From the NCBI GenBank assembly GCA_016719755.1, contig JADJYM010000001.1, positions 91,001 through 155,000 on the forward strand: a stretch of DNA of 64,000 nt. The letters are read 5' to 3'. Below are positions 1 through 64,000 of this stretch, in pieces; positions within the stretch are counted from its first letter, which is position 1; each line of letters opens with the position of its first letter. The notes under the pieces are model-generated. The model saw only the letters and a list, made by a program, of their open reading frames with translations, was not told where the DNA came from and made no database searches. The DNA comes from Novosphingobium sp. Lineage in GTDB: Bacteria > Pseudomonadota > Alphaproteobacteria > Sphingomonadales > Sphingomonadaceae. A program made the position numbers and the translations under genes.

Positions 1-1
1 G

Positions 2-967
2 CTGACCGCGATGAAGCTGGCGCCCGCGCTGGCCGCTGGCTGCACGATTGTCCTGAAACCGGCGGAGAACACCTCGCTCACCGCGCTGCGGCTGGGCGAG
101 CTGCTGGCCGAAGCGGGACTGCCCGCAGGCGTGTTCAACGTGGTCACCGGGCTGGGCGGGGAAGCGGGCGCGGCGCTGGCCGGGCATCCCGGGGTGGACA
201 AGATCGCCTTCACCGGATCGACCCAGACCGGCCGCGCGATCATCGATGCGGCCAAGGGCAATCTCAAGCGGGTCAGCCTGGAACTGGGCGGCAAATCGCC
301 GATGATCGTCATGCCCGATGCCGATCTGGACCTGGCGATTCCGGGCGTGGCCAACGCGATCTTCTTCAACGGCGGGCAGGTTTGCGTCGCGGGATCGCGG
401 CTTTATGTCCACAGCGCGATTCGCGATGCCCTGCTGGAAGGCGTCGCGGCCTATGCGAAAGGGCTGGTCGCGGGACACGGGCTGGACCCGGCCACGCAGA
501 TGGGGCCGCTGGTTTCCGCCGCGCAGGCCCAGCGGGTCGAAGGCTTCATCGCCGATGCCCGCGCCGCCGGGGCCACGGTGCTGACCGGGGGCAGCCGGTT
601 TGGCGCTGCGGGTACGTTCATTCAGCCGACCGTGATCACCGATGTAACGCCGGACATGCCGATCGTGCGCGACGAGGTGTTCGGCCCCGTGCTGGTGGCT
701 CAGGCGTTTGACGATGCCGATGCGGTGATCGCGGCGGCGAACGACAGCGACTATGGCCTTGCCGCCTCGGTCTGGACCCAGTCGCTCAGCCATGCCCACC
801 GCATGGCCGATGCGCTGGAAGCGGGTACGGTGTGGATCAACTGCCACCTGATGTACGACGCGGCACTGCCGATCGGCGGGGTCAAGCAATCGGGCTATGG
901 CCGCGACAGCGGGCGCGCGGCGCTCGACAGCTATCTTGAATGGAAGACGGTCTGCGCCGTCGTCTGA
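2..967 (+). CDS. Aldehyde dehydrogenase family protein, 3' part (5' end outside window)
   Basis: This is the C-terminal two thirds of an NAD(P)-dependent aldehyde dehydrogenase; the frame is already open at the first bases, so the start lies upstream. Counting from the ATG-like codon at base 11, the catalytic glutamate is at about residue 91 in the ELGGKSP block and the catalytic cysteine at about 125 in GGQVCVAG. The GSTQTGR segment of the cofactor site and the C-terminal GGVKQSGYGRD block are also present. The GGQVC type of active site is common in phenylacetaldehyde and betaine aldehyde dehydrogenases, but the substrate cannot be read. A DUF1838 gene follows after 10 bases, so the two are probably cotranscribed. 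Confidence 0.93.
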   Translation: MTAMKLAPALAAGCTIVLKPAENTSLTALRLGELLAEAGLPAGVFNVVTGLGGEAGAALAGHPGVDKIAFTGSTQTGRAIIDAAKGNLKRVSLELGGKSPMIVMPDADLDLAIPGVANAIFFNGGQVCVAGSRLYVHSAIRDALLEGVAAYAKGLVAGHGLDPATQMGPLVSAAQAQRVEGFIADARAAGATVLTGGSRFGAAGTFIQPTVITDVTPDMPIVRDEVFGPVLVAQAFDDADAVIAAANDSDYGLAASVWTQSLSHAHRMADALEAGTVWINCHLMYDAALPIGGVKQSGYGRDSGRAALDSYLEWKTVCAVV

Positions 968-977
968 AGGAAACACG

Positions 978-1985
978 ATGATCTATGAAGCGGTGTGCGC
1001 GGCGGTTTCGCGGCGGAGTCTGATGGGCGGCATGGCGGGCCTTGCCGCGGCAAGCGCGGTTCCGGCCGCAGCGGCGCGGGGGCCGCGCAACCTGCGCCCG
1101 CTCGATATCATGGACCCGCGCGACAACCTTTACGGCTTTGCCAAGATGTGGGGCACGATCGGACCAAAGGCGGTGCTTTCGGGCTATCAGGGCGTGCAGT
1201 ACGCTGTCGTCGGCAACCAGCGGGCCAAGCCGGTGTTCGGCTATTGCGGCTTCGGCAATATCCGCAACGCGATCCAGAGCGACGGATCAGTGCGGGTGAT
1301 CGGCAAGGAATGCGGCTATTTCACCGATCTCGCCACCGGGGAGATCCTTGACCACTGGGACAATCCCTGGACCGGTGAGCGGGTGGAGGTGTTCAACTTC
1401 GTCAATGACAAGTTTCGCGGCACGCTGGGCCTGACCCGCAAGGTGTTCAAGGTGGGCGACGGCGAGACGGTGAACAACGATACCGGCAAGGGCACTGCCA
1501 ATGCCGCCGCCGAACCCTACCGCCTGCCGTGGCAGGCGATCGGTGATCAGTACCTGCTGGGGTGGGACTATGCCCATGAATATACCAACCCGGTGACGCC
1601 CGCCGGCTGGCCGAAGGCCTCCACCGGCGTGCGGGTCAATCCGTCCGAGCATTTCACCCTGTTCACCCCGCGCGCGGAAATCGACGACCGTGACCTCCTC
1701 TCCGCGCGCTACACCGGCGGGTTCATGCGGCAGGCGCCGTGGTGGCCGTGGATGCGCATGGGGCAAAGCGGCGTGCAGGGTGTGCTGATGGGCCGGATGC
1801 ACACCTACAAGATCACCGGCGGGATGGACGACGTGCCCCCGGCCGTGCGCAAGCGGGTGGAGCGTGACCGCCCCGACCTGTTCGAAGAGCCGCAGGACGG
1901 GCCGGACCTGGGCGTGATCGGCACGCTGGAGCACTATGCCCAGCAGGTGCCGCCGGAAGTGGCAGGCTATTCGCGGCCCGGCTGA
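978..1985 (+). CDS. DUF1838 family protein with Tat-type signal
   Basis: The protein has about 335 residues and matches what I know of the DUF1838 family, for which no biochemical function is established. Residues 12-35 hold an SRRSLMGG twin-arginine motif, a hydrophobic stretch and an Ala-rich cleavage region, so it is probably exported folded by Tat. I chose the ATG at 978 because an AAGGA-like site sits just in front of it, overlapping the end of the aldehyde dehydrogenase gene; an open frame extends upstream but overlaps that gene. The rest is rich in Trp and Tyr and has no motif I can assign. DUF1838 genes recur in sphingomonad catabolic regions, which fits the context but does not give a reaction. 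Confidence 0.8.
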   Translation: MIYEAVCAAVSRRSLMGGMAGLAAASAVPAAAARGPRNLRPLDIMDPRDNLYGFAKMWGTIGPKAVLSGYQGVQYAVVGNQRAKPVFGYCGFGNIRNAIQSDGSVRVIGKECGYFTDLATGEILDHWDNPWTGERVEVFNFVNDKFRGTLGLTRKVFKVGDGETVNNDTGKGTANAAAEPYRLPWQAIGDQYLLGWDYAHEYTNPVTPAGWPKASTGVRVNPSEHFTLFTPRAEIDDRDLLSARYTGGFMRQAPWWPWMRMGQSGVQGVLMGRMHTYKITGGMDDVPPAVRKRVERDRPDLFEEPQDGPDLGVIGTLEHYAQQVPPEVAGYSRPG

Positions 1986-2002
1986 GGCCGCGCGGCCTCA
2001 GC
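1981..2002. terminator. Perfect 22-bp palindrome at two convergent gene ends
   Basis: The left arm GCTGAGGCCGC is the exact reverse complement of the right arm, with no loop bases. It contains both stop codons, TGA of the DUF1838 gene and TGA of the facing serine hydrolase gene. Only a short T run follows on the plus strand, so it is a hairpin that may end or stabilise both transcripts rather than a textbook intrinsic terminator. Confidence 0.5.
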
Positions 2003-3182
2003 GTTTGCCCATCGCGCCAATCAGCAGGTTGGGCAGATAGGCGTTGTCCCACTCCGGCTCTTTCGGCGGCGTTTCGCCCATGCGCAGCACGATCAGCTGG
2101 TGGCGGGGCGAGATGTGCACCGTCTGGTTGCTGTTGCCATCGAACAGGAACAGGTCCGGATCGAGGTAGGGAGCGGAGTGCAGCACTTTCGGCCCGGGCG
2201 CGTCCGGCGCGCCGAAGCCGCGCCGCTGGCGATAGGGCTGGCCCAGCCACAGCCCAAGGCCATAGCTGGGGTTCTGCGCCGTGCCGGTGCGCATCTGCCG
2301 GACATAGCCCCGGGGCAGCAGGCGCCTGCTCCCGGCCTTGCCGTCATTCAGCAGCAGGATCCCCAGCCTTAGCCAGCTTTCCGCCGGCAGCGTCATGCAG
2401 CAGCCCGAATGGGCCAGTCCGCCCGGGCGGTTGATCCACACCGCGCCGCCCGCCGCGCCAATCGGTTTCAGCACTTCGCTGCCGACGAATTCGGCATAAC
2501 GCCGCCCGGTGGCCCGCTCGATCAGCAGGGCGATCAGTTCGCTTGGCGCGTTGGCATAGGCATAGCGGCTGCCCGGCGGGTCGATCAGCGGATAGCTGCG
2601 GACGATGTAGTTGCCATGATCTGGATCGAGATAGGCCCGGTTCCAGGGATGATCGGGATCGGGCGAAAACCCCTGATCCAGCAGGCCCGATCGCATATCG
2701 AGCAGGTGGCGGACCAGGATCGCGCCCTTGGGCTGGCCGTTCAGTTCGGTGATGATTTCACCGATCGGCTGGTCAAGGCCCTTGATCCTGCCCAGCGCGA
2801 TGGCGCGGCCGATGACAATGGCGGTCAGCGGCTTGGCCAGCGATTTGGACACCAGCGGCGTTGCGGCACTGGTGCCGCCAAAATAGCGCGCCGTCTGCAG
2901 CTTGCCGCCCTGCCAGATCAGCAGCGCGCTGGACCGGCTGGCCGCGGCATAGGCTTCGGCCTGGTCAAGCGCCTCGCGCCGCAGCGACGGGCGGGTGGCG
3001 GCAGGCAGCGGGCGATAGCGCGCCGCGCCGGCAACCGGCTCCATCGGTGCATAGGCGAAATGCGCGGGATCGCGCAGGAACGCGGCGAAGCGATCCTCGT
3101 AGGTCCCGGCAGAAGCGTTGGCGCTGCCGGTCAGCAGCGCCAGCGCGGCCAGGGCCCGGGCGGGCGCCTTAAATGCGTTCAA
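1998..3182 (-). CDS. Serine hydrolase of the beta-lactamase / class C family, exported
   Basis: The protein resembles penicillin-binding-protein-like esterases and class C beta-lactamases. It shows an SxxK motif (SLAK inside VSKSLAKP), a YAN tripeptide serving as the YxN motif, and the family's C-terminal region. With the TTG at 3182 as start, the N-terminus is Lys-containing, then hydrophobic, then ends in ANASAG, which is a good Sec signal; the frame opens further upstream but only as antisense-like sequence within the preceding gene. The start overlaps the 3' end of the amine oxidase gene, so the two are probably translationally coupled. Role is not known; such proteins may be esterases or amidases rather than resistance enzymes. 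The exact start is uncertain. Confidence 0.75.
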   Translation of the reverse strand: MNAFKAPARALAALALLTGSANASAGTYEDRFAAFLRDPAHFAYAPMEPVAGAARYRPLPAATRPSLRREALDQAEAYAAASRSSALLIWQGGKLQTARYFGGTSAATPLVSKSLAKPLTAIVIGRAIALGRIKGLDQPIGEIITELNGQPKGAILVRHLLDMRSGLLDQGFSPDPDHPWNRAYLDPDHGNYIVRSYPLIDPPGSRYAYANAPSELIALLIERATGRRYAEFVGSEVLKPIGAAGGAVWINRPGGLAHSGCCMTLPAESWLRLGILLLNDGKAGSRRLLPRGYVRQMRTGTAQNPSYGLGLWLGQPYRQRRGFGAPDAPGPKVLHSAPYLDPDLFLFDGNSNQTVHISPRHQLIVLRMGETPPKEPEWDNAYLPNLLIGAMGKR

Positions 3183-4638
3183 GCAGTTCAAGCGCCGCAA
3201 TCTCCGACGTTTCCATCGCGGATTCCATCCCCGGCTCCATCCGCCGCAGATGTTCCCCGGCAAAGTGGATGCGGCCGTGGGGCAGGGCCATTTCCTTGGC
3301 GAACATCTTGACCTGGCCAGCCGCGAAGCAATGCTTGTTGCCTCCAACGAAGGGGTTCTTTTCCCACGAATATTCGACCAGCAGTTCCAGCGCGTCCTTG
3401 GTCGAAGGGCGGGCTTCGGCCAGTTCCTTCAGGATGAAGGCGCGCTGGGTGGGCAGGTCCATCGAATTGAGCCGGGTCGCCCCGTCGCCGTTCATCCACA
3501 CGATCAGCGAACCGTGTTCGCCGCCCCGGCCCTCCATCACGAAGGCGCGTTCGAAATAGCGGTCGGACCACATCGAGGGCGGCAGGCCGTCCGCTTCCCA
3601 GAACGGCTTCAGCACCCGGAAATGGAACTGGGTGGTGGCGGAATAGATCGCGCCGCGCACCGCGTTGGCCTGCGGCGCGGGCAGGCCGGGATTGAAGACC
3701 ATGCGGCGCAGCGCCGAGAACGGCGCGGCCATGACCATGAACCGGGCGCGCAGCCGTTCGCCGCCGTGCAGCAGGATTTCAACCTCGTCCGCGCCCTGGT
3801 TGACCGCGGCGACCGGCGAGTTGAGCATCACCCGGCCTTTCAGCGCGGCGGCCATCGCCTTGGGCAGCATGTCCGATCCGCCAACCACGTAGTGGCTCTT
3901 GTTGGTGTTGCCCGCGCCGTACTGCGGCTTGGTGGGATCGCGGAAGCCTTCCACTTTCAGGCGGGCAAGGTCGCGGAAGATGCTCATAGCGGAAACCGCA
4001 TCCAGGCTGGGGCCGTTGAGGTCAACATCGGCCAGCCGGATCGCGGCTTCGGACACGCCCTTCATCCGCATATAGGCGGCGGCGGAAATGTCGTGCTCGT
4101 AATACTTGGGCTCCAGCCAGTCGGCCGGGTCCTCGAACGGCACCCAATCGAAGAACAGGCGGTTCTGGATCAGGAACGGCAGGATTTCGCGCTCGGCACC
4201 GATGGTGTGGTTGGCGCTGGACGATGCCCAGTCCTTGGGCAGGATCGCCTGGCCTTCGATGTCGAGCAGGAACGGCATGGATTTGGCGCCCTCGTCGGTC
4301 AGGCCGACGTTGAACTGGGCGCAGGCGTTGCGGACCCGGCCATACAGCGGCCCGACCTCGCTACCGCCGAGTTCGGCGTAATAGCCTTCGGCGCGGCCCG
4401 TGCGCAGGCGTCCGCCCACCCGGTCATTGGCTTCCACCACGGCAACCTTCAGCCCCTGGCTTTCCAGGATGTTCGCGGCGTTGAGCCCGGCGAGACCAGC
4501 GCCGACGACGATCACGTCAAGCTTTTCAGGCTGGCCGCCGCCCTTGGCTTTGGGCTTGGCGACCGCTGCGGTGGCGAACAGGGCTCCGGCACCGGCGATG
4601 AAGCTGCGGCGGGAGGCGGGCAGGATGAGGCTGGACAT
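3169..4638 (-). CDS. Flavin-containing amine oxidase (FAD-dependent), Tat-exported
   Basis: The 489-residue protein has a twin-arginine-type leader (SRRSFIAGAG, then a hydrophobic stretch) and a Rossmann FAD motif VVGAGLAGLNAA at about residue 44, followed by the VEANDRVGGR block typical of monoamine and L-amino-acid oxidases. The C-terminal FAGEHL block that closes the FAD site is present. It should oxidise an amine or a related C-N or C-C bond with oxygen, in the periplasm if the leader works. It sits 105 bases downstream of the CoA-transferase gene on the same strand and overlaps the serine hydrolase gene, so it may belong to the same transcript. The substrate is not evident. Confidence 0.88.
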   Translation of the reverse strand: MSSLILPASRRSFIAGAGALFATAAVAKPKAKGGGQPEKLDVIVVGAGLAGLNAANILESQGLKVAVVEANDRVGGRLRTGRAEGYYAELGGSEVGPLYGRVRNACAQFNVGLTDEGAKSMPFLLDIEGQAILPKDWASSSANHTIGAEREILPFLIQNRLFFDWVPFEDPADWLEPKYYEHDISAAAYMRMKGVSEAAIRLADVDLNGPSLDAVSAMSIFRDLARLKVEGFRDPTKPQYGAGNTNKSHYVVGGSDMLPKAMAAALKGRVMLNSPVAAVNQGADEVEILLHGGERLRARFMVMAAPFSALRRMVFNPGLPAPQANAVRGAIYSATTQFHFRVLKPFWEADGLPPSMWSDRYFERAFVMEGRGGEHGSLIVWMNGDGATRLNSMDLPTQRAFILKELAEARPSTKDALELLVEYSWEKNPFVGGNKHCFAAGQVKMFAKEMALPHGRIHFAGEHLRRMEPGMESAMETSEIAALELLERI

Positions 4639-4743
4639 GGCGCGGGGGATCCTTGCTGCTGACCCGGTCTTATGCCCGTGCCGCTGGCGCTGGCCAGAGC
4701 AAAGGCGGTTGTCTGTTCACTTGGCGGATAGCGGCGCGCCGCT

Positions 4744-5925
4744 TCACCTCGCCTGAACGGCGCCGCTGGCGATCAGCGCGTCGATCTCGGCCGTCTCCAG
4801 CCCAAGCCCGGCCAGCACGGCGCGGCTATCCTCGCCCGGCTGGGGCAGGTGGGCCGGGGCGGAGGGGCGCATTCCGCCCATGGTGATCGGCAGGGTCGGC
4901 AGGCGGGTTTCGGTGCCGCTGTCCAGCCGGACCGGCTCCATCCCCGCTGACGCGGCCAGGTGGGGATCGTCGAACAGCTCTTCCGGGCGGCCGATCGGCG
5001 CGAAGGGCAGGCCGGTGCCTTCCAGCTTCGCGATCAGTTCGGCGCGGGTGTAGCCGGCCACCAGTTCGCGGATTTGCGGCATGATCCGGTCGCGCGACAG
5101 GACCCGCTGGTTGTTGGCACGCAGGCTTTCGTCGGCCCACAGCGCGTCGAGCGCGAACAGCTTGCAGAACTTCTCCCACAGGGGATCGGAAACCACGCCG
5201 ATGAAGATCGGATCGTCGCGGGTTTCGAACACGTCGTAGATCGCCCAGGCCGAGATGCGCGCGGGCATCGGCGCGGCGGGCTGGCCGGTGACGGCATATT
5301 GCGCCATGTGCTGGCCAACCAGGTAGACCGTGGTTTCGAACAGGCTGGCGATGACCATCTGCCCCTTGCCGGTGCGGTGGCGTTCCTCCAGCGCGGCAAG
5401 GATCGCGATCACCCCGAACATCCCGCCAGTCACGTCGATCACGCTGGCCCCGGCGCGCAAGGGACGGCCCGGTGGGCCGGTCATATAGGCCAGCCCGCCC
5501 ATCATCTGCGCCACTTCGTCCAGCGCGGTCCGGTCTTCGTAAGGACCGGGCAGGAACCCTTTTTCCGAGCAGTAGATCAGCCGCGGGTTATCACTGGCCA
5601 GCGCTTCGTAGCCCAGCCCCAGCCGCTCCAGCGCGCCAGGGCGGAAGTTTTCCACCAGCACGTCGGCGCCTGCGGCCAGCCGCCGCGCGACATCCAGCCC
5701 GGCTTCGCTCTTGAGGTCCAGGCAGATCGACTGCTTGTGGCGGTTGTACATCGGGAAATAGCCTGCGCCCGATCCCAGCAGGCGGCGGGTCTGGTCGCCG
5801 CCGATCGGCTCGATCCGGATCACTTCGGCGCCCAGGCTGGCGAGGATGTGGCCAACCGCCGGCCCCATCACCATGTGGGTAAATTCGACGACCTTGATGC
5901 CGGCCAGCGGGGTGGGTGAAGTCAT
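4744..5925 (-). CDS. Family III CoA-transferase (CaiB/BaiF type)
   Basis: The 393-residue enzyme has the family's N-terminal block (VVEFTHMVMGP, LGAEVIRIEP), the VENFRPG segment near residue 92, and an Asp at about 164 in the ASVIDVTGG segment, where the acyl-anhydride-forming aspartate is expected. It transfers CoA to a carboxylic acid, usually from succinyl-CoA or acetyl-CoA. The gene overlaps the upstream lyase gene by 4 bases (ATGA). Next to LeuC, LeuD and an HMG-CoA-lyase-type enzyme, the likely acceptor is a 2-alkylmalate such as citramalate; that is inference. It is distinct from the two CoA-transferases at 21.3-23.5 kb. Confidence 0.9.
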   Translation of the reverse strand: MTSPTPLAGIKVVEFTHMVMGPAVGHILASLGAEVIRIEPIGGDQTRRLLGSGAGYFPMYNRHKQSICLDLKSEAGLDVARRLAAGADVLVENFRPGALERLGLGYEALASDNPRLIYCSEKGFLPGPYEDRTALDEVAQMMGGLAYMTGPPGRPLRAGASVIDVTGGMFGVIAILAALEERHRTGKGQMVIASLFETTVYLVGQHMAQYAVTGQPAAPMPARISAWAIYDVFETRDDPIFIGVVSDPLWEKFCKLFALDALWADESLRANNQRVLSRDRIMPQIRELVAGYTRAELIAKLEGTGLPFAPIGRPEELFDDPHLAASAGMEPVRLDSGTETRLPTLPITMGGMRPSAPAHLPQPGEDSRAVLAGLGLETAEIDALIASGAVQAR

Positions 5926-6842
5926 GCGTGGTTCCCTTGCGCGAAGTCCAGCGGCAGTCCGGCATCGGGCGTGAAGCCGTACAGCGGCTCTCCCGGCAGG
6001 GCGGCGCTGACGATTTCGCGGACTTTCAGCAGTTGATGAAGGTCGATCCCGGTATCCAGGCCCATCGCCTGGAGCATGAAGACCAGATCTTCGGTGACGA
6101 TGTTGCCCGACGCGCCCGGTGCGAAAGGGCAGCCGCCGATCCCGCCGAGCGAGGCATCAAGCGTGGTGATTCCTTCGTTCAGCCCCGCCAGCGCGTTGGC
6201 AAGGCCAAGGCCCCGGGTGTTGTGAAGGTGCAGCGTGGTCAGCATATCCGCGCCCACCGCCGTCTTGATCCGCCGCACCAGCCGTTTGACCTTGGCCGGA
6301 TCGGCATAACCCGTTGTGTCTGACAGGCTGAGTTCCTGCGCCCCGGCCTCTACCGCGGCAATCGCCAGGCGCTCCACCGCGTCCTCGCTCACCGCGCCCT
6401 CGATGGTGCAGCCGAACGCGGTGGAAAGGCTCACCGCGAAATCGATGCCCGCCGCGCGCGCGATGGCCGCCACCGCGCCGATTTCCTCGATCATCGCGGG
6501 GTGCGACTTGCGGACGTTCTTGAGGCTGTGCGTTTCCGACATCGAGAACGGGATCGACATCGCGTGAACCCCGGCCTCCGCAGCGCGCGCCGCGCCTTTT
6601 GCGTTGGGGACCAGCGCGACCACCCGAAGGCCCGGGATGGTGCGGGCAAAGGCCACCAGCTCCGCCGTGTCGGCCAGTTGCGGCAGCAGCGATGGCGGCA
6701 CGAAGCTGCCGACCTCGATCTCCTTGACCCCCGCCGCCGCCTCGGCCGCGATCCAGGCCTTCTTGGCTTCCAGCGGCATGATCCGGCTGATCGATTGCAG
6801 CCCGTCGCGCGGGCCGACTTCGGAAACGAGGATTGCGGTCAT
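5922..6842 (-). CDS. HMG-CoA-lyase-type acyl-CoA lyase
   Basis: The 306-residue enzyme has the DRE-TIM start EVGPRDGLQ, the metal-binding HLHNTRG motif (His 206 and 208) and the HMG-CoA lyase signature GGCPFAPGASGN with the catalytic-loop Cys at about 238. The family cleaves 3-hydroxy-3-methylacyl-CoA thioesters, giving acetyl-CoA plus a keto acid. The start was set at the ATG overlapping the leuD stop by 4 bases; an open frame further upstream overlaps leuD. Its partners are an aconitase-family hydratase and a CoA-transferase, which suggests a role after CoA activation of a branched hydroxyacid (for example citramalyl-CoA to acetyl-CoA and pyruvate) instead of, or besides, leucine breakdown. 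Confidence 0.9.
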   Translation of the reverse strand: MTAILVSEVGPRDGLQSISRIMPLEAKKAWIAAEAAAGVKEIEVGSFVPPSLLPQLADTAELVAFARTIPGLRVVALVPNAKGAARAAEAGVHAMSIPFSMSETHSLKNVRKSHPAMIEEIGAVAAIARAAGIDFAVSLSTAFGCTIEGAVSEDAVERLAIAAVEAGAQELSLSDTTGYADPAKVKRLVRRIKTAVGADMLTTLHLHNTRGLGLANALAGLNEGITTLDASLGGIGGCPFAPGASGNIVTEDLVFMLQAMGLDTGIDLHQLLKVREIVSAALPGEPLYGFTPDAGLPLDFAQGNHA

Positions 6843-7432
6843 GCGCGTGTCTCCAGATAGACCCAGGGCCGCTGTGCCCGGTCCGCCGCCTGCCAGGCGG
6901 CAATGGCATCGCGGTGCTTGAAGGTAAGGTCGATGGCGTCCAGCCCTTCCAGCAGCATCGCCTTGGCCTCCGCATCGATGGCGAAGGGGTGTCCTTCCAC
7001 CACCTGACGGGCAAGGTCGGCGGTGATGGTCCGGCCCGCCAGCGCAGCAATCGCCGCGCGCGGCAGCTCCACCGGCAGCACGCCGTTGCGCACGCAGTTG
7101 GTGCGGAAGATCGGGGCGAAGCTCTCCGCGATCACGCAGCGGATGCCCCATTCGGCCAGCGCCCAGACCGCGTGCTCACGGCTTGATCCGCAGCCGAAGT
7201 TGGCCCCGGCCAGCAGGAACGGCGCGGCGGCGTATTCCGGCTGGTTGAGCACGAAGTCCGGATCGGGCGCGCGGCTGGCGGGATCGGCATAGCGCCACGG
7301 CGCGAACAGCCCTGCGGCAAGGCCGGTCTTGCCGGTCGATTTCATCTCGCGGCTGGGGATGATCGTGTCGGTATCGACATTGTCGCGCAGCAGCGGCGCG
7401 GCGATTCCGGTGAGGGTGGTGAACGGGATCAT
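6839..7432 (-). CDS. leuD: 3-isopropylmalate dehydratase-like small subunit
   Basis: The 197-residue protein is the swivel-domain subunit of an aconitase-superfamily hydratase. It carries the DNVDTDTIIP segment and the GCGSSREHA substrate-loop motif. The ATG at 7,432 overlaps the leuC-like stop by 4 bases, so the subunits are made together. LeuCD enzymes isomerise isopropylmalate and also hydrate citraconate and other alkylmaleates. No leuA or leuB lies nearby and the neighbours are a CoA-transferase and a lyase, so a catabolic hydratase is at least as likely as leucine synthesis. The symbol names the family, not a proven role. Confidence 0.88.
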   Translation of the reverse strand: MIPFTTLTGIAAPLLRDNVDTDTIIPSREMKSTGKTGLAAGLFAPWRYADPASRAPDPDFVLNQPEYAAAPFLLAGANFGCGSSREHAVWALAEWGIRCVIAESFAPIFRTNCVRNGVLPVELPRAAIAALAGRTITADLARQVVEGHPFAIDAEAKAMLLEGLDAIDLTFKHRDAIAAWQAADRAQRPWVYLETRA

Positions 7433-8787
7433 GCCGCACCCCCGCACGGATCGGCGATGGCCCCGGCCAGCGCGCTGGCGGCGACCGTTTCAGGGCTGGC
7501 GATATGGGTGCGGATGCCCGGCCCCTGCCGCCCTTCGAAGTTGCGGTTGGTGGACGAGATCACCCGCGCGCCTGCCGGAAAGCTTTCCCCGCCAGCATAA
7601 AAGCACATCGAACAGCCGCTCATCCGCCATTCGAACCCGGCGTCTGTGAACACCTTGTCCAGCCCTTCCGCCTCAGCCGCGCGGCGCACCGCGCCCGATC
7701 CCGGCACCACCAGCGCGGTGCGGATCGATGGGGCTATGCGCTTGCCCTTGAGGATCGCGGCGGCCCGGCGCAGGTCGGACAGGCGGGCATTGGTGCAGCT
7801 GCCGATGAAGGCAACGTCGATCGGGGTTCCGGCAATCGGCTGGCCGGGGGCAAGGCCGATATAGTCGTGCGCGCGCTCCGGACCCTGCGGCACCGTGCCG
7901 CTTACGGCAATGGCCTGCCCCGGCGAGGTGCCCCAGGTGACCATCGGCGCCAGACTGGCGGCGTTGATCTCGATTTCGGCATCGAACACCGCGTCGGCGT
8001 CGCTGGTCAGGTCCGACCAGTCGGGCAGGGGGGACGGGGCATAACGGCGCCCTTCCAGCCAGGCGCTGGTCGCGGCGTCAGGCGCGATCAGCCCGGTCAT
8101 CGCGGCGAATTCGGTGGCCATGTTGCACAGCGTCATGCGCGCTTCCATGTCCAGCGCGCGCACCGCTTCCCCGGCGAATTCCACGGCATGGCCCGCCCCG
8201 CCGCCCGCGCCGTGATCGGCCAGCAGGCGCAGGATCATGTCCTTGGCGGTCACGCCCGCCGGCAAACGGCCCGTGAAGGTGACGCGCATGGTGCGCGGGC
8301 GGGCGACGCGCAGGGTGCCGGTGGCCATGGCGTGTTCGGCCTCGCTGCTGCCGATCCCCCAGGCCAGCGCGCCAAAGGCCCCTTGCGTGCAGGTGTGGCT
8401 ATCGGGCGCGATCAGGGTCAGCCCCGGCAGTACGATGCCAAGTTCGGGCGAGATGACGTGGGTGATGCCCTGATCGGGATCGTTCACATCGAACAGGGTG
8501 ATGCCCGCTGCCCGGCAGGCGCTGCGGGTTTCGGTGATGAAGCCCGCGCCGCCCTCCATCAGGGTGCCGTCGCCGCGCCCGGGGCGGGTATCGACGATGT
8601 GGTCCATCACCGCGAAGACCCGCGCCGGATCGGCCACTTCGCGCCCCGCCGCCGCCAGCGATTTCAGCGCCGCCGCGCCGGTGCGTTCATGCAGGAACAC
8701 CCGGTCGATCGCGATCAGCGCGCTGGTGCCGGAAAGCTCGGCAATCAGGTGGGCATCCCACAGCTTGTCGAACAGGGTCCGGCCCAT
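7429..8787 (-). CDS. leuC: 3-isopropylmalate dehydratase-like large subunit (4Fe-4S)
   Basis: The 452-residue protein keeps the three cluster cysteines, Cys331 in GSCTNAR and Cys392/Cys395 in GCSMC, and the SSTNRNFEGRQG motif. Biosynthetic LeuC usually continues GCSMC with LGMNPD, but here the sequence is FYAGGES, which suggests a different substrate pocket. It should pair with the adjacent small subunit to add or remove water on a maleate-type double bond. It starts 4 bases downstream of the alpha/beta hydrolase stop and belongs to the same minus-strand operon. The specificity call is inference. Confidence 0.9.
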   Translation of the reverse strand: MGRTLFDKLWDAHLIAELSGTSALIAIDRVFLHERTGAAALKSLAAAGREVADPARVFAVMDHIVDTRPGRGDGTLMEGGAGFITETRSACRAAGITLFDVNDPDQGITHVISPELGIVLPGLTLIAPDSHTCTQGAFGALAWGIGSSEAEHAMATGTLRVARPRTMRVTFTGRLPAGVTAKDMILRLLADHGAGGGAGHAVEFAGEAVRALDMEARMTLCNMATEFAAMTGLIAPDAATSAWLEGRRYAPSPLPDWSDLTSDADAVFDAEIEINAASLAPMVTWGTSPGQAIAVSGTVPQGPERAHDYIGLAPGQPIAGTPIDVAFIGSCTNARLSDLRRAAAILKGKRIAPSIRTALVVPGSGAVRRAAEAEGLDKVFTDAGFEWRMSGCSMCFYAGGESFPAGARVISSTNRNFEGRQGPGIRTHIASPETVAASALAGAIADPCGGAA

Positions 8788-8791
8788 CGGT

Positions 8792-10147
8792 TCAGACCCC
8801 CGCGCCCAGCCGGGCGAGATGCAGGGCCCGGGCCGCGCTGGACCGCAGCAGGGCGCGGTGCTCCACTGCCAGCCGTTCGGGCGTCAGCGCGGCGCTATCG
8901 ATCGGAATGGCGAAATCGCGACCGACCTCGTTGCGCGGTGCAAAGACATGGCCCGCGCGCAGCAGCCCCCAGGCCTTGACCAGGTAGAGGCCGAAGCGAT
9001 CGGGCGCGAGATCGGGATAGAGCAGGTCCGGATCGCCAATGGGCAGCGGTTCGTGCCGCACCGTTGCCGCGCCGAAATGGCTCGCCAGCGCGTCGATCAC
9101 GGCCTGCCAGCTCGCCCAGCCGCGCGGGGCTTCGCCCGGCCACGGATCGGACAGGCCGTGGCCAGGCAGATCGATCCGGATGCCGCCATCGCCAACCAGT
9201 TCGCCCGCGCGGCCAGGGCCGTGGATCGCCAGCACATCGCCGTCGCCCTGCCAGTGGATCAGCCCGTCGAACCCACCTGCGCGGATGTGAACAAAGCCTG
9301 CCCCGTCATCCTCGGCCGCCGTGAAGCCGGGCGCGGGGTAGCGGGCGAGAAAATCGCGGGATTCGGCGTAGTGATCTTCGGGGGTGGGCTGTTCGCGCAG
9401 TTCCCAGCCGGTCGGCAGGGGATCGAACCGCTCGGCATGGGCGGTCATCGGATCGCCGGTGTAGGACGAGACCAGCGCCGGGGGCACCGCAGTGCCGGCT
9501 GGGGGAATATCATACTCGCCGGCAAAGGCGGCGCGGTAGCCAAACCGATAGGCATCGCCCGAATCGAGCAGGTCCATCACCATCGCGTGGATCTGATCCA
9601 GCCGGGCATGGGGGTTGGGCAGGCGGCGGGCCTGCTCCGGCTTGAACCACGGGAAATACCACGACTGTTCCAGAAAGCGGTTCCAGGCCCAGACCAGATG
9701 CTCGCCAAAGGGCTGGGGGCGGAACGGGAGCAGGTATTCCTCGCCCACATCGCCCGCTTCCTCGGGGCGGAAGCGCGGATAGCCGCCCACCGCCAGCGCC
9801 GTGAAGCGCCGCGGATGGCGGCGCAGCGCGTTCATCAGGAAGATCCCGCCGGAATGAAAGCCATAGGCGGCAATGCCGTTGAATCCCGCCGCATCGGCGA
9901 AGGCGATGATCGCATCGCCAAAGTCGTCGGTGCCCGGTTTGGCAAGCGGCAGGGGATCGGACTGTCCGAAGCCCGGAGAGTCTGGCGCGTAGCAGGTGAA
10001 CTGGCGGCCCCAGTCGCGCATCAGATCAAGATACTCCGCGGACGAACGCGGGCTTTGATGGATCAGCAGCACCGGCGGGCCGTTGCCACACTTGCGATAG
10101 TGGACGCGGCGACCTTCGACGGTGAGGAAATGACGGGTAATGCGCAT
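8792..10147 (-). CDS. Alpha/beta hydrolase with a degenerate second half
   Basis: The protein has 451 residues, well above the usual 270-300. Residues 1-290 form an alpha/beta hydrolase with the oxyanion-side HQSP loop, the DSPGFGQSD strand and a nucleophile elbow GFHSGG (Ser99). From about 303 a second, partial fold begins: a VLAIHG strand and then RIDLPGHGLSD, which mirrors the first copy, but no second nucleophile elbow is seen. It heads the minus-strand operon, in front of the leuC-like gene. Its start codon lies 18 bases from that of the divergent amidohydrolase. By position it could hydrolyse an amide or ester before the hydratase acts, as N-formylmaleamate deformylase does in nicotinate breakdown; this is a guess. 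Confidence 0.85.
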   Translation of the reverse strand: MRITRHFLTVEGRRVHYRKCGNGPPVLLIHQSPRSSAEYLDLMRDWGRQFTCYAPDSPGFGQSDPLPLAKPGTDDFGDAIIAFADAAGFNGIAAYGFHSGGIFLMNALRRHPRRFTALAVGGYPRFRPEEAGDVGEEYLLPFRPQPFGEHLVWAWNRFLEQSWYFPWFKPEQARRLPNPHARLDQIHAMVMDLLDSGDAYRFGYRAAFAGEYDIPPAGTAVPPALVSSYTGDPMTAHAERFDPLPTGWELREQPTPEDHYAESRDFLARYPAPGFTAAEDDGAGFVHIRAGGFDGLIHWQGDGDVLAIHGPGRAGELVGDGGIRIDLPGHGLSDPWPGEAPRGWASWQAVIDALASHFGAATVRHEPLPIGDPDLLYPDLAPDRFGLYLVKAWGLLRAGHVFAPRNEVGRDFAIPIDSAALTPERLAVEHRALLRSSAARALHLARLGAGV

Positions 10148-10165
10148 GATGCGGAAAGGACTGGC

Positions 10166-10846
10166 ATGACGGTGCTCGGCACGAAAATGGTCTCTGACGG
10201 AAAGACCGCCAGGCAGATATTCGAAGCGGTGATGGCCAACCCGGCGCGGCGCAAGTTCGGCTTCGGCAGCAAGCTGGCCATCGTCAACGTCGATTTCCAG
10301 CGCGCCTATACCGATATTGCGGCCTTCCCCACCGCCTATGAAACCGATCCCCGGCAGATCGAACACGTCAACACCATCAGCCGTCTGGCGCGCGAACGCG
10401 CCATGCCGGTGATCTGGACCCGGGTGGCCTACAAGGCGGACGGCGGCGATGCCGGGGTCTGGGGCACGCGCACCGACACGCCGGATTCACTTCAGAACAT
10501 CAAGTATGACAGCGAGCGCCACCAGTATGATCCCCGGGTGGAAATCGGCGCGGACGATCTGCAATATACCAAGCGGATGCCCAGCGCCTTCTTCGAAACG
10601 CAGCTGGCCAGCTATCTGGTCTGGCACAAGGTCGATACGGTGGTGGTGACCGGCGGCAGCACCAGCGGCTGCGTGCGGGCGACGGCGGTCGACGCGTTGA
10701 GCCACGGCTACCGCACCATCGTTCCGATCGAGTGCTGCGCCGACAAGCATGAATCCTATCACTTTTCCAACCTGACCGACCTTCAGCTGAAATATGCCGA
10801 TGTGGAGCCGGTCCAGGCGGTGATCGACTGGCTGGAGGCGCGCTGA
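10166..10846 (+). CDS. Isochorismatase-family amidohydrolase (N-carbamoylsarcosine / maleamate amidase type)
   Basis: The 226-residue protein has the cysteine-hydrolase triad of this superfamily: Asp43 in NVDFQRAY, Lys136 in TKRMPSAFF, and Cys169 in TSGCVRATA. Close relatives cleave carbamoyl or amide nitrogen from N-carbamoylsarcosine, maleamate or nicotinamide. The ATG at 10,166 was chosen because AAAGGA lies about 6 bases upstream; the frame is open much further upstream, but only antisense to the alpha/beta hydrolase gene. It overlaps the next gene as TGATG and so forms a three-gene operon with two PuuE-like hydrolases. Ring opening of a cyclic amide by those, then deamidation by this enzyme, is a reasonable inferred sequence. 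Confidence 0.88.
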   Translation: MTVLGTKMVSDGKTARQIFEAVMANPARRKFGFGSKLAIVNVDFQRAYTDIAAFPTAYETDPRQIEHVNTISRLARERAMPVIWTRVAYKADGGDAGVWGTRTDTPDSLQNIKYDSERHQYDPRVEIGADDLQYTKRMPSAFFETQLASYLVWHKVDTVVVTGGSTSGCVRATAVDALSHGYRTIVPIECCADKHESYHFSNLTDLQLKYADVEPVQAVIDWLEAR

Positions 10847-11724
10847 TGCGGGAAGGAGCGGGCGATCCCGGGCTCTACGATTTCCAGCCCTATCGCGGGC
10901 GGGGCAAGATTACCTGGCCGGGCGGCAAGACCGTGGCGGTGTGGGTTGCGCCCAATCTGGAGTATTACGAGATCGATCCGCCCGCGCATCCCCGGCGCAA
11001 GGCCTGGGCCAGGCCCCATCCCGATGTGGTCGGCTATGCCCACCGCGATCATTCCAACCGCGTGTCGCACTGGCGCATGGCCGAGGTGATGAGCAAGCAC
11101 GGCTTTCCGGGATCGGTCAGCCTGTCGGTCGCGCTGTGCCAGCACCACCCGGAAGTGGTTGCCGATGGCGCGGCGCGCGGCTGGGAATTCTTCAGTCACG
11201 GCATTTATAATACGCGCTATGCTTATGAAATGTCGGAAGAACAGGAACGCGAAATCATCGCGGATTCAATCCGCACCGTGCGCGAGGCGACCGGGCAGAC
11301 GATCCGTGGCTGGCTCGCCCCGGCACTGACCCATACGCCGCGCACGCTCGATCTGATCGCGGAAATGGGGCTGGATTACACTTGCGACCTGTATCACGAC
11401 GACCAGCCGCAGTGGGTGAAGGTGCGGCAGGGCAGCCTCGTTTCGATCCCCTACAGCCTTGAGGTCAACGATCACTACGGCTTCTTCGTCTACAACATGA
11501 GCCCGCGCGAATACGCCGATACGCTGATCCGGCAGTTCGAGCGGCTGGCGGCCGAGGGTGAGCAATCGGGAACGGTGATGTGCATCCCGCTGCACGCCTA
11601 CCTGATCGGTCAGCCGCACCGCATCGGTCCGTTCGAGGAGGCGCTGCGCCATATCGCCGCCGATGGCCGCGCGTGGATCGCGCGGGCCGGCGAAATCGTC
11701 GATGCCTGGAAAGGACAGCAGTGA
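10846..11724 (+). CDS. Polysaccharide-deacetylase-family (NodB/PuuE-like) hydrolase 1
   Basis: The 292-residue protein has a NodB-type barrel: a WPGGKTVAVWVAPNLE first strand, a FSHGIYN segment in the place of the SHGWRW motif of PuuE allantoinase, and a late HAYLIGQPHR loop. Such proteins often hydrolyse cyclic amides or N-acyl groups on small molecules, not polysaccharides. No signal peptide is seen, so it is cytosolic. It overlaps both neighbours as TGATG. It is clearly related to the next gene through the WPGGK.VAVW start and the WLAP/WLSI core, so the pair probably arose by tandem duplication and then diverged. Confidence 0.85.
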   Translation: MREGAGDPGLYDFQPYRGRGKITWPGGKTVAVWVAPNLEYYEIDPPAHPRRKAWARPHPDVVGYAHRDHSNRVSHWRMAEVMSKHGFPGSVSLSVALCQHHPEVVADGAARGWEFFSHGIYNTRYAYEMSEEQEREIIADSIRTVREATGQTIRGWLAPALTHTPRTLDLIAEMGLDYTCDLYHDDQPQWVKVRQGSLVSIPYSLEVNDHYGFFVYNMSPREYADTLIRQFERLAAEGEQSGTVMCIPLHAYLIGQPHRIGPFEEALRHIAADGRAWIARAGEIVDAWKGQQ

Positions 11725-12644
11725 TGGCGCTCGATCCGGCCTATCTTGAGTACCCGCGCCGCCGCCACGGCTACGATCACGATCTCTATCCCTGGTCGGC
11801 GCTGCACCAGCGCCCGCCGGTGGCCTGGCCGGGCGGCAAGGGCGTGGCGGTGTGGCTGTGCGTCAGCCTGGAATGGTTCCCGATTCTGCCGCAGGACGCA
11901 CCCTTTCGCGCGCCGGGGCACATGCAGACCGCCTATCCCGACTATCGCCACTACACCGCGCGCGAATACGGGACGCGGATCGGGATGTACCGCCTGCTCG
12001 ATGCCTGCGCGAAGGCCGGGGTGCGGATGAGCGTGGCGACCAACGGCGCGATTGCCGAGCGCTATCCGCAGCTGGTGCGCGAGATTGTGGAGGCCGGGCA
12101 CGAGATCATCGCCCATTCGACCGACATGAACGGCACCATTGCCAGCGGTCTGCCGATCGAGGAGGAGCGCGCGTTGATCGCCGCCTCGCTCGATGCGCTT
12201 CAGGCCGTCACCGGCACACGGCCCGCAGGCTGGCTGTCAATCGCCCGCTCGCAAAGCTGGAATACCGTGAACCTGCTTGAAGAAGCGGGGTTAAGCTATT
12301 GCTGTGACTGGGTGAATGACGAACTTCCCTGGCGCTTTGCCAATGGCCTGATCAACCTGCCGCTCAATCACGAGCTGTCCGACCGGCAGGTCATCACCGT
12401 CCAGCAACAGTCGGTCGACAGCTATGCCCGGCAGATCGAGGACGCCTGCGACTGGCTGGCAGGCGAGGCGCGCAGCCATGGCGGGCGGATGCTGCCGATC
12501 CACCTGACGCCCTATATCTCCGCGCTGCCCTATCGGATCGACGCGATTGACGCGCTGCTCGCCCGGCTGGCGGCGCGCCAGGACACGTGGTTTGCCACCG
12601 GGGGAGAGATCGCCGCGTGCTGGGCCGGGCAGGTCAGCGCCTGA
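11724..12644 (+). CDS. Polysaccharide-deacetylase-family (NodB/PuuE-like) hydrolase 2
   Basis: The 306-residue protein shares its fold and several motifs with the preceding gene: AWPGGKGVAVWLCVSLE near residue 35, an AHSTDMN segment where the other copy has SHGIYN, and the HLTPYISALPYR loop near the end. The ATG at 11,724 overlaps the stop of copy 1 (TGATG); an upstream open frame was rejected as overlapping that gene. The last 11 bases overlap the 3' end of the convergent gene. It is probably a cytosolic hydrolase of a small cyclic or N-acyl compound. Having two different copies suggests either a heteromer or two substrates; the sequence does not decide. Confidence 0.85.
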   Translation: MALDPAYLEYPRRRHGYDHDLYPWSALHQRPPVAWPGGKGVAVWLCVSLEWFPILPQDAPFRAPGHMQTAYPDYRHYTAREYGTRIGMYRLLDACAKAGVRMSVATNGAIAERYPQLVREIVEAGHEIIAHSTDMNGTIASGLPIEEERALIAASLDALQAVTGTRPAGWLSIARSQSWNTVNLLEEAGLSYCCDWVNDELPWRFANGLINLPLNHELSDRQVITVQQQSVDSYARQIEDACDWLAGEARSHGGRMLPIHLTPYISALPYRIDAIDALLARLAARQDTWFATGGEIAACWAGQVSA

Positions 12645-13347
12645 GCTCGACCAGTTCGTACCAGGTCAGCATGTAGCCGCCGACCCCGCCCTTGAGGAAG
12701 ATCGCGTCCTCGTCGTCGGTGACCCACAGCTCGTAGGGCGGGTGGGCGCCGTCCATCCCGCTGGTGCCGTCGTCCTCGAACTGGAACTTGCGCGCGGCGA
12801 AGGTTCCGGCGGCGACGGTAACCTCTTCCTTGCCTAGGTAGCGGGCGTCGATCCGGACCTGCGCGATCATCGGCGCGGTGGCGCCGCGATGGTCGGGCGA
12901 GGGGACATAGCAGTTGAGCTTGCGCTTTTCGTTCACTTCCCAGTGCTTGCTGCCCAGCATGTAGCCGTCCGCGACAATCGGGTGGGTGCCGAACCCGTCA
13001 AGCGGCAACTGCGCCGCGACCTGCTGGCTGAGCCGCCCGATCGAGGGGCCATAGCTTTCGCACTCGATCGTGTGCCCGTCAAAGCGCAGCCAGCCCGATC
13101 CCATGAAGGCATCGCCCACGGTCAGGCGCACGTGCAGGTCCATCGGCTGGCCGTGCTCGTCCAGTGAATAGATGATGTCGCGCATCACCGCCGGATCGGG
13201 CTCCTCGATCTCGCAATGCGCGCGCAGGGTTACCTTGCCGTCGGAATGGCGGGTGAACATGAAGGTTTCAAACCCCCGCACCTCGCCTTCCCGCCCGGGC
13301 TTGCGCGAGGTGTAAACTAACCGCCCTTCGATCAATCTGTGCTTCAT
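12634..13347 (-). CDS. Conserved hypothetical protein (237 aa), function unknown
   Basis: I do not recognise a named domain. The protein is soluble, lacks a signal peptide and reads as a beta-rich fold: MKHRLIEGRLVYTSR at the start, regular short hydrophobic strands, and a DDEDAIFLKGG segment near the end, loosely like lipid- or ligand-binding beta-barrels of the DUF3108 kind. Its 3' end overlaps the deacetylase gene by 11 bases, and an inverted repeat lies just upstream of its start. It diverges from the membrane protein gene at 13,447, with which it may share control. The frame and codon use fit a real gene. Confidence 0.7.
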   Translation of the reverse strand: MKHRLIEGRLVYTSRKPGREGEVRGFETFMFTRHSDGKVTLRAHCEIEEPDPAVMRDIIYSLDEHGQPMDLHVRLTVGDAFMGSGWLRFDGHTIECESYGPSIGRLSQQVAAQLPLDGFGTHPIVADGYMLGSKHWEVNEKRKLNCYVPSPDHRGATAPMIAQVRIDARYLGKEEVTVAAGTFAARKFQFEDDGTSGMDGAHPPYELWVTDDEDAIFLKGGVGGYMLTWYELVELRR

Positions 13348-13355
13348 GTGCCACT

Positions 13356-13381
13356 CCTGTCGGCATTGTTCATACGACAGG
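13356..13381. promoter_or_regulatory. Inverted repeat in a divergent promoter region
   Basis: CCTGTCG and CGACAGG form a perfect 7-bp inverted repeat around a 12-base spacer. It lies 9 bases upstream of the start of the minus-strand gene at 13,347 and 66 bases upstream of the start at 13,447. Its position fits an operator for both genes; no regulator gene is adjacent. Confidence 0.4.
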
Positions 13382-13446
13382 GCCCTGACTTGCCAAGCCG
13401 CTGGGGCGGCAAGCGTCTACTGTGCGGATAAGCGGGGAGACCACCG

Positions 13447-14130
13447 ATGCACTTTGCCGAACTCGATGTGCTGCGCTGGGTACACATCATATGCATGGTC
13501 TACTGGCTGGGCGGCGAATGGGGCGTGTTCCAGACCAGCTACAACATCGTCAACCTCAACCTCAGCCTCGAAGAGCGGCGCCGCCATCTGGAAACGGCCT
13601 ACCGGATCGACATCCTGGCGCGCACCGGCATTGTCCTGCTGCTCCCGCTGGGGCTGCACATGGGCAAGATCTATGGCTTCGTTCCCAGCCTGGAAGGCAA
13701 CGGCGTGGTCTGGATGTGGGCCTTCTTCATCGCCTGGCTCGCGCTGACCTGGACCGCGTTCCTGCGCCGCGAATCCGACCTTGGCATCAAGGTGACCAAG
13801 TTCGAGGAAATGGCGCGCTATCCGCTGATCGTGGCCATCGTCGTGGTGGCGATCATGGCCTTCCAGGGCAGCGGCCCGATCCAGACGCCCGAAGGCACCT
13901 GGTGGTATCCGACCAAGATGATCCTTTATGCCTGGGCGCTGGTGATCGGCCTGTTCCTGCGGCTGGTGATGCGCCGCTGGACCACCCGCTTCCGCAAGCT
14001 CGCCATGGGTCCGGACGCGGCGGAAGAAGCCGCGCTGCAGCGCGAGATCGTCCAGGCGCGGGTTGCCGCCTACATCTACTGGATCACCATTTCGGGGATC
14101 TGCTTCCTGGGCGCGACCAAGCCGTTCTGA
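13447..14130 (+). CDS. Integral membrane protein (227 aa), function unknown
   Basis: The protein has five or six predicted membrane segments by eye (about residues 8-25, 58-75, 90-108, 128-145, 160-178 and 205-222). The first carries WVHIICMVYWLGG with a His in the helix, and its layout recalls CopD-like or other putative haem- or copper-associated membrane proteins, but I would not name a family. The ATG at 13,447 follows a GGGGAGA site. A strong hairpin terminator ends the gene. It is divergent from the hypothetical protein gene at 12,634, and nothing nearby reveals its job. Confidence 0.75.
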   Translation: MHFAELDVLRWVHIICMVYWLGGEWGVFQTSYNIVNLNLSLEERRRHLETAYRIDILARTGIVLLLPLGLHMGKIYGFVPSLEGNGVVWMWAFFIAWLALTWTAFLRRESDLGIKVTKFEEMARYPLIVAIVVVAIMAFQGSGPIQTPEGTWWYPTKMILYAWALVIGLFLRLVMRRWTTRFRKLAMGPDAAEEAALQREIVQARVAAYIYWITISGICFLGATKPF

Positions 14131-14151
14131 TCGCGCCGCGAGCGGGCACAG

Positions 14152-14188
14152 AAAAGGGCGGGCCGGAGCAATCCGGTCCGCCCTTTTT
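14152..14188 (+). terminator. Intrinsic terminator after the 13,447 membrane protein gene
   Basis: A GC-rich stem (AGGGCGGGCCGGA paired with TCCGGTCCGCCCT, one G:U pair) closes a GCAA tetraloop and is followed by five T. An A run on the other side means it can also work on the minus strand for the convergent operon ending at 14,211. Confidence 0.9.
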
Positions 14189-14210
14189 CTGTTTGCCGTT
14201 CTCCGCCCCG

Positions 14211-14567
14211 TCAGTGGGTCAGTTCGTCAACCACCTCGTCGATGGTCGGCTCGGGATTGGCGGTCGCTTCGAGTTCGTGCTGGAGCGGCCGCATGATCCG
14301 GGCAAGGTATTCGCGGATGATGCGGTTGCGCTCCTTGCCGGTTTCCAGATCGGGGGCATAGCCCTCGATGTCGGCGCGGCTGATCGTGCCCTTGGCCTCC
14401 AGCAGCCGCTCCACCGTGTCGAGCCGTTCGCGCACCACCGATACCTCGGCGACCAGCGCCATCAGCATCGACAGCATCCGTTCCTCGTTGGTGTTGCCCA
14501 GGAAGTCCGGACGGCGGCCCTTGGGCTTCGCGCCCGAACGGCTGATCCAGTCGATTGCGTCGGTCAT
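14211..14567 (-). CDS. Small conserved hypothetical protein (118 aa)
   Basis: I do not recognise a family. The protein is hydrophilic and probably alpha-helical. Residues about 30-60 read as an amphipathic helix (EERMLSMLMALVAEVSVVRERLD) that could form a coiled coil, and the end is acidic (TIDEVVDELTH). The ATG at 14,567 overlaps the methyltransferase stop by 4 bases, so it is the last gene of the minus-strand operon with MFS transporter, FAD-linked oxidase and methyltransferase. It may be a small partner subunit of one of these enzymes; nothing in the sequence proves that. Confidence 0.7.
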   Translation of the reverse strand: MTDAIDWISRSGAKPKGRRPDFLGNTNEERMLSMLMALVAEVSVVRERLDTVERLLEAKGTISRADIEGYAPDLETGKERNRIIREYLARIMRPLQHELEATANPEPTIDEVVDELTH

Positions 14568-15775
14568 GCGGCGGCTCCTTCGGGTTTCCACGCGCCATAG
14601 GCGTTCCAGATCGCGGCGCGGCCATAGTCTTCCTGATCGCCCGAGGGGGCGGGCGGGAAGATCGTTTCGTCGACCACCGCCTTGACCCCCACGGTGAACT
14701 GGCTGTCGCGGGGCAGCCCGGCGCTGGCCATGACATCGGCCATGTCGAGCCCGTGCATCGCCGACCAGAACGGCTCGTTGTTGTTGTAGGCGTCCCAGTC
14801 GCGCATGAACTGTTCGAACAGCGGCATGGCATCGGTGTATTCGGGCTGCTCGATGTGGAGCATCAGCCCGCCCGGCTTCAGCACGCGGCTGGCTTCCTGG
14901 ATGATGCGGGGCAGGGAACTGGCCGAAAGCTCGTGCAGGAACATCGTGGTCTGTACCCAGTCAAAGCTGGCGTCGGCAAATTCGGACAGGTCCTCGGCAT
15001 CGGCCTGGCGGAAGATGATGTTCTTCACCCCCAGCGACTGGGCGCGGGCATGGCCATAGCGCAGCGCGGGCGCGGCAACGTCGATCGCCACCACTTCGGC
15101 ATCGGGATAGGCCTGGGCCAGCGGCACCGCGTTGTGGCCGATGGTGCAGCCGATATCGAGAATGCGCGTGGGCTTCCAGCCGGGCCGGGCCGATTTCGAC
15201 CAGGCGGCAACCGCCTGCCCGCCGCCATCGTTGAGCGCGCCCAGCGCGCCGCCGGTGGTGGCGAACAGGCCGCTGTCGTAATTGGCCCCGGCCGAAACAT
15301 CGCCTTCGCGTTCCTCGCCGTAATAGGACCCGGGCATGCAGTGGATGTCCACCGCGGTCTGATAGCGCGGCACCTGCACCGACGGATCGAGTTGCAGCGT
15401 GTTGGCCCCGGCGTTGAGCGCGCGGGCGCGGGCGTCCAGCTCGTCAAGCTGGCGCAGCACGGCGGCGCGGCCGTTCTGCTGGCGCATTTCCATCGAATTG
15501 CGCTTCATGGCCGACCAGAAGCGGTGCCAGGTATCCTGGTTCATTGCCGCGCGCACTTCGTGCCGGTCGGCCGGTTCGCGGCCATGCTCGGCCCGGAAGG
15601 CGGGCAGCACCCGCTTTTCATAGGCGAGCTTGTTGCCCGCCCCCAGATCGCCCGCCAGATAGCGGTTGAGGTTGGCCAGAAAGTTGAAGCGCGCCGCTTC
15701 GTCATGCTTGACCTCGGGGAAAAGGTCGTGGCGCGTGACCGCCGTGTAGGGCGGGGGTACGTCGTTCGCACTCAT
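14564..15775 (-). CDS. Class I SAM-dependent methyltransferase with a long N-terminal extension
   Basis: The 403-residue protein has the SAM-binding motif I ILDIGCTIGHNA at about residue 205, motif II VVAIDVAAPALR, and a post-motif region LKPGGLMLHIEQPE. About 190 residues with no assignable motif precede the core, rich in charged and aromatic residues, and may shape the substrate pocket. The ATG at 15,775 was chosen over an upstream frame because it follows a GGAAAGA site. The gene lies 84 bases after the FAD-linked oxidase and overlaps a small gene. It methylates an unknown acceptor; an aromatic O- or C-methylation is possible in this setting but is not shown by the sequence. Confidence 0.85.
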   Translation of the reverse strand: MSANDVPPPYTAVTRHDLFPEVKHDEAARFNFLANLNRYLAGDLGAGNKLAYEKRVLPAFRAEHGREPADRHEVRAAMNQDTWHRFWSAMKRNSMEMRQQNGRAAVLRQLDELDARARALNAGANTLQLDPSVQVPRYQTAVDIHCMPGSYYGEEREGDVSAGANYDSGLFATTGGALGALNDGGGQAVAAWSKSARPGWKPTRILDIGCTIGHNAVPLAQAYPDAEVVAIDVAAPALRYGHARAQSLGVKNIIFRQADAEDLSEFADASFDWVQTTMFLHELSASSLPRIIQEASRVLKPGGLMLHIEQPEYTDAMPLFEQFMRDWDAYNNNEPFWSAMHGLDMADVMASAGLPRDSQFTVGVKAVVDETIFPPAPSGDQEDYGRAAIWNAYGAWKPEGAAA

Positions 15776-15859
15776 GTCAGTCTTTCCTCTGCTGTGCGGC
15801 CGGACCTTGCGGGACCGGTCGCGCGGGCTTCTCCCCACAGCGGGTTCTTGCTTGTTGTA

Positions 15860-17372
15860 TCACAGTCCCAGCGCGCCGGGATTCATCCGGCCCTGCGGAT
15901 CGAGCCGGGCCTTCAGCGCCTGCAGGGCGCCCCAGGCGGCGGGATCGCTGCGCTGGCGCAGCGGATAGGTCCGGCCGATCTGGAAATGGATGCCCTCGTT
16001 CTCGCCGATCACCGCGATCACTCCGGCACGCAGCTTTTCCACCACGGCGCGCGCCTCGGGATTGGCGGGATAGTCGTTCAGCTTGGCCAGGTGTGCCGGT
16101 TCGATCGATGCGCGGTGCAGGGTGTGCAACTTGTCCGGCCAGTAGAAGCACGGCTCGATCAGGAAGCCGCTGGTCCCCACGGTCAGGAACAGATAGCCCG
16201 CCCCGATCGAGAAGCGCTCCATTTCCTCGGCATGGTCCTCGAACAGCCGGGTGAAACCGGCGATGGTCGATACCGCGCGGGAATGGCGCACGATCCCGTG
16301 GACCGGCAGCCAGCGTTCGCCGTTCGGCCCGGCCATCGAATTGGTCGGCGGGAAGGGGTTGGCGCGCAGGATCTTGGGCACGGTGTTTTCCACCTGGCGG
16401 CCGCGGTTCGCTTTCGACGATGGCCACGATCCGGCGCATATCCTCGTCCGCGGCGGCCTGGATCCGTCCCTCGCTGGTGCAGTGGATCGAGAACTTGGCC
16501 TCGTCGAGGAACGAGCGTCCGGCGGCAACAACCTTGGCCCCTTCCTTCACCGCGCGCCAGAACCCGCCCTGCGACTTCATCATGTTGACCAGCGATTTGG
16601 CATCGGCGGCCAGGCTGTCGCGCCGCATCCGCTGGGCGGTCAGGAACGGGTCGAAGCCGAAGGCCTCGCTGGCCAGGCCCTGGCGCGAGATTTCGCTCAT
16701 CGCCGCGCAGTAATCCTCGGGCGTGTCGAACGCGAAGGAACCATAGGCAAAGGCTTCCGCCTCGCGCATCAGCGGCAGAGTGATGTGCGCCTTGACGCCC
16801 AGCGCCCCGGCATCGGCGCAGAACAGGCCGGTGATATCCGGGCCGAAGCCGCGCAGGAAATGGTTGCCGGTATCGATCACCGATCCATCGGCCAGCACCA
16901 CCTTCATCGCCACCACGCCCTGCATGAAGGTGCCGTGCTGCCCGGCGCCCCAGAAGGTGCCGTTCTGGCTCATACCCCCGCCGACGCTGGCCTTGATGCC
17001 CGAAAGCGTGCCCCACAGCGGGGTGCGCAGGCCCAGCGGCTGAAGCGCCTCGTACAGCTGCTTCCAGCTGCACCCGGCCTCTACCGTCACGGTCATGTCG
17101 GCCTGATTGATGTCCAGCACGCGGTCCATCGCGCTCAGGTCCACCAGAATCGCCTGCGGATCGTCCTGGACATAGCCGCCGGTATAGCTCAGCCCCGCGC
17201 CGCGCGGGACGATGGCCAGGCCATCGCGCGCGGCGGCGGCGATCCCGGCGCTCAGTTCCTCGATCGAAGACGGGCGCAGCACCGCCTGGGGCAGGGCGCC
17301 GCGATTGTGGACGTCGTGGCTCATCGCCTCGCGCAGGGCTTCGTCGCGCAGCAGGGTAACGGGTTGGGTCAT
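15860..17372 (-). pseudogene. FAD-linked oxidase of the vanillyl-alcohol oxidase family, frameshifted
   Basis: The first frame (17,372 to about 16,400) gives an FAD-binding domain with PRGAGLSYTGG, TVEAGCSWKQL and SVGGGMSQNG, as in 4-cresol dehydrogenase and vanillyl-alcohol oxidase. After VESEPR it runs into sequence without any domain. The next frame from about 16,405 to 15,860 continues with VENTVPKILRANPFPPTNSM, WLPVHG and an ordinary C-terminal domain ending DPQGRMNPGALGL. The total span is 1,513 bases, one more than 504 codons, so a single inserted base near the GCGGCCGC at about 16,397-16,404 explains it. It is either a recent inactivating mutation or a read error. The start overlaps the MFS stop by 4 bases. 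Confidence 0.85.
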
Positions 17373-18601
17373 GCCTGGCCTTCCAGCTTGTCGGGATAGC
17401 GGCCCATCAGCAGCAGCAGCGCGCCGCCCGCCACGAAAGCGATGGCGGCGGCGGTCAGGGCCGGGTCGTAGGACCCCGTGCGGTCACGGATCATGCCGTA
17501 GGCAACGGGGGAAATCGCGCTCATCAGCGCGAAGGGCATATAAAGGCTGCCATAGATGCGCCCGAACTGGGCCATGCCGAAATAGCGCGCGGCCATGAAG
17601 GCAATGAGGTCGGCCTCCGCGCCCGCCGCAAAGCCCAGCAGGAACGCCGCGAGCGAGATCTGCATGGCCGCGCTCGACGTGCCGAGCAGAAGTATGCAGG
17701 CAATCGCGGGCAGGCACAGCACCGGAAAGGCCACCGCCGGCCCCCAGAAACGGTCAAGCAGCAGGCCCACCGTTATCCGGCCGACCAGCAGGCCGGTGCC
17801 GACGATCCCCATGATCCCGGCCGCCGCACCAAGGCTGATGCCGTGGTCCTTGACGATCGCGGGCATATGGCTGTGCGCCCCGCCATAAGCCAGCGCGATC
17901 AGCAGGATCGAGCACCACAGCAGCCAGAACTGGCGGGTCTTCAGGGCCTCGCCAAACGCCATGCCGGTGGTGGTGCCGTCGCTTGCCTTCAGCTCGCCGG
18001 GCAGTTCATCGGCGCGCGGTTCGCGGAACAGGGCGATCACGGCGGGCAGGGCGATCAGCAGCGGCAGCAGGGCCACGGCGGGGAACACCGCGCGCCAGCC
18101 GCCGTTGGCCAGCGCCCAGACCGCGATGCGCGGGACGATGAACGCCGCCGCGCTGGTGCCCAGCAGCATGATCGCCAGCGCCAGGCCCCGGTTCTTCACG
18201 AACCACAGCGCGATGGCGCGGCTCCACACCACCGGGGTCGATCCGATCCCGACCAGCCCGACCACGAACCACAGCAGGTAGAACGCCGCGAGCGAGGGCG
18301 GGATCACGGCAAAGGCGGCGAAGCTGACGATAAACCCGATCAGCGAAAGGATGCCGACCTTGCGCACCCCGTGGCGATCGGCCAGCCCGCCATAGACCGG
18401 CGAAAGCAGCGCGGCGGTGACGCCGAAGATAGTGATGCCCAGGCTCACCTGGGTGCGGCTCCAGCCAAGCTCCGCCTCAAGCGGGGCGAGCAGGAAGCCC
18501 AGCACGTTGAACGGCAGCGGCGAGGCACCGCACATCGTGCCCAGGAAGCCCGCCAGCAGCGTCTTCCATCCGCCTGCAAATTCCGACCGGCCTTGCGCCA
18601 T
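17369..18601 (-). CDS. MFS transporter
   Basis: The 410-residue protein has about twelve hydrophobic segments and the MFS motif A-like loop YGGLADRHGVRKVG after the second segment, with a weaker repeat (VGRITVGLLLDRFWG) in the second half. It belongs with oxalate/formate-type or monocarboxylate-type MFS carriers by general look. The ATG at 18,601 follows GGGAG; an upstream open extension has no site. It is the first gene of a four-gene minus-strand operon with a FAD-linked oxidase and a methyltransferase, so it probably imports or exports their substrate or product. Confidence 0.9.
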   Translation of the reverse strand: MAQGRSEFAGGWKTLLAGFLGTMCGASPLPFNVLGFLLAPLEAELGWSRTQVSLGITIFGVTAALLSPVYGGLADRHGVRKVGILSLIGFIVSFAAFAVIPPSLAAFYLLWFVVGLVGIGSTPVVWSRAIALWFVKNRGLALAIMLLGTSAAAFIVPRIAVWALANGGWRAVFPAVALLPLLIALPAVIALFREPRADELPGELKASDGTTTGMAFGEALKTRQFWLLWCSILLIALAYGGAHSHMPAIVKDHGISLGAAAGIMGIVGTGLLVGRITVGLLLDRFWGPAVAFPVLCLPAIACILLLGTSSAAMQISLAAFLLGFAAGAEADLIAFMAARYFGMAQFGRIYGSLYMPFALMSAISPVAYGMIRDRTGSYDPALTAAAIAFVAGGALLLLMGRYPDKLEGQA

Positions 18602-18747
18602 GGCGCTCCCTTTTCGTGCCCCTGATAAGCCGCAGCTAGGCCTTATCCGGGCGGCGCGCTCCATCGGGGCGGGGCATTTGGTCGCCTAGCGGATACAACC
18701 CGGCTGACAGGGTGGAAGGCGCGCGCGCTCCAACCAAAGGGGAGGAC

Positions 18748-19569
18748 ATGAGCCCAGTTCTGCAATCGCTGCTGTTCGTCCCCGGATCGCGTCCCGAACG
18801 CTTCGCCAAGGCGCTGGCGAGCGGCGCGGACTGCGTGTGCATCGATCTGGAAGACGCCGTCCCGCCCGAAGGCAAGGATGCGGCCCGCGCCGCCGCGCTG
18901 GAGGCCGTTGCCGCCGATCCGCGCCATGCCATCCGGATCAACGGCCTGCGCACCCGCGCCGGGCTGGCCGACCTGCTGGCGATTGCCGCCGCACCGCTGC
19001 GCCCGCGCGTGGTGCTGGTGCCGATGGTGGAGGACGCCGCCGAAATGGCGATTGCCCGGCAGGTGCTGGCCGATCCGGCGATCATGCTGGTGCCGCTGGT
19101 CGAAACCGTGCGTGGCCTGGCCAATGCCGCCGCCATCGCCGCCGATCCGGCGGTAGGGCTGGTGATGTTCGGCGGCGGAGATTTTTCGGCGGAGCTGGGC
19201 GTCGCCCTGGCGTGGGAGCCCTTGCTGGTCGCCCGCGCGCAGCTGGTGATGGCCTGCGCCTCGGCTGGCAAGGGGGTGCTCGACGTGCCGTTCATCGCGC
19301 TCGACGACGAGGCGGGGCTGGCGGAGGACTGCGCCCGGGCAAAGGCGCTGGGCATGGTCGCCAAAGCGGCAATCCATCCCGCCCAGATCGCGGCGATCCA
19401 TACCGCTTTCCGCCCCTCCGCCACCGAGCTGGAAGAGGCCGAGGCCGCTGCCGCAGCCTGGGCCGAAGCCGGCGGCGGGGCGGTCCGCTTCCGGGGCAAG
19501 ATGTTAGAGGCGCCGGTCATGGCGCGATACAACAAGATACTGGCGTTGAAGGAAAAGATCGATGCGTGA
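18748..19569 (+). CDS. CitE-type (HpcH/HpaI family) acyl-CoA lyase, citramalyl/malyl-CoA lyase-like
   Basis: The 273-residue protein has the CitE-family blocks LLFVPGSRPERFAKA, IDLEDAVPP (metal and substrate acids), RINGLRT, PLVETVRGL and FGGGDFSAELG. Family members cleave or form malyl-, citramalyl- or citryl-type thioesters, giving acetyl-CoA plus a keto acid. The ATG at 18,748 follows a strong GGGGAGG site. It is the first of thirteen plus-strand genes and overlaps the MaoC gene. With CoA-transferase, MaoC hydratase and acyl-CoA dehydrogenase next to it, it fits the last step of a methylsuccinate or itaconate-like route; the exact substrate is inferred. Confidence 0.88.
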   Translation: MSPVLQSLLFVPGSRPERFAKALASGADCVCIDLEDAVPPEGKDAARAAALEAVAADPRHAIRINGLRTRAGLADLLAIAAAPLRPRVVLVPMVEDAAEMAIARQVLADPAIMLVPLVETVRGLANAAAIAADPAVGLVMFGGGDFSAELGVALAWEPLLVARAQLVMACASAGKGVLDVPFIALDDEAGLAEDCARAKALGMVAKAAIHPAQIAAIHTAFRPSATELEEAEAAAAAWAEAGGGAVRFRGKMLEAPVMARYNKILALKEKIDA

Positions 19570-20071
19570 TGGTGTTATCCAGGTTGGCCCGCAGCGTTAC
19601 CGCGAAACCTATGGCCGCTATTTCGAAGAGTTCCACGTCGGCGATATCTATGAACATCGCCCCGGCCGGACGATCACCGAGAACGACAATATCTGGTTCT
19701 CGCTGCTGACCATGAACCAGCATCCGTCGCACTGTGATGCCCATTTCGCCAGCCAGACCGAATTCGGCAAGCCGCTGGTCGCATCGCCGCTGACCGTGGC
19801 GATCATGACCGGGCAGAGCGTTTCCGACGTCAGCCAGAAGGCCGTGGCCAATCTTGGCTGGAAGGAAATCCGCCTGCTCAAGCCGGTGTTCGCGGGCGAT
19901 ACGCTCTATTCGGAATCCGAAGTGCTGGAAAAGCGCGAGAGCGAAAAGCGGCCGACGCAGGGGATCGTGACGATCAAGACCGTGGGCAAGAACCAGCGCG
20001 GCGAAGTGGTGTGCGATTTCACCCGCGTCATGCTGATCTGGAAGAAGGGCTTCGGCCCGATGGACGAATAA
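19562..20071 (+). CDS. MaoC-family enoyl-CoA hydratase
   Basis: The 169-residue hot-dog-fold protein starts with a typical RYFEEFHVGDIYEHRPGRTITE segment and has a catalytic-type region with FSLLTMNQHPSHCDAHFA, where hydratases carry the Asp/His pair. Mesaconyl-CoA and itaconyl-CoA hydratases belong to this family. It overlaps the lyase gene by 8 bases and precedes the acyl-CoA dehydrogenase gene by 15. It would add water to the product of the dehydrogenase and pass the hydroxyacyl-CoA to the CitE-type lyase. Confidence 0.88.
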   Translation: MRDGVIQVGPQRYRETYGRYFEEFHVGDIYEHRPGRTITENDNIWFSLLTMNQHPSHCDAHFASQTEFGKPLVASPLTVAIMTGQSVSDVSQKAVANLGWKEIRLLKPVFAGDTLYSESEVLEKRESEKRPTQGIVTIKTVGKNQRGEVVCDFTRVMLIWKKGFGPMDE

Positions 20072-20086
20072 GGAAGGCCCCGGACC

Positions 20087-21262
20087 ATGAGCGGCAGTTC
20101 CACCATCCGCCCCGCGATGCATCCCGACGACGAAGCGGCCCTGCTCGATTCGATCCAGAAGTGGATCGACAAGGACGTCCGACCGGTGGTGATGCACCAC
20201 GATCACGGCGACATCTGGCCCGAGGCGATCGTCGCCCAGATGACCGAAATGGGCCTGTTCGGCGCGACCATCGGCGAGGAATACGGCGGGCTGGGCCTGC
20301 CGGCCCAGACCTATGCCAAGATCGTGATGATGATCAGTTCCTACTGGATGGCGCTGACCGGCATTTTCAATTCGCACCTGATCATGTCCTGCGCGGTGGA
20401 ACGCTTTGGCACCGAGGCGCAGAAGCAGGCCTGGCTGCCCCGCTTTGCCAGCGGCGCAGTGCGCGGCGGGCTGGCCCTGACCGAACCCAACGCCGGAACC
20501 GACCTGCAATCGATCCGCACCACCGCGCGGCGCGATGGCGATCATTACGTGCTGAACGGGACCAAGACCTGGATCTCCAATTCGATCAACGGCAGCTGCT
20601 TTGCCCTGATCGCCAAGACCGATCCCAAGGCCGAGCCGCGCTACAAGGGGATGAGCTTTTTCATCGCCCCCAAGGGCGAAGGGCTGAGCGTCGGCAAGAA
20701 GTTCGACAAGCTGGGCTACAAGGCGATCGACAGCGCCGAACTGATCCTTGAAGACTATCGCATCCCGGCGGAAAACCTGATTGGCGGGGTTGAAGGGCAG
20801 GGCTTTTTCCAGGCCACCGGCGGGCTGGAGCTGGGCCGCATCAACGTGGCCGCGCGCGGGGTCGGGATTGCCGAGGGCGCGCTGCGGCTGGCGACCGAAT
20901 ATGCCCAGGTCCGCGAATCGATGGGCAAGCCGATTGCCGAGCATCAGGCGATCCAGCTCAAGCTGGGCGAAATGGTCACCCGCGCCCGCGCCGCCCGGCT
21001 GCTGACGCTGGATGCGGCCGCCGCCTATGACCGGGGCGAACGCTGCGACATGGAAGCGGGCATGGCCAAGTACTTCGCCTCCGAAGCCGGCGTGGCCAAC
21101 GCGCAGGATGCGATGCGGATCTTCGGCGGCTATTCCTATTCCAAGGAATACGAGATCGAACGCTATTACCGCGATGCCATGCTGATGTGCATCGGCGAAG
21201 GCACCAACGAAATGCAGCGGATCATCATTTCCAAGCAATGGGTCAAGCGGAACCCGGCATGA
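20087..21262 (+). CDS. Acyl-CoA dehydrogenase
   Basis: The 391-residue flavoprotein has the FAD blocks LALTEPNAGTDL and WISNSINGSCF, the FGGYSYSKEYEIERYYRDA block, and the catalytic glutamate in IGEGTNEMQ. A short AAGGAAG site precedes the ATG. It overlaps the next CoA-transferase gene by 4 bases. General sequence features resemble the glutaryl/isobutyryl group, in keeping with a short branched or dicarboxylic CoA thioester, but the substrate cannot be settled by eye. Electrons would go to ETF; no etf genes lie in the window. Confidence 0.92.
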   Translation: MSGSSTIRPAMHPDDEAALLDSIQKWIDKDVRPVVMHHDHGDIWPEAIVAQMTEMGLFGATIGEEYGGLGLPAQTYAKIVMMISSYWMALTGIFNSHLIMSCAVERFGTEAQKQAWLPRFASGAVRGGLALTEPNAGTDLQSIRTTARRDGDHYVLNGTKTWISNSINGSCFALIAKTDPKAEPRYKGMSFFIAPKGEGLSVGKKFDKLGYKAIDSAELILEDYRIPAENLIGGVEGQGFFQATGGLELGRINVAARGVGIAEGALRLATEYAQVRESMGKPIAEHQAIQLKLGEMVTRARAARLLTLDAAAAYDRGERCDMEAGMAKYFASEAGVANAQDAMRIFGGYSYSKEYEIERYYRDAMLMCIGEGTNEMQRIIISKQWVKRNPA

Positions 21263-22458
21263 GCGAGAGCCGCGCCCTTCCGCTTGCGGGCTTCCGCGTG
21301 CTCAGCGCCGAACAGTACGGCGCCGGGCCTTATGGCACGCTGTTCCTGGCCCAGCTGGGGGCAGAGGTCATCAAGATCGAACCGCCCAGGGGCGGCGATA
21401 CCGCGCGCGGGGTGGGGCCGCATTTCCTGCGTGACGGGGAAAGCCTTTATTTCCAGACCTTCAACCTCAACAAGCGTTCGATCACGCTCGATCTGGCGAG
21501 CGAGCGCGGGCAGGCGGTGCTGCACCGGCTGGTGGCGCGCAGCCACGCGGTGGCCAACAACCTGCGCGGCGACGTGCCGGGGCGGGTGGGCCTGACTTAC
21601 GAAGCGCTGAAACACGTCAATCCGGCGATCGTCTGCGCCCATGCATCGGCCTATGGCCGCGACAATCCGCGCGCCAGGTGGCCGGGCTATGACTATCTCG
21701 CCCAGGCCGAAGCGGGGTTCTGCGCCCTGACCGGAGAGCCGGACGGACCGCCCGCGCGCTTTGGCCTGTCGATGGTCGATTTCATGACCGGCACCCAGAT
21801 GGCGGTCGGCCTGCTGGCCGCGCTGCTCGATGCCCAGCGCAGCGGGGTGGGGCGCGATGTCGATGTCGATCTCTATTCGGCGGCGCTGCACCAGCTGACC
21901 TATCCGGCGGTATGGTACATGAACAAGGGCGACGTCACGCAGCGGGTGCCGCGGTCGGCCCATCCTTCGGCCACCCCCAGCCAGATGTTCCGCGCGGCGG
22001 ACGGCTGGATGTTCGTGATGGCCCAGATTCCCAAGTTCTGGCCGATCCTGTGCGAACGCATCGGCCACGCCGAACTGATCGCCGACCCGCGCTTTGCCGG
22101 GCCTGCGGACCGGCTGGCCAACCGCGCCGTGCTGACCGAGATCCTGGACGGGATATTCTCAGCCGCGCCGGTTGCGCACTGGCAGGGCCTGCTGGAAGGA
22201 CACGTTCCGGTCGCGCCGGTTTATGAACTGGACCAGGCGCTGGACAACCCGTGGGTCGATGCCGTGGGGATGCGCCAGCACGTGCCCCATCCCGACCTGC
22301 CCGATATGCAGGTGCTGGCCAGCCCGATCCGGCTGGACGGGCAGCGGCTCCCGGCGCGCGCCGCGCCGTTTCTGGGCGAGGATACGGACGAGGTGCTGGG
22401 CGAAAGCGGCTTCACACCGGATGAGATCGCCCAGCTGCGCGATGCCGGAGCGATCTGA
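21259..22458 (+). CDS. Family III CoA-transferase, tandem copy 1
   Basis: The 399-residue enzyme has the LGAEVIKIEPP block, the VANNLRGD segment, and an Asp at about 174 (LSMVDFMTGTQ) at the catalytic position. The ATG at 21,259 overlaps the acyl-CoA dehydrogenase stop; an upstream extension was rejected. A second, only distantly similar family III gene follows after 3 bases. Pairs of this kind can form a heteromeric transferase, as in benzylsuccinate CoA-transferase, or act on two substrates. Both copies keep the Asp, which favours two active enzymes. Confidence 0.9.
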   Translation: MSESRALPLAGFRVLSAEQYGAGPYGTLFLAQLGAEVIKIEPPRGGDTARGVGPHFLRDGESLYFQTFNLNKRSITLDLASERGQAVLHRLVARSHAVANNLRGDVPGRVGLTYEALKHVNPAIVCAHASAYGRDNPRARWPGYDYLAQAEAGFCALTGEPDGPPARFGLSMVDFMTGTQMAVGLLAALLDAQRSGVGRDVDVDLYSAALHQLTYPAVWYMNKGDVTQRVPRSAHPSATPSQMFRAADGWMFVMAQIPKFWPILCERIGHAELIADPRFAGPADRLANRAVLTEILDGIFSAAPVAHWQGLLEGHVPVAPVYELDQALDNPWVDAVGMRQHVPHPDLPDMQVLASPIRLDGQRLPARAAPFLGEDTDEVLGESGFTPDEIAQLRDAGAI

Positions 22459-22461
22459 CCC

Positions 22462-23544
22462 ATGGGCAAGCTGAGCGGGATCACGGTGGTCGATCTTTCG
22501 GTGTTCCTGCCGGGGCCGATGATGACCATGATGATGGCCGATCAGGGCGCCGAGGTGTGGAAGGTGGAAAGCCCCAGCGGCGATCCCGCGCGCGAACAGG
22601 CCCCGTTCGAAGGCGGCCAGTCGGTATGGTTCCGCAATCTCAACAGGGCCAAGAAAAGCGTGGCGCTCGACCTCAAGACCGAGGCCGGACAGGCGCGGCT
22701 GTGGGAACTGATCGAACGCGCGGACGTGTTCGTCGAAGGGTTCCGTCCCGGCGTGATGCGGCGGCTGGGGTTCGATTATGCCGCCGTTTCGGCGCGCAAT
22801 CCCCGGATCGTCTATTGCTCGATTTCCGCCTTCGGGCAGGAGGGCGAGCTGGCCCACCATCCCGCTCATGACATGGCGACCCAGGCGCTGGCCGGGTTCC
22901 TTTCGGTCAACGACGGGCCGGACGGCACTCCGGTGGTGCCGGGGGTTCCCGCCGCCGACATGGGCGCCGGGCTGACCGCGCTGTCGGCCACGCTGATGGC
23001 GCTGATCGGGCGCGAGCGCACCGGGCGCGGCGATTACATCGACTGCGCGATGTTCGACAGCCTGCTGCCGTGGTGCTCGCACACCGTGGGCATGGCCCTG
23101 GCGGGGGGCGAACCGCCGCGTTCGGCCACGCAGCGTTCGCTGGGCGGGGCGGCGTTCTATCAGGTCTATGCCACCGCCGATGGCCGCCACGTGGTGCTGG
23201 GCGGTCGCGAACCGAAGTTTGCCGCGAACCTGCTGGGCGCGCTGGAGCGGATCGACCTGCTGCCCATCACCGAACGCCCGGCGGGCGAGCAGGGTGAACT
23301 GATCGCCTTTCTGCGGGATACCTTCGCCAGCCGCACCCGTGACGAATGGGTTGCCTGGTTCGCCGACAAGGACGTGGCGTTTTCGCCCGTGCTGGATTTC
23401 CGCGAAGCCTTTGCCCAGCCGCACATTGCCGAACGCGGCCTGCTGATCGAGGCGGGGGGCGGGCACATGATCGCCCCGGCGATCCGCTTTGCGGGTGAGG
23501 AATGGCATCCGGCCCCCGCGCCCGAACTTGGCGCGGACGGCTAG
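22462..23544 (+). CDS. Family III CoA-transferase, tandem copy 2
   Basis: The 360-residue enzyme is shorter than copy 1 and has the blocks DLSVFLPGPM, WFRNLNRAKKSVALDLK, VEGFRPGVM and an Asp at about 166 (PAADMGAG). The LNRAKKSVALDLK and GFRPG wording is typical of the CaiB group that includes alpha-methylacyl-CoA racemase and carnitine or itaconate transferases. The ATG lies 3 bases after the stop of copy 1. Within the operon it could activate the entry acid (as Ict does in Pseudomonas itaconate breakdown), while copy 1 recycles CoA; which does what is open. Confidence 0.9.
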   Translation: MGKLSGITVVDLSVFLPGPMMTMMMADQGAEVWKVESPSGDPAREQAPFEGGQSVWFRNLNRAKKSVALDLKTEAGQARLWELIERADVFVEGFRPGVMRRLGFDYAAVSARNPRIVYCSISAFGQEGELAHHPAHDMATQALAGFLSVNDGPDGTPVVPGVPAADMGAGLTALSATLMALIGRERTGRGDYIDCAMFDSLLPWCSHTVGMALAGGEPPRSATQRSLGGAAFYQVYATADGRHVVLGGREPKFAANLLGALERIDLLPITERPAGEQGELIAFLRDTFASRTRDEWVAWFADKDVAFSPVLDFREAFAQPHIAERGLLIEAGGGHMIAPAIRFAGEEWHPAPAPELGADG

Positions 23545-23555
23545 GGCCGCGCGGC

Positions 23556-24848
23556 ATGACCCCGACTGCCCGCCTGCTTGCCTTCGCCGCCGCTCCGCAC
23601 GTTCTGCCCGGTTCCGTCCGCGCCGATTGCGAGCGGCTGGTGGCCGATACGCTGGCGGTAGGCGCGGCGGGCTGGACCGCGCCGGGCATGGCGGGCGTGC
23701 TCGCCGTGGCGCGCGGCTGGGGCGAAGGGGCCGAAGCGCGGCTGCTGGGCGAGGCGGATGCGCGCCTGCCCGCCGGGGCCGCCGCCTATGCCAACTGCTT
23801 TGCTATCCATTGCCTGGAATGGGACGCGGTCCACGAAGGGGCGGTGTGCCATGCGCTGACTGCGGTGGTCCCCGCCGTGCTGGCCGTGGCCGACCGCCGG
23901 GGCGGGGCCGCGCTGGATGATATGCTCACCGCGATCGCGGTGGGGGTCGATGTCGCTAGCGGGCTGGGGATCGCGGCGGACAGCGCGCTCAGCTTTTTCC
24001 GTCCGGCAACCGCAGGGATTTACGGCGCGGCGCTGGCGGCGGCGCGGATCGCGGGCCTGCCCGCCGCCGCCTTTGCCGATGTGCTGGGACTTGCCCATGC
24101 CCATGCCGCCGGGACCATGCAGGCCCACAGCGAAGGCTCCATCGCCCTGCCGCTGCAACTGGCCAATGCCGCGCGCGGCGCGGTCCACGCGGTCGATCTC
24201 GTCCGCCATGGTCTGACCGGCCCGCACGACGTGCTGCAAGGTCCGTTCGGCCACTTCAGCCTGTTCGAGCGGGGCGATCTGGCGCGGTATACCGGCGGGC
24301 TGGGGCAGGTCTGGCGGATATCGGAGATCAGCACCAAGCCGTTCCCCTCGGGCCGGGCCAGCCACGCCGCGCTGGGCGCGCTGGCGGAATTTGCCGGACG
24401 CGAGGTGGCGGGGGTGCAGCTCCACGTGCCGCCGCTGATCCGGCACCTTGTCGGTCGGCCCGCCTTGCCGGACATGACGGCGGCCTATGCCCGGCTGTGC
24501 CTGCCGTTCCTCGCCGCGCTGATGCTGACCGACGGGCAGATCGATCCGCGCCGGTTCACGGCTCCGGTCTTTGCCGATGCGGCGCTTCAGGCCCTCGCCG
24601 CGCGGGTGGAGCTGGTGGACGATGGCAATGCGGATCCCAACGCGCTCTCGCCGCAGCGCCTGATCGTGACGCTGGCTGACGGGACGCGGATCGAGCGCTC
24701 CGTGCCGGCCACGCTGGGCTCGCCCTTGATGCCGCTTGGTGCCGTTGAGGCGCGGGTCAAAGCCGCTCTGTGCCGCTCACTCGCCCCTCCCGGCCACGAT
24801 CCGCGCCTTTTCGCAGCCCCGATGGCCTATCTGACGGACCCGACATGA
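23556..24848 (+). CDS. MmgE/PrpD family protein
   Basis: The 430-residue protein matches the MmgE/PrpD fold: an all-helical start (LVADTLAVGAAGW), the EWDAVHEGAVCHA segment (family motif with the His), the HAHAAGTMQAH core and the KPFPSGRASHAA block that contributes substrate-binding residues. The family includes 2-methylcitrate dehydratase and cis-aconitate decarboxylase, which makes itaconate. The ATG at 23,556 was chosen because the frame upstream lies in the CoA-transferase gene. It overlaps the next gene by 4 bases. Beside CitE, MaoC and CoA-transferase genes, a dehydratase or decarboxylase of a tricarboxylic or branched dicarboxylic acid is plausible. Confidence 0.87.
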   Translation: MTPTARLLAFAAAPHVLPGSVRADCERLVADTLAVGAAGWTAPGMAGVLAVARGWGEGAEARLLGEADARLPAGAAAYANCFAIHCLEWDAVHEGAVCHALTAVVPAVLAVADRRGGAALDDMLTAIAVGVDVASGLGIAADSALSFFRPATAGIYGAALAAARIAGLPAAAFADVLGLAHAHAAGTMQAHSEGSIALPLQLANAARGAVHAVDLVRHGLTGPHDVLQGPFGHFSLFERGDLARYTGGLGQVWRISEISTKPFPSGRASHAALGALAEFAGREVAGVQLHVPPLIRHLVGRPALPDMTAAYARLCLPFLAALMLTDGQIDPRRFTAPVFADAALQALAARVELVDDGNADPNALSPQRLIVTLADGTRIERSVPATLGSPLMPLGAVEARVKAALCRSLAPPGHDPRLFAAPMAYLTDPT

Positions 24849-26215
24849 GCTATCCTACCTACTTCGAAGCCTTCGATATCAAGCAGTTGCTGGCCGATTA
24901 TCCGGTCGGCGACGCGTTCGTGGCACGCTATGCCAAAATCAGCCGCGACGAACTTTTCGCGCTGCAGGACGCCCGCTTTCGTCAGCTGATGCGGCGCGGC
25001 TGGGAGATTCCCTTCTACCAGCGGTTGTGGGGCGCCATGGGCATAGAGGCAGGCGATATCAATGGCTTGGCTGATATTGCCAAGCTGCCGACCTATGACA
25101 AGTCGGACCTCATGGCCTCGATCGCGGCGCACCCGCCCTACGGTGATTTCGCGGGCCTTGGCGGCGCCAACCGCCCCCCGGCGATTCTCCACACCACCTC
25201 CGGCACCACCGGCCGCCCCCAGACCCTGCTGTTCGGCCCCAAGGGCCGCGAAGTGGGCAATTTGCTGGTCGGGCGGCTCTATCGCTGGCTTGGCCTGCAG
25301 CCTTCGGACGTGGTCCATTCGGTCTACGGCCACGGCATGATCAACGGCGGCCACTATATCCGCGAGGCCGTAACCCATTATACCAACTCGCTATTCCTGT
25401 CCGCAGGGACAGGGATAGAAACCCGTTCGGCCCAGCAGGTGCAACTGATGGCTGACTTTGGCGTCACGGTCGCGGTGGGCTTTGTCGACTATCTGCGCAA
25501 GCTGGCCGATACGGCCCGCGCCGAAGGGCTGATGGACCGGATCAATCTGCGCATGATCATCGGCCACCTCGGCACCGAAGACCGCGCCGCCACCGAGGCC
25601 GCCTGGGGCGGGGCCAAGGCCTATGACTGGTACGGGGTTGGCGATACCGGCTCGATCGCTGGCGAAGGGCCGGACCGTGACGGGCTCTATGTCTGGGAAG
25701 ACGCGCACTATCTTGAGCTTCTGGATGTCGACAGCGGCGCCCCGGTTGCCCCGGGCGGCACGGGGGACATGGTGGTGACCTGCCTCTACAAGGATGACAT
25801 CGCCCCCTGCATCCGCTTCAACACCCACGACATTACCCATGTCCTGGACGGGCAGGGCGAGATCGCGTTCCAGCGCATTGCCGGGTTCAAGGGGCGCAGC
25901 GACAACATGGTCAAGCTGCGCGGGATTAACCTGTTTCCCCACGCGGTCGGCGCACTGATCGAGAACCGCGCCGATCTGACTGGCGAGTATGTCTGCAAGG
26001 TCGTTCGCGATCCGGCGAGCCAGCGCGACGACATGACGGTGCTGATCGAAAGCCGCGGCGGGACCGATGCGGCGGAACTGGGCGAAGTGCTGCGGCGCGG
26101 ACTGGGCGTGGAAGTGCGGGTGGAGCTTTGCGCGCCCGGCAGCACCGCGCCGCTGACCCAGTTGGAAGTGCGCCAGAAGCCGCTGCGGCTGATCGACGAG
26201 CGCGGACTCAAATGA
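24845..26215 (+). CDS. PaaK-like AMP-forming acyl-CoA ligase (ANL superfamily)
   Basis: The 456-residue protein has the ATP-binding HTTSGTTGRPQ loop near residue 120, the YGVGDTGS motif where PaaK has YG-type adenine contacts, and the hinge GRSDNMVKLRGINLFP, which is characteristic of phenylacetate-CoA ligases. It should activate an aromatic or other carboxylic acid to its CoA thioester. The ATG at 24,845 overlaps the preceding stop (ATGA); the frame is open further up but inside the PrpD gene. It overlaps the amidase gene downstream by 4 bases. In combination, amide hydrolysis followed by CoA ligation is an attractive order. Confidence 0.9.
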   Translation: MSYPTYFEAFDIKQLLADYPVGDAFVARYAKISRDELFALQDARFRQLMRRGWEIPFYQRLWGAMGIEAGDINGLADIAKLPTYDKSDLMASIAAHPPYGDFAGLGGANRPPAILHTTSGTTGRPQTLLFGPKGREVGNLLVGRLYRWLGLQPSDVVHSVYGHGMINGGHYIREAVTHYTNSLFLSAGTGIETRSAQQVQLMADFGVTVAVGFVDYLRKLADTARAEGLMDRINLRMIIGHLGTEDRAATEAAWGGAKAYDWYGVGDTGSIAGEGPDRDGLYVWEDAHYLELLDVDSGAPVAPGGTGDMVVTCLYKDDIAPCIRFNTHDITHVLDGQGEIAFQRIAGFKGRSDNMVKLRGINLFPHAVGALIENRADLTGEYVCKVVRDPASQRDDMTVLIESRGGTDAAELGEVLRRGLGVEVRVELCAPGSTAPLTQLEVRQKPLRLIDERGLK

Positions 26216-27372
26216 CCGATTTTCAGGCCCTTGCCAGCGCCAACGCACCCTACGGAGCCTTCGTCGAGTTCGATTCCGGGGCGAACGGCGGAGCCGGTCC
26301 GCTGGGCGGGGTGACACTGGGCGTTAAGGCCAACATCATGGTCAAGGGACTGGCCTGGACCGCCGGCATGGAGCTTTACCGCACCCGCCGCGCGCACCGC
26401 GACGCGGCGGCAGTGGCGCTGCTGCGTGCGGCAGGGGCCGAAGTGCTGGGCACGCTTAACATGCACGAAGCCGCGCTGGGGGCGCATGGCGACAACCCGT
26501 TCTATGGAACCTGCCACAATCCCCGCCGCGCGGGCTTTTCGCCGGGCGGCTCGTCAAGCGGGAGCGCGGCAGCGGTGGCGGCAGGGCTGTGCGACCTGGC
26601 GCTGGGCACCGACACGCTGGGATCGATCCGCATCCCCGCCGCCTATTGCGGCGTCTATGGCCTTAAACCCACACACGGCGCGGTGAGCCAGGACGGGCTT
26701 GCCTGCCTTGAGCCCGAATTCGACTGCATCGGCCCGCTGGCCCGGTCGCTCGATCTGATAGAGCGGTGCTGGGCCGTGCTCTCGCCCGCCAGCCCGCCCC
26801 CGCCCCCGGTGCCGCTGCGGCGGATGCTGGTGCTGGACGGGCTGGGCGCAGTTACATGCGAACCGGCGGTCTTGTCAGCCTACGAAGCGGCACTCGCCCA
26901 GGCCAGACTGCCGCGAGAAACCCTGGCCCTGGCCGATGATGCGGCCGCGATCCGCCGCGCCGGGCTGGCCCGCGCCGGACAATGGCTGCTGCGCGATATG
27001 GGGCCGCTCTATCGTTCGGACAGTCCGCACTTTTCCGAAGAACTGCATTTCATCCTGGGGGCCTGTGCCCGGATGGCGCCGCAGGGTGAAGTGCTGGAAC
27101 GCACGCGGACCGCGCTGCACACCGCACTGGGCGATGATGGCGTGCTGATCCTGCCCACCGCGCCGCAGCCAGCCTTTGCCCACGGCACCCGTCCTCCGGC
27201 CAACCAGGCTGATTTTACCGCGCTGGCCTCTGTCGCAGGCCTGCCCGCACTGTCGATTCCGGCGGGCTGCGAGGCAGGCGGATTGCCTGTTGGCGTCCAG
27301 CTGGTCGGGCCGATGGGTTCGGAAAATGCGCTGATTGCACTGGCGCGACAGATCGAAGCGAAGGGAGATTGA
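26212..27372 (+). CDS. Amidase-signature family hydrolase
   Basis: The 386-residue protein has the Ser-cisSer-Lys triad: Lys39 in GVKANI, the Gly/Ser loop GGSSSGS (Ser115 as cis-Ser), and Ser138 in TLGSIRIPA as nucleophile. The C-terminal substrate domain is shorter than in many amidases. The ATG at 26,212 overlaps the ligase stop. It should release ammonia or an amine from an amide, for example a ring-fission amide or a carbamoyl compound. Together with the hydrolases at 10.2-12.6 kb it points to a nitrogen-containing substrate for the region. Confidence 0.9.
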   Translation: MTDFQALASANAPYGAFVEFDSGANGGAGPLGGVTLGVKANIMVKGLAWTAGMELYRTRRAHRDAAAVALLRAAGAEVLGTLNMHEAALGAHGDNPFYGTCHNPRRAGFSPGGSSSGSAAAVAAGLCDLALGTDTLGSIRIPAAYCGVYGLKPTHGAVSQDGLACLEPEFDCIGPLARSLDLIERCWAVLSPASPPPPPVPLRRMLVLDGLGAVTCEPAVLSAYEAALAQARLPRETLALADDAAAIRRAGLARAGQWLLRDMGPLYRSDSPHFSEELHFILGACARMAPQGEVLERTRTALHTALGDDGVLILPTAPQPAFAHGTRPPANQADFTALASVAGLPALSIPAGCEAGGLPVGVQLVGPMGSENALIALARQIEAKGD

Positions 27373-27375
27373 CCT

Positions 27376-27681
27376 ATGCGTATCGTGGTACTCTTCAACC
27401 TCAAGCCGGGCGTCGATCCGGCCGCCTATGAAGCCTGGGCGCGCGGCACCGACATTCCGGGGGTCAATGCGCTGTCTTCGGTTGATCGGTTTTCAGTGCA
27501 CCGGGCGACCGGCCTGTTCGGCAGCGATGCGCCTTCACCCTACCAGTATGTCGAGGTGATCGACATCGCCGCGCTCGATCCCTTCGTCGCCGAGATTTCG
27601 ACCGAGGCCTTTCAAAAGGTCGCCGCGGCCTTTGGTGACTTTGCGGAGAATCCCCAGTTCATCATGACGGAAGACCTGTGA
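27376..27681 (+). CDS. HapK/REDY-like small dimeric alpha+beta barrel protein
   Basis: The 101-residue protein starts MRIVVLFNLKPGVDPAAYEAWARGTDIP and ends with an AAFGDFAENPQFIMTEDL segment, which fits the ferredoxin-like fold of HapK-type REDY proteins and EthD relatives. HapK itself comes from a prodigiosin cluster, and related proteins appear in sphingomonad degradation operons, where the role is unknown. It sits between amidase and SDR genes with 3-base and 1-base junctions, so it is clearly part of the operon. It may be a small isomerase or a chaperone for a reactive intermediate; that is speculation. Confidence 0.7.
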   Translation: MRIVVLFNLKPGVDPAAYEAWARGTDIPGVNALSSVDRFSVHRATGLFGSDAPSPYQYVEVIDIAALDPFVAEISTEAFQKVAAAFGDFAENPQFIMTEDL

Positions 27682-28478
27682 TGGGCCGCTTTGCGGGCAA
27701 GACCGTGGTGGTGACCGGTTCGGGCCGACAGAAGGGACTGGGGCAGGCGATCCTCCAGCGCTTTGCCGACGAGGGCGCCAACTGCGTGGTGTCCGACCGT
27801 CATTTGGGCGAAGAGGCCGAGGCCGTTGCCGAAGACCTGCGCGCGCGCGGCGCGAGGGTTGCGGCCATCGCCTGCGACGTGGCGGACCCGGACCAGTGCG
27901 AGGCGCTGGTGCAGGGTGCGGTGGAAGCGTTTGGCGGGATCGACGTGTTCGTCAACAACGCCGGGATCGGCTTCATGATGACCCCGCTGCTGGAGGTGAA
28001 GGCGGCGGATTGGCAAACCGTGATCGGCGTGAACCTGTCCGGCGCGTTCCATTGCACCCAGGCAGCGGCGCGGGCGATGATCGCGCGCGGATCGGGAGGG
28101 CGGATCATCAACATCGCCAGCCAGGCCGCCAAGACCGGCTTTCCGCACCTGGCCGCCTATGTGAGTTCGAAGCACGGGATGATCGGCCTGACCCGCGCCT
28201 CGGCAATCGAGCTGGGCGGGCACGGTATCACGGTCAACGCGGTCTGCCCCAATCACGTCACGACTGCGCTGGGGGCGGAGCAGAACGCCTATTTCTCGAA
28301 GCTGCTCGGCTTTGATACGGTAGAGGCTTACCTTGCCAACATGAGCGCCAAGAACCCGATGGGGCGCCCCGGGCTGCCCGGCGACACTGCGGCGACCTGC
28401 GCCTGGCTGGCGAGCGCGGACGCGGGCTACATCACGGGCGAGGCGATCAACGTTTCGGGCGGCGAGGAGATGCACTGA
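27681..28478 (+). CDS. Short-chain dehydrogenase/reductase
   Basis: The 265-residue protein has a glycine-rich TGSGRQKGLGQ cofactor motif, an NNAGIG strand and a YVSSK catalytic block with a Ser upstream (NIASQ). It reduces or oxidises an alcohol/keto group with NAD(P). The ATG at 27,681 overlaps the HapK stop as TGATG, while a GTG three bases earlier is also possible. The next gene overlaps by one base. In the operon it may oxidise a hydroxyacyl or a ring diol; the substrate is unknown. Confidence 0.92.
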   Translation: MGRFAGKTVVVTGSGRQKGLGQAILQRFADEGANCVVSDRHLGEEAEAVAEDLRARGARVAAIACDVADPDQCEALVQGAVEAFGGIDVFVNNAGIGFMMTPLLEVKAADWQTVIGVNLSGAFHCTQAAARAMIARGSGGRIINIASQAAKTGFPHLAAYVSSKHGMIGLTRASAIELGGHGITVNAVCPNHVTTALGAEQNAYFSKLLGFDTVEAYLANMSAKNPMGRPGLPGDTAATCAWLASADAGYITGEAINVSGGEEMH

Positions 28479-29344
28479 TGCGCGAAGAGCGGATGGACTG
28501 GCCGAACGGTGCCCGGATCGCGCTGTCGGTCGTGGTCAATGTCGAGGAGGGCTCCGAACAGTCGGTCCTGCGCGGTGATCGCGGGATGGAACCGGTCGAC
28601 GAACTGGGCATTTTCATCAAGGGCCCGATCCGCAATTATTCAAACGAATCCAATTACCTTTACGGGATCAAGGCCGGGGCGCCACGGATCGTCAAGCTGC
28701 TGCGTCGCTATGACATCATGGCCAGCTGGACCGTTGCCGCGCAGAGCCTGGAAAACCATCCCGAAATCGCCGCTGCGATCGTCGAGCTGGGACACGAGCC
28801 GGTCAGCCATGGCTGGCGCTGGCTGCACCAGTTCCGCATGGACGAGGCGCAGGAGCGCGAGTTCATCCGGAAAGCCGTCGCCTCGATCGAGCGGACCTGC
28901 GGGCGCCGCCCCTCCGGCTGGCTGTCGCGCTATATGCTGACCGACAACACCCGCCGGCTGCTGGTGGAAGAGGGTTTTGCCTATCACATGGACGATTACT
29001 CGGGCGACGTTCCCTTCTGGGACCGGGACACCGTGCCGGGCAGGCCCATCGCCATCGTTCCCTACCAGGTCGACAACAACGACATGAAGATGTGGACCGA
29101 TCCGGCCGTCTCGCCCCATGCCTGGCTCGACTATGCGAAGGCGAATTTCGACCAGCTGTACCGCGAGGGCGAAGAGGGCAATCCCAAGATGATGTCGCTG
29201 GGGCTGCATCTGCGGATCATCGGGCGTCCCGGGCGGGTCTGGGCGCTCGAGGAGTTCTTCCGCCACGTCCGCTCGCACGGCGATGTCTGGATTGCCAGCC
29301 GCGAGGAAATCGCCGCCCATCTCGCCAAGGTTGAACCGGCGTGA
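28478..29344 (+). CDS. PuuE-like polysaccharide-deacetylase-family hydrolase (allantoinase type)
   Basis: The 288-residue protein has the PuuE hallmarks: DWPNGARIALSVVVNVEEGSE at the start, ASWTVAAQSLENHPE, and SHGWRW near residue 108, which in PuuE allantoinase forms part of the active site. A RYMLTDNTRRLLVEEGF block and a HLRIIGRPGR loop complete the fold. It has no signal peptide. It is the third NodB-type gene in the window and differs from the tandem pair at 10.8-12.6 kb by its canonical SHGWRW. A cyclic amide or ureide ring opening is the best guess from the family. Confidence 0.88.
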   Translation: MREERMDWPNGARIALSVVVNVEEGSEQSVLRGDRGMEPVDELGIFIKGPIRNYSNESNYLYGIKAGAPRIVKLLRRYDIMASWTVAAQSLENHPEIAAAIVELGHEPVSHGWRWLHQFRMDEAQEREFIRKAVASIERTCGRRPSGWLSRYMLTDNTRRLLVEEGFAYHMDDYSGDVPFWDRDTVPGRPIAIVPYQVDNNDMKMWTDPAVSPHAWLDYAKANFDQLYREGEEGNPKMMSLGLHLRIIGRPGRVWALEEFFRHVRSHGDVWIASREEIAAHLAKVEPA

Positions 29345-30093
29345 GCCTGCGGCTTGAAACCGAAGGCGCCGTCGCCCGGCTGCTGATCGACCGGCCGGAA
29401 AAGCGCAACGCCTTTAACCAGGCCATGTGGCTTGAACTGCCGGGCCTGCTCACCCGGGCCGATGCCGATCCTGCCGTGCGAGTGATCGTGGTTGAGGCTG
29501 CGGGTGGCGGGGTATTCTGTGCCGGGGCGGACATCGGCGAACTGATGGCCAACCGCGAGAACGAGGCATGGCTCGCCGCCAATCAGGCTGCGATCAACAC
29601 CGCGCAATGGGAACTGGCGCGCAGCCCCAAGCCGACCATCGCGATGATCGACGGGGATTGCGTGGGAGGAGGCTGCGGCCTGGCGCTGGCGTGCGATATC
29701 CGCCTGGCAACGCCCCGGGCGCGGCTGGGGATTACGCCCGCCAAGCTGGGGCTCGTCTATCCCTTGCACGATACCAAGCTGCTGATCGACGCGGTCGGCG
29801 CGTCCCAGGCCAGGCGGATCATGTTCACCGGGGCGCTGCTGGGCGCCGATGAAGCGCTGCGGATCGGACTGATCGACGATCTGGCCGAGAGCGCCGAGGC
29901 GCTGGCCGGAACGATTGCCGCCAACTCGCTGGACAGCACTCGCGCGATCAAGCGCTTCGTGCGCCGCATACTCGACGGCCAGACCGAGGACGACGCCGAT
30001 ACGCTGCGGATCTTTGCCGATGCCTTTGCCGGGGCGGATTTCCGGGAAGGCGCGGATGCCTTCCTCGCCAAGCGCAAGCCGGCCTTCCGATGA
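29341..30093 (+). CDS. Crotonase-superfamily protein lacking hydratase glutamates
   Basis: The 250-residue protein, started by GTG within the previous stop, has the crotonase oxyanion segments FCAGADIGE and DGDCVGGGCGLALACDI. In enoyl-CoA hydratase the two catalytic glutamates are the residue after GGGC and the one after the P of the PE motif; here these are Gly113 and Ala134 (GGGCGLA and TPAKLG). It is therefore unlikely to be an ordinary hydratase and may be an isomerase, decarboxylase, hydrolase or C-C lyase of a CoA thioester. It overlaps the VOC gene by 4 bases. Confidence 0.88.
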   Translation: MSLRLETEGAVARLLIDRPEKRNAFNQAMWLELPGLLTRADADPAVRVIVVEAAGGGVFCAGADIGELMANRENEAWLAANQAAINTAQWELARSPKPTIAMIDGDCVGGGCGLALACDIRLATPRARLGITPAKLGLVYPLHDTKLLIDAVGASQARRIMFTGALLGADEALRIGLIDDLAESAEALAGTIAANSLDSTRAIKRFVRRILDGQTEDDADTLRIFADAFAGADFREGADAFLAKRKPAFR

Positions 30094-30992
30094 GCGCGAA
30101 GGTATCCCACGGCGCGATCCTTGGCGCGCTGTCCTGCGTGCCCGATCTGGACGCAGCGCTTGCTGACTATTGCGGAGTTCTGGGGCTTGAATGCGTGCAC
30201 AGGGGCGTGCTGGACCCGGAGCTTGCGGCAAGCTGGGGCTACGCTGCAAGCGCGGGACGGCGCATGGCGCTGCTGCGTCCCGCCAGCGGCTTTCCGTGCT
30301 GGTACCGGCTGGTCGAACAGCCTGTCCCGCCAGACTATCGCCCGACCCGCAGTTATGGCTGGGCCAGCTTCGAACTGACCGTGAAGGACGTGTTCGAACT
30401 GCGTGAGCAGGTCCGGGATAGCACCTTCACCGTGCTGGGCGAACCCAAGGAGATCGCGGCAATTCCCTTCTTCGTCGCCATGCAGGCGCTGGGGAGCGGC
30501 GGCGAGATGCTGTACTTCAACGAGACGCGGGCGATGATGCCGGGCACCGATCTGCCTTTCGCGGTTTCGCGCGCGGATCAGGTGTTCATCGTGATTCTGG
30601 CCGCGCCCGACCGCCAGGCGGCGACCGACTGGTACCGCGACCGGCTGAAGCTGGACGAGGCCGATACCTTCCGCATTCCCTATTCGATGATCAACAAGGC
30701 CTTCGCGCAGCCGGACGATACGCTGACCGCGCTGACCATGATCCAGCAGGGCCGGATGCCGATTGTCGAGATCGACGAGTACCCGGCAGCGGCAAGGCTT
30801 CGGCCGTGTCTCGACGGTTCGCTGCCGCCCGGCAACGCTCTGGTGACGCTGGCGGTGCGCAGCCTTGACGAGCTTGGGCTGGACTGGATCGTGGCTCCCC
30901 GGCCACGCGCCGAAGCCCCGTATCTCGGCGCCCGCGCGGCAACGGTGCGGGGGCCTGCGGGCGAACTGCTGGAACTGGTCGAGCTGGCCTAG
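30090..30992 (+). CDS. Two-domain VOC-fold protein (glyoxalase/extradiol dioxygenase superfamily)
   Basis: The 300-residue protein contains two vicinal-oxygen-chelate modules. The first begins HGAILGALSCVPDLDAALADYCGVLGLE and ends with GEMLYFNET; the second begins VFIVILAAPDRQAATDWYRDRLKL and ends ELLELVEL. A type I extradiol dioxygenase would need His, His and Glu ligands in the C-terminal module, but its first strand has Val in the His position, so ring-cleaving activity is not supported. It could be an isomerase, epimerase or lyase. It is the last gene of the long operon and shares a CTAG with the stop of the facing gene. Confidence 0.8.
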   Translation: MSAKVSHGAILGALSCVPDLDAALADYCGVLGLECVHRGVLDPELAASWGYAASAGRRMALLRPASGFPCWYRLVEQPVPPDYRPTRSYGWASFELTVKDVFELREQVRDSTFTVLGEPKEIAAIPFFVAMQALGSGGEMLYFNETRAMMPGTDLPFAVSRADQVFIVILAAPDRQAATDWYRDRLKLDEADTFRIPYSMINKAFAQPDDTLTALTMIQQGRMPIVEIDEYPAAARLRPCLDGSLPPGNALVTLAVRSLDELGLDWIVAPRPRAEAPYLGARAATVRGPAGELLELVELA

Positions 30993-31963
30993 GGCAGGAG
31001 CAGTCCCGATCCGATTGTGCGGCGTCCCTCAAGCTCGGCATGGGCGCGCGCCACCTCGTCAAGCCGGTAGCGCTGGCCGATGATCGCCTCGATCACGCCG
31101 CGCTCTAGCAGATCGAACACGCGCGCGGAGCCGGCGGAGCGTTCTTCCGGCGTCAGGTAATAGTCGTAGAGCGCGGGTCGGGCGTTATAGAGCGAGCCGC
31201 GCAGCAGCAGTTCGCCCGGATTGATCGATTCGAGCGCGGAACTGGCCGCGCCATAGTTGACAATCATCCCGCGCCGTCCGGTTGCGGTGAGCGAGGCCTG
31301 CCACGTCGCCGCGCCGACTCCGTCGAAAGTCACCCGCACGCCTTCTCCGTCGGTCAATTCGCGGACCCGCTGGCCAGCATCCTCCTGGGTATAAAGGACA
31401 ACGTGATCGGCGCCCGCCGCGCGGGCAATCTCTGCCTTCGCCGAGGTGCTGACCGTGCCGATCACTGTGGCACCGATGTGCTTCAGCCATTGCACCAGCA
31501 TCAGTCCGACCCCGCCTGCCGCCGCGTGGACCAGTACCGCCTGGCCGGGCTCGACCCGCGCGCAGCGCTCGATCAGGAATTCGGCGGTGCAGGCCTTGAG
31601 CAGGGCCGCGGCCGCCAGTTCGTCGCTGATCGCGTCCGGCGTGCGGAACAGCAGTGCGGCGGGCACGGTCCGCGCTGTTGCATAGGTTCCGGGGAGTGGG
31701 CCGAAGGTGCAGACCCTGTCCCCTGCGGCAAGGTTCGTAACGCCGGGGCCGACCTGTTCGACAAATCCGGCGGCCTCCATGCCCAGACCGGTCGGCAGTC
31801 CGATCGGATAGGAGCCGCCGCGCTGGCCGATGTCGATGAAGTTCAGCCCGATCGCGGTATGGTGCATCAGCACTTCGCCCGGGCCTGGTTCGCCAGGGTC
31901 AAAGGATTCGCATTCCAGCACTTCCGGGCCGCCCTGAGCCCTGATCACGATCCGTTTTTCCAT
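30989..31963 (-). CDS. NADPH:quinone oxidoreductase family protein (zinc-free MDR)
   Basis: The 324-residue protein matches QorA-type medium-chain reductases: MEKRIVIRAQGGPEVL at the start, GLNFIDIGQRGG, the GDRVCTF strand, and a cofactor motif HAAAGGVGLMLVQ near residue 147. The structural zinc cysteines of alcohol dehydrogenases are absent. It is convergent with the VOC gene and divergent from the FAD monooxygenase gene at 32,108. It may detoxify or reduce a quinone or enone formed in the pathway; direct evidence is lacking. Confidence 0.9.
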   Translation of the reverse strand: MEKRIVIRAQGGPEVLECESFDPGEPGPGEVLMHHTAIGLNFIDIGQRGGSYPIGLPTGLGMEAAGFVEQVGPGVTNLAAGDRVCTFGPLPGTYATARTVPAALLFRTPDAISDELAAAALLKACTAEFLIERCARVEPGQAVLVHAAAGGVGLMLVQWLKHIGATVIGTVSTSAKAEIARAAGADHVVLYTQEDAGQRVRELTDGEGVRVTFDGVGAATWQASLTATGRRGMIVNYGAASSALESINPGELLLRGSLYNARPALYDYYLTPEERSAGSARVFDLLERGVIEAIIGQRYRLDEVARAHAELEGRRTIGSGLLLP

Positions 31964-32107
31964 GCTCCCCGGCTAAATGCGCAAGGGCGGATGCAGTCGC
32001 TTCTGCACATCACTCGCCGCAAGGCGGATAGTTTGGTTCATTTCCCCTCCGGCCATTCTGCAATCGTCCCATAGCTTTCCACCGAACAAGATGTGGAGCA
32101 GGGCGGT

Positions 32108-33313
32108 ATGTCCGCGGAAGAACGGTGCCAGGTTGTGATTGTCGGGGCGGGGCCGGTTGGCACCACCATGGCGACTTTGCTGGCCAAAGCGGGAATTGAT
32201 GTGATTGTCCTCGAAGCGAACGAGGATTGTGCCCAGGATCTGCGGGCATCGACCTTCCATCCGCCGACGCTGGAAATGCTCGATCAGGTGGACGTGACCC
32301 CGCTGCTGCTTGAGCGTGGGCTGAAGGCGCCGGTCTATCACTGGCGCGACCGGCGGTCTGGCGAAGTGATCGATTTCGATCTTTCCGAGATTGCGGATGT
32401 CACCCGCTATCCGTTCCGCATCCAGTGCGAACAGTACCACCTGTCGCGCGCCCTGGCCGAGGGTCTTGCGCGCTATTCGAATGCCAGCGTGCGGTTCCTC
32501 AATCGCCTTTTGGCCTTCGATCAGGACGATAGCGGTGTCACCGTTTTTGCCGAGACGCCGACCGACATCGCGCGAATCCGCTGCGATTTCCTGATTGCGG
32601 CGGATGGCGCGAACAGCGTGGTCCGCAAGTGGCTGGGGGTGCAGTTCGACGGGTTCACTTATCCCGAACGCTTCCTGTGCCTGTCCACCGACGAGGATCT
32701 GACCAGCTATCTCGATAACCTTGCTCTGGTGAACTACGTTTCGGATCCGGAAGAATGGCTGGTTCTGCTGCGGGTTCCGTCGGTATGGCGGGTGCTGCTG
32801 CCGACCGATGCCGCGCGTGGGGACGACGATCTGCGCTCGGACGCGACCAAGAACGCGATCTTCGAGCGGCTTATCGGCCACGGCGCCGATGTGAAGACCT
32901 TCCACCGCACGCTGTACCGGGTCCACCAGCGGGTCGCGAAAAGCTTCCTCGAAGGGCGGGTGATGCTGATCGGCGATTCCGCCCATCTCAACAATCCGCT
33001 GGGCGGGTTCGGGATGAATTCGGGCGTGCACGACGCGTTCAACCTGTTCGAGAAACTCATGCCCGCGCTCCAGACCGGCAAGCCCAACGGGTCGCTGGCC
33101 CTGTTCGATCGCCAGCGCCGCCAGGTGACCCACGCCTTTACCCAGGCGCAGACCATCGAGAACATGGAATTCATCCGCAGCGGCAATGCCGAAGGACACG
33201 AAAAGCGCCGTCAGGCCATGCTTGCGATCAAGCAGGATGACGAGCGCCGCCGCGCCTACCTGATGAAGCAGGCGATGTTCGAGAGCCTGGAGCAGGCTCG
33301 CGCTATCAACTGA
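32108..33313 (+). CDS. FAD-dependent aromatic hydroxylase (class A flavoprotein monooxygenase)
   Basis: The 401-residue protein has the N-terminal FAD motif VIVGAGPVGTTMATLLAKAG, the DG-type motif LIAADGANSVVRKWLG near residue 165, and the second FAD motif GRVMLIGDSAHLNNPLGGFGMN. This is the arrangement of PheA/TfdB- and 6-hydroxynicotinate-type hydroxylases, which insert oxygen into an aromatic ring with NAD(P)H. The ATG at 32,108 was preferred to the GTG at 32,093 because a GGAG site lies 10 bases upstream of it. It begins a three-gene plus-strand group with an AMDase-like and an aldehyde dehydrogenase gene. Nicotinate- or pyridine-type ring hydroxylation is one possibility. Confidence 0.88.
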   Translation: MSAEERCQVVIVGAGPVGTTMATLLAKAGIDVIVLEANEDCAQDLRASTFHPPTLEMLDQVDVTPLLLERGLKAPVYHWRDRRSGEVIDFDLSEIADVTRYPFRIQCEQYHLSRALAEGLARYSNASVRFLNRLLAFDQDDSGVTVFAETPTDIARIRCDFLIAADGANSVVRKWLGVQFDGFTYPERFLCLSTDEDLTSYLDNLALVNYVSDPEEWLVLLRVPSVWRVLLPTDAARGDDDLRSDATKNAIFERLIGHGADVKTFHRTLYRVHQRVAKSFLEGRVMLIGDSAHLNNPLGGFGMNSGVHDAFNLFEKLMPALQTGKPNGSLALFDRQRRQVTHAFTQAQTIENMEFIRSGNAEGHEKRRQAMLAIKQDDERRRAYLMKQAMFESLEQARAIN

Positions 33314-33348
33314 TCCGGTCGCATGCCGGAAAGACAGGAGTTCAGCTC

Positions 33349-34095
33349 ATGGTTGACGTGCTCGGGTGGCGCAAGCTGCTGGGAGTGATCGCTCCATCCA
33401 CCAACACCACGGTCCAGCCGGACATGGAGCGGATGCGCCCTGAAGGGGTCACGAACCATTTCTCGCGTATCTATGTCGAGGATCCGCTGGCGCTGTCGAA
33501 CGAGGATTTCATCGCGGGAACCACCGCGATTGCCGAGAACACGCTGGATGCCGTGCGCTCGGTGATGACCTGCAAGCCCGATTATCTCGTGCTCGGCATG
33601 TCGGCGATCACATTTTATGGCGGGGTCCAGGGATCGGTCGATTTCAAGCGCAAGATCGAGGATTTCGCAGGTATCGGCGCAAGCACCGGCGCGGAAGCGA
33701 TCGCTGCCGCGCTCAGGGCCTATGGCAACATCAGGACCGTCAGCTTCGTTTCGCCCTATTATCCGGTGGCGAATGCCGAGGTGCGCCGTTTCCTTGAGGA
33801 ATCCGGCTTTTCGGTGGTGCGTGACACGCCCCTGCAATGCAAGCGCTGGACCGACATTGCCAAGGTCACGCCGGACCGGCTGCGCGAAGTGATCGCCTAT
33901 CTCGATGGCGATGATGTCGACGCCATTGTCCAGGTCGGCACCAATCTGTCGATGGTCGATCTGGCGGCCGAGTATGAGGCCAAACTGGGCAAGCCGGTGA
34001 TCGCGATCAACACCGCGACCTACTGGCACGCGCTGCGCGCCTGCGGCATCGAGGACCGGATCGACGGTCTGGGTTCGCTGCTCGCCAACTATTGA
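33349..34095 (+). CDS. AMDase/maleate-isomerase-like protein without the catalytic cysteines
   Basis: The 248-residue protein belongs to the Asp/Glu racemase superfamily by APSTNTT, GMSAITFYGG (83-92) and the second-half VGTNLSMVDL (196-205) segments, as in arylmalonate decarboxylase and maleate cis-trans isomerase. Those enzymes use a cysteine in the first, the second or both motifs. Here the positions are Met/Ser and Gly197; the only cysteines are at 75, 164 and 232, outside the motifs. Function is therefore uncertain; it may be a decarboxylase-like or binding protein. A GACAGGAG site precedes the ATG. It follows the FAD hydroxylase gene by 35 bases. Confidence 0.85.
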   Translation: MVDVLGWRKLLGVIAPSTNTTVQPDMERMRPEGVTNHFSRIYVEDPLALSNEDFIAGTTAIAENTLDAVRSVMTCKPDYLVLGMSAITFYGGVQGSVDFKRKIEDFAGIGASTGAEAIAAALRAYGNIRTVSFVSPYYPVANAEVRRFLEESGFSVVRDTPLQCKRWTDIAKVTPDRLREVIAYLDGDDVDAIVQVGTNLSMVDLAAEYEAKLGKPVIAINTATYWHALRACGIEDRIDGLGSLLANY

Positions 34096-34162
34096 GGCGT
34101 CCCACCCCGGCGCGCTGGCGTGGTATGCTTTCAGTTCTCGTGACATTGGATCGGCGCAAACT

Positions 34163-35602
34163 ATGCCAGTTGAACTTTTCCGCACCCGCTGCCTGATCGG
34201 CGGGGAATGGTGCAACGCCGATGACGGCCGCACGATCGAGGTGACAGATCCCGGCAGCGGCGCGCTAATTGGCACGGTTCCCCTGATGGGGGCGGCGGAG
34301 ACGGCGCGGGCGATTGCCGCCGCCGAGGCCGCGCTTCCGGCCTGGCGGGCGCGAACCGCGGCGGACCGGGCCCGGATCCTGCGCCGACTGTTCGATCTGA
34401 TGCTGGAACACCAGGACGCGCTGGGCGATCTGCTGAGCCGCGAACAGGGCAAGCCGCTGGCCGAAGCGCGCGGCGAGATTGCCTATGGCGCCAGTTTCAT
34501 CGAATGGTTCGCTGAAGAGGGCAAGCGGGCCTATGGCGAGGTGATCCCGCCCCACGCGGCGGACCGCCGGATCGTCACCCTGCGCCAGCCGGTCGGGGTG
34601 GTGGCGGCAATCACTCCGTGGAACTTTCCCAACGCGATGATCACCCGCAAGCTGGGACCGGCGCTGGCGGCGGGCTGCACCATGGTGCTCAAGCCGGCCT
34701 CGGCCACGCCCTATTCGGCGCTCGCGCTCGCGGCGCTGGCCGAGCAGGCCGGAGTGCCTGCGGGTGTTTTCAACGTGGTCACCGGCAGCGCGGGGGCCAT
34801 TGGCGGCGAGTTGGCGGGCAATCCCGCGGTGCGCAAGCTGACTTTCACCGGATCGACCGAGGTCGGGATCAAGCTGCTGCGGGCCTGCGCCGATACGGTC
34901 AAGAAAGTGTCGATGGAACTGGGCGGCAATGCGCCGTTCCTGGTGTTCGACGATGCGGATGTCGATGCGGCGGTCGACGGCGCGATTGTTTCCAAGTTCC
35001 GCAACGCGGGCCAGACCTGCGTGTGCACCAACCGCTTCTACGTGCAGGACGGCGTCTATGATGCGTTCGTCGCACGGCTGGCCGAACGGGTGCGAGGCCT
35101 GAAGGTCGGCTATGGCCGCGGCGAGGGAGTGGTGATCGGCCCGCTGATCGACCGGGCTGCAGTCGAGAAGGTGGAGGAACACCTGGCCGATGCGCTGGCG
35201 GGCGGGGCAAGGATCCTAGCCGGGGGCGGGCGCAGCGATCTGGGCGGCAACTTCTTCCAGCCGACCGTGGTCGCCGATGTCCAGCCGGGCATGATGCTGG
35301 CGCGGGAGGAGACCTTCGGCCCGCTCGCCGGGGTGATCCGGTTCAGCGACGAGGACGAGGCGATCCGCCTTGCCAATGCCAGCGAGTTCGGCCTCGCCAG
35401 CTATTTCTATGCCCGCGATCTCAGCCGCGTCTGGCGGGTGGCCGAAGCGCTGGAGGCGGGGATTGTCGGCATCAACACCGGTCTGATCTCGACAGAGGTC
35501 GCTCCGTTTGGCGGGATCAAGCAGTCGGGCCTTGGCCGCGAGGGATCGCGCCACGGGCTCGATGACTATCTCGAGATCAAGTACCTGTGCATGGGCGTGT
35601 AA
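34163..35602 (+). CDS. gabD: NAD(P)-dependent succinate-semialdehyde-type aldehyde dehydrogenase
   Basis: The 479-residue protein is full length for GabD-type enzymes. It has PWNFPNAM, the cofactor GSTEVG block, the catalytic glutamate in MELGGNAP and the catalytic cysteine in NAGQTCVCTNRFYV, which is the usual wording of succinate-semialdehyde dehydrogenases. A CKP-type Lys block (LKPASATPYS) is also present. It lies 67 bases after the AMDase-like gene on the same strand. Succinate semialdehyde is an end product of pyridine and pyridoxine ring cleavage, which fits the neighbouring hydroxylase; that link is inference. Glutarate semialdehyde and related substrates are also possible. Confidence 0.88.
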   Translation: MPVELFRTRCLIGGEWCNADDGRTIEVTDPGSGALIGTVPLMGAAETARAIAAAEAALPAWRARTAADRARILRRLFDLMLEHQDALGDLLSREQGKPLAEARGEIAYGASFIEWFAEEGKRAYGEVIPPHAADRRIVTLRQPVGVVAAITPWNFPNAMITRKLGPALAAGCTMVLKPASATPYSALALAALAEQAGVPAGVFNVVTGSAGAIGGELAGNPAVRKLTFTGSTEVGIKLLRACADTVKKVSMELGGNAPFLVFDDADVDAAVDGAIVSKFRNAGQTCVCTNRFYVQDGVYDAFVARLAERVRGLKVGYGRGEGVVIGPLIDRAAVEKVEEHLADALAGGARILAGGGRSDLGGNFFQPTVVADVQPGMMLAREETFGPLAGVIRFSDEDEAIRLANASEFGLASYFYARDLSRVWRVAEALEAGIVGINTGLISTEVAPFGGIKQSGLGREGSRHGLDDYLEIKYLCMGV

Positions 35603-35616
35603 CGCGCGCCTGACGG

Positions 35617-36792
35617 TCAGATCAGGTCGGCCGGGCCCGTGGGGAAGCCCAGTTCGACCTTGCCGGCGAGCACGCAGGTCCGGTCCCAATCGTACATCAC
35701 GTGGCCGCGGATCACCTGAACGTCGCGCAGCTGGCGTTGCAGCGGGTTGCTGAGCTGGCTGGCGCTTGCCCCGGCAGAAGCCGCCATGATGTCGATCGCG
35801 CGGTTGGACAACCGCACGACCTGCGCGGCGGCAAGGCGCAGCGCGGCCTGGGCCGGGATCGGCGTCGATGCGCCGCCCGGGCCGACGCGCTCGATCGCGG
35901 CGCGCGCGTCTTCCCAGACCAGCCGCATGGCCCGTACCTCGGCCAGCGCCTCGCCAAGCCGCATATGCGTGGTCTGGATCTCGGCCTGGCGGGCGCCGCC
36001 GCCGAACGCCTGCTGCTTGTTCATCATCCGCTCGGTATACCAGGCGAGCGCCGCTTCGGCAGCGCCGACAGCCGGAGTGGCGGCGACCATGGTCAGGACC
36101 GCGCGCAGCGGATAATTCAGGGTTGAGCCGGGGTGCAGCGCTTCTCCGGGCGAAGCGCCTGCCGCCATCTCGCGGGCGGGCAGGGTCATGTAATCCGGCA
36201 CGAACACGTCGCTTACCACCACCGCGTTCGATCCGGTGGAAGCCATACCCGACATCAACCAGACGTCCTCTACCTCGACTTCGTCGCGCGTCATCGCGCA
36301 ATAGCGCGGCTCGCCGGTTTCGCTGTCGATCGCGTTCACCAGCACCCAGTCGGAATGGTTGATCCCGGTAGCCCATTCCCAGCGGCCCGATACCCGGAAG
36401 CCCCCGTCCACCCGCTCGGCCCGGCCGGTCGGCGCCAGTGGGGCTGGGGCAAGCGGCATCTTGCCATCGGCGAAGAAACGGGCCTGAGCCTGCGCAGGGA
36501 ACTTGCACAGCATCCAGGCGTGGAGCGAGAGGAACGACAGGACCCAAGCGCTCGAGGCGCAGCCGTTGGCAAGCCGCCGGATCACCTCAAGGAATTCCGC
36601 GAAGCTTGCTCCCATGCCTCCGGCGGTGACCGGGGCAAGCAAGGCGAAGAAGCCCGCGGCTTCGGCTTCGGCCATGGTTTCGGGGTGCAGCGCACGCATC
36701 CGCTCTGCCTCGGCCGCGCGTGACGCCAGGCGCCCGGCCATCGAGTCTGCCCAATCGGTCCAGGTCTGGCCGTCACGCGTCCGCAGCATCAT
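35617..36792 (-). CDS. Acyl-CoA-dehydrogenase-fold flavoprotein, group D monooxygenase-like
   Basis: The 391-residue protein has the fold of HsaA/HpaH-like oxygenase components: AEAAGFFALLAPVTAGGMGASFAEF at the start, a GRWEWATGINHSDWVLV central strand pair, and a C-terminal helical domain with PLQRQLRDVQVIRGHVMYD. The acyl-CoA-dehydrogenase catalytic Glu context is absent, favouring a two-component hydroxylase that uses reduced flavin from a separate reductase. Two adjacent ATGs (36,792 and 36,789) follow a GGGAG site; the second has better spacing. The gene is divergent from a marR gene with a shared operator-like site between, so MarR control is likely. Confidence 0.85.
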   Translation of the reverse strand: MMLRTRDGQTWTDWADSMAGRLASRAAEAERMRALHPETMAEAEAAGFFALLAPVTAGGMGASFAEFLEVIRRLANGCASSAWVLSFLSLHAWMLCKFPAQAQARFFADGKMPLAPAPLAPTGRAERVDGGFRVSGRWEWATGINHSDWVLVNAIDSETGEPRYCAMTRDEVEVEDVWLMSGMASTGSNAVVVSDVFVPDYMTLPAREMAAGASPGEALHPGSTLNYPLRAVLTMVAATPAVGAAEAALAWYTERMMNKQQAFGGGARQAEIQTTHMRLGEALAEVRAMRLVWEDARAAIERVGPGGASTPIPAQAALRLAAAQVVRLSNRAIDIMAASAGASASQLSNPLQRQLRDVQVIRGHVMYDWDRTCVLAGKVELGFPTGPADLI

Positions 36793-36856
36793 CTCTCCCA
36801 AAGTCCGGTCCTTTCTTTTTGTCGGAGCGTGCAAAGATTGCCGTGTGGGCGTCAGA

Positions 36857-36879
36857 AATGTCAAGAATATTTACTAATG
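36857..36879. promoter_or_regulatory. Candidate MarR operator, site 1
   Basis: The 10-mer AATGTCAAGA is followed after four bases by TTACT and then, after two more, by TG. The same pattern recurs on the minus strand downstream of the marR gene (37,386-37,409). Site 1 lies between the divergent starts at 36,792 and 36,938, as expected for a regulator controlling both. Confidence 0.5.
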
Positions 36880-36937
36880 TCGCTTTCTGCGGAGAAACCC
36901 GCTTGCGTGCGGCAAGCCGGGCTGGAATGGAGCGGCG

Positions 36938-37357
36938 ATGGAATCTTCCCTCTTGATCCTTGATCTGATGCGGGCCTTCTACTGGTTCGACGAACAGCTG
37001 CGCGCACGTCTGGCGGTGCGGGGCTGGAAGGGGATAACCCGCTCGCAATCGCTGGTGCTGGCCAACGTCGCCAATGGCATCACCCGCCCGTCGCACATTG
37101 CCACGAACCTGGGTGTTTCCCGCCAGGCGATGAGTCAGCTGCTGAGCGAAATGACGGTTGCCGGACTGGTCGAAACGGTGCCCGATCCGGATGACCGGCG
37201 GGCGCAGCAGGTGGTTTTCTCAAGCTCCGGCGGCGAGATCCGGGAAGCCGCATCGAGCATCCTGCGCGACCTGGAGCGCGAGTTGGCCGATGCCGCCGGA
37301 ACACGGGCGATGGCGGGCCTGCGCACGGTTCTGAAGGTCCTGCCGCAAGCTGAATGA
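36938..37357 (+). CDS. MarR-family transcriptional regulator
   Basis: The 139-residue protein has the MarR winged helix: THIATNLGVSRQAMSQLLSEMTVAGLVETVPDPDDRRAQQV at about residues 50-95, including the DDRR wing and recognition helix. MarR proteins of catabolic regions usually bind an aromatic acid or its CoA thioester and release DNA. The gene is divergent from the flavoprotein at 36,792 and upstream of the MBL-fold gene. Two similar operator-like motifs flank it, so it probably represses itself and both neighbours. The ATG at 36,938 follows a GGAGCGGCG stretch. Confidence 0.92.
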   Translation: MESSLLILDLMRAFYWFDEQLRARLAVRGWKGITRSQSLVLANVANGITRPSHIATNLGVSRQAMSQLLSEMTVAGLVETVPDPDDRRAQQVVFSSSGGEIREAASSILRDLERELADAAGTRAMAGLRTVLKVLPQAE

Positions 37358-37385
37358 ACGCCCTCCCGGGAAGCGAGGGTTGCTG

Positions 37386-37409
37386 CAACAAGTAAGGTAT
37401 CTTGACATT
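37386..37409. promoter_or_regulatory. Candidate MarR operator, site 2, over a promoter -35 box
   Basis: Read on the minus strand this is AATGTCAAGA, four bases, TTACT, two bases, TTG, nearly the same as site 1 upstream of marR. It contains the TTGACA hexamer at 37,402-37,407, so binding here would block the promoter of the MBL-fold gene. It also has partial CAAG/CTTG dyad symmetry. Confidence 0.5.
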
Positions 37410-37431
37410 ATTTGCCGCCGTGCGTCATGAT
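37402..37431 (+). promoter_or_regulatory. Candidate sigma70 promoter of the MBL-fold gene
   Basis: TTGACA at 37,402-37,407 is followed, after an 18-base spacer, by CATGAT (4 of 6 to TATAAT) at 37,426-37,431. The start codon is at 37,491. The -35 match is perfect but the -10 box is weak. Confidence 0.4.
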
Positions 37432-37490
37432 TGGGCACTCTGTGCAGTGCCGTCCGTGCACCGCCTGTCCTTTGGCGCAAGGATCACGCA

Positions 37491-38498
37491 ATGCAAAGCA
37501 AGCTCAAGTTCCTGGCGGGCCTGCTCCTCCTCGGCGGGGCGGGGGTGGCCAGCCTGGGTGCGGAGACAGTGCCTGCTTCCGCGCAACAGGCACCAGCGGC
37601 CAGCCGGGTCGTGTTGCTCGGTACCGGAGGGGGGCCAATCGCGCGGATCGGCCGGTCCCAGCCGGCCAACCTGCTCCAAGTGGGCGGCAAGACCTATCTG
37701 ATCGACATCGGGGATGGCACGCCCCGGCAACTGGTGCGCGCGGGGGTGCCGTTGAATGCGGTTGATGCCGTGTTCCTGACCCATCTGCATTTCGATCACA
37801 CTGCCGGGATCATGGGCTTTCTCGCGCTTGACTGGCAGGCCAGACGGCGCGAGCCGGTGCATTTCTATGGCCCGCCGGGTACGCGGGCGCTGGTCATGGA
37901 TACCCTGCGCGCGCTGGGTAGCGGCGAGGCGATCTTCCGGCCCCAGCTTCCGGACCTGCCAGCGATGGCAAGCGTGTTCTTCGGCAAGGACTGGGACGTG
38001 ACCACTCCGCGCGAGGTCTATCGCGACGGCGCGGTCACGGTGCGCGCGGTCGAGAATTCGCACTACGGAACGATGCACCTCGATCCGGGCGAACACGGGG
38101 TCAACCGCTCCTATTCCTACCGCTTCGACATGGCCGACCGCGTGGTGGTGTTCACCGGCGATACCGGACCGAGCGTGGCGGTGGAGCAACTGGCACGCGG
38201 CGCCGACGTGCTGGTCAGCGAGATCATCGATATCGATGCGATCATCGCCGGGCTGAAACGCCGCCAGCAAGCCACCGGGGTCGATCAGCAGCCCCTGATC
38301 GACCATATGGTCCAGGAACACCTCACGCCCGAAAACGTCGGCCGGATGGCTGCCGCTGCCGGGGTCAAGACGCTGGTCCTGACCCATTTCGCGACGCCAC
38401 CGGGCAAGGAGGATTTCGATTCCGCCGCAATGCTGGCCGCGATCCGCAAGCACTTTTCGGGCCGGGTCGTGTTCGGTGAGGATCTTGGCGCAATCTGA
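37491..38498 (+). CDS. Exported metallo-beta-lactamase-fold hydrolase
   Basis: The 335-residue protein has a Sec signal (KLKFLAGLLLLGGAGVASLGAET) and an MBL fold with the metal motif THLHFDHT near residue 100, a His in VENSHYG, an Asp in FTGDTGPS and a His in LTHFATPP, in the order of the RNase Z/arylsulfatase-like group. It is exported, so it is probably a periplasmic or outer-face hydrolase of an ester, lactone or sulfate on the incoming substrate. It lies between marR and the TonB receptor gene, all on the plus strand, so it could act on a compound being taken up. ATG 37,491 starts the signal peptide. Confidence 0.88.
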   Translation: MQSKLKFLAGLLLLGGAGVASLGAETVPASAQQAPAASRVVLLGTGGGPIARIGRSQPANLLQVGGKTYLIDIGDGTPRQLVRAGVPLNAVDAVFLTHLHFDHTAGIMGFLALDWQARRREPVHFYGPPGTRALVMDTLRALGSGEAIFRPQLPDLPAMASVFFGKDWDVTTPREVYRDGAVTVRAVENSHYGTMHLDPGEHGVNRSYSYRFDMADRVVVFTGDTGPSVAVEQLARGADVLVSEIIDIDAIIAGLKRRQQATGVDQQPLIDHMVQEHLTPENVGRMAAAAGVKTLVLTHFATPPGKEDFDSAAMLAAIRKHFSGRVVFGEDLGAI

Positions 38499-38588
38499 GT
38501 TCAGTCCGCGCCGGAATGGCTGGTCGGCGCGTCTTTCCCGCAGGCCGGTCTTGACGCGTAACTCAAAAATAGCTTAGCAAACGAATTA

Positions 38589-38601
38589 TCAAATTACTTG
38601 A
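38589..38601. promoter_or_regulatory. TCAA-N5-TTGA palindrome upstream of the TonB receptor gene
   Basis: TCAA, five bases, TTGA lies 53 bases upstream of the receptor start, just where a promoter is expected; a second TTGACG lies at 38,551. The TCAAG core recalls the MarR sites at 36.9 and 37.4 kb, but the spacing differs, so shared control is only a suggestion. Confidence 0.25.
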
Positions 38602-38653
38602 CGGAAAAGCAGCGCACGCATTCATTGCGCCACCTGGAGGGGAGGATTGCTAA

Positions 38654-40909
38654 ATGACCCGCAATAACACCATGGCATCGCTGATCGCCCTGTCGACCGC
38701 ACTATGGAGCGGCACCGCGCTGGCCCAGAGCGGCGGCGAGGAAGATCAGGGCAACCGCGAAATCATCGTCACGGCCCAGCGCCGCGCCGAAAGCGTGCAG
38801 AGCGTGCCGATCACCATTGCCGCCTTCGATCAGAAGATGGTCGAAGCCAGCGGCAGCGCCGACATCACCGACCTTAACGGCATCACCCCCAATGTGATCC
38901 TGCAGACCGAAGGCTTGGTCGCCAACGTGCCGATGTTCTCGATCCGGGGCATGAGCTCGGCGGACCCCGATCCCAATGCCGATCCCAAGATCAGCACGAT
39001 CATCAATGGCGTCTACGTGCCATTTGTTGCCAGCACCATGCTCGACCTGTTCGACGTGGAACGCGTTGAAGTCCTCAAGGGGCCGCAGGGCGTGCTCTAT
39101 GGCAAGAACAACCTGGCCGGCACGATCAACATCATCACCAAGGCCCCGGCCGAGGAAGCGGGCGGCGAAGTGCGGCTGACGGCCGGCTCGTTCGGCCTCA
39201 AGCAGGTGCGCGGGCGGCTGGAAACCGGAGAGTTTGCCGATGGCGTCCTCGCCGCAAAGGTCTCGGGCAGCTACAGCGACTACAACGGCTATGCTCGCAA
39301 CATTCTGACCGGGAATCGCCTGGAAGCCAGCGAGAACGCGGGTTTTCGCGTTGCCCTGCGCGCCAAGCCTTCGGCCTCGTTCGACAGCACCGCGGTGTTT
39401 GACTGGAACAAGGAAACCGCGATCGGTCCGGCCAACCATTCGGCCGACAATGGTTCTGCGGGCTATCTTGGCCTGCCGATCGAGGCGCGCACTGACGTGC
39501 GCATCGCGGCAGTGCCGTTTGATCCCTATTCGCGCACCAAGTCCTATGGCGTGGCCTGGACGTCCAACCTCGATGTCGGGATCGGCACGATCACGGCAGT
39601 GCTGGGTGCGCGGCACCAGAACTATGAGACCCGCGGCGATTTCGATGGCCTGATCACCCCGGTTCCCGGCTTCGACGTGACCCGCAAGTTCAAGGGCAAC
39701 TCCAAGTCCGCCGAACTGCGCTTCGTTTCGAACACCGGCGGCCTGGTCGACTACGTCATCGGCGCCTATGCTCAGGGCGATACGTGGCGGCAGAACAACA
39801 CGGTCCTGACCACCGCGACAACCCGCACGGAATCGCAACTGGATCAGGATTCATCGAGCTACGCGCTGTTCGCGCTGGCCAACATTCATCCGACCGAACA
39901 GTTCACCATCTCGCTGGGCGGCCGCTATTCGTGGGACAAGAAGGACTATTCGATCGACACCAAGGTCTACGCCAACGGGGTACTCAACACCGGGTCATCG
40001 TTCGCTGGAAGCCTGAAGGGTGATTGGTCGAAGTTCACCCCGCGCGTGACCTTGCAGTACAAGCCAAGCGACAATGCGATGCTGTTCGCCAACTATGCGA
40101 AGGGCTACAAGGCTGGCGGGTTCAACAGCCGCGGCACCCGCCCCGAAAATGTCGGACCTTATGATCCGGAAAACGTGACTTCCTACGAAGCGGGCATCAA
40201 GACCGACCTTGCGGGGCGCACCATCCGTTTCAACCTCACGGGGTTCTACAACAAGTTCAAGGACCTGCAGGGCGGCGTGACCCGGCCCGGCGCCGTCCGG
40301 GCGGAATCGGTGACGGTGAACGTCGCCTCGGCGGAAACCTGGGGGATCGAGCTTGAAACACTGTTCCGCCTGAGCTCCCGCTTCACACTGACGGCAAACT
40401 TCGGCTACCTCAATTCCCGCTATACCCAGTTCTGCGATGACGTGGACGGGGTGTTCTCGGCGAGCAATGCGGCGGTCGCGGGACAGTGCGGGCCGGCTGT
40501 GCCCTTCACTTTCGCAGGCTCAACCACTGTCAGCTATCAGATTCCGACCGACAACACCGGTCTGGAACTCGCCAATGCCCCGGAATGGACCGGCAGCGTT
40601 GCGGTTGATTACACTCATCCGATTTCGCTGGGGGAACTCAAGTTCCATGCCGATGCGCGCTACACTCCGCGTTACAACACCTGGGGCCGCAGCAATATCG
40701 AGGCCTATTATCGCCAGGAAGCAGTGCTGGTGAACGCCAGCCTGGCGCTGGTTGGCGAGAACGAGCGGTGGAGCCTGACGGGCTACGTCAAGAACCTGAC
40801 CAACAGGACGGTCATGTCTGGCGCGGTCAGCCCCGGGGGCGGCAATCCGGTGCAGCAGTTCTTCCAGGCGCCGCGCGAATTCGGCGTGGAAGCCTCGTTC
40901 AAGTTCTGA
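38654..40909 (+). CDS. TonB-dependent outer-membrane receptor
   Basis: The 751-residue protein has a signal peptide (ending TALAQ), a TonB box-like EIIVTAQRRAES, a plug domain with IRGMSSADPD and VEVLKGPQGVLYGKNNLAGTIN, and a barrel that ends in an aromatic residue (VEASFKF). It imports a bulky or scarce compound across the outer membrane using TonB-ExbBD energy. A strong GGAGGGGAGG site precedes the ATG. Sphingomonads use such receptors for aromatic and terpenoid substrates as well as iron chelates; beside catabolic genes a substrate role is likely. No FecI/FecR partner is present. Confidence 0.93.
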   Translation: MTRNNTMASLIALSTALWSGTALAQSGGEEDQGNREIIVTAQRRAESVQSVPITIAAFDQKMVEASGSADITDLNGITPNVILQTEGLVANVPMFSIRGMSSADPDPNADPKISTIINGVYVPFVASTMLDLFDVERVEVLKGPQGVLYGKNNLAGTINIITKAPAEEAGGEVRLTAGSFGLKQVRGRLETGEFADGVLAAKVSGSYSDYNGYARNILTGNRLEASENAGFRVALRAKPSASFDSTAVFDWNKETAIGPANHSADNGSAGYLGLPIEARTDVRIAAVPFDPYSRTKSYGVAWTSNLDVGIGTITAVLGARHQNYETRGDFDGLITPVPGFDVTRKFKGNSKSAELRFVSNTGGLVDYVIGAYAQGDTWRQNNTVLTTATTRTESQLDQDSSSYALFALANIHPTEQFTISLGGRYSWDKKDYSIDTKVYANGVLNTGSSFAGSLKGDWSKFTPRVTLQYKPSDNAMLFANYAKGYKAGGFNSRGTRPENVGPYDPENVTSYEAGIKTDLAGRTIRFNLTGFYNKFKDLQGGVTRPGAVRAESVTVNVASAETWGIELETLFRLSSRFTLTANFGYLNSRYTQFCDDVDGVFSASNAAVAGQCGPAVPFTFAGSTTVSYQIPTDNTGLELANAPEWTGSVAVDYTHPISLGELKFHADARYTPRYNTWGRSNIEAYYRQEAVLVNASLALVGENERWSLTGYVKNLTNRTVMSGAVSPGGGNPVQQFFQAPREFGVEASFKF

Positions 40910-40922
40910 TCCCGCGCCCGTT

Positions 40923-41696
40923 TCAATGCTGAGCGGCGGGGGCCGCAAGTCTGGCTCCCGCCTCACCCGCCGCCTGCCTGAGCGCTGCAAGCACGGTTTC
41001 ATCGGGCAGGCGGGCGGCCTCGGCAATCGAGCGTGTGGCGGAAATCGCCGCGAGGACCGTGCCGCCCGGGCTGTGGACCGGTACCGCAACGCAGATCAGC
41101 CCTTCGGCGATCTCCTCGTTGTCCCGGGCGAAGCCTTGTTGCCGCACGGCGGCAAGCTCCTCGCGCAGGCGTTCGGGATCGGTGATGGTGCGCGATGTCA
41201 GCGCCGGGAACGGGCCGGTCGCCAGATAGGCTTCGCGCTCGGCGGTCGGCAGGTGGGCGAGCAGGACCTTGCCGATCCCGGTGCAATAGGCCTCCAGCTG
41301 CATGCCCACCCGGGTGAAGACATCGCCTGCACCGCTGCCGGTCTTGACCCGGTAGGTCACCATCTCGTTCTCCAGCGTGCCAAGTTGCACCAGGCAGCCC
41401 AGCCGCTCGGCCAGGCGGTGGAGCAGCGGCGCCGCAGCGGCAACGATCACCTGCTTTTCATCGACCATGTTCAGCAGCGCCAGCAGGCGCGGACCCGGCC
41501 CCGCCCGCCCGCCGGGCATCCGCACGAGGAACTGCTCGGCCACCAGCGTCGATACTTGCCGGTGCGCGGTCGCCCGGGGCAGGCCCAGGCTTTCGGCGAT
41601 GGCGGGGACGCTGCGCCCTTCGCGGTCGGACAGGATCGCCTCCAGCAGCGCGAGGCTGCGGCCCAGGGCGGCAATCGGAGGGGTGCCTTGTCTCAT
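40923..41696 (-). CDS. IclR-family transcriptional regulator
   Basis: The 257-residue protein has an N-terminal winged helix (LLEAILSDREGRSVPAIAESLGLPRATAHRQVSTL) and the IclR effector domain, with the family's TGIGKVLLAHLP and CVAVPVHSPGG segments. The start was set at 41,696 because the domain begins there and a perfect inverted repeat overlaps it; the longer frame upstream is in the operator region. IclR proteins often activate or repress meta-cleavage operons. It is divergent from the hydratase gene at 41,782 and is its likely regulator. Confidence 0.93.
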   Translation of the reverse strand: MRQGTPPIAALGRSLALLEAILSDREGRSVPAIAESLGLPRATAHRQVSTLVAEQFLVRMPGGRAGPGPRLLALLNMVDEKQVIVAAAAPLLHRLAERLGCLVQLGTLENEMVTYRVKTGSGAGDVFTRVGMQLEAYCTGIGKVLLAHLPTAEREAYLATGPFPALTSRTITDPERLREELAAVRQQGFARDNEEIAEGLICVAVPVHSPGGTVLAAISATRSIAEAARLPDETVLAALRQAAGEAGARLAAPAAQH

Positions 41697-41708
41697 ATGG
41701 TGAGACAA
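41688..41708. promoter_or_regulatory. Perfect inverted repeat over the iclR start, probable IclR operator
   Basis: TTGTCTCA and TGAGACAA form a perfect 8-bp inverted repeat around a 5-base spacer. The iclR ATG (minus strand, 41,696-41,694) lies inside it. Its size fits the short palindromes bound by IclR proteins, so it may serve autoregulation and control of the divergent operon whose first ATG is at 41,782. Confidence 0.6.
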
Positions 41709-41781
41709 TAGGCGATCCCGGCGCTGGTGCAAGCGGCCGTGCAAGTCTAACCCGGATTCAAGCCAAGGAGAGGTTACCCCG

Positions 41782-42567
41782 ATGACATCCGTCTCTCACC
41801 AGGATCTCGCGCTGCGTCTGCGCGATGCCTATACTCAGGGCGTCGTCGCCCCGCTGCGCGACGGGCTCGATCCCGTGGACGTGGCCGGCGCCTATGCCGT
41901 CCAGGAAATCAACACCCGGTTCTGGGTCGAGCAAGGCCGCCGCATCGTCGGCCGCAAGGCGGGCCTCACCGCCAAGGCGGTGCAGGTGCAACTCGGCGTC
42001 GATCAGCCCGACTTCGGTGTCCTGTTCGATGATATGCGCGTCGCCGATGGCGGCATCCTGCCCGCCGGAAGCTGCATCCAGCCCAAGGCCGAGGCGGAAA
42101 TCGCGTTTGTCCTGGGGGCCGACCTTCCTTCGGCGGAAACCACGGCAGACGATGTTGCCGCTGCCGTCGCCACGGTCCACGCCGCGATCGAGATCGTCGA
42201 CAGCCGCATTGCCGACTGGAAGATCACTTTCGCCGATACTGTGGCCGACAACGGCTCATCCGCGTTCTTTGTGCTGGCAGAGGAAGGCAAGCCGCTGGCG
42301 GGCCTCGACCTGTGGACCGCCGGAATGGTCATGCAGATCAACGGCGAGACGGTCTCGCTGGGCACCGGCGCTGCCGCGCTTGGCCATCCGCTTAATGCTG
42401 CCGCCTGGCTGGCCCGCACGCTGGCCGAGCGGGGCGAGCCGCTGAAGGCGGGCGACGTTCTGCTGGCCGGTGCGCTGGGGCCGATGGTGGCGATCAATCC
42501 GGGCGACCGGGTCGAGGCCTTTGTCGGCGGCATCGGTTCCTGTTCCTTCACTTACGCAAAGGCTTGA
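41782..42567 (+). CDS. mhpD: 2-oxopent-4-enoate hydratase (meta-cleavage pathway)
   Basis: The 261-residue protein has the fumarylacetoacetase-like hydratase fold with [28 protein letters not shown] and [15 protein letters not shown] metal-ligand region (Glu pair), and [12 protein letters not shown] near the end. It adds water to 2-hydroxypenta-2,4-dienoate or a methyl analogue to give 4-hydroxy-2-oxopentanoate. A strong AAGGAGAGG site precedes the ATG. It is the first of four plus-strand genes, followed by the dehydrogenase and aldolase of the same pathway, which makes the assignment strong. The symbol follows the Mhp/Bph nomenclature and the exact homologue set is not settled. Confidence 0.92.
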
Positions 42568-42572
42568 AAGCC

Positions 42573-43514
42573 ATGTCCAAAACCAAAGTCGCCATCATCG
42601 GTTCCGGAAACATCGGCACCGATCTGATGATCAAGATCATGCGCCTGTCCAGCGTGCTGGAAATGGGGGCCTTCGTGGGCATCGACCCGGAAAGCGACGG
42701 CCTGAAGCGCGCTGCGCGGCTGGGCGTGCCGATCACGGCGGAAGGAATCGACGGGCTGATCGCCATGCCCGAATTCGCCGATATCCGGATCGTGTTCGAC
42801 GCGACCAGCGCCGGGGCGCACAAGCGCAACAACGAACTGCTTCAGGCCCACGGCAAGCGGGTGGTCGACCTGACCCCTGCAGCCATCGGTCCGTACACGG
42901 TCCCGCCGGTCAACGGCGATGCCAACCTCGATGCGCTCAACGTCAACATGGTGACTTGTGGCGGGCAGGCGACGATCCCGATCGTCGCTGCCGTGAACCG
43001 CGTAGCCAAGGTCCATTATGGCGAAATCGTCGCCTCGATTTCGTCCAAGAGCGCCGGCCCCGGCACGCGCGCCAACATCGACGAATTCACCGAAACCACC
43101 AGCCAGGCGATCTGCGACGTTGGCGGGGCCTCGCGCGGCAAGGCGATCATCATCCTCAACCCGGCCGAACCGCCGCTGATCATGCGCGATACGGTCTATT
43201 GCCTGTGCGAGGATGCCGACCGCGAAGCGATCCGCAAGTCGGTCGAGGACATGGTTGCCGAAGTGCAGACCTATGTTCCCGGCTACCGCCTGAAACAGGC
43301 CGTCCAGTTCGAAAGCATCGGCGATAACCGGCCACTGCGCATTCCGGAAATGGACGGCTCGTTCACTGGCCTCAAGGTCTCGGTGTTCCTCGAGGTGGAG
43401 GGCGCGGCTCACTATCTGCCGGCCTATGCCGGGAACCTCGACATCATGACTTCGGCGGCGCTGAAAACCGCCGAGAAGATCGCCCAGCGCCATTTCGCGG
43501 GAGTAGCCGTATGA
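42573..43514 (+). CDS. mhpF: Acylating acetaldehyde dehydrogenase (meta-cleavage pathway)
   Basis: The 313-residue protein has the N-terminal NAD motif [17 protein letters not shown] and the catalytic cysteine in [12 protein letters not shown]. It makes acetyl-CoA from acetaldehyde released by the aldolase, and in this family the two enzymes channel the aldehyde. The ATG at 42,573 lies 5 bases after the hydratase stop; a TTG overlapping that stop is an alternative start. The gene overlaps the aldolase gene by 4 bases. Confidence 0.94.
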
Positions 43515-44551
43515 CCTTCGATCCCACCCAGACCAAGCTCTACATCCAGGACGTCACCCTGCGCGACGGGATGCACGCCATCCGCCACCAGTATGGCCTC
43601 GACCATGTCCAGGCGATTGCCCGCGCGCTCGACCGGGCCAAGGTTGATGCCATCGAGGTAGCCCATGGCGACGGCCTCCAGGGCTCAAGCTTCAACTACG
43701 GGTTCGGCGCCTATACCGACTGGGACTGGATCGGCGCGGTCGCCGAAGTGCTTGAACACAGCGTGCTGACCACCCTGCTGCTGCCCGGCATCGGCACGGT
43801 GCATGACCTCAAGCACGCCTGCGAAATGGGGGTGAAGTCGGTCCGCATCGCCACCCATTGCACCGAGGCGGATGTTTCGAAGCAGCACATCGAGGCCGCG
43901 CGCAACCTTGGCATGGACGTGTCCGGCTTCCTGATGATGAGCCACATGACCAGCCCGGAAGCGCTCGCCACCCAGGCCAAACTGATGGAAGACTACGGCG
44001 CGCAGTGCGTTTACGTCACCGACAGCGGCGGGGCGATGAACATGAACGAGTATGCGGCGCGCCTTCAGGCCTATGACCGCGTGCTGAAGCCCGAGACCCA
44101 GCGCGGGGTCCACGCCCACCACAATCTCAGCCTTGGCGTCGCCAACTCGATCGTTGCGGTGGAGAACGGCGCGGTGCGCGTCGATGCCAGCCTGGCAGGA
44201 ATGGGCGCTGGCGCGGGCAATGCCCCGCTGGAAGTGTTCATCGCCGCCGCCGACCGGATGGGCTGGAACCATGGCTGCGATCTGTTCGCGCTGATGGATG
44301 CGGCGGAAGACCTCGTCCGTCCGCTTCAAGACCGCCCGGTGCGGGTGGACCGCGAGACGCTGACGCTTGGCTATGCCGGGGTCTATTCCAGCTTCCTGCG
44401 CCACGCGGAAAAGGCGGCGCAGGATTACGGCGTCGATACCCGCTCGATCCTGGCCGAAGTCGGCCGCCGCAAGATGGTTGGCGGGCAGGAGGACATGATC
44501 GTCGACATCGCGCTCGACATGGTCAAGCAACAGGAAGCCGGCGCAGCCTGA
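43511..44551 (+). CDS. mhpE: 4-hydroxy-2-oxovalerate aldolase (meta-cleavage pathway)
   Basis: The 346-residue class II (DRE-TIM) aldolase has [15 protein letters not shown] at the start, and the manganese-site [12 protein letters not shown] motif. It splits 4-hydroxy-2-oxovalerate to pyruvate and acetaldehyde and partners the preceding dehydrogenase. Full length with both terminal regions. It is followed after 14 bases by a ketopantoate-reductase-like gene. With hydratase and dehydrogenase this forms a complete lower meta-cleavage pathway. Confidence 0.95.
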
Positions 44552-44565
44552 AGGCGGCCACCCTG

Positions 44566-45477
44566 ATGCGCGTGGCGATCATCGGCGCGGGCGCAATCGG
44601 CTCTATGCTGGCCGTGCGTCTCATGCCGGTGATCGGCGAGTTTACGCTGGTCGCGCGTGGTGCGCGGCTGGTGCATCTGCGCGGCAATCCGTTGCGGCTT
44701 GAGAGCAACGGGTCCATTGCCGAGGCGCACGTCGCGGTTTGCGCGCCAGAGGAACTTGCCGCGCCGGTCGATCTCGCAATCCTCTGCACCAAGACGCCGG
44801 GCCTGCCGGGCGCGCTTGAAATGCTGCGGGGCCGGCTTGCCCCCGGAGGGATCGTCCTGACAACCCAGAACGGGGTGGAGGCGCATCACCTTGCCGCCCA
44901 AGTCCTGCCCGAAGCTGGCGTGGTTGCCGCCCGCGTCCATGGCTTCTTCGAGATGGCGGGCCAGCTTGTCCGCCATGTCGGGGTTGCGCCTTCGCTGGTC
45001 TATGGCTGTATCCGGGGGGATGCCGCGTTGGCCCACTCCCGGATCGCGGCGCTGTTCGCGGGCAGCGGCGTGGCGGCGCAGGCCTCTGCCGACATCGAAC
45101 GCGAGCTGTGGCAGAAATTCATGCTAGCCGCCTGTCTTGGAGGAGTTGGCCTTGCGCTGGGCGTCAACGCGGGGATGGTTTGCCGGACGGTCGAAGGGGA
45201 GCATCTGCTCGCCCAGGCAATGCGTGAAGTCGCGGCGCTAGCCCGCGCTGCAGGTGTTGCGGTGGATGAAGGCGATGTGGCCGGGGCGCTGGGCTTCGTT
45301 CAAACATTTCCCGCCAATTCGACCACATCTCTCCAACGCGATGTCGAGGCGCGGCTAGGTTCCGAATACGATGCCCTGCCCGGAGCGGTCGCGCGCCTTG
45401 CCAGTCGCTATGGCTACAAGCCGCAGGTCTTTCCCCGGATCGAGGCAATGATCCGTGAGCGCGGCCTGCTGCTTTAA
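44566..45477 (+). CDS. Ketopantoate reductase family (PanE/ApbA-like) protein
   Basis: The 303-residue protein has an N-terminal NADP motif IIGAGAIGSMLAVRL, the TTQNGVEAHH block, and the catalytic lysine region ELWQKFMLAACLGG. In ketopantoate reductase the segment after the Lys holds Asn residues in WxKLxxN; here it reads FMLAACLG, so the substrate may differ from ketopantoate. It is the fourth gene of the meta-cleavage operon, which suggests reduction of a 2-oxo acid from that pathway. It ends 3 bases from the facing riboflavin synthase gene. Confidence 0.8.
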   Translation: MRVAIIGAGAIGSMLAVRLMPVIGEFTLVARGARLVHLRGNPLRLESNGSIAEAHVAVCAPEELAAPVDLAILCTKTPGLPGALEMLRGRLAPGGIVLTTQNGVEAHHLAAQVLPEAGVVAARVHGFFEMAGQLVRHVGVAPSLVYGCIRGDAALAHSRIAALFAGSGVAAQASADIERELWQKFMLAACLGGVGLALGVNAGMVCRTVEGEHLLAQAMREVAALARAAGVAVDEGDVAGALGFVQTFPANSTTSLQRDVEARLGSEYDALPGAVARLASRYGYKPQVFPRIEAMIRERGLLL

Positions 45478-45480
45478 GGT

Positions 45481-46098
45481 TCAGCCCTTCAGGCTTTGCA
45501 GCCGCTGGAGATAGCGCGCGAGCACGTCGATCTCCAGGTTCACCGCATCGCCCTGGCGCAGCTCGCCGAGCGTGGTGACGTCAGCCGTGTGCGGGATCAG
45601 GTTGAGGTGGAAATGGCACGAGCCGTCCGCCTGATCTTCCAGCGCGTTGACAGTCAGCGATACGCCATCGACCGTGATCGAGCCCTTGGCCGCGATATAG
45701 GGTGCGATTTCCGCCGGGGCCGCGACCGTGACGTGCAGCGAACCGCCGGTTTCCTCGCGCGCATGGATCCTGCCCACCGCATCGACATGGCCGGTCACGA
45801 TGTGTCCGCCCAGTTCATCGCCCAGTTTGAGCGCCTGTTCGAGGTTGAGGCGGCGGCCCGCCTGCCACATCCCGTCAGCCGTGCGGCTGACCGTTTCGCC
45901 CGAGATGTCGACCGCGAACCAGGCATCCCCGGCGCTGCCGCCGCGTTCCACCACGGTCAGACACACGCCCGAGCAGGCGATCGAGGCGCCGATGGCGATC
46001 CCGGCGGGATCATACGGGCAGGCAATTACAGCGTGAAGATCGCCGCGCGTGGCGGTTTCGCGGATCGTGCCGATGGCGGTGACTATGCCGGTGAACAT
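45481..46098 (-). CDS. ribE: Riboflavin synthase, alpha subunit
   Basis: The 205-residue protein has two lumazine-binding repeats with MFTGIVTAIGTI at the start of the first and LGDELGGHIVTGHVDAVG at the start of the second. It dismutates two 6,7-dimethyl-8-ribityllumazine molecules to riboflavin. It overlaps the ribD gene stop by 16 bases, so the two are co-transcribed and probably coupled. No FMN riboswitch is recognisable upstream. Confidence 0.95.
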   Translation of the reverse strand: MFTGIVTAIGTIRETATRGDLHAVIACPYDPAGIAIGASIACSGVCLTVVERGGSAGDAWFAVDISGETVSRTADGMWQAGRRLNLEQALKLGDELGGHIVTGHVDAVGRIHAREETGGSLHVTVAAPAEIAPYIAAKGSITVDGVSLTVNALEDQADGSCHFHLNLIPHTADVTTLGELRQGDAVNLEIDVLARYLQRLQSLKG

Positions 46099-47072
46099 GG
46101 ATTGCGCTCGTAGACTTCAAGACGGTCCTTGCCAAGCTGGCGGCTATCGGAAAGTGCCCAGCGCCCGTGGGCTTCCGAAAGCCCGGTCAGCCCGATGTCG
46201 GCAATTCCGGGCTGGCCGCCGCCAATGACGATCGGTGCGCGGTAGATTGCCAGACGGTCGACGCAGTCTGCCGCGAGGAACGCCGCCGCCGCGCCCGCGC
46301 CGCCTTCGATCAGAAGGTACTGCGCCTGCGGCATCGCCTGGCCCAGCGTGGTGGGTGAGGGGAGGGCCTGCCAGCCCGGCGGGGCATCGCCGTGCGTCAG
46401 GACCCAGCGTTCGGGGCTGCGCGATTCGAGACCGGGCAGCCGGACATCGAGACGGGGAAGGTCGGAGCGCAGGGTGCCACCGCCGACCAGGATCGCATCC
46501 ATCCGCGCGCGCAGCAGATGCCCATGCGCGCGGGCCTCGACCCCGGTGATCCACTGGCTTTCGCCAGAGACAAGCGCTATGCAGCCATCGAGCGAGAGCG
46601 CCAGTTTCAGCGTCACATGGGGCCGACCCCGGTGCGCGCGGGTGAGGTATCCTTCAAGGCTGGCGGCGCAGGCGGGGCTGTCGATCAGATCCACCGCGAT
46701 TCCGGCCTGCCGGATGCGTTCGATGCCCGCGCCCGCGGTGCGCGGATCGGGATCGCCGCAGCCGATGACCACGCGGGCAATGCCGCTGGCGGCGACCAGA
46801 TCGGCGCATGCCGGACCGCGCTGCGACTGGTGGGCACAGGGTTCAAGGCTGACGTAGAGCGTGGCCTCATTGGCTGCCGGGCCAGCGGCTTTCAGTGCCA
46901 CCGCTTCGGCGTGCGGGCGCCCGCCCGCCAGGGTCCAGCCGCGCGCGACGACCCGGCCCAGCGGCGAAACGAGCAGGGCCCCAACCGCGGGATTGGGCCG
47001 CGACAGCGGGCGACCGCGCAGCGCCAGCCGCGCCGCCGCGCCAAGCCAGCGACGGTCTGCCTCAAGGGGCAA
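46083..47072 (-). CDS. ribD: Riboflavin biosynthesis bifunctional deaminase/reductase
   Basis: The protein has about 329 residues. The N-terminal deaminase domain shows the zinc motif GGRPHAEAVAL and the PCAHQSQRGPAC loop; the C-terminal reductase domain carries RPHVTLKLALSLDG and ILVGGGTLRSDLPRLDVR, the usual RibD wording. It makes the pyrimidine precursor for riboflavin. The TTG at 47,072 is my preferred start because the deaminase begins soon after; the frame runs further upstream through the neighbouring gene, and the start overlaps that gene by 11 bases. Confidence 0.92.
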   Translation of the reverse strand: MPLEADRRWLGAAARLALRGRPLSRPNPAVGALLVSPLGRVVARGWTLAGGRPHAEAVALKAAGPAANEATLYVSLEPCAHQSQRGPACADLVAASGIARVVIGCGDPDPRTAGAGIERIRQAGIAVDLIDSPACAASLEGYLTRAHRGRPHVTLKLALSLDGCIALVSGESQWITGVEARAHGHLLRARMDAILVGGGTLRSDLPRLDVRLPGLESRSPERWVLTHGDAPPGWQALPSPTTLGQAMPQAQYLLIEGGAGAAAAFLAADCVDRLAIYRAPIVIGGGQPGIADIGLTGLSEAHGRWALSDSRQLGKDRLEVYERNPCSPA

Positions 47073-47556
47073 CGGCAGGGTTCTCGCTCGGCACAGGGGT
47101 AGGGGCTGTCGTGGGGGCGGGTTCAGCCTCCGGCGTAATGCTCCGCGCGGCTTCGGCCTCAATCTTTGCCTTGGCAGCGGCTTCGTCGGCCTTGGCCTTG
47201 GCCTCGATTTCCTCGACGTTCATGCCCGAGGCGCGGCCCAGCGTCTTCCACAGCTTGCGGCCTTCCTCCTCGTACTGGCGCTGAAGCTCTTCGCGCTCTT
47301 CCTTGCGTTTCTGGTTCGCCTCGATGAACGCGCGCGTCTCTTCCTCGGTCCGGTCCATTGGCCAGGAGTTGATATAGGTCACCTCGGGCAAGGGGCGCAG
47401 CTTCTTCCAGCTTTCGCCGGACATGATCGAGAACACCCCGACGGTCATCGCCGCCGAAAGCAGGGCAAAGCGCCAGCGGTTTGATCCCGCCTGCCTGAAC
47501 ACGGTGATGAAATCCCCGATCGCGCCGGTCGGGTTGATGTTGCGCCAGAAAGCCAT
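47062..47556 (-). CDS. Membrane-anchored hypothetical protein (164 aa), sphingomonad type
   Basis: The protein has one membrane segment (RWRFALLSAAMTVGVFSIM, about residues 27-45). A charged, mostly helical stretch follows (EETRAFIEANQKRKEEREEL), probably a coiled coil, and the tail is Ala/Pro-rich. I recognise no named domain; similar small proteins sit upstream of ribD in sphingomonads as far as I recall. It may be a membrane-linked scaffold. It shares 11 bases with ribD, so it is part of the same transcription unit. Confidence 0.75.
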   Translation of the reverse strand: MAFWRNINPTGAIGDFITVFRQAGSNRWRFALLSAAMTVGVFSIMSGESWKKLRPLPEVTYINSWPMDRTEEETRAFIEANQKRKEEREELQRQYEEEGRKLWKTLGRASGMNVEEIEAKAKADEAAAKAKIEAEAARSITPEAEPAPTTAPTPVPSENPAVAP

Positions 47557-47595
47557 AGCGCGCAGATAGGGCCTGCGCGCCCGCTTCGCCAGCGA

Positions 47596-48105
47596 TCAGT
47601 TGTAATCGACCGAAATGGGGATTCGCGCGCGGTAGTTGCCGCCGCGCCCGCCCTTCATCACCAGCCGCGCGCCGAAAGTGAATTCAAGTTCGCCCTGGGC
47701 ATTGAGCGTGGGATTGCGGGGCAACGATGTGGTGAAGTCGGTCAGCATCGCGCTGCGCCCGTCGATGCTCGACATCGGGATGTAGGGCGGCAGGTCGATC
47801 CGCACCTGCCGCAAGGGCTCGCCGGTAATCCGCCCGGTTCCGGTCACCGCCATGCCACCCAGATTGACGATGTCGCCGGAGGTGCGCTTTTCGCCGGTCA
47901 CCGGATCGATCGAGGCGCTGGCCGCGTTCCGGCCGGTGAGGGCCAGGCGCGCGAAATTGAGGTTGGTCGAAATTTCGATGGTCAGCGGTTTCTCCCGCTT
48001 CGCCTGATCGCTTTCGTCCGAGCACAGGCGGCAGTCTTCCTGCGCCGCCGCGGGCTGGCAGGCAAGCAGCAGGGCTGCGGTCAGGAGGGCGGGAAGCTGC
48101 CTCAT
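47596..48105 (-). CDS. Exported DUF4402-like protein
   Basis: The 169-residue protein has a signal peptide (ALLTAALLLACQPAAAQ) and then a CRLC pair and a beta-rich region that ends in YRARIPISVDYN, which is the sort of strand ending seen in DUF4402 proteins. The function is unknown; these proteins may be surface or pilus-like components. A single gene, 39 bases downstream of the 47,556 start, not overlapping; nothing in the flanks assigns it. Confidence 0.65.
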   Translation of the reverse strand: MRQLPALLTAALLLACQPAAAQEDCRLCSDESDQAKREKPLTIEISTNLNFARLALTGRNAASASIDPVTGEKRTSGDIVNLGGMAVTGTGRITGEPLRQVRIDLPPYIPMSSIDGRSAMLTDFTTSLPRNPTLNAQGELEFTFGARLVMKGGRGGNYRARIPISVDYN

Positions 48106-48162
48106 GGATGCAGCATCGGCGCCTATGGTTAATTTCGGGTTACGGGTTTCAACCTGGGGCGT

Positions 48163-48888
48163 TCAGCCGAAATGGCGGTAAAGCGAACGGCCCTCGCGCC
48201 GCAGCCAACTGTCGGCCTCGCGGATGTCGTCCTCGTAGATTTCGCCAAGCAGGGCATGGAAGCGCGGGCTGTGGTCGAAATGGACGAGATGCGCCACCTC
48301 GTGCGCAACGACCGAGCGGCGCACCCATTCGGGGGCCATGACCAGCCGCCAGTTGATCCGGATCGCTCCGCGCCGCGCGCAGGAGCCCCAGCGGCGCTGG
48401 GCGCGGCTGAGCGACAGGGCCGGGATGGGCTGTCCGGCGCGGGAGCAATAGTGGACAAGGTCTGCCGCGGCGAGCCGGCGGGCCTCGCCCTCCAGCCAGC
48501 GCTGAAGGCGGGAGGCGAGCGATTCGCCGGGGCCGCCGATGCGGATCTGTCCGCTCTCGCGCACCACCCGGCGCGGGCGCGAGGGATCGTGATCGAGCAG
48601 ATGCGGGGCGCCCAGAAAGGGCACGGCAACCCCGTGGCCCAGTTCCGCCGCCCGCGGCACTGCCGCGAGCTGGCCGGCCAGCCAGTCCGCGCGCGAGCGG
48701 GCAAAGGCCAGCGCTTCGGCGGTTCGCCCCCAGCGCGGCAGGGTCACGCGCGCCTCGCTGCCGTCAGGCGCCAGCCGCAGGGTCATGCGCCGGGCATTGG
48801 CCATGCGGCGCAGCACCAGCGGCAGATCGCGGCCCGCCACCTCGACGGTCAGTGGCTGGTCATGCCCGCGCAGCAGCCAGTCAATCAT
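48163..48888 (-). CDS. YgjP-like zinc metallopeptidase (DUF45 / M48-related)
   Basis: The 241-residue protein contains the zinc motif [16 protein letters not shown] near residue 200, the signature of the YgjP family, which resembles SprT and M48 peptidases. The preceding part has the RRWGSC motif of the same family. The ATG at 48,888 overlaps the upstream gene by 8 bases; a TTG at 48,894 is also possible. Biological role not established. It follows the YkgJ-like gene. Confidence 0.85.
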
Positions 48889-49339
48889 CGGCAAGTTCCA
48901 CGCCCGGCGGCAGGATCACGTGTTGCTCGAGCGGCCCGGCGACAAGTTCGCTGATCGCCTTGCCGCGCACCGAGATCCCCGCCGCGTGGACCGCCTCGCG
49001 GTCGCCGCAGACCAGGTAGTGCCATTCGCGCAGGGGTTCGCCCTCGGCGCGCAGGCGATAGGCGCAGGTATCCGGCAGCCAGCTGACGCTGGCCACCAGC
49101 CGGGGGGTCAGCTTCAGGCAGTCCGGCACCACTTTCTTGCGGTGGGCGTAATCGCTGCACCGCGCGCTGGGGATGTCGAGCAGACGGCAGGCGACGTTGG
49201 TGGGATAGACATCGCCGGTGTCCTCGTCCTCGCACTTGTGCAGGCAGCACTGGCCGCAGCCGTCGCACAACGCCTCCCACTCGGTGCGATTGAGCAGATC
49301 GAGGGGGAGTTCCCAGAAGCCGGCGCGCAGGAAGGTCAA
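48881..49339 (-). CDS. UPF0260/YkgJ-type cysteine-cluster protein
   Basis: The 152-residue protein has the CxxCGxCC cluster ([12 protein letters not shown]) and a second set of conserved cysteines ([19 protein letters not shown]), which should hold a metal ion, probably iron or zinc. The function of the family is unknown. It seems to start with TTG at 49,339; no ATG precedes the conserved [14 protein letters not shown] segment. It lies 7 bases from the SCO1 gene and overlaps the YgjP-like gene. Confidence 0.88.
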
Positions 49340-49346
49340 GACCTCG

Positions 49347-49949
49347 TCACTTTACCGAAATGGCAAGGTCGGCGGCGACCGCCTCGGCGTTCTTGTCGAC
49401 GGGCAGCACTTCGATCGGCCTGCCGTCCGGATCCATCAGGTAGGCCGAGCGGCTGTGGTCCATCAGATAGCCGCCGGCACTGTCCGCTCCGCGCGCGGCA
49501 TAGGCGCGGAAGGCCTTGACCGCCCGGTCGATTTCCGCCTGCGGACCGGTCAGACCGATCAGCCGCGGTGAAAAGGCGGCGGCAAATTCCCCGACCCGGG
49601 CAGGCGTGTCACGCGCCGGATCGATGGTGATGAAGATCGGCTGGACCTTGGCCGCAAGCGCGGGGTGCGCTTTCTCGAACTTGGCGAAGCCCGCCATCAA
49701 TACGCCCACGTCGGTCGGGCAGGCATCGGGACAGAAGGTGTAGCCGAAGTAGACGATCCGGTATTGCCCCGCAAAGTCGCCCCATTTGACGGGCTTGCCG
49801 TCCTTGTCCTGCAACAGGAAATCGCCGCCGATCGCGGCGCCCTTGATGTCGGTGCCCTGGATCGGCTGGGGTGGCGGGGCGGGCTGGGAACAGGCGGCCA
49901 GTGAGAACACTGCCAGCGCGGCGGCAAGTCTGATAAGCGGCTTGGTCAT
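49347..49949 (-). CDS. SCO1/SenC copper-chaperone lipoprotein
   Basis: The 200-residue protein has a lipoprotein signal (LAACS, Cys at about 20), a thioredoxin-like fold, the copper motif [12 protein letters not shown] (CxxxC) and the third ligand His in MDHSRSAYL. It delivers copper to cytochrome oxidase, or regulates its redox state, at the outer face of the cytoplasmic membrane. The start at 49,949 gives the signal peptide; an ATG 5 codons upstream is also possible. It precedes the cysteine-cluster gene on the minus strand. Confidence 0.92.
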
Positions 49950-50046
49950 GGCGCGGCCGTTCATGCTCTGCTAAACCGCACTGCGCAAGGTGCGTTTCGG
50001 GGCGTGTGCGCGCAGTGATTCCGGCGCCCCCGTCAACAGGAGGGAA

Positions 50047-50673
50047 ATGACAGTGCCAAGGTTCCGGCTGACCATGCTTGCCCTATCCCCGCTGATCGCA
50101 GCGGGCCTTGCCTGGTCGGCGCCGGCGGCAGCGCAGTTCTCGCAAAGCTACAAGTTCCTTGAAGCGGTCAAAAAGCGCGAAGGCAACGAGGTTACCGACA
50201 TGCTGTCGGAACCCGGGACGACCATCGTCAACACCCGCGACATCACCACTGGCGAGACGGCGCTTCACCTGGTCACCGCGCGGCGCGATCTCACCTGGAT
50301 GCAGTTCCTCGTCGGCAAGGGCGCCAATGTGAACCTGCGCGATGCCAAGGGCGTGACCCCGCTGGTGCTGGCCTGCAACCTGGGCTTCATCGAAGGGGCG
50401 GAATTCCTGGTGGGCAAGGGTGCGCGGGTCGATGAAAGCAATTCCTCGGGCGAAACGCCACTGATTACCTCGGTCCACAACCGCAATGTCGCGCTGGTTC
50501 GCATCCTGCTCAAGGCCGGAGCCAACCCCGACCGGGCGGACAATTCGGGCCGCTCTGCGCGCGATTACGCCGCGCTCGACAAGGGCGGTACACTCCTCGC
50601 CGAGATTGAAAGCGCGATGAAGGCCCGGGCCGCTGCCCAGGGCGCCAAGCCCAGCTACGGGCCAAAGCTGTGA
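50047..50673 (+). CDS. Exported ankyrin-repeat protein
   Basis: The 208-residue protein has a signal peptide (RLTMLALSPLIAAGLAWSAPAAAQ), then about four ankyrin repeats, for example GETALHLVTARRDLTWMQFLVGKGANVN and GVTPLVLACNLGFIEGAEFL. Ankyrin repeats bind other proteins; being exported it would act in the periplasm. A GGAGGG site sits 4 bases in front of the ATG at 50,047. The stop codon is shared with the GTG of the COQ9 gene, so the two are coupled. Confidence 0.9.
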   Translation: MTVPRFRLTMLALSPLIAAGLAWSAPAAAQFSQSYKFLEAVKKREGNEVTDMLSEPGTTIVNTRDITTGETALHLVTARRDLTWMQFLVGKGANVNLRDAKGVTPLVLACNLGFIEGAEFLVGKGARVDESNSSGETPLITSVHNRNVALVRILLKAGANPDRADNSGRSARDYAALDKGGTLLAEIESAMKARAAAQGAKPSYGPKL

Positions 50674-51320
50674 CCGCCGCCTCGCTTGATGACCTGCGGC
50701 TGGAACTGGCCCCGGCGCTGGCCGGTGCGGCGGTGTGGGACGGGTGGAGCGAGGCTGCGGTGCGCGCCGCCGCTGAAGGCAGCGGGATCGATCCCGATGC
50801 CGCGCTCTATGCGTTCAAGGACGGCCCGATGGCGATGATCGCGGCATGGATCGCCCGCGTCGATGTGGAGATGGAAGCCGCGCTTCCGCCCGAGCGGCTG
50901 GCGACCATGAAGATTCGCGAGCGGATCCGGGCCTTGGTCCAGTTCCGGCTCGATGCGGTGGAGGCGAACAAGGAAGCCTTGCGCCGCGCCCTGGCGATCA
51001 TGGCCATGCCGCAGAATGTTCCCGCCGCGCTGAAACTTGGCTGGCGCAGTGCCGATCTGATGTGGCGACTCGCGGGGGACACTGCGAGCGATTACAATCA
51101 CTATACCAAGCGGACGATCCTTGCCTCGATCTACGGCGCGACGCTTGCCGTGTTCGTTGATGACAAAAGCGAGGATCACGCCGAAACCAGGGCCTTCCTC
51201 GGCCGTCGGCTCGACGGGGTGATGAAGTTCGAAAAGGTCAAGGCGCAGTTGCTGAACTCCGATCGCGAACATTTCAGCCCGGCGCGGTTCCTGGGGCGGC
51301 TGCGCTATCCGGCGCGATAA
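50670..51320 (+). CDS. COQ9-family ubiquinone biosynthesis protein
   Basis: The 216-residue all-helical protein has the COQ9 wording: GWSEAAVRAAAEGSGIDPDAA in the first helix-turn-helix and WRSADLMWRLAGDTASDYNHYTKR in the conserved region, which in eukaryotes binds lipid and COQ7. It supports the hydroxylation steps of ubiquinone synthesis. It starts with GTG inside the ankyrin gene stop. It is followed by an iron-controlled region. Confidence 0.92.
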   Translation: MTAASLDDLRLELAPALAGAAVWDGWSEAAVRAAAEGSGIDPDAALYAFKDGPMAMIAAWIARVDVEMEAALPPERLATMKIRERIRALVQFRLDAVEANKEALRRALAIMAMPQNVPAALKLGWRSADLMWRLAGDTASDYNHYTKRTILASIYGATLAVFVDDKSEDHAETRAFLGRRLDGVMKFEKVKAQLLNSDREHFSPARFLGRLRYPAR

Positions 51321-51399
51321 GGTTTGCCACTCTCATTTCATCGTTGCGCGCAACCGGGCATCCATACGGAACGCACCCGGCAAATTTGACCTCGATCAA

Positions 51400-51422
51400 T
51401 TATTGCGAATGACTTGCAATAA
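51400..51422. promoter_or_regulatory. Palindromic iron-regulator-like box upstream of feoAB
   Basis: TTATTGC and GCAATAA form a perfect inverted repeat around a 9-base spacer that contains AATGACTT. It lies 30 bases upstream of the feoA start, in a region that also holds TTGACC. The core TTGCGAATGACTTGCAA resembles Fur/iron boxes of alphaproteobacteria. Repression by iron would suit a ferrous iron transport operon. Confidence 0.65.
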
Positions 51423-51451
51423 GCTGCGGCTTATGGCAGCGGCGACTAGTC

Positions 51452-51697
51452 ATGACACTCGACCTTCTCCCCATTGGCAAGCCCGCGCGGATCGTCGCGG
51501 TTGATTGGGCATCGCTGGCCGAGGAAGAGGCGCTGCGCCTTCAGGCGCTGGGCGTGGACGAAGGTGCCAAGGTCTCGGTCGCCTATCGCGGTATTTTTTC
51601 CGGTCGTGACCCTATCGCCCTGACTGTCGGACGGATGACCGTGGCGCTGCGCCGTGCCCATGCGCGGGCTATGCTGGTGGAGCCGATTACGGCATGA
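51452..51697 (+). CDS. feoA: FeoA-family protein
   Basis: The 81-residue SH3-like protein matches FeoA: VDWASLAEEEALRLQALGVDEGAKVSV and ALTVGRMTVALRRAHARAMLV. It is the small cytosolic partner of FeoB in ferrous iron uptake. The stop overlaps the feoB start by 4 bases (ATGA). A perfect iron-box-like palindrome lies upstream. Confidence 0.92.
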   Translation: MTLDLLPIGKPARIVAVDWASLAEEEALRLQALGVDEGAKVSVAYRGIFSGRDPIALTVGRMTVALRRAHARAMLVEPITA

Positions 51698-53535
51698 CCG
51701 CCCCCCGTTCCGCAGCACTGGTCGGCAACCCCAACGCGGGCAAGAGCGCGCTGTTCAACGCGCTGACTGGCGCGCGCCAGAAGATCGCGAACTATCCGGG
51801 CGTCACCGTTGAGCGCAAGGCGGGGCGGCTGGTGCTGCCCGGTGGCGCCATGCTGGAACTGACCGACCTGCCGGGGTCCTATGGCCTCAATGCCACCAGT
51901 CCGGACGAGGAAGTGACCCGCCGGGTGATCCTTGGCGAACTGCCGGGCGAGCCCGCGCCCGAAGTGCTGGTACTGGTGCTCGATGCGGCGAATCTCGAAC
52001 AGCACCTGGTCTTCGCGCAGGAAGTGATCGCGCTCGGCCGGCCCACGGTGGTTGCACTCAATATGGTCGACCTCGCGGAGCGCGACGGGCTGGTGATCGA
52101 TCCCCTTGCGTTGGAACAGGCGCTGGGTGTGCCGGTGGTGCCAACCGTCGCCGTGCGGCGGCGGGGCCTTGTGGAACTGATCGCGGCGATTGCCTCTGCC
52201 AGCGAGCGGACAAGCGATCCGCATCTGGCGCACGTTACCCTGACCGAGCGGCGAGTGACCGCCCACGCCATTGCCGAGGCGGCTATCGTATCGGAGACCG
52301 CGCGGCACCGGCTTCACGCCAAGCTTGACCAGCTGTTCCTGCACCCCTGGCTGGGGCCGTTGATCCTGTTCGGGCTGCTGTTCGTGGTGTTCCAGGCCGT
52401 GTTTGCCGGGGCGACCCCGTTTGCCGACGCGCTTGAGGGAGGGATTGGCGCCCTGACCGACCTGGCGCGTTCGCAGATCCCGCCCGGTCTGGCGCGCGAC
52501 CTGCTGACCGAGGGCATCCTCTCGGGCGTCGGCTCGGTGGTGGTGTTCCTGCCCCAGATCGTCATCCTGTTCTTTTTCATCCTTGTGATGGAGGCATCGG
52601 GCTACATGGCCCGCGCGGCCTTCCTGATGGACCGGCTGATGGCGAGCGTGGGCCTTTCGGGCCGCAGCTTCATCCCGTTGCTGTCCAGCTTCGCCTGCGC
52701 GATTCCCGGGATCATGGCGACGCGCAGCATTTCCGATCCCAGGGACCGCCTGACCACCATCCTGATCGCCCCGCTGATGACCTGTTCGGCGCGGCTGCCG
52801 GTCTATGCGGTGATCATCGCCGCGTTCATTCCCAACCGCGCGGTCTTGCCCGGCATCGGTCTGCAAGGCCTGGTGCTGCTGGGGCTCTATGTCTTCGGGA
52901 TCGTTGCGGCGATGCTGGTCGCGCTGGTGCTGCGCCGATCGATCACCAAGGGTGCGGCAAGCGGGTTCATCATGGAACTGCCCAAGTACCAGATGCCGCG
53001 GCTGGGCGACCTGCTGATCGGCCTTTGGCAGCGCGCCTGGATCTTCCTGCGGCGCGCGGGCACGATCATCTTCATGGTCACCGTGGTGCTGTGGCTGCTG
53101 CTCAATTTTCCCCGCGCGGGCGAGGGTGAGAACCAGATCGATGCCTCGATCGCGGGCAAGATCGCCAATGGCCTTGCCGTGGTGGTGGAGCCGATCGGCT
53201 TCAACCGCGACATCGCCCTGTCGCTGATCCCGGCCATGGCCGCGCGTGAAGTGGCCGTCAGCTCGCTCGCCACCTCCTACGCGGTTGGTGCGGACGACGA
53301 GGACTTGCAGGCCAAGGCGCTGGGCGAGCGTCTTTCCGCCGACTGGAGCCTTCCCACCGCGCTTGCCTTCCTCGCCTGGTTCGTCTTCGCGCCCCAGTGC
53401 ATGAGCACCATCGCCGTCACCCGGCGTGAAACCAACGGCTGGAAATGGCCGGGCTTCATGCTCGCCTACCTGTTCGGCCTGGCCTACCTGTTCGCCGGGC
53501 TGACCTATTGGACGGCGGTCTGGCTGGGGCTCTAG
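51694..53535 (+). CDS. feoB: Ferrous iron transporter FeoB
   Basis: The 613-residue protein has a G domain with GNPNAGKSALFNALTG (G1), TDLPGSYGL (G3) and NMVDLAER (G4), then a helical linker and about eight membrane segments carrying SFIPLLSSFACAIPGIMATR and LIAPLMTCSARLPVYAV, which are gate motifs of FeoB. It imports Fe(II) with GTP hydrolysis. It is shorter than the E. coli protein, with a reduced spacer, which is usual for this group. Confidence 0.95.
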   Translation: MTAPRSAALVGNPNAGKSALFNALTGARQKIANYPGVTVERKAGRLVLPGGAMLELTDLPGSYGLNATSPDEEVTRRVILGELPGEPAPEVLVLVLDAANLEQHLVFAQEVIALGRPTVVALNMVDLAERDGLVIDPLALEQALGVPVVPTVAVRRRGLVELIAAIASASERTSDPHLAHVTLTERRVTAHAIAEAAIVSETARHRLHAKLDQLFLHPWLGPLILFGLLFVVFQAVFAGATPFADALEGGIGALTDLARSQIPPGLARDLLTEGILSGVGSVVVFLPQIVILFFFILVMEASGYMARAAFLMDRLMASVGLSGRSFIPLLSSFACAIPGIMATRSISDPRDRLTTILIAPLMTCSARLPVYAVIIAAFIPNRAVLPGIGLQGLVLLGLYVFGIVAAMLVALVLRRSITKGAASGFIMELPKYQMPRLGDLLIGLWQRAWIFLRRAGTIIFMVTVVLWLLLNFPRAGEGENQIDASIAGKIANGLAVVVEPIGFNRDIALSLIPAMAAREVAVSSLATSYAVGADDEDLQAKALGERLSADWSLPTALAFLAWFVFAPQCMSTIAVTRRETNGWKWPGFMLAYLFGLAYLFAGLTYWTAVWLGL

Positions 53536-53589
53536 CCGGTGGAAACCCGGCTCCTGCCACTGGCCCCGCCGCTGCCTAGCCGCTAGTCC

Positions 53590-53614
53590 CGTGTCCTGAA
53601 TTCAAAGGGACACG
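53590..53614 (+). promoter_or_regulatory. Hairpin over the ssb ribosome-binding site
   Basis: CGTGTCC and GGACACG form a 7-bp stem around an 11-base loop. The AAAGGGA that would serve as the ribosome-binding site of ssb lies in the loop end and the 3' arm, so the stem could mask it. Effect on translation is inferred. Confidence 0.35.
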
Positions 53615-53619
53615 ATTCG

Positions 53620-54165
53620 ATGGCAGGTAGCGTCAACAAGGTCATTCTCATCGGCAATCTGGGCCAGGATCCGGAGATCAAGAGCTTTCAGAATGGCGGG
53701 CGGATCGCCAACCTGCGGATCGCCACGTCCGAAAACTGGAAGGACAAGGCCACCGGCGAGCGCAAGGAACGCACCGAGTGGCACACGGTCGTGCTCAATT
53801 CCGACGGGCTGGTCGGCGTGGCCGAACGCTATCTGCGCAAGGGCTCCAAGGTTTACATCGAAGGCCAGCTGCGCACCCGCAAGTGGCAGGATGCATCGGG
53901 CAATGACCGCTACAGCACCGAAGTGTCGGTTGGCGGCATGGGCGGCGTGCTGACCATGCTTGATGGCGCACCGGGTGGCGGGCAGGGCGGTGGCGGTGGC
54001 CAGCGCTCGGGCGGCGGCAACGACTGGGGTGGCGGCGCGTCCGGCGGAGGCGGCTATGGCGGTGGCCAGCGCTCGGGTGGTCAGGGCGGTTCGGGCGGCG
54101 GCTTCGGTGGCGCTTCCTCGGGCGGCGGGTTCGCCGACGATCTTGACGACGACATTCCGTTCTGA
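53620..54165 (+). CDS. ssb: Single-stranded DNA-binding protein
   Basis: The 181-residue protein has an OB-fold ([17 protein letters not shown] at the start, WHTVVL, and [17 protein letters not shown]), followed by a Gly-rich linker and the acidic tail DDDIPF that binds partner proteins. It protects single-stranded DNA during replication and repair. A strong intrinsic terminator lies after the stop, inside the facing gene. It is preceded by a hairpin over its ribosome-binding site. Confidence 0.96.
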
Positions 54166-54168
54166 GGA

Positions 54169-55125
54169 TCAGGCCGGCAGCGGCAAAGCTTTCATATCCG
54201 CGCTGGCTTGGGCCAGCGCGGATTTTTCGTGCGGCACGATCCGGCTCACCAGCGCATGCACTGCGAAAAACAGCGCGGTGCCGCCGAACACGTCGACCAG
54301 ATGGTGCCCGCCCTGCAGCAGAATCGCCGGGGCCATCAGCAAATTGACCAGCACCATCGGCCAGAACAGCCGCGTGCGCCTCGCGAACAGGGTGGTCATC
54401 AGCGCCATCACCGTGTGCATCGACGGGAAGGCGATCAGCCCCATCAGGTGTTCCTGACCGATCACCGGCGGCGCGCCATTGGCGGCAAGATCCAGCAGCC
54501 GTGCGCCGTATCCGGCATCGACCACCCGCCCGATCCGCGCGTCCACCTCGGCAGGCAGTTCGACGAACGGGGCGGGGCCGAAGCTGGGAGCAAGCGCCCA
54601 GAAGGCCATGGTCACGCAGCTTGAAATCATCCCCACCAGCAGGAAGCGGTGGAGGTTCACACGGGCCCCGGTAAAGCCCAGCCAGATCAGCACTACCGCC
54701 ATCTGCACCAGCGAACTCTGGTAGGTCCATGACAAGACCCGGCACAGCGCTGGATAGTCTGACAGGGCGATGGCGAAGGCCCGCCAGTCAAACCCCAGCA
54801 TGGCATCGGCACGGAACAGCAGCGGATCGATGGTGGCTGAACCGGGCGCGATCAGCAGGTTGTTGAGCACGGCCCCGGCGTTGGAAAACAGGATGAAGAA
54901 CGAACAGGCGATCAGCGTGGTGGCAATTTCCGCCGCGCGGCCAAGGTGGCGATAGCCCAGCGCCAGCGCGATCATCACCAGCGCCACCGCGATGTTGCCG
55001 GCAAAGGCCGCCGCCGCGATGCTCGAGCCACGCCACGCGAGCAGCCCCACGTCGAGCGCGAGAACCCCGGCGATCAGCCAGGCCGCCAGTATTTCAGGCC
55101 GGTGCAGGCGTGCGGCAAGGTTCAA
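54169..55125 (-). CDS. PAP2-family membrane phosphatase (inositolphosphotransferase-like)
   Basis: The 318-residue membrane protein has several hydrophobic segments and the late PAP2 motifs FPSMHTV and GGHHLVDVFGG; the first phosphatase motif is less clear. It belongs with the PAP2/inositolphosphotransferase 1 group that removes or transfers lipid head-group phosphates. Its 3' end contains the stem of the ssb terminator. Function is inferred by family only. Confidence 0.82.
   Translation of the reverse strand: MNLAARLHRPEILAAWLIAGVLALDVGLLAWRGSSIAAAAFAGNIAVALVMIALALGYRHLGRAAEIATTLIACSFFILFSNAGAVLNNLLIAPGSATIDPLLFRADAMLGFDWRAFAIALSDYPALCRVLSWTYQSSLVQMAVVLIWLGFTGARVNLHRFLLVGMISSCVTMAFWALAPSFGPAPFVELPAEVDARIGRVVDAGYGARLLDLAANGAPPVIGQEHLMGLIAFPSMHTVMALMTTLFARRTRLFWPMVLVNLLMAPAILLQGGHHLVDVFGGTALFFAVHALVSRIVPHEKSALAQASADMKALPLPA
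54196..54227 (+). terminator. Intrinsic terminator of ssb inside the facing gene
   Basis: ATCCGCGCTGGC pairs perfectly with GCCAGCGCGGAT (12 bp) around a TTGG loop, and the stem's last T is followed by four more T. It lies 31 bases after the ssb stop, within the last codons of the convergent PAP2 gene. A terminator in coding sequence of the other strand is uncommon but gives a clear separation of the transcripts. Confidence 0.9.
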
Positions 55126-55245
55126 GGGGTGGGCTCCGTCATGCGGTCTGGCAGGAACCGCCGGAGTGCCACAACAGGCTTAATTCCCGGTAAACCGGGC
55201 GCTTTGCCGGATCCTGGAGGCGATCCTGCGCGGCAAAGGCCAGCG

Positions 55246-55266
55246 ATCCCGGGGCAAGCCCGGGAT
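55246..55266. repeat. REP-like inverted repeat
   Basis: ATCCCGGG and CCCGGGAT flank a 5-base GCAAG spacer and are followed by GACGG. I recall intergenic elements of this wording as frequent in sphingomonad genomes. It lies in the 146-base gap between the PAP2 start and the YceD stop. Confidence 0.5.
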
Positions 55267-55271
55267 GACGG

Positions 55272-55790
55272 CTAGCTTGCCGGTGGATTCAGTTTCAGGC
55301 CCTTCAGCGCGGCGAACGGCCCGCTGGCGGGTTCGTCAACGATCCCGGCCTTGCGCCGTGCCTCCTCCGCGCCCGGGCCAGTCAGGAACGGATCAATGGC
55401 CAGCGCCAGGCTCTGCGCCAGCGCTTCGCCCAGATCGAACTGAGTGCCCTCGAACTCGATCTCGTCGCAGTCTTCGGCTTCCAGTTCCACTTCCTCGTCC
55501 GGGCGGCGGGGCGCGCCGGGCGGCACGAAGCGCAGGACGACCGGCTCGTCAATCGTCACGGCAAGGTCTTCGCCCGATACCGCGCAGCTTTGCACCAGTC
55601 GGGCGGCCAGACGGCCCGTGGCGTCTATTGCCGCTCCGTCCTTTTCCAGAGCCACGGTGGCTTCGAAATCATGGATCGCCACGATGTCGAAACGCCGGGC
55701 CAGCGCGGCGCATTCGGCAGGCTCCGCTTCAAGCCGGATGGGCGCAGCGGGCAGGCTGCGAATATCCACCAGGCGGGAAAATTCGCTCAT
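55272..55790 (-). CDS. yceD: YceD/DUF177 family protein
   Basis: The 172-residue protein has the DUF177 layout with a RLVQSCAVSGEDLAVTIDEPV segment (conserved Cys) and an acidic EVELEAEDCDEIEFEGTQFDLGEALAQSLALAIDPF region. In many bacteria it is encoded next to rpmF and helps 23S rRNA maturation, but no rpmF is adjacent here. It overlaps the CBP3-type gene by 4 bases. It ends in a 146-base gap containing a REP-like repeat. Confidence 0.88.
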   Translation of the reverse strand: MSEFSRLVDIRSLPAAPIRLEAEPAECAALARRFDIVAIHDFEATVALEKDGAAIDATGRLAARLVQSCAVSGEDLAVTIDEPVVLRFVPPGAPRRPDEEVELEAEDCDEIEFEGTQFDLGEALAQSLALAIDPFLTGPGAEEARRKAGIVDEPASGPFAALKGLKLNPPAS

Positions 55791-56305
55791 CGCGCGATTC
55801 TCCCGGCGAGCAGGCTGGCGTCGTCCGTCTCGGCCAGCGCTGCGGCCAGGCGGCTCACTTCAGTCGCGATCCATGCCAGATCGCCGGTTTCGGTAAAGGT
55901 CACGTTGCGCCGCACCGCATCTTCGAGCACGCTGGCGTCATTGCTGGCAAGGCCACTGCGATAGGCCTCGATCCGGCCTCCCAGCGCGCTCATCAGCTTG
56001 CCAACACGCTTGCCGACCACCAGATCGCCCACTCCCTGCTGGCGCAGGGTGCCGTCCATCTCGGTGACAAACAGTTCGGTCAGCCGGGCAGGTTCGGCGC
56101 GCAGGGCCTTGCTCGCCTCCATCCGCAGCAGGATCAGTGCCATAACCATGGACAGCGCGTCGAAACGGCCGGGTACGGTGTCGGCGATTCCGCCGCGCGC
56201 GTACCAGTCTGGCGTGCGCGCGATCCGCACAGCCGCCTGCCACAGCGGGCGCACGGCGGCGTGTTCATCTTCCTTGCGGCCAAGCAGGCGGGCGATCAGG
56301 CCCAT
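55787..56305 (-). CDS. Ubiquinol-cytochrome c chaperone (CBP3 family)
   Basis: The 172-residue protein has the CBP3 wording: PLWQAAVRIARTPDWYARGGIADTVPGRFDALSMVM, and TELFVTEMDGTLRQQGVGDLVVGKRVGKLMSALGGRI. In mitochondria CBP3 helps cytochrome b assembly into the bc1 complex. It overlaps the YceD gene by 4 bases and is divergent from bamE; the 190-base gap between them has no assigned element. Confidence 0.9.
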   Translation of the reverse strand: MGLIARLLGRKEDEHAAVRPLWQAAVRIARTPDWYARGGIADTVPGRFDALSMVMALILLRMEASKALRAEPARLTELFVTEMDGTLRQQGVGDLVVGKRVGKLMSALGGRIEAYRSGLASNDASVLEDAVRRNVTFTETGDLAWIATEVSRLAAALAETDDASLLAGRIAR

Positions 56306-56495
56306 GGGTAAAGGTCCTTCATTCAGCGGCGATTAAACGCGCCCCGGCCATCAGAGCAGCCCAAGCAGCATTGCGCGGCGGGCCAAGGCGCTTTAAGGCC
56401 AAGCGCGATATAGGACGCGGCGCGGCGGGGCAATGCCTGGCCGAGTTTGGGTCTGGCCGATTTGGGCCGGGCCAATCTGGTGGAGCGAAAGCATA

Positions 56496-56987
56496 ATGCA
56501 GGTAAGGGCACGAATTCTGCGCGCGGCGGCGATCGGAGCATTGCTGGCGGCAGGTCTGGGCGGCTGCAGCTCGATCCGGGATCACCGCGGGTACATTGTC
56601 GATCAGGCACTGCTCGATTCGGTGACGCCGGGTGTGGATAACCGCACTTCGGTTGAGCGTACGCTCGGCCGGCCAACCTTCGTGTCCGAATTCGGTCGCA
56701 AGGACTGGTACTACATCTCGCAGAATACCAAGCAGCGCGCCTTCACGCGCCCGCGCACCGAAGACCAGCTGCTGGTCCGCGTCGCCTTTGACGATTCCGG
56801 CAATGTCAGCGCCGTTTCGCGCTCTGGAATGGAACGCGTCGTGCGGCTCAATCCCGATGGCGACAAGACCCCGACGCTGGGCCGCGAGCGGACCTTCCTC
56901 GAAGATCTGTTCGGCAACATCGGCACGGTCGGCGCGCCCGGCATGGGCGGTTCGGCTCCCAGCGGCCCCGGTCCCAACGGAAGCTAG
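56496..56987 (+). CDS. bamE: Outer-membrane assembly lipoprotein BamE (SmpA/OmlA)
   Basis: The 163-residue protein has a lipoprotein signal ending GLGGCSS and a SmpA/OmlA domain (IVDQALLDSVTPGVDNRTSVERTLGRPTF, DWYYISQNT). It is part of the BAM complex that inserts outer-membrane proteins. The ATG at 56,496 has a GGAG site 10 bases upstream; an open frame further upstream was rejected. The C-terminal tail is Gly/Pro/Ser rich. hslV follows after 35 bases. Confidence 0.92.
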   Translation: MQVRARILRAAAIGALLAAGLGGCSSIRDHRGYIVDQALLDSVTPGVDNRTSVERTLGRPTFVSEFGRKDWYYISQNTKQRAFTRPRTEDQLLVRVAFDDSGNVSAVSRSGMERVVRLNPDGDKTPTLGRERTFLEDLFGNIGTVGAPGMGGSAPSGPGPNGS

Positions 56988-57022
56988 GTTGAAGCTCGCC
57001 GGATCAGACATATATCCGGCGA

Positions 57023-57586
57023 ATGACCAATTCCTCTGACAACCACGGCATGATCCCGTGGCACGGCACCACTATCATCGGCGTCAAGGCGAACGGCAAG
57101 ACCGTGATCGCCGGTGATGGTCAGGTCTCCATGGGCAACACAGTGATGAAGCCCAACGCGCGCAAGGTGCGGCGGCTGGGCGATGGCAGCGTGATCGCGG
57201 GTTTCGCCGGGGCGACGGCCGATGCCTTCACCCTGTTCGAACGGCTGGAAAAAAAGCTGGAGCAGCACCGGGGACAATTGATGCGCGCGGCGGTGGAACT
57301 CGCCAAGGACTGGCGCACTGACAAGTATCTGCGCAACCTTGAGGCGCTGATGATCGTCGCCGACAAGGACGTGCTGCTGATCCTGACCGGCAATGGCGAC
57401 GTGCTGGAGCCGGAACACGGCATCGCCGCGATCGGATCGGGCGGCAACTATGCGCTGTCGGCGGCCAAGGCGCTGGTCGACTACGAGACCGACCCCGAAA
57501 AGATCGCCCGCAAGGCCATGGCCGTCGCCGCCGAAGTCTGCGTTTTCACCAATGACCGCGTGACCGTGGAAACCATCGACGCCTGA
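57023..57586 (+). CDS. hslV: ATP-dependent protease subunit HslV
   Basis: The 187-residue protein is the N-terminal-threonine peptidase of the HslUV complex. [23 protein letters not shown] contains the active Thr after a short propeptide, and [14 protein letters not shown] is the central strand. It degrades unfolded proteins in the cytosol with HslU. It precedes hslU by 89 bases containing a REP-like palindrome. Confidence 0.97.
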
Positions 57587-57600
57587 TTCAACCCCGGTTC

Positions 57601-57653
57601 GTGTCGAGCGAAGTCGAGACACGGTTGGCCGGGGTTTCGACTTCGCTCGACAC
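57601..57653. repeat. REP-like inverted repeat between hslV and hslU
   Basis: GTGTCGAGCGAAGTCGA at 57,601-57,617 is matched exactly by its reverse complement at 57,637-57,653, with 19 bases between. Short ACCCCGG and CCGGGGT blocks lie outside and within. This wording is known to me as an intergenic element dispersed in sphingomonads. It inserts into the hslVU operon leaving both genes intact and may form a stable mRNA hairpin. Confidence 0.75.
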
Positions 57654-57675
57654 CAACGGAAATTCTGGAACCGCT

Positions 57676-58977
57676 ATGAACGAATCCCTGACCCCCAAGG
57701 CCATCGTTGCCGCGCTGGATGAGCACATCATCGGCCAGGCTGATGCCAAGAAGGCCGTTGCGGTGGCCCTGCGCAACCGCTGGCGGCGTCAGCGCCTCTC
57801 GCCGGAACTGCGCGATGAGGTGACGCCCAAGAACATCCTGATGATCGGACCGACCGGCTGCGGCAAGACCGAGATCAGCCGGCGGCTGGCGCGGCTGGCC
57901 GAAGCGCCGTTCGTCAAGGTCGAGGCGACCAAGTTCACCGAGGTTGGCTATGTCGGCCGCGACGTGGAGCAGATCGCCCGCGACCTGGCCGAAGAAGCGA
58001 TCCGGCTGGAAAAGGAGCGCCGCCGCGAGGCCGTGCGCGAGGCGGCGGAGAAGGCGGCGATGGACCGGCTGCTGAAAGCGCTGGTTGGCGAGGGCGCGTC
58101 CGAGGCGACCCGCGAAAGCTTTCGCCAGCGCATCGAGCAGAAGGCGATGGATGGGGTCGAAGTGGAGATCGAGGTCGAGGATACGCCCGCGATGCCGTTC
58201 GACATTCCGGGCATGGGCGGCAACGTGGGCATGATCAACCTGTCCGACATGATGTCCAAGGCGATGGGCAAGCAGAACCTCAAGCGGCGCAAGCTCAAGG
58301 TGCCGGAAGCCTGGACCAAGCTGGTCGACGAGGAAGCTGAAAAGCGCATGGACCAGGATGACGTCGCCCGGGTCGCGCTACAGAATGCCGAAACCAACGG
58401 CATCGTCTTCATCGACGAGATCGACAAGATCGCGGTCAGCGACGTGCGCGGCGGTTCGGTCAGCCGCGAAGGCGTGCAGCGCGATCTGCTGCCGCTGATC
58501 GAGGGCACGACGGTCGCCACCAAGTATGGCCCGATGAAGACCGACCACGTGCTGTTCATCGCCAGTGGCGCGTTCCATGTCGCCAAGCCCAGCGACATGC
58601 TGCCCGAACTGCAGGGCCGCCTGCCGATCCGGGTCGAACTGAAGGCGCTGAACGAAGAAGACTTCGTGCGAATCCTCTCCGAAACCCGCGCCAATCTGGT
58701 GGAACAGTACAAGGCGTTGCTCGGGACGGAAAAGGTGACGGTGGAGTTCACTCCCGAAGCCGTCCGCGCGATCGCCCGCATTGCCTGCCAGGTCAACGAG
58801 GCAGTCGAAAACATCGGTGCGCGGCGGCTCCAGACGGTGATGGAAAAGCTGCTCGAAGACCTCAGCTTCGAAGCCGAGGACCGCGAGGGCGAGACCGTGA
58901 CGATCGACGAGGCCTATGTCAGCCAGCGGCTGGCCGGGCTGGCCAGGGATACAGACCTGTCGAAGTATATCCTGTAG
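57676..58977 (+). CDS. hslU: ATP-dependent protease ATPase subunit HslU
   Basis: The 433-residue AAA+ unfoldase has [18 protein letters not shown] at the start, Walker [10 protein letters not shown], an I-domain insertion with [17 protein letters not shown], Walker [11 protein letters not shown], and the C-terminal YIL that docks into HslV. It unfolds substrates for HslV using ATP. The ATG at 57,676 was chosen; an open frame from 57,601 crosses the repeat and is not supported. A terminator follows. Confidence 0.97.
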
Positions 58978-58986
58978 AATGGCACT

Positions 58987-59015
58987 AGCCCTCCCCCTGC
59001 AGGGGAGGGGCTTTT
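58987..59015 (+). terminator. Intrinsic terminator of hslU
   Basis: AGCCCTCCCC pairs with GGGGAGGGGCT around CTGCA with one bulged base, followed by four T. It lies 10 bases after the hslU stop. Confidence 0.8.
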
Positions 59016-59046
59016 GCGGCGGTGCGAATGTGCTAGCCTTTGGCCC

Positions 59047-59253
59047 ATGCACCAGACCCCCGATGACCGCCCGATCTACCGCCTGCTCACCGGCAAGGAC
59101 GACCGCGCCTTTTGCGAGCGGGTGTCCGAAGCGCTGGAGCAGGGCTGGCGGCTGTACGGTTCGCCCACGATCAGCTGGGACCACGAAGGCGGCTGCATGA
59201 AAGCCGCGCAGGCGGTAGTCTGGCACGAAGCGGACGTGGTCAAGGGCGCTTAG
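59047..59253 (+). CDS. DUF1737 small protein
   Basis: The 68-residue protein has the DUF1737 wording YRLLTGKDDRAFCERVSEALEQGWRLYGSP. The function is unknown. The ATG at 59,047 begins the conserved part; an open frame 11 codons upstream is not supported. It is a single gene after the hslU terminator. The 108 bases that follow contain a degenerate repeat-like GTCATTGCGAG stretch and no gene. Confidence 0.85.
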   Translation: MHQTPDDRPIYRLLTGKDDRAFCERVSEALEQGWRLYGSPTISWDHEGGCMKAAQAVVWHEADVVKGA

Positions 59254-59361
59254 CCACCAGTTGGTCGTCATTGCGAGCTTGGCGAGTCGAAGACGGATCT
59301 GGATCAGACCAGAGCCGTGCCGCCACCGGTGCCGGAGCAAGCCGGGGCGACGTAAGCCCCT

Positions 59362-61188
59362 TTACTGCGCCGCTTCCCCGTATTCCTCAACTGCCTCGGC
59401 CTGACGCGCCCACATTTCGGCGTAGAGCCCGCCGCGCCGCAGCAGGTCGGCGTGGTTGCCGCTTTCTTCCAGCTGACCATCATTCAGCACCAGGATCGTG
59501 TCGGCATCGGCAATGGTCGAAAGCCGGTGGGCGATGGACAGCGAGGTGCGCCCCTCCGCCACGGAATGGAGTGTGGCGAGGATGTCCTGCTCGGTGCGGG
59601 TATCGAGCGCGCTGGTCGCCTCGTCCAGCAGCAGGATCGGCGGGTTCTTGACCAGCGTGCGGGCGATGGCGACGCGCTGCTTCTCTCCGCCCGACAGTTT
59701 CAGTCCGCGTTCGCCAACTTCGGTATCGAAGCCAGCCGGCAGGCGCTCGATCAGCCCCGTCAGCGCGGAGGCGCGAGCGGCGGCCTCGACCTCTTCCGGC
59801 CCGGCGCCGTCGCGGCCATAGGCGATGTTGTAGCCGATGGTATCGTTGAACAGCACCGAATCCTGCGGCACGATGCCGATGTGGGCGCGCAGGGAGCTTT
59901 GCGTGACCGCGCGGATGTCCTGCCCGTCGATCAGGATCCGGCCCGACCACGGATCGTAGAAGCGGAACACCAGCCGCGCGATCGTGCTCTTGCCCGCCCC
60001 CGATGGGCCGACCAGCGCCACCTGATGCCCGGCGGGAACCTCGAAGCTGAGGCCTTTTAGGATCGTGCGGTCCGGTTCATAACCGAACACCACGTTGTCA
60101 AAGGTCAGCGTGGGCTGCCTGACCACCAGCGCGGGCGCGCCCGGCGCGTCCCGCACCTCGACCTCGGTGTCCATCAGGCGGAACATCTCGGCCATGTCGA
60201 TCAGCCCCTGGCGGATCGTGCGATAGACCATGCCCAGCATATCGAGCGGGCGGAACAGCTGGGTGAGATAGGTGTTGACGAACACCAGGTCGCCCACGCT
60301 GTATTGCCCCCGCGACCAGCCCCACACGGTATAGCCCATGGCACCGGCCATCAGCAGGTTGGTGATCAGCGCCTGGGCGATGTTGAGCAGGCCAAGGCTG
60401 TTCTCGCTCTTGATCGCGGCATCGGCGTAGGCGCGGGTGGCCTGGGCATAGCGCGCTTCCTCGCGCGGTTCGGCGTTGAAGTACTTCACCGTCTCGTAAT
60501 TGAGCAGCGAATCGACCGCACGGCCAAGCGCCTGCCCGTCCAGCCGGTTCATCTGTTCGCGCAGCGCCGTGCGCCATTCGGTGATCCAGCGGGTAACGAG
60601 GACATAGGCGACCACCGCCAGCGCCGTTGCCGCGACCAGCCCGGCGCCGAAGTGGAACCAGAAGATCACAGCCACGGCGGTCAGTTCGATCACGGTCGGG
60701 GCGATGTTGAACAGCATGAAGTAGAGCATCACGTCGATGCTCTTGGTCCCGCGCTCGATCACCTTGGTTACCTCGCCGGTGCGGCGGGCAAGGTGGAAGC
60801 GCATGGACAGGCGGTGGAGCCGGGCGAAAACGTCCTCGGCCAGCTGGCGGGTCGCCTCCTGGCCCACGCGCTCGAACACGATGTTGCGCAGGTTGTCGAA
60901 CAGGACGCCGGTGAAGCGCCCAAGCGCATAGGCTAGGACGAAAGCGAAGGCGATTTCGAACACCGCCTCGCTGGCCTTCAGCGCCATGGAATCGACCGCG
61001 CGCTTGTAGGCGAAGGGCAGGGCCAGGGTCACCGCCTTGGCGGCCAGCACCAGCAGCACCGCGCCAATGATGTTCAGCCGCAGGGCAGGGCGGTCCGCCG
61101 GCCACAGATAGGGCAGGAAACGGCGCAGCGTGTTCCACCCGTCATGGCGGGCATCACGCGGAGCGGCGGCTGGATGATCGGGAGGCAT
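59362..61188 (-). CDS. Atm1/HMT1-type ABC half-transporter
   Basis: The protein has about 608 residues: a membrane domain with six segments and an ATPase domain with Walker [25 protein letters not shown] signature and Walker [13 protein letters not shown]. The wording ([29 protein letters not shown]) is that of Atm1 exporters, which move glutathione-linked metal or sulfur species from the cytosol. It works as a homodimer. ATG 61,188 is used; a GTG at 61,197 gives three more residues. Confidence 0.94.
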
Positions 61189-61248
61189 GGCGCCCACATA
61201 GGCGCGGCGGCATCAAACGGAAAGGCGTGTCGCTGGCGACCGCGCGGG

Positions 61249-62157
61249 CTACATCGCTCCGGCTGGCAGGTCGAACATGATGCGGCGGGTGGAAAAGTCG
61301 ATTGCCACCCGGTCCAGCGCGCGCAGATCGCGCATCCCCAGCAGCAGGGCGGGGCGCTTTGCGAGTCCGAGTGCCTCGAACGGCGGCGAATCCGCGTAGG
61401 CGATCATCACGTTGACGAACTTCACCTGGTCGAGCACCAGCTCGCGCGCGAACCCGACGTCGGCCTGGATTTGCTGGCCAGTGACCGAATGGAGCGTGGT
61501 CTGGTCGCTCATCCGCTTGCGGTGGGCCATCGCGTTCTGCAGCGCGCGGTTGCCGATCGAGGTTTCCGCGCCGGTATCGATCACCACCTCGGTGGAGATT
61601 CCGTCGATCTTCGCATTGGCCATGATCAGCTGGCCCGAGCGGCGGCGCGCGGTGACGACGATATCGAAGCCCCTGCTGCCGCCAAGCGCCTTGGCCTCGT
61701 CCACCGCGATCAGCCGCTTGCGGAAGTCGATCAGCACCCGCTGGCCCTGCAGGGAATCGAGCCCGAGAATGCCGTCGGCGCCGATGTTGGTCTCTTCCAG
61801 CAGAGGGGAAAGAATGGCGTAATAGCTGCGGCTGCCCAGATCGATCTGTTCGACCTGCACGGTATCGACCATCTCGCTGCCCGCTACCCCGATTAGCCGG
61901 GCGCGGCCTTCGGGCGCGAGCGAGAGACGGGAGGCCAGCGATTTCGACAGGACGGTGTTCTGCGCGCCGGTATCGATCAGGAATTCGAACGGTCCCTGCT
62001 CGATCACCTTGACCGGCACGGTCATCCGGTCGTGCATGTCGCGGCCCAGCGTGATGACATCGACATCGGAGGCCTGCTGGCTGGCGTCCTGCCCGGCCAT
62101 CACCGGCACGGCGGCCATCAACGGCAGAAGCGGTAGCAGAATCGGACTCATCGCCAT
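61249..62157 (-). CDS. Two-lobed retropepsin-like aspartic protease, exported
   Basis: The 302-residue protein has a signal peptide (ending AVPVMAG) and two lobes, each with an aspartic protease active-site loop: FLIDTGAQNT (Asp62) and VVIDTGAETS (Asp194). LGLD (ILGLDSL) and LGMRDL segments follow each. Retroviral-type proteases have a single lobe and dimerise; here both lobes are on one chain, as in pepsins. It would be periplasmic or surface-attached. Its targets are not known. It follows the ABC transporter gene in a convergent-free region. Confidence 0.88.
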   Translation of the reverse strand: MAMSPILLPLLPLMAAVPVMAGQDASQQASDVDVITLGRDMHDRMTVPVKVIEQGPFEFLIDTGAQNTVLSKSLASRLSLAPEGRARLIGVAGSEMVDTVQVEQIDLGSRSYYAILSPLLEETNIGADGILGLDSLQGQRVLIDFRKRLIAVDEAKALGGSRGFDIVVTARRRSGQLIMANAKIDGISTEVVIDTGAETSIGNRALQNAMAHRKRMSDQTTLHSVTGQQIQADVGFARELVLDQVKFVNVMIAYADSPPFEALGLAKRPALLLGMRDLRALDRVAIDFSTRRIMFDLPAGAM

Positions 62158-62288
62158 GACTGACCTCCTGCCCCCGGGTGCAGCCTATACACCTTGCGTC
62201 CGCTCACCGCCAAGCTGCTTGTCGAACCATCGCGGCGCTTCGCCGGTCTTTGCCAAACCTTAAGGCGTGGCGGCTAAGTCGCTCAATC

Positions 62289-63224
62289 ATGATCGACCTT
62301 GCCGACCGTGCGCTGCGCAAGCTGCGCGAGCTGCAGTTCAACCGCGATGCCCGCGCCGTGCTGGCGAGCGCGCCGGTGCGCGCGGTCGACGACGGGGTAA
62401 TCCTGTTCTCGATGATCGGGACGCGGGTTGTGTTGCCCTATCTGGTCGCCGCCAAGTCGCTCCACGCCCGGCTGGGCCGGGGGCGCTTCGCGATTCTCGA
62501 CGACGGGACGCTGACCGAGGTCGACAAGGATCTGCTTGCGCGCCATCTCGATCATCCGGAAATCCGCTCGATCCATGCGGTCGACACCGGCGCTGCCCCG
62601 CGTGGCGGGTGCTGGGAACGGCTGCTGACCCTGCTGGAGCTGCGCCGCGATGCCTATGTCATCCAGCTCGATTCCGACACGGTGACGCTTGGCCCGGTGG
62701 AAGAAATCACGCAGGCGATCGCGGCGGGACGCAATTTCACCCTGCGCGGCGACCGGGACGCGGCCTGGCTCCCGGCGGAACACTTTGCCGCCGATCTCGC
62801 CGCGATGCCGGCAAGCGCCCACGTCCAGACCAAGGCCGAATCTGTGATGGCCGAACTGTGCGCCGTGCTGCCCGAACCGCGCCACTACGTGCGTGGCTGT
62901 GCGGGCTTTGCCGGCTTCGCGCCGGGCGGTCTGGACCGCAGCGTCGCCGAAGCGTTCAGCCGCAAGGCGGAAGCAATGCTTGGCCCCGGCGTCTGGTCGC
63001 AGTGGGGCAGTGAACAGGTGATGTCGAACGTGATCGTCGCCAATGAAGGGGAGCCGGTGCTGCTGCCCTATGATCGCTACCTCAACTTCTGGAACGAACC
63101 GGTTGGGGCAGAGGTCGCCTTCGTCCACTTCGTGGGGACCTACCGCTATCACGGCGGTGTCTATGCCCGGGCCGCGACCCGGGCGGTTGCGGCGCTGGAT
63201 GCCGGACTGGCCCGCGCGGCCTGA
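62289..63224 (+). CDS. Glycosyltransferase-like protein (GT-A type)
   Basis: The 311-residue protein has a GT-A-like core with AILDDGTLTEVDKDLL and a DxD motif in YVIQLDSDTVTLG, where a metal-nucleotide sugar would bind. No transmembrane segment is seen. It may transfer a sugar during polysaccharide formation; the family cannot be named. The ATG at 62,289 is preferred. Its stop lies next to the stop of the flippase gene on the other strand, sharing a TGATCA palindrome. Confidence 0.75.
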   Translation: MIDLADRALRKLRELQFNRDARAVLASAPVRAVDDGVILFSMIGTRVVLPYLVAAKSLHARLGRGRFAILDDGTLTEVDKDLLARHLDHPEIRSIHAVDTGAAPRGGCWERLLTLLELRRDAYVIQLDSDTVTLGPVEEITQAIAAGRNFTLRGDRDAAWLPAEHFAADLAAMPASAHVQTKAESVMAELCAVLPEPRHYVRGCAGFAGFAPGGLDRSVAEAFSRKAEAMLGPGVWSQWGSEQVMSNVIVANEGEPVLLPYDRYLNFWNEPVGAEVAFVHFVGTYRYHGGVYARAATRAVAALDAGLARAA

Positions 63225-64000
63225 TCAGCGCCTGAGCGCGAGCGCCAGCAATTCATCCAGCCGCCCGCGCGCAAAGCGCAGCAGCCACAGGCCATAGATC
63301 GCGCCGCCTGCCGCCACCAGCAGGGCAAGGCGCAGCGCCTGGGGCAGGGCGGGAAGAAGCCGGTCCAACAGCATCACGCCCAGGCCCATCGCCGTGCCCG
63401 CCAGAATGGGAGGGAGCAGCCCTTCACCCAGCGCGCGGGGAGAAAGGCCGATTACCGGCAGGGTCCAGACGGCGGACAGCAGGGTCAGCACCGGCCAGGC
63501 CACCAGCCAGGCGATGGCGATTCCGATCGGGCCATGGTTTACGCCCACAAGGTAGCAGACCGGCATCAGCACCGATCCCACGATCGCACTGCGGGTCGAA
63601 AGCCCTGGTCGGCCCAGCGCGCTCGCGGCGGGGCCGAACAGGACGTGGAGCGTCATGAACGGCATGGCCAGTGCCAGCAAGCTGACTACCGGCGCGGCGG
63701 GCAGCCATTTGTCGCCCAGCATAACCCGCACCGCCGGCTCCGCCACGGCCGCCAGCCCCAGGCAGAACGGCATGGCCAGCGTCATGATCAGTCGCACCGA
63801 TTTCAGGAAGCCTGCGGAAACCGCCGCGCGGTCATCCTGGATCTGCGCATAGGCGGAGAAGGCCACCTCGTTGAGCGGCGGCACCACCTTGGTTACAAAG
63901 ATCTGCGCAAGGAACAGCGCCGTGGTGTAGTAACCCAGCTCCTGCGGGGAAAAGGCGCGTCCGGCGATGACGATATCGGCCTGGGTCTGGGTGAACCAGA
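63225..64000 (-). CDS. Oligosaccharide flippase (Wzx-like), 3' part; 5' end outside window
   Basis: The visible part has about 258 residues: YYTTALFLAQIFVTKVVPPLNEVAFSAYA at the start and several hydrophobic segments, such as GIAIAWLVAWPVLTLLSAVW. This is the polysaccharide-export/Wzx type of the MOP superfamily, which flips lipid-linked sugars across the inner membrane. It runs off the window on the minus strand. Convergent with the GT-A-type gene, so the two may both belong to a surface polysaccharide region. Confidence 0.88.
   Translation of the reverse strand, partial: WFTQTQADIVIAGRAFSPQELGYYTTALFLAQIFVTKVVPPLNEVAFSAYAQIQDDRAAVSAGFLKSVRLIMTLAMPFCLGLAAVAEPAVRVMLGDKWLPAAPVVSLLALAMPFMTLHVLFGPAASALGRPGLSTRSAIVGSVLMPVCYLVGVNHGPIGIAIAWLVAWPVLTLLSAVWTLPVIGLSPRALGEGLLPPILAGTAMGLGVMLLDRLLPALPQALRLALLVAAGGAIYGLWLLRFARGRLDELLALALRR

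Follow-up and report, generated by a model that had tools for sequence, protein, structure and literature searches.

Which compound do thirteen adjoining catabolic genes of a Novosphingobium strain act on, and do these genes make up a complete pathway? They occupy positions 18748-30992 of the window, the whole stretch of 64,000 nucleotides of contig JADJYM010000001.1 that was analysed. A reading of the operon as a pathway complete on its own is not supported. Together with a linked block at 4744-12644 it forms a larger, uncharacterised supercluster, of which each makes up one half.

Architecture and conservation of the operon

ORF calls and Pfam searches identified thirteen open reading frames, all on the + strand. 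Their roles, like those in the linked block, are predicted from protein families.

18748..19569, +, g01: HpcH/CitE-type acyl-CoA C-C lyase (PF03328, 109 bits, scanned from 18712; RipC model 205.1 bits, below its cut-off of 375)
19562..20071, +, g02: MaoC hydratase, mesaconyl/itaconyl-CoA hydratase type (PF19315, 81 bits; RipB model 225.3 bits, below its cut-off of 340)
20087..21262, +, g03: acyl-CoA dehydrogenase (PF00441; nearest solved structure 4iv6, FadE3)
21259..22458, +, g04: class III CoA-transferase 1 (PF02515, scanned from 21187)
22462..23544, +, g05: class III CoA-transferase 2 (PF02515, 356 bits)
23541..24848, +, g06: MmgE/PrpD protein b, divergent form (PF03972, 132.5 bits, scanned from 23502)
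24845..26215, +, g07: PaaK-like acid--CoA ligase (PaaK model TIGR02155, 155.7 bits, below its cut-off of 646.3)
26212..27372, +, g08: amidase-signature hydrolase (PF01425, 247 bits; GGSSSGS and DTLGS motifs)
27376..27681, +, g09: HapK/REDY-like small protein (PF11639, 56 bits, cut-off 25; nearest solved structure 2jdj)
27681..28478, +, g10: SDR dehydrogenase (PF13561, PF00106; scanned from 27678)
28478..29344, +, g11: PuuE-type hydrolase, ring-amide hydrolase by homology (NCBIfam PuuE TIGR03212, 252.5 bits, below its cut-off of 424.6)
29341..30093, +, g12: crotonase without hydratase glutamates (PF00378; nearest solved structure 4wcz)
30090..30992, +, g13: double VOC-domain protein (PF00903, 29.5 bits)

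The same-strand run with overlaps or short gaps that had been claimed for these genes is confirmed, with junctions of -8, 15, -4, 3, -4, -4, -4, 3, -1, -1, -4 and -4 nucleotides (range -8 to +15). A promoter and terminator scan of the operon gave no signal above shuffles. The family names given earlier were recovered by Pfam (HpcH/HpaI, MaoC, acyl-CoA dehydrogenase, two CoA_transf_3, MmgE/PrpD, AMP-binding ligase C-terminal domain, Amidase, HapK, SDR, polysaccharide deacetylase, crotonase and VOC), and the PaaK and PuuE types by NCBIfam. Among the NCBIfam matches listed for g01-g13, none passed its cut-off; g03 matched 22 models, none above its own cut-off, and the best model for g04, succinate--glutarate CoA-transferase, scored 224.5 bits against 750. 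The structure model of g13 (pLDDT 94) has two-domain glyoxalase I as its best fold matches (TM about 0.6), which informs on its fold and not on its reaction. For the model of a DUF1838 neighbour (pLDDT 82), no PDB fold match was found at E 0.001 or better.

A search of 61 genomes, the strain's own included, with the PuuE gene yielded matches of at most 46% identity in the other genomes, and the PaaK gene was therefore used to find relatives. This confirmed 140 relatives, of which the best 80 loci were fetched and thus form a non-random sample. Gene order was counted only where a locus exceeded 20 kb, as 59 did; 21 shorter ones were left out. All thirteen genes occur in the same order and on the same strand in 54 of these 59 loci (from the best 80 of 140), which answers the earlier call to seek this order in other genomes. 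The arrangement is far from chance and no local oddity. Within the order, g07 orthologues are present in 36 of 396 genomes, and median orthologue identities are 77-80% for PuuE, PaaK, SDR and acyl-CoA dehydrogenase.

Three genomes (G412, G190 and G270) have a split set, in which the PrpD-to-SDR module, the PuuE gene and the genes for MaoC, dehydrogenase and both CoA-transferases are all present but lie apart. HpcH, crotonase and VOC genes were not found (E 1e-15) in the nine stretches read of these genomes, so the C-C lyase and the two others do not belong firmly to those modules. The match in Tistrella mobilis, read over 31 kb, is a PrpD-PaaK-amidase trio adjoining a GntR gene, with the other operon genes represented only by distant SDR matches (29-33%).

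The original prediction also held that the operon is one unit without a regulator beside its promoter. The former is plausible in this strain and the latter true in the window, where a divergent MFS gene adjoins, but most relatives examined have two units separated by a GntR/UTRA regulator gene, which they normally keep. This gene is located on the opposite strand between CoA-transferase 2 (g05) and PaaK in 73 of the best 80 of 140 loci; of the 67 loci holding CoA-transferase 2, 64 have it between genes 5 and 6 (it is missing in L060, L090 and L109). The one member checked by Pfam (L058) matches PF00392 (66.6 bits) and PF07702 (74 bits), both above the cut-offs. A second PrpD gene, PrpD-a, is found in 77 of the same best 80 of 140. 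Both genes, usual between g05 and g06, are absent in the window. No GntR/UTRA orthologue was found in this genome (best match 42% over 62 residues), nor was PrpD-a in a search of it. With both genes lost, what is a single unit here seems to have arisen by fusion of two. In most relatives examined, the operon would be controlled by the GntR/UTRA regulator; as it is lost here, this strain may express the genes constitutively or by means of a different regulator. PrpD-a is also missing in G233 and G185, so its step would not be essential.

The linked block

The other half of the supercluster, together with the genes that lead up to the operon, comprises the following.

4744..5925, -: class III CoA-transferase (PF02515; 7/7 compared superclusters, cut by the edge of the fetched stretch in G185)
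5922..6842, -: HMG-CoA-lyase-like protein, start approximate (NF004283, 266.6 bits, cut-off 246; 78-84% in 7/7 superclusters)
6839..7447, -: LeuD-like small subunit (PF00694, 111.5 bits)
7429..8787, -: LeuC paralogue (NF009116, 634 bits, cut-off 531)
8792..10147, -: alpha/beta hydrolase, start approximate (PF00561, 43.7 bits; 48-65% in 7/7 superclusters)
10166..10846, +: isochorismatase-like amidohydrolase, start approximate (PF00857, 101 bits, scanned from 10169; 82-88% in 7/7)
10846..11724, +: PuuE-like hydrolase 2, PuuE2 (PF01522)
11724..12644, +: PuuE-like hydrolase 3, PuuE3 (PF01522, scanned from 11580; 62-74% identity in 7 superclusters)
12634..13347, -: conserved protein u06 (no Pfam match; 7/7 superclusters, 48-84% identity)
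15777..17372, -: FAD-linked oxidase (PF01565; 7/7 superclusters)
17369..18664, -: MFS transporter (PF07690, 139 bits; 7/7 superclusters)

Among the 396 genomes of the order, PuuE2, the marker of the linked block, is present in 36/36 operon genomes and in 32 of the 360 others; in 28 of the 36 it lies within 60 kb of PaaK. Its presence in 32 operon-free genomes indicates that the linked block can work alone. Eight superclusters (the window and seven others) have all thirteen operon genes in common, and also share the CoA-transferase, HMG-lyase-like, LeuD, LeuC, alpha/beta hydrolase, isochorismatase-like, PuuE2, PuuE3, u06, FAD oxidase and MFS genes. Both halves follow one logic, with a ring-amide hydrolase, an amide hydrolase, a CoA-transferase, a hydratase and a C-C lyase.

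The LeuC score and the adjacent small subunit place this pair in the LeuC/LeuD isomerase family. The genome contains a further LeuC-like match at another place (48% identity), to which the linked-block LeuC is additional; LeuC/LeuD could act on other malate-type acids. The isochorismatase-like gene gave weak matches to biuret hydrolase, PncA and RutB models.

Comparison with known enzymes and a proposed pathway

As in itaconate-type degradation (RipB/Ich and RipC/Ccl), a MaoC hydratase gene adjoins an HpcH lyase gene. RipB and RipC are the top NCBIfam matches of g02 and g01, yet both scores stay below the cut-offs, and here the two genes are joined to C-N hydrolases, PaaK and PrpD. The g11 protein aligns with the PuuE allantoinase 3cl6 over residues 7-285 of 288 (228 bits) with its motifs kept, which places it in the wider PuuE-type polysaccharide-deacetylase-like group. 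It scores below the allantoinase cut-off, and the genes scanned included none named for purine degradation. PuuE-family enzymes include deacetylases too.

With PF03972 at 132.5 and PF19305 at 61.5 bits against 32.1, g06 belongs to the MmgE/PrpD family, and its nearest solved chains by sequence are cis-aconitate decarboxylases. Typical PrpD proteins and cis-aconitate decarboxylases have conserved His/Lys active-site positions. In a sequence alignment of 20 proteins each plus the window's g06, g06 orthologues have FFRPA where PrpD-a has a conserved H, and they lack a K and other residues conserved in PrpD-a. Unlike in the methylcitrate pathway, none of the genes scanned was named as a methylcitrate synthase or lyase. 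The PaaK type of g07 is likewise assigned below the model cut-off, and no other paa pathway gene scored above cut-off among the genes scanned. Enoyl-CoA hydratases carry a GGGCE motif and two catalytic glutamates. The glutamate of this motif is Gly in at least 64 of 65 g12 orthologues, and the window protein has GITPAKLG in the region of the second, so that the earlier label of non-hydratase crotonase holds on sequence. As for g09, a REDY-like HapK gene appears in a table of a lignin-model study in a marine Novosphingobium (PMC4609964).

Tentatively, we read the operon as half of a two-part catabolic supercluster that would serve to degrade a nitrogen heterocycle brought in from outside. The supercluster probably takes up an N-containing ring compound and degrades it to central metabolites; a cyclic imide or lactam, catabolised via alkyl-substituted C4 dicarboxylates to pyruvate and acyl-CoA, would be a candidate substrate. 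PuuE-type enzymes would open the imide or lactam ring, and amide hydrolases (amidase g08 in the operon, the isochorismatase-like enzyme in the linked block) would release ammonia. Class III CoA-transferases may load CoA onto the alkyl-substituted C4 dicarboxylate, whose double bond MaoC g02 would hydrate; alternatively, the LeuC/LeuD paralogue of the linked block might hydrate the dicarboxylate before CoA loading. The lyase g01, or the HMG-CoA-lyase-like protein in the linked block, would split the product into pyruvate and acyl-CoA. PrpD proteins may act on a free tri- or dicarboxylate, and PaaK, acyl-CoA dehydrogenase, SDR and crotonase might act further on the acyl-CoA product or on a side chain that bears a carboxyl group. 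PaaK, SDR, HapK, VOC and crotonase are without a firm place in this scheme. The two halves could each deal with one of two related ring types, or with one of two stages in the breakdown of the same compound. The sequence itself shows which families the proteins belong to, that the gene order is conserved and that both halves co-occur; from this we infer the enzymatic steps.

Several parts of the original prediction gain support. The catabolic nature of the operon is supported, as is the dicarboxylate route, and the N-containing substrate is strengthened by the two PuuE-like and one isochorismatase-like hydrolases of the linked block and by a nitrilase-family gene in 6/7 compared relatives. Searches of open-licence PMC literature for parts of the cluster and for candidate substrates listed neither a paper on this gene set nor a matching characterised operon, in line with the earlier statement that its gene order was recognised from no known pathway.

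Alternative substrates and significance

It is somewhat unlikely that the halves are neighbours through shared habitat and not chemistry, with PuuE and the amidase unmasking an amide- or ureide-linked aromatic or terpenoid acid that PaaK activates for beta-oxidation-like steps. PaaK, acyl-CoA dehydrogenase, crotonase and SDR would form such a set, the Tistrella trio occurs nearly without other operon genes, and the linked block occurs alone in 32 genomes. Shared chemistry is nevertheless favoured by the presence of a second PuuE/CoA-transferase/hydratase/lyase block in 36/36 operon genomes and by its physical linkage to the operon, and g12 lacks the hydratase glutamates. A pyridine-type (nicotinate-like) route, in which oxidation and opening of an N-heteroaromatic ring would yield a maleamate-like amide and then maleate/fumarate-type acids, appears unlikely. 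To our knowledge, three PuuE-type hydrolases would be unusual for it. An FAD monooxygenase and an arylmalonate decarboxylase/EutA-like gene at 32093-34095 would suit it, but they are found in 0/7 other superclusters. The isochorismatase-like amidohydrolase also favours it, sharing the family of NicF, the maleamate amidohydrolase of the nic pathway, which PMC5806882 relates to the biuret hydrolase, PncA and RutB families. Of the nic trio (dihydroxypyridine dioxygenase, deformylase, maleamate amidohydrolase), annotation of the window genes scanned gave only the isochorismatase-family member. No ring hydroxylase of the molybdenum type or other, and no ring-cleavage dioxygenase, was named among them either; the window has LeuC/LeuD and HMG-lyase-like genes instead.

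A biosynthetic or detoxification pathway, not serving as a carbon or nitrogen source, is highly improbable. HapK relatives occur in prodigiosin clusters, and the high identities of PuuE, PaaK, SDR and acyl-CoA dehydrogenase would fit such a role. Catabolism is better suited by the CoA-transferases and C-C lyases, the divergent MFS transporter, TonB-receptor matches in 21 of the best 80 of 140 loci, and the patchy presence in the order.

Within the preferred reading of a nitrogen heterocycle, pyrrole-ring fragments of tetrapyrroles (breakdown products of chlorophyll, bilins or haem) fit chemically, and a pathway for them is quite improbable. Candidate substrates would be methyl-ethyl-maleimide and hematinic acid imide, one half serving methyl-alkyl rings and the other the methyl-propionate ring. 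By our own chemical reasoning, if CoA sits on the right carboxyl, hematinic acid would on hydration and retro-Claisen cleavage give pyruvate and glutaryl-CoA; methyl-ethyl-maleate would likewise give pyruvate and butyryl-CoA. Hematinic acid would also be a one-carbon homologue of 2-methyl-aconitate, a PrpD-type substrate. Against this stand the 15 of 36 operon genomes in which no photosynthetic reaction-centre gene was found, the association with phototrophy, which fails to reach significance inside the one genus tested, and the cluster itself, in which no tetrapyrrole gene was identified.

A link to phototrophy was considered and set aside. Across the 396 genomes, the reaction-centre family PF00124 is present in 21/36 operon genomes and 58/360 others (p = 9e-8), an association taken as mostly shared ancestry, the link being not significant within one genus of 114 genomes (25/29 against 60/85, p = 0.14).

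A gene set of about 25-30 kb is thus kept together across many sphingomonad genera without an assigned substrate. This suggests a nitrogen compound that is common in the environment and is degraded by bacteria in a way that may not yet have been described. The paired design, with two PuuE/CoA-transferase/hydratase/lyase blocks, and the lost regulator provide testable predictions. If tetrapyrrole fragments were the substrate, this would open the question of how chlorophyll and bilin ring fragments are mineralised.

Organization and conservation of the operon

As originally predicted, the thirteen open reading frames g01–g13 all lie on one strand (+), from 18748 to 30992, and their twelve junctions measure −8 to +15 nt. 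The families proposed for them (HpcH, MaoC, acyl-CoA dehydrogenase, CoA-transferases 1 and 2, PrpD, PaaK, amidase, HapK, SDR, PuuE, crotonase and VOC) agree with Pfam. Many NCBIfam models matched, none above cut-off among the matches listed; the assignments are thus right at family level, and any exact function is only putative.

Relatives were found with the PaaK-like protein as the query against genome contigs, and the 80 best-scoring of 140 confirmed loci were retained, with orthology assigned from score and position. Of the retained loci, 59 exceed 20 kb, and 54 of these have all thirteen genes in unchanged order and strand. Four of the other five (L102, L106, L111 and L112) hold only the PrpD-PaaK-amidase-HapK-SDR part, and L101 is without HpcH, crotonase and VOC. 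Median identity to the window proteins ranges from 49% (amidase) to 80% (PuuE and acyl-CoA dehydrogenase). A PaaK orthologue (E 1e-100 or better) is present in 36/396 sampled genomes of the order, from 18 of 84 genera.

Near the VOC gene, six of the 80 loci (L060, L109, L041, L044, L046 and L057) carry an Asp/Glu-racemase-family gene. Two of these, in L060 and L041, hit PF01177 and no NCBIfam model; maleate isomerase would be a guess.

The g05-g06 junction

Relatives carry a regulator gene on the opposite strand between CoA-transferase 2 and PaaK, identified as GntR/UTRA by a Pfam scan of the L058 copy. It occupies this position in 73/80 loci; the count is 57/59 among the long loci and 64/67 among those holding CoA-transferase 2 (absent at L060, L090 and L109); nor was it seen at four short loci without CoA-transferase 2. 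Between g05 and g06 (PrpD-b), relatives usually have a second PrpD gene, PrpD-a, and both PrpD genes are present in 77/80 loci. Two of the remaining three run into contig ends. In the third, the close relative L037, only a degraded PrpD-a remains (8697-9450), PrpD-b is absent and the GntR gene is still kept.

Both the regulator and PrpD-a are missing from the window. Searching the genome it comes from with the regulator gave at best 42% identity over 62 residues, and the sole other PrpD-family gene is on a different contig. The 4-nt overlap of g05 and g06 is therefore best read, by comparison with the relatives, as the scar of a deletion that joined two formerly separate units. PrpD-a is also absent from G233 and G185, two of seven other superclusters (operon plus the linked block described below).

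The linked block, its surroundings and divided operons

A second gene set accompanies the operon, with gene starts that are approximate:

4744-12644: linked block; class III CoA-transferase, HMG-CoA-lyase-like protein, LeuD and LeuC paralogues, alpha/beta hydrolase, isochorismatase-like amidohydrolase, two PuuE-like hydrolases

This LeuC is extra to another LeuC-like gene (48% identity). In the 396-genome sample, 68 genomes have an orthologue of the marker hydrolase PuuE2 (E 1e-90 or better), comprising 36/36 operon carriers and 32/360 non-carriers (Fisher p = 1.5e-32, with genomes made non-independent by kinship). PaaK and PuuE2 lie within 60 kb on the same contig in 28 of the 36 carriers, further apart on one contig in three and on different contigs in five. 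The window and seven other superclusters, all linked and picked for closeness of the two genes, have in common the core genes of the two blocks plus an MFS transporter, a FAD-linked oxidase and the conserved unknown protein u06. At other loci, the operon is flanked by gene families that resemble genes around the linked block (alpha/beta hydrolase, 27-34%; DUF1838, 24%; membrane protein, 23%). A nitrilase-family (CN_hydrolase) gene was found by tblastn in 6/7 compared superclusters (e.g., G329 and G217) and not in the window; the scanned copy has a twin-arginine-like stretch at its N-terminus.

Other neighbouring genes are as follows:

32093-35602, just downstream of the operon: FAD monooxygenase (MhpA-like), arylmalonate decarboxylase/EutA-like protein, succinate-semialdehyde dehydrogenase
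40923-44551: IclR regulator, then FAA-hydrolase-family, acetaldehyde-dehydrogenase-like and 4-hydroxy-2-oxovalerate-aldolase-like genes
12328-13506 and 17955-18644 of L188 (the 20 kb upstream of the window): resolvase/recombinase gene, IS240-type transposase gene

The monooxygenase and decarboxylase/EutA-like genes were found in 0/7 compared superclusters. The 40923-44551 enzyme set, which is the usual end of meta-cleavage pathways, was not found in those seven either. L188 also holds an incomplete duplicate of the FAD-linked oxidase gene (49% identity); together with the recombinase and transposase genes, it lies upstream of the supercluster and may reflect past movement.

The operon is split in three genomes, G412, G190 and G270, equated by contig coordinates with L112, L111 and L113, respectively. 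In each, the PrpD-to-SDR genes stay together at one site, a lone PuuE orthologue (72-76%) lies elsewhere, and a third site holds MaoC, acyl-CoA dehydrogenase and both CoA-transferases, adjoining a DUF1838 gene. Since the parts are kept in the genome even when apart, the modules likely serve one shared pathway. Against this counts that none of HpcH, crotonase and VOC turned up in the stretches read of these genomes. A Tistrella mobilis plasmid carries a PrpD-PaaK-amidase trio (46% to PrpD-a, 60% and 44%) with a GntR gene (31%); in the 31 kb read, other operon genes were unmatched apart from distant SDR genes.

Proposed chemistry and substrate

Judged from their sequences, the operon and linked block would rely on one common set of enzyme types: ring-amide hydrolase, amide hydrolase, CoA-transferase, hydratase and C-C lyase. 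The substrate would be a cyclic imide or lactam. Ring opening and deamidation would turn it into an alkyl-substituted C4 dicarboxylate, which may then be cleaved to pyruvate and an acyl-CoA. LeuC/LeuD enzymes are able to hydrate methylmaleate. By sequence, the relation of g11 to PuuE is firm; however, g11 scores under the cut-off for PuuE allantoinase. The isochorismatase-like gene of the linked block weakly matches the BiuH, PncA and RutB models, whose family includes the maleamate amidohydrolase NicF, as described in PMC5806882.

A pathway for pyrrole-ring fragments of tetrapyrroles, such as maleimides and hematinic acid, is an improbable role for the supercluster. Its probability is low because the order-level association of the operon with phototrophy was not significant within the single genus tested. 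Maleimides and hematinic acid are named in PMC7318184 among pyrrolic chlorophyll breakdown products, said there to have been recorded earlier in senescent leaves and in sediments of lakes; that article's own leaf study describes hematinic acid as found and maleimides as undetectable. For tetrapyrrole fragments, a match of two ring types to the two blocks would fit.
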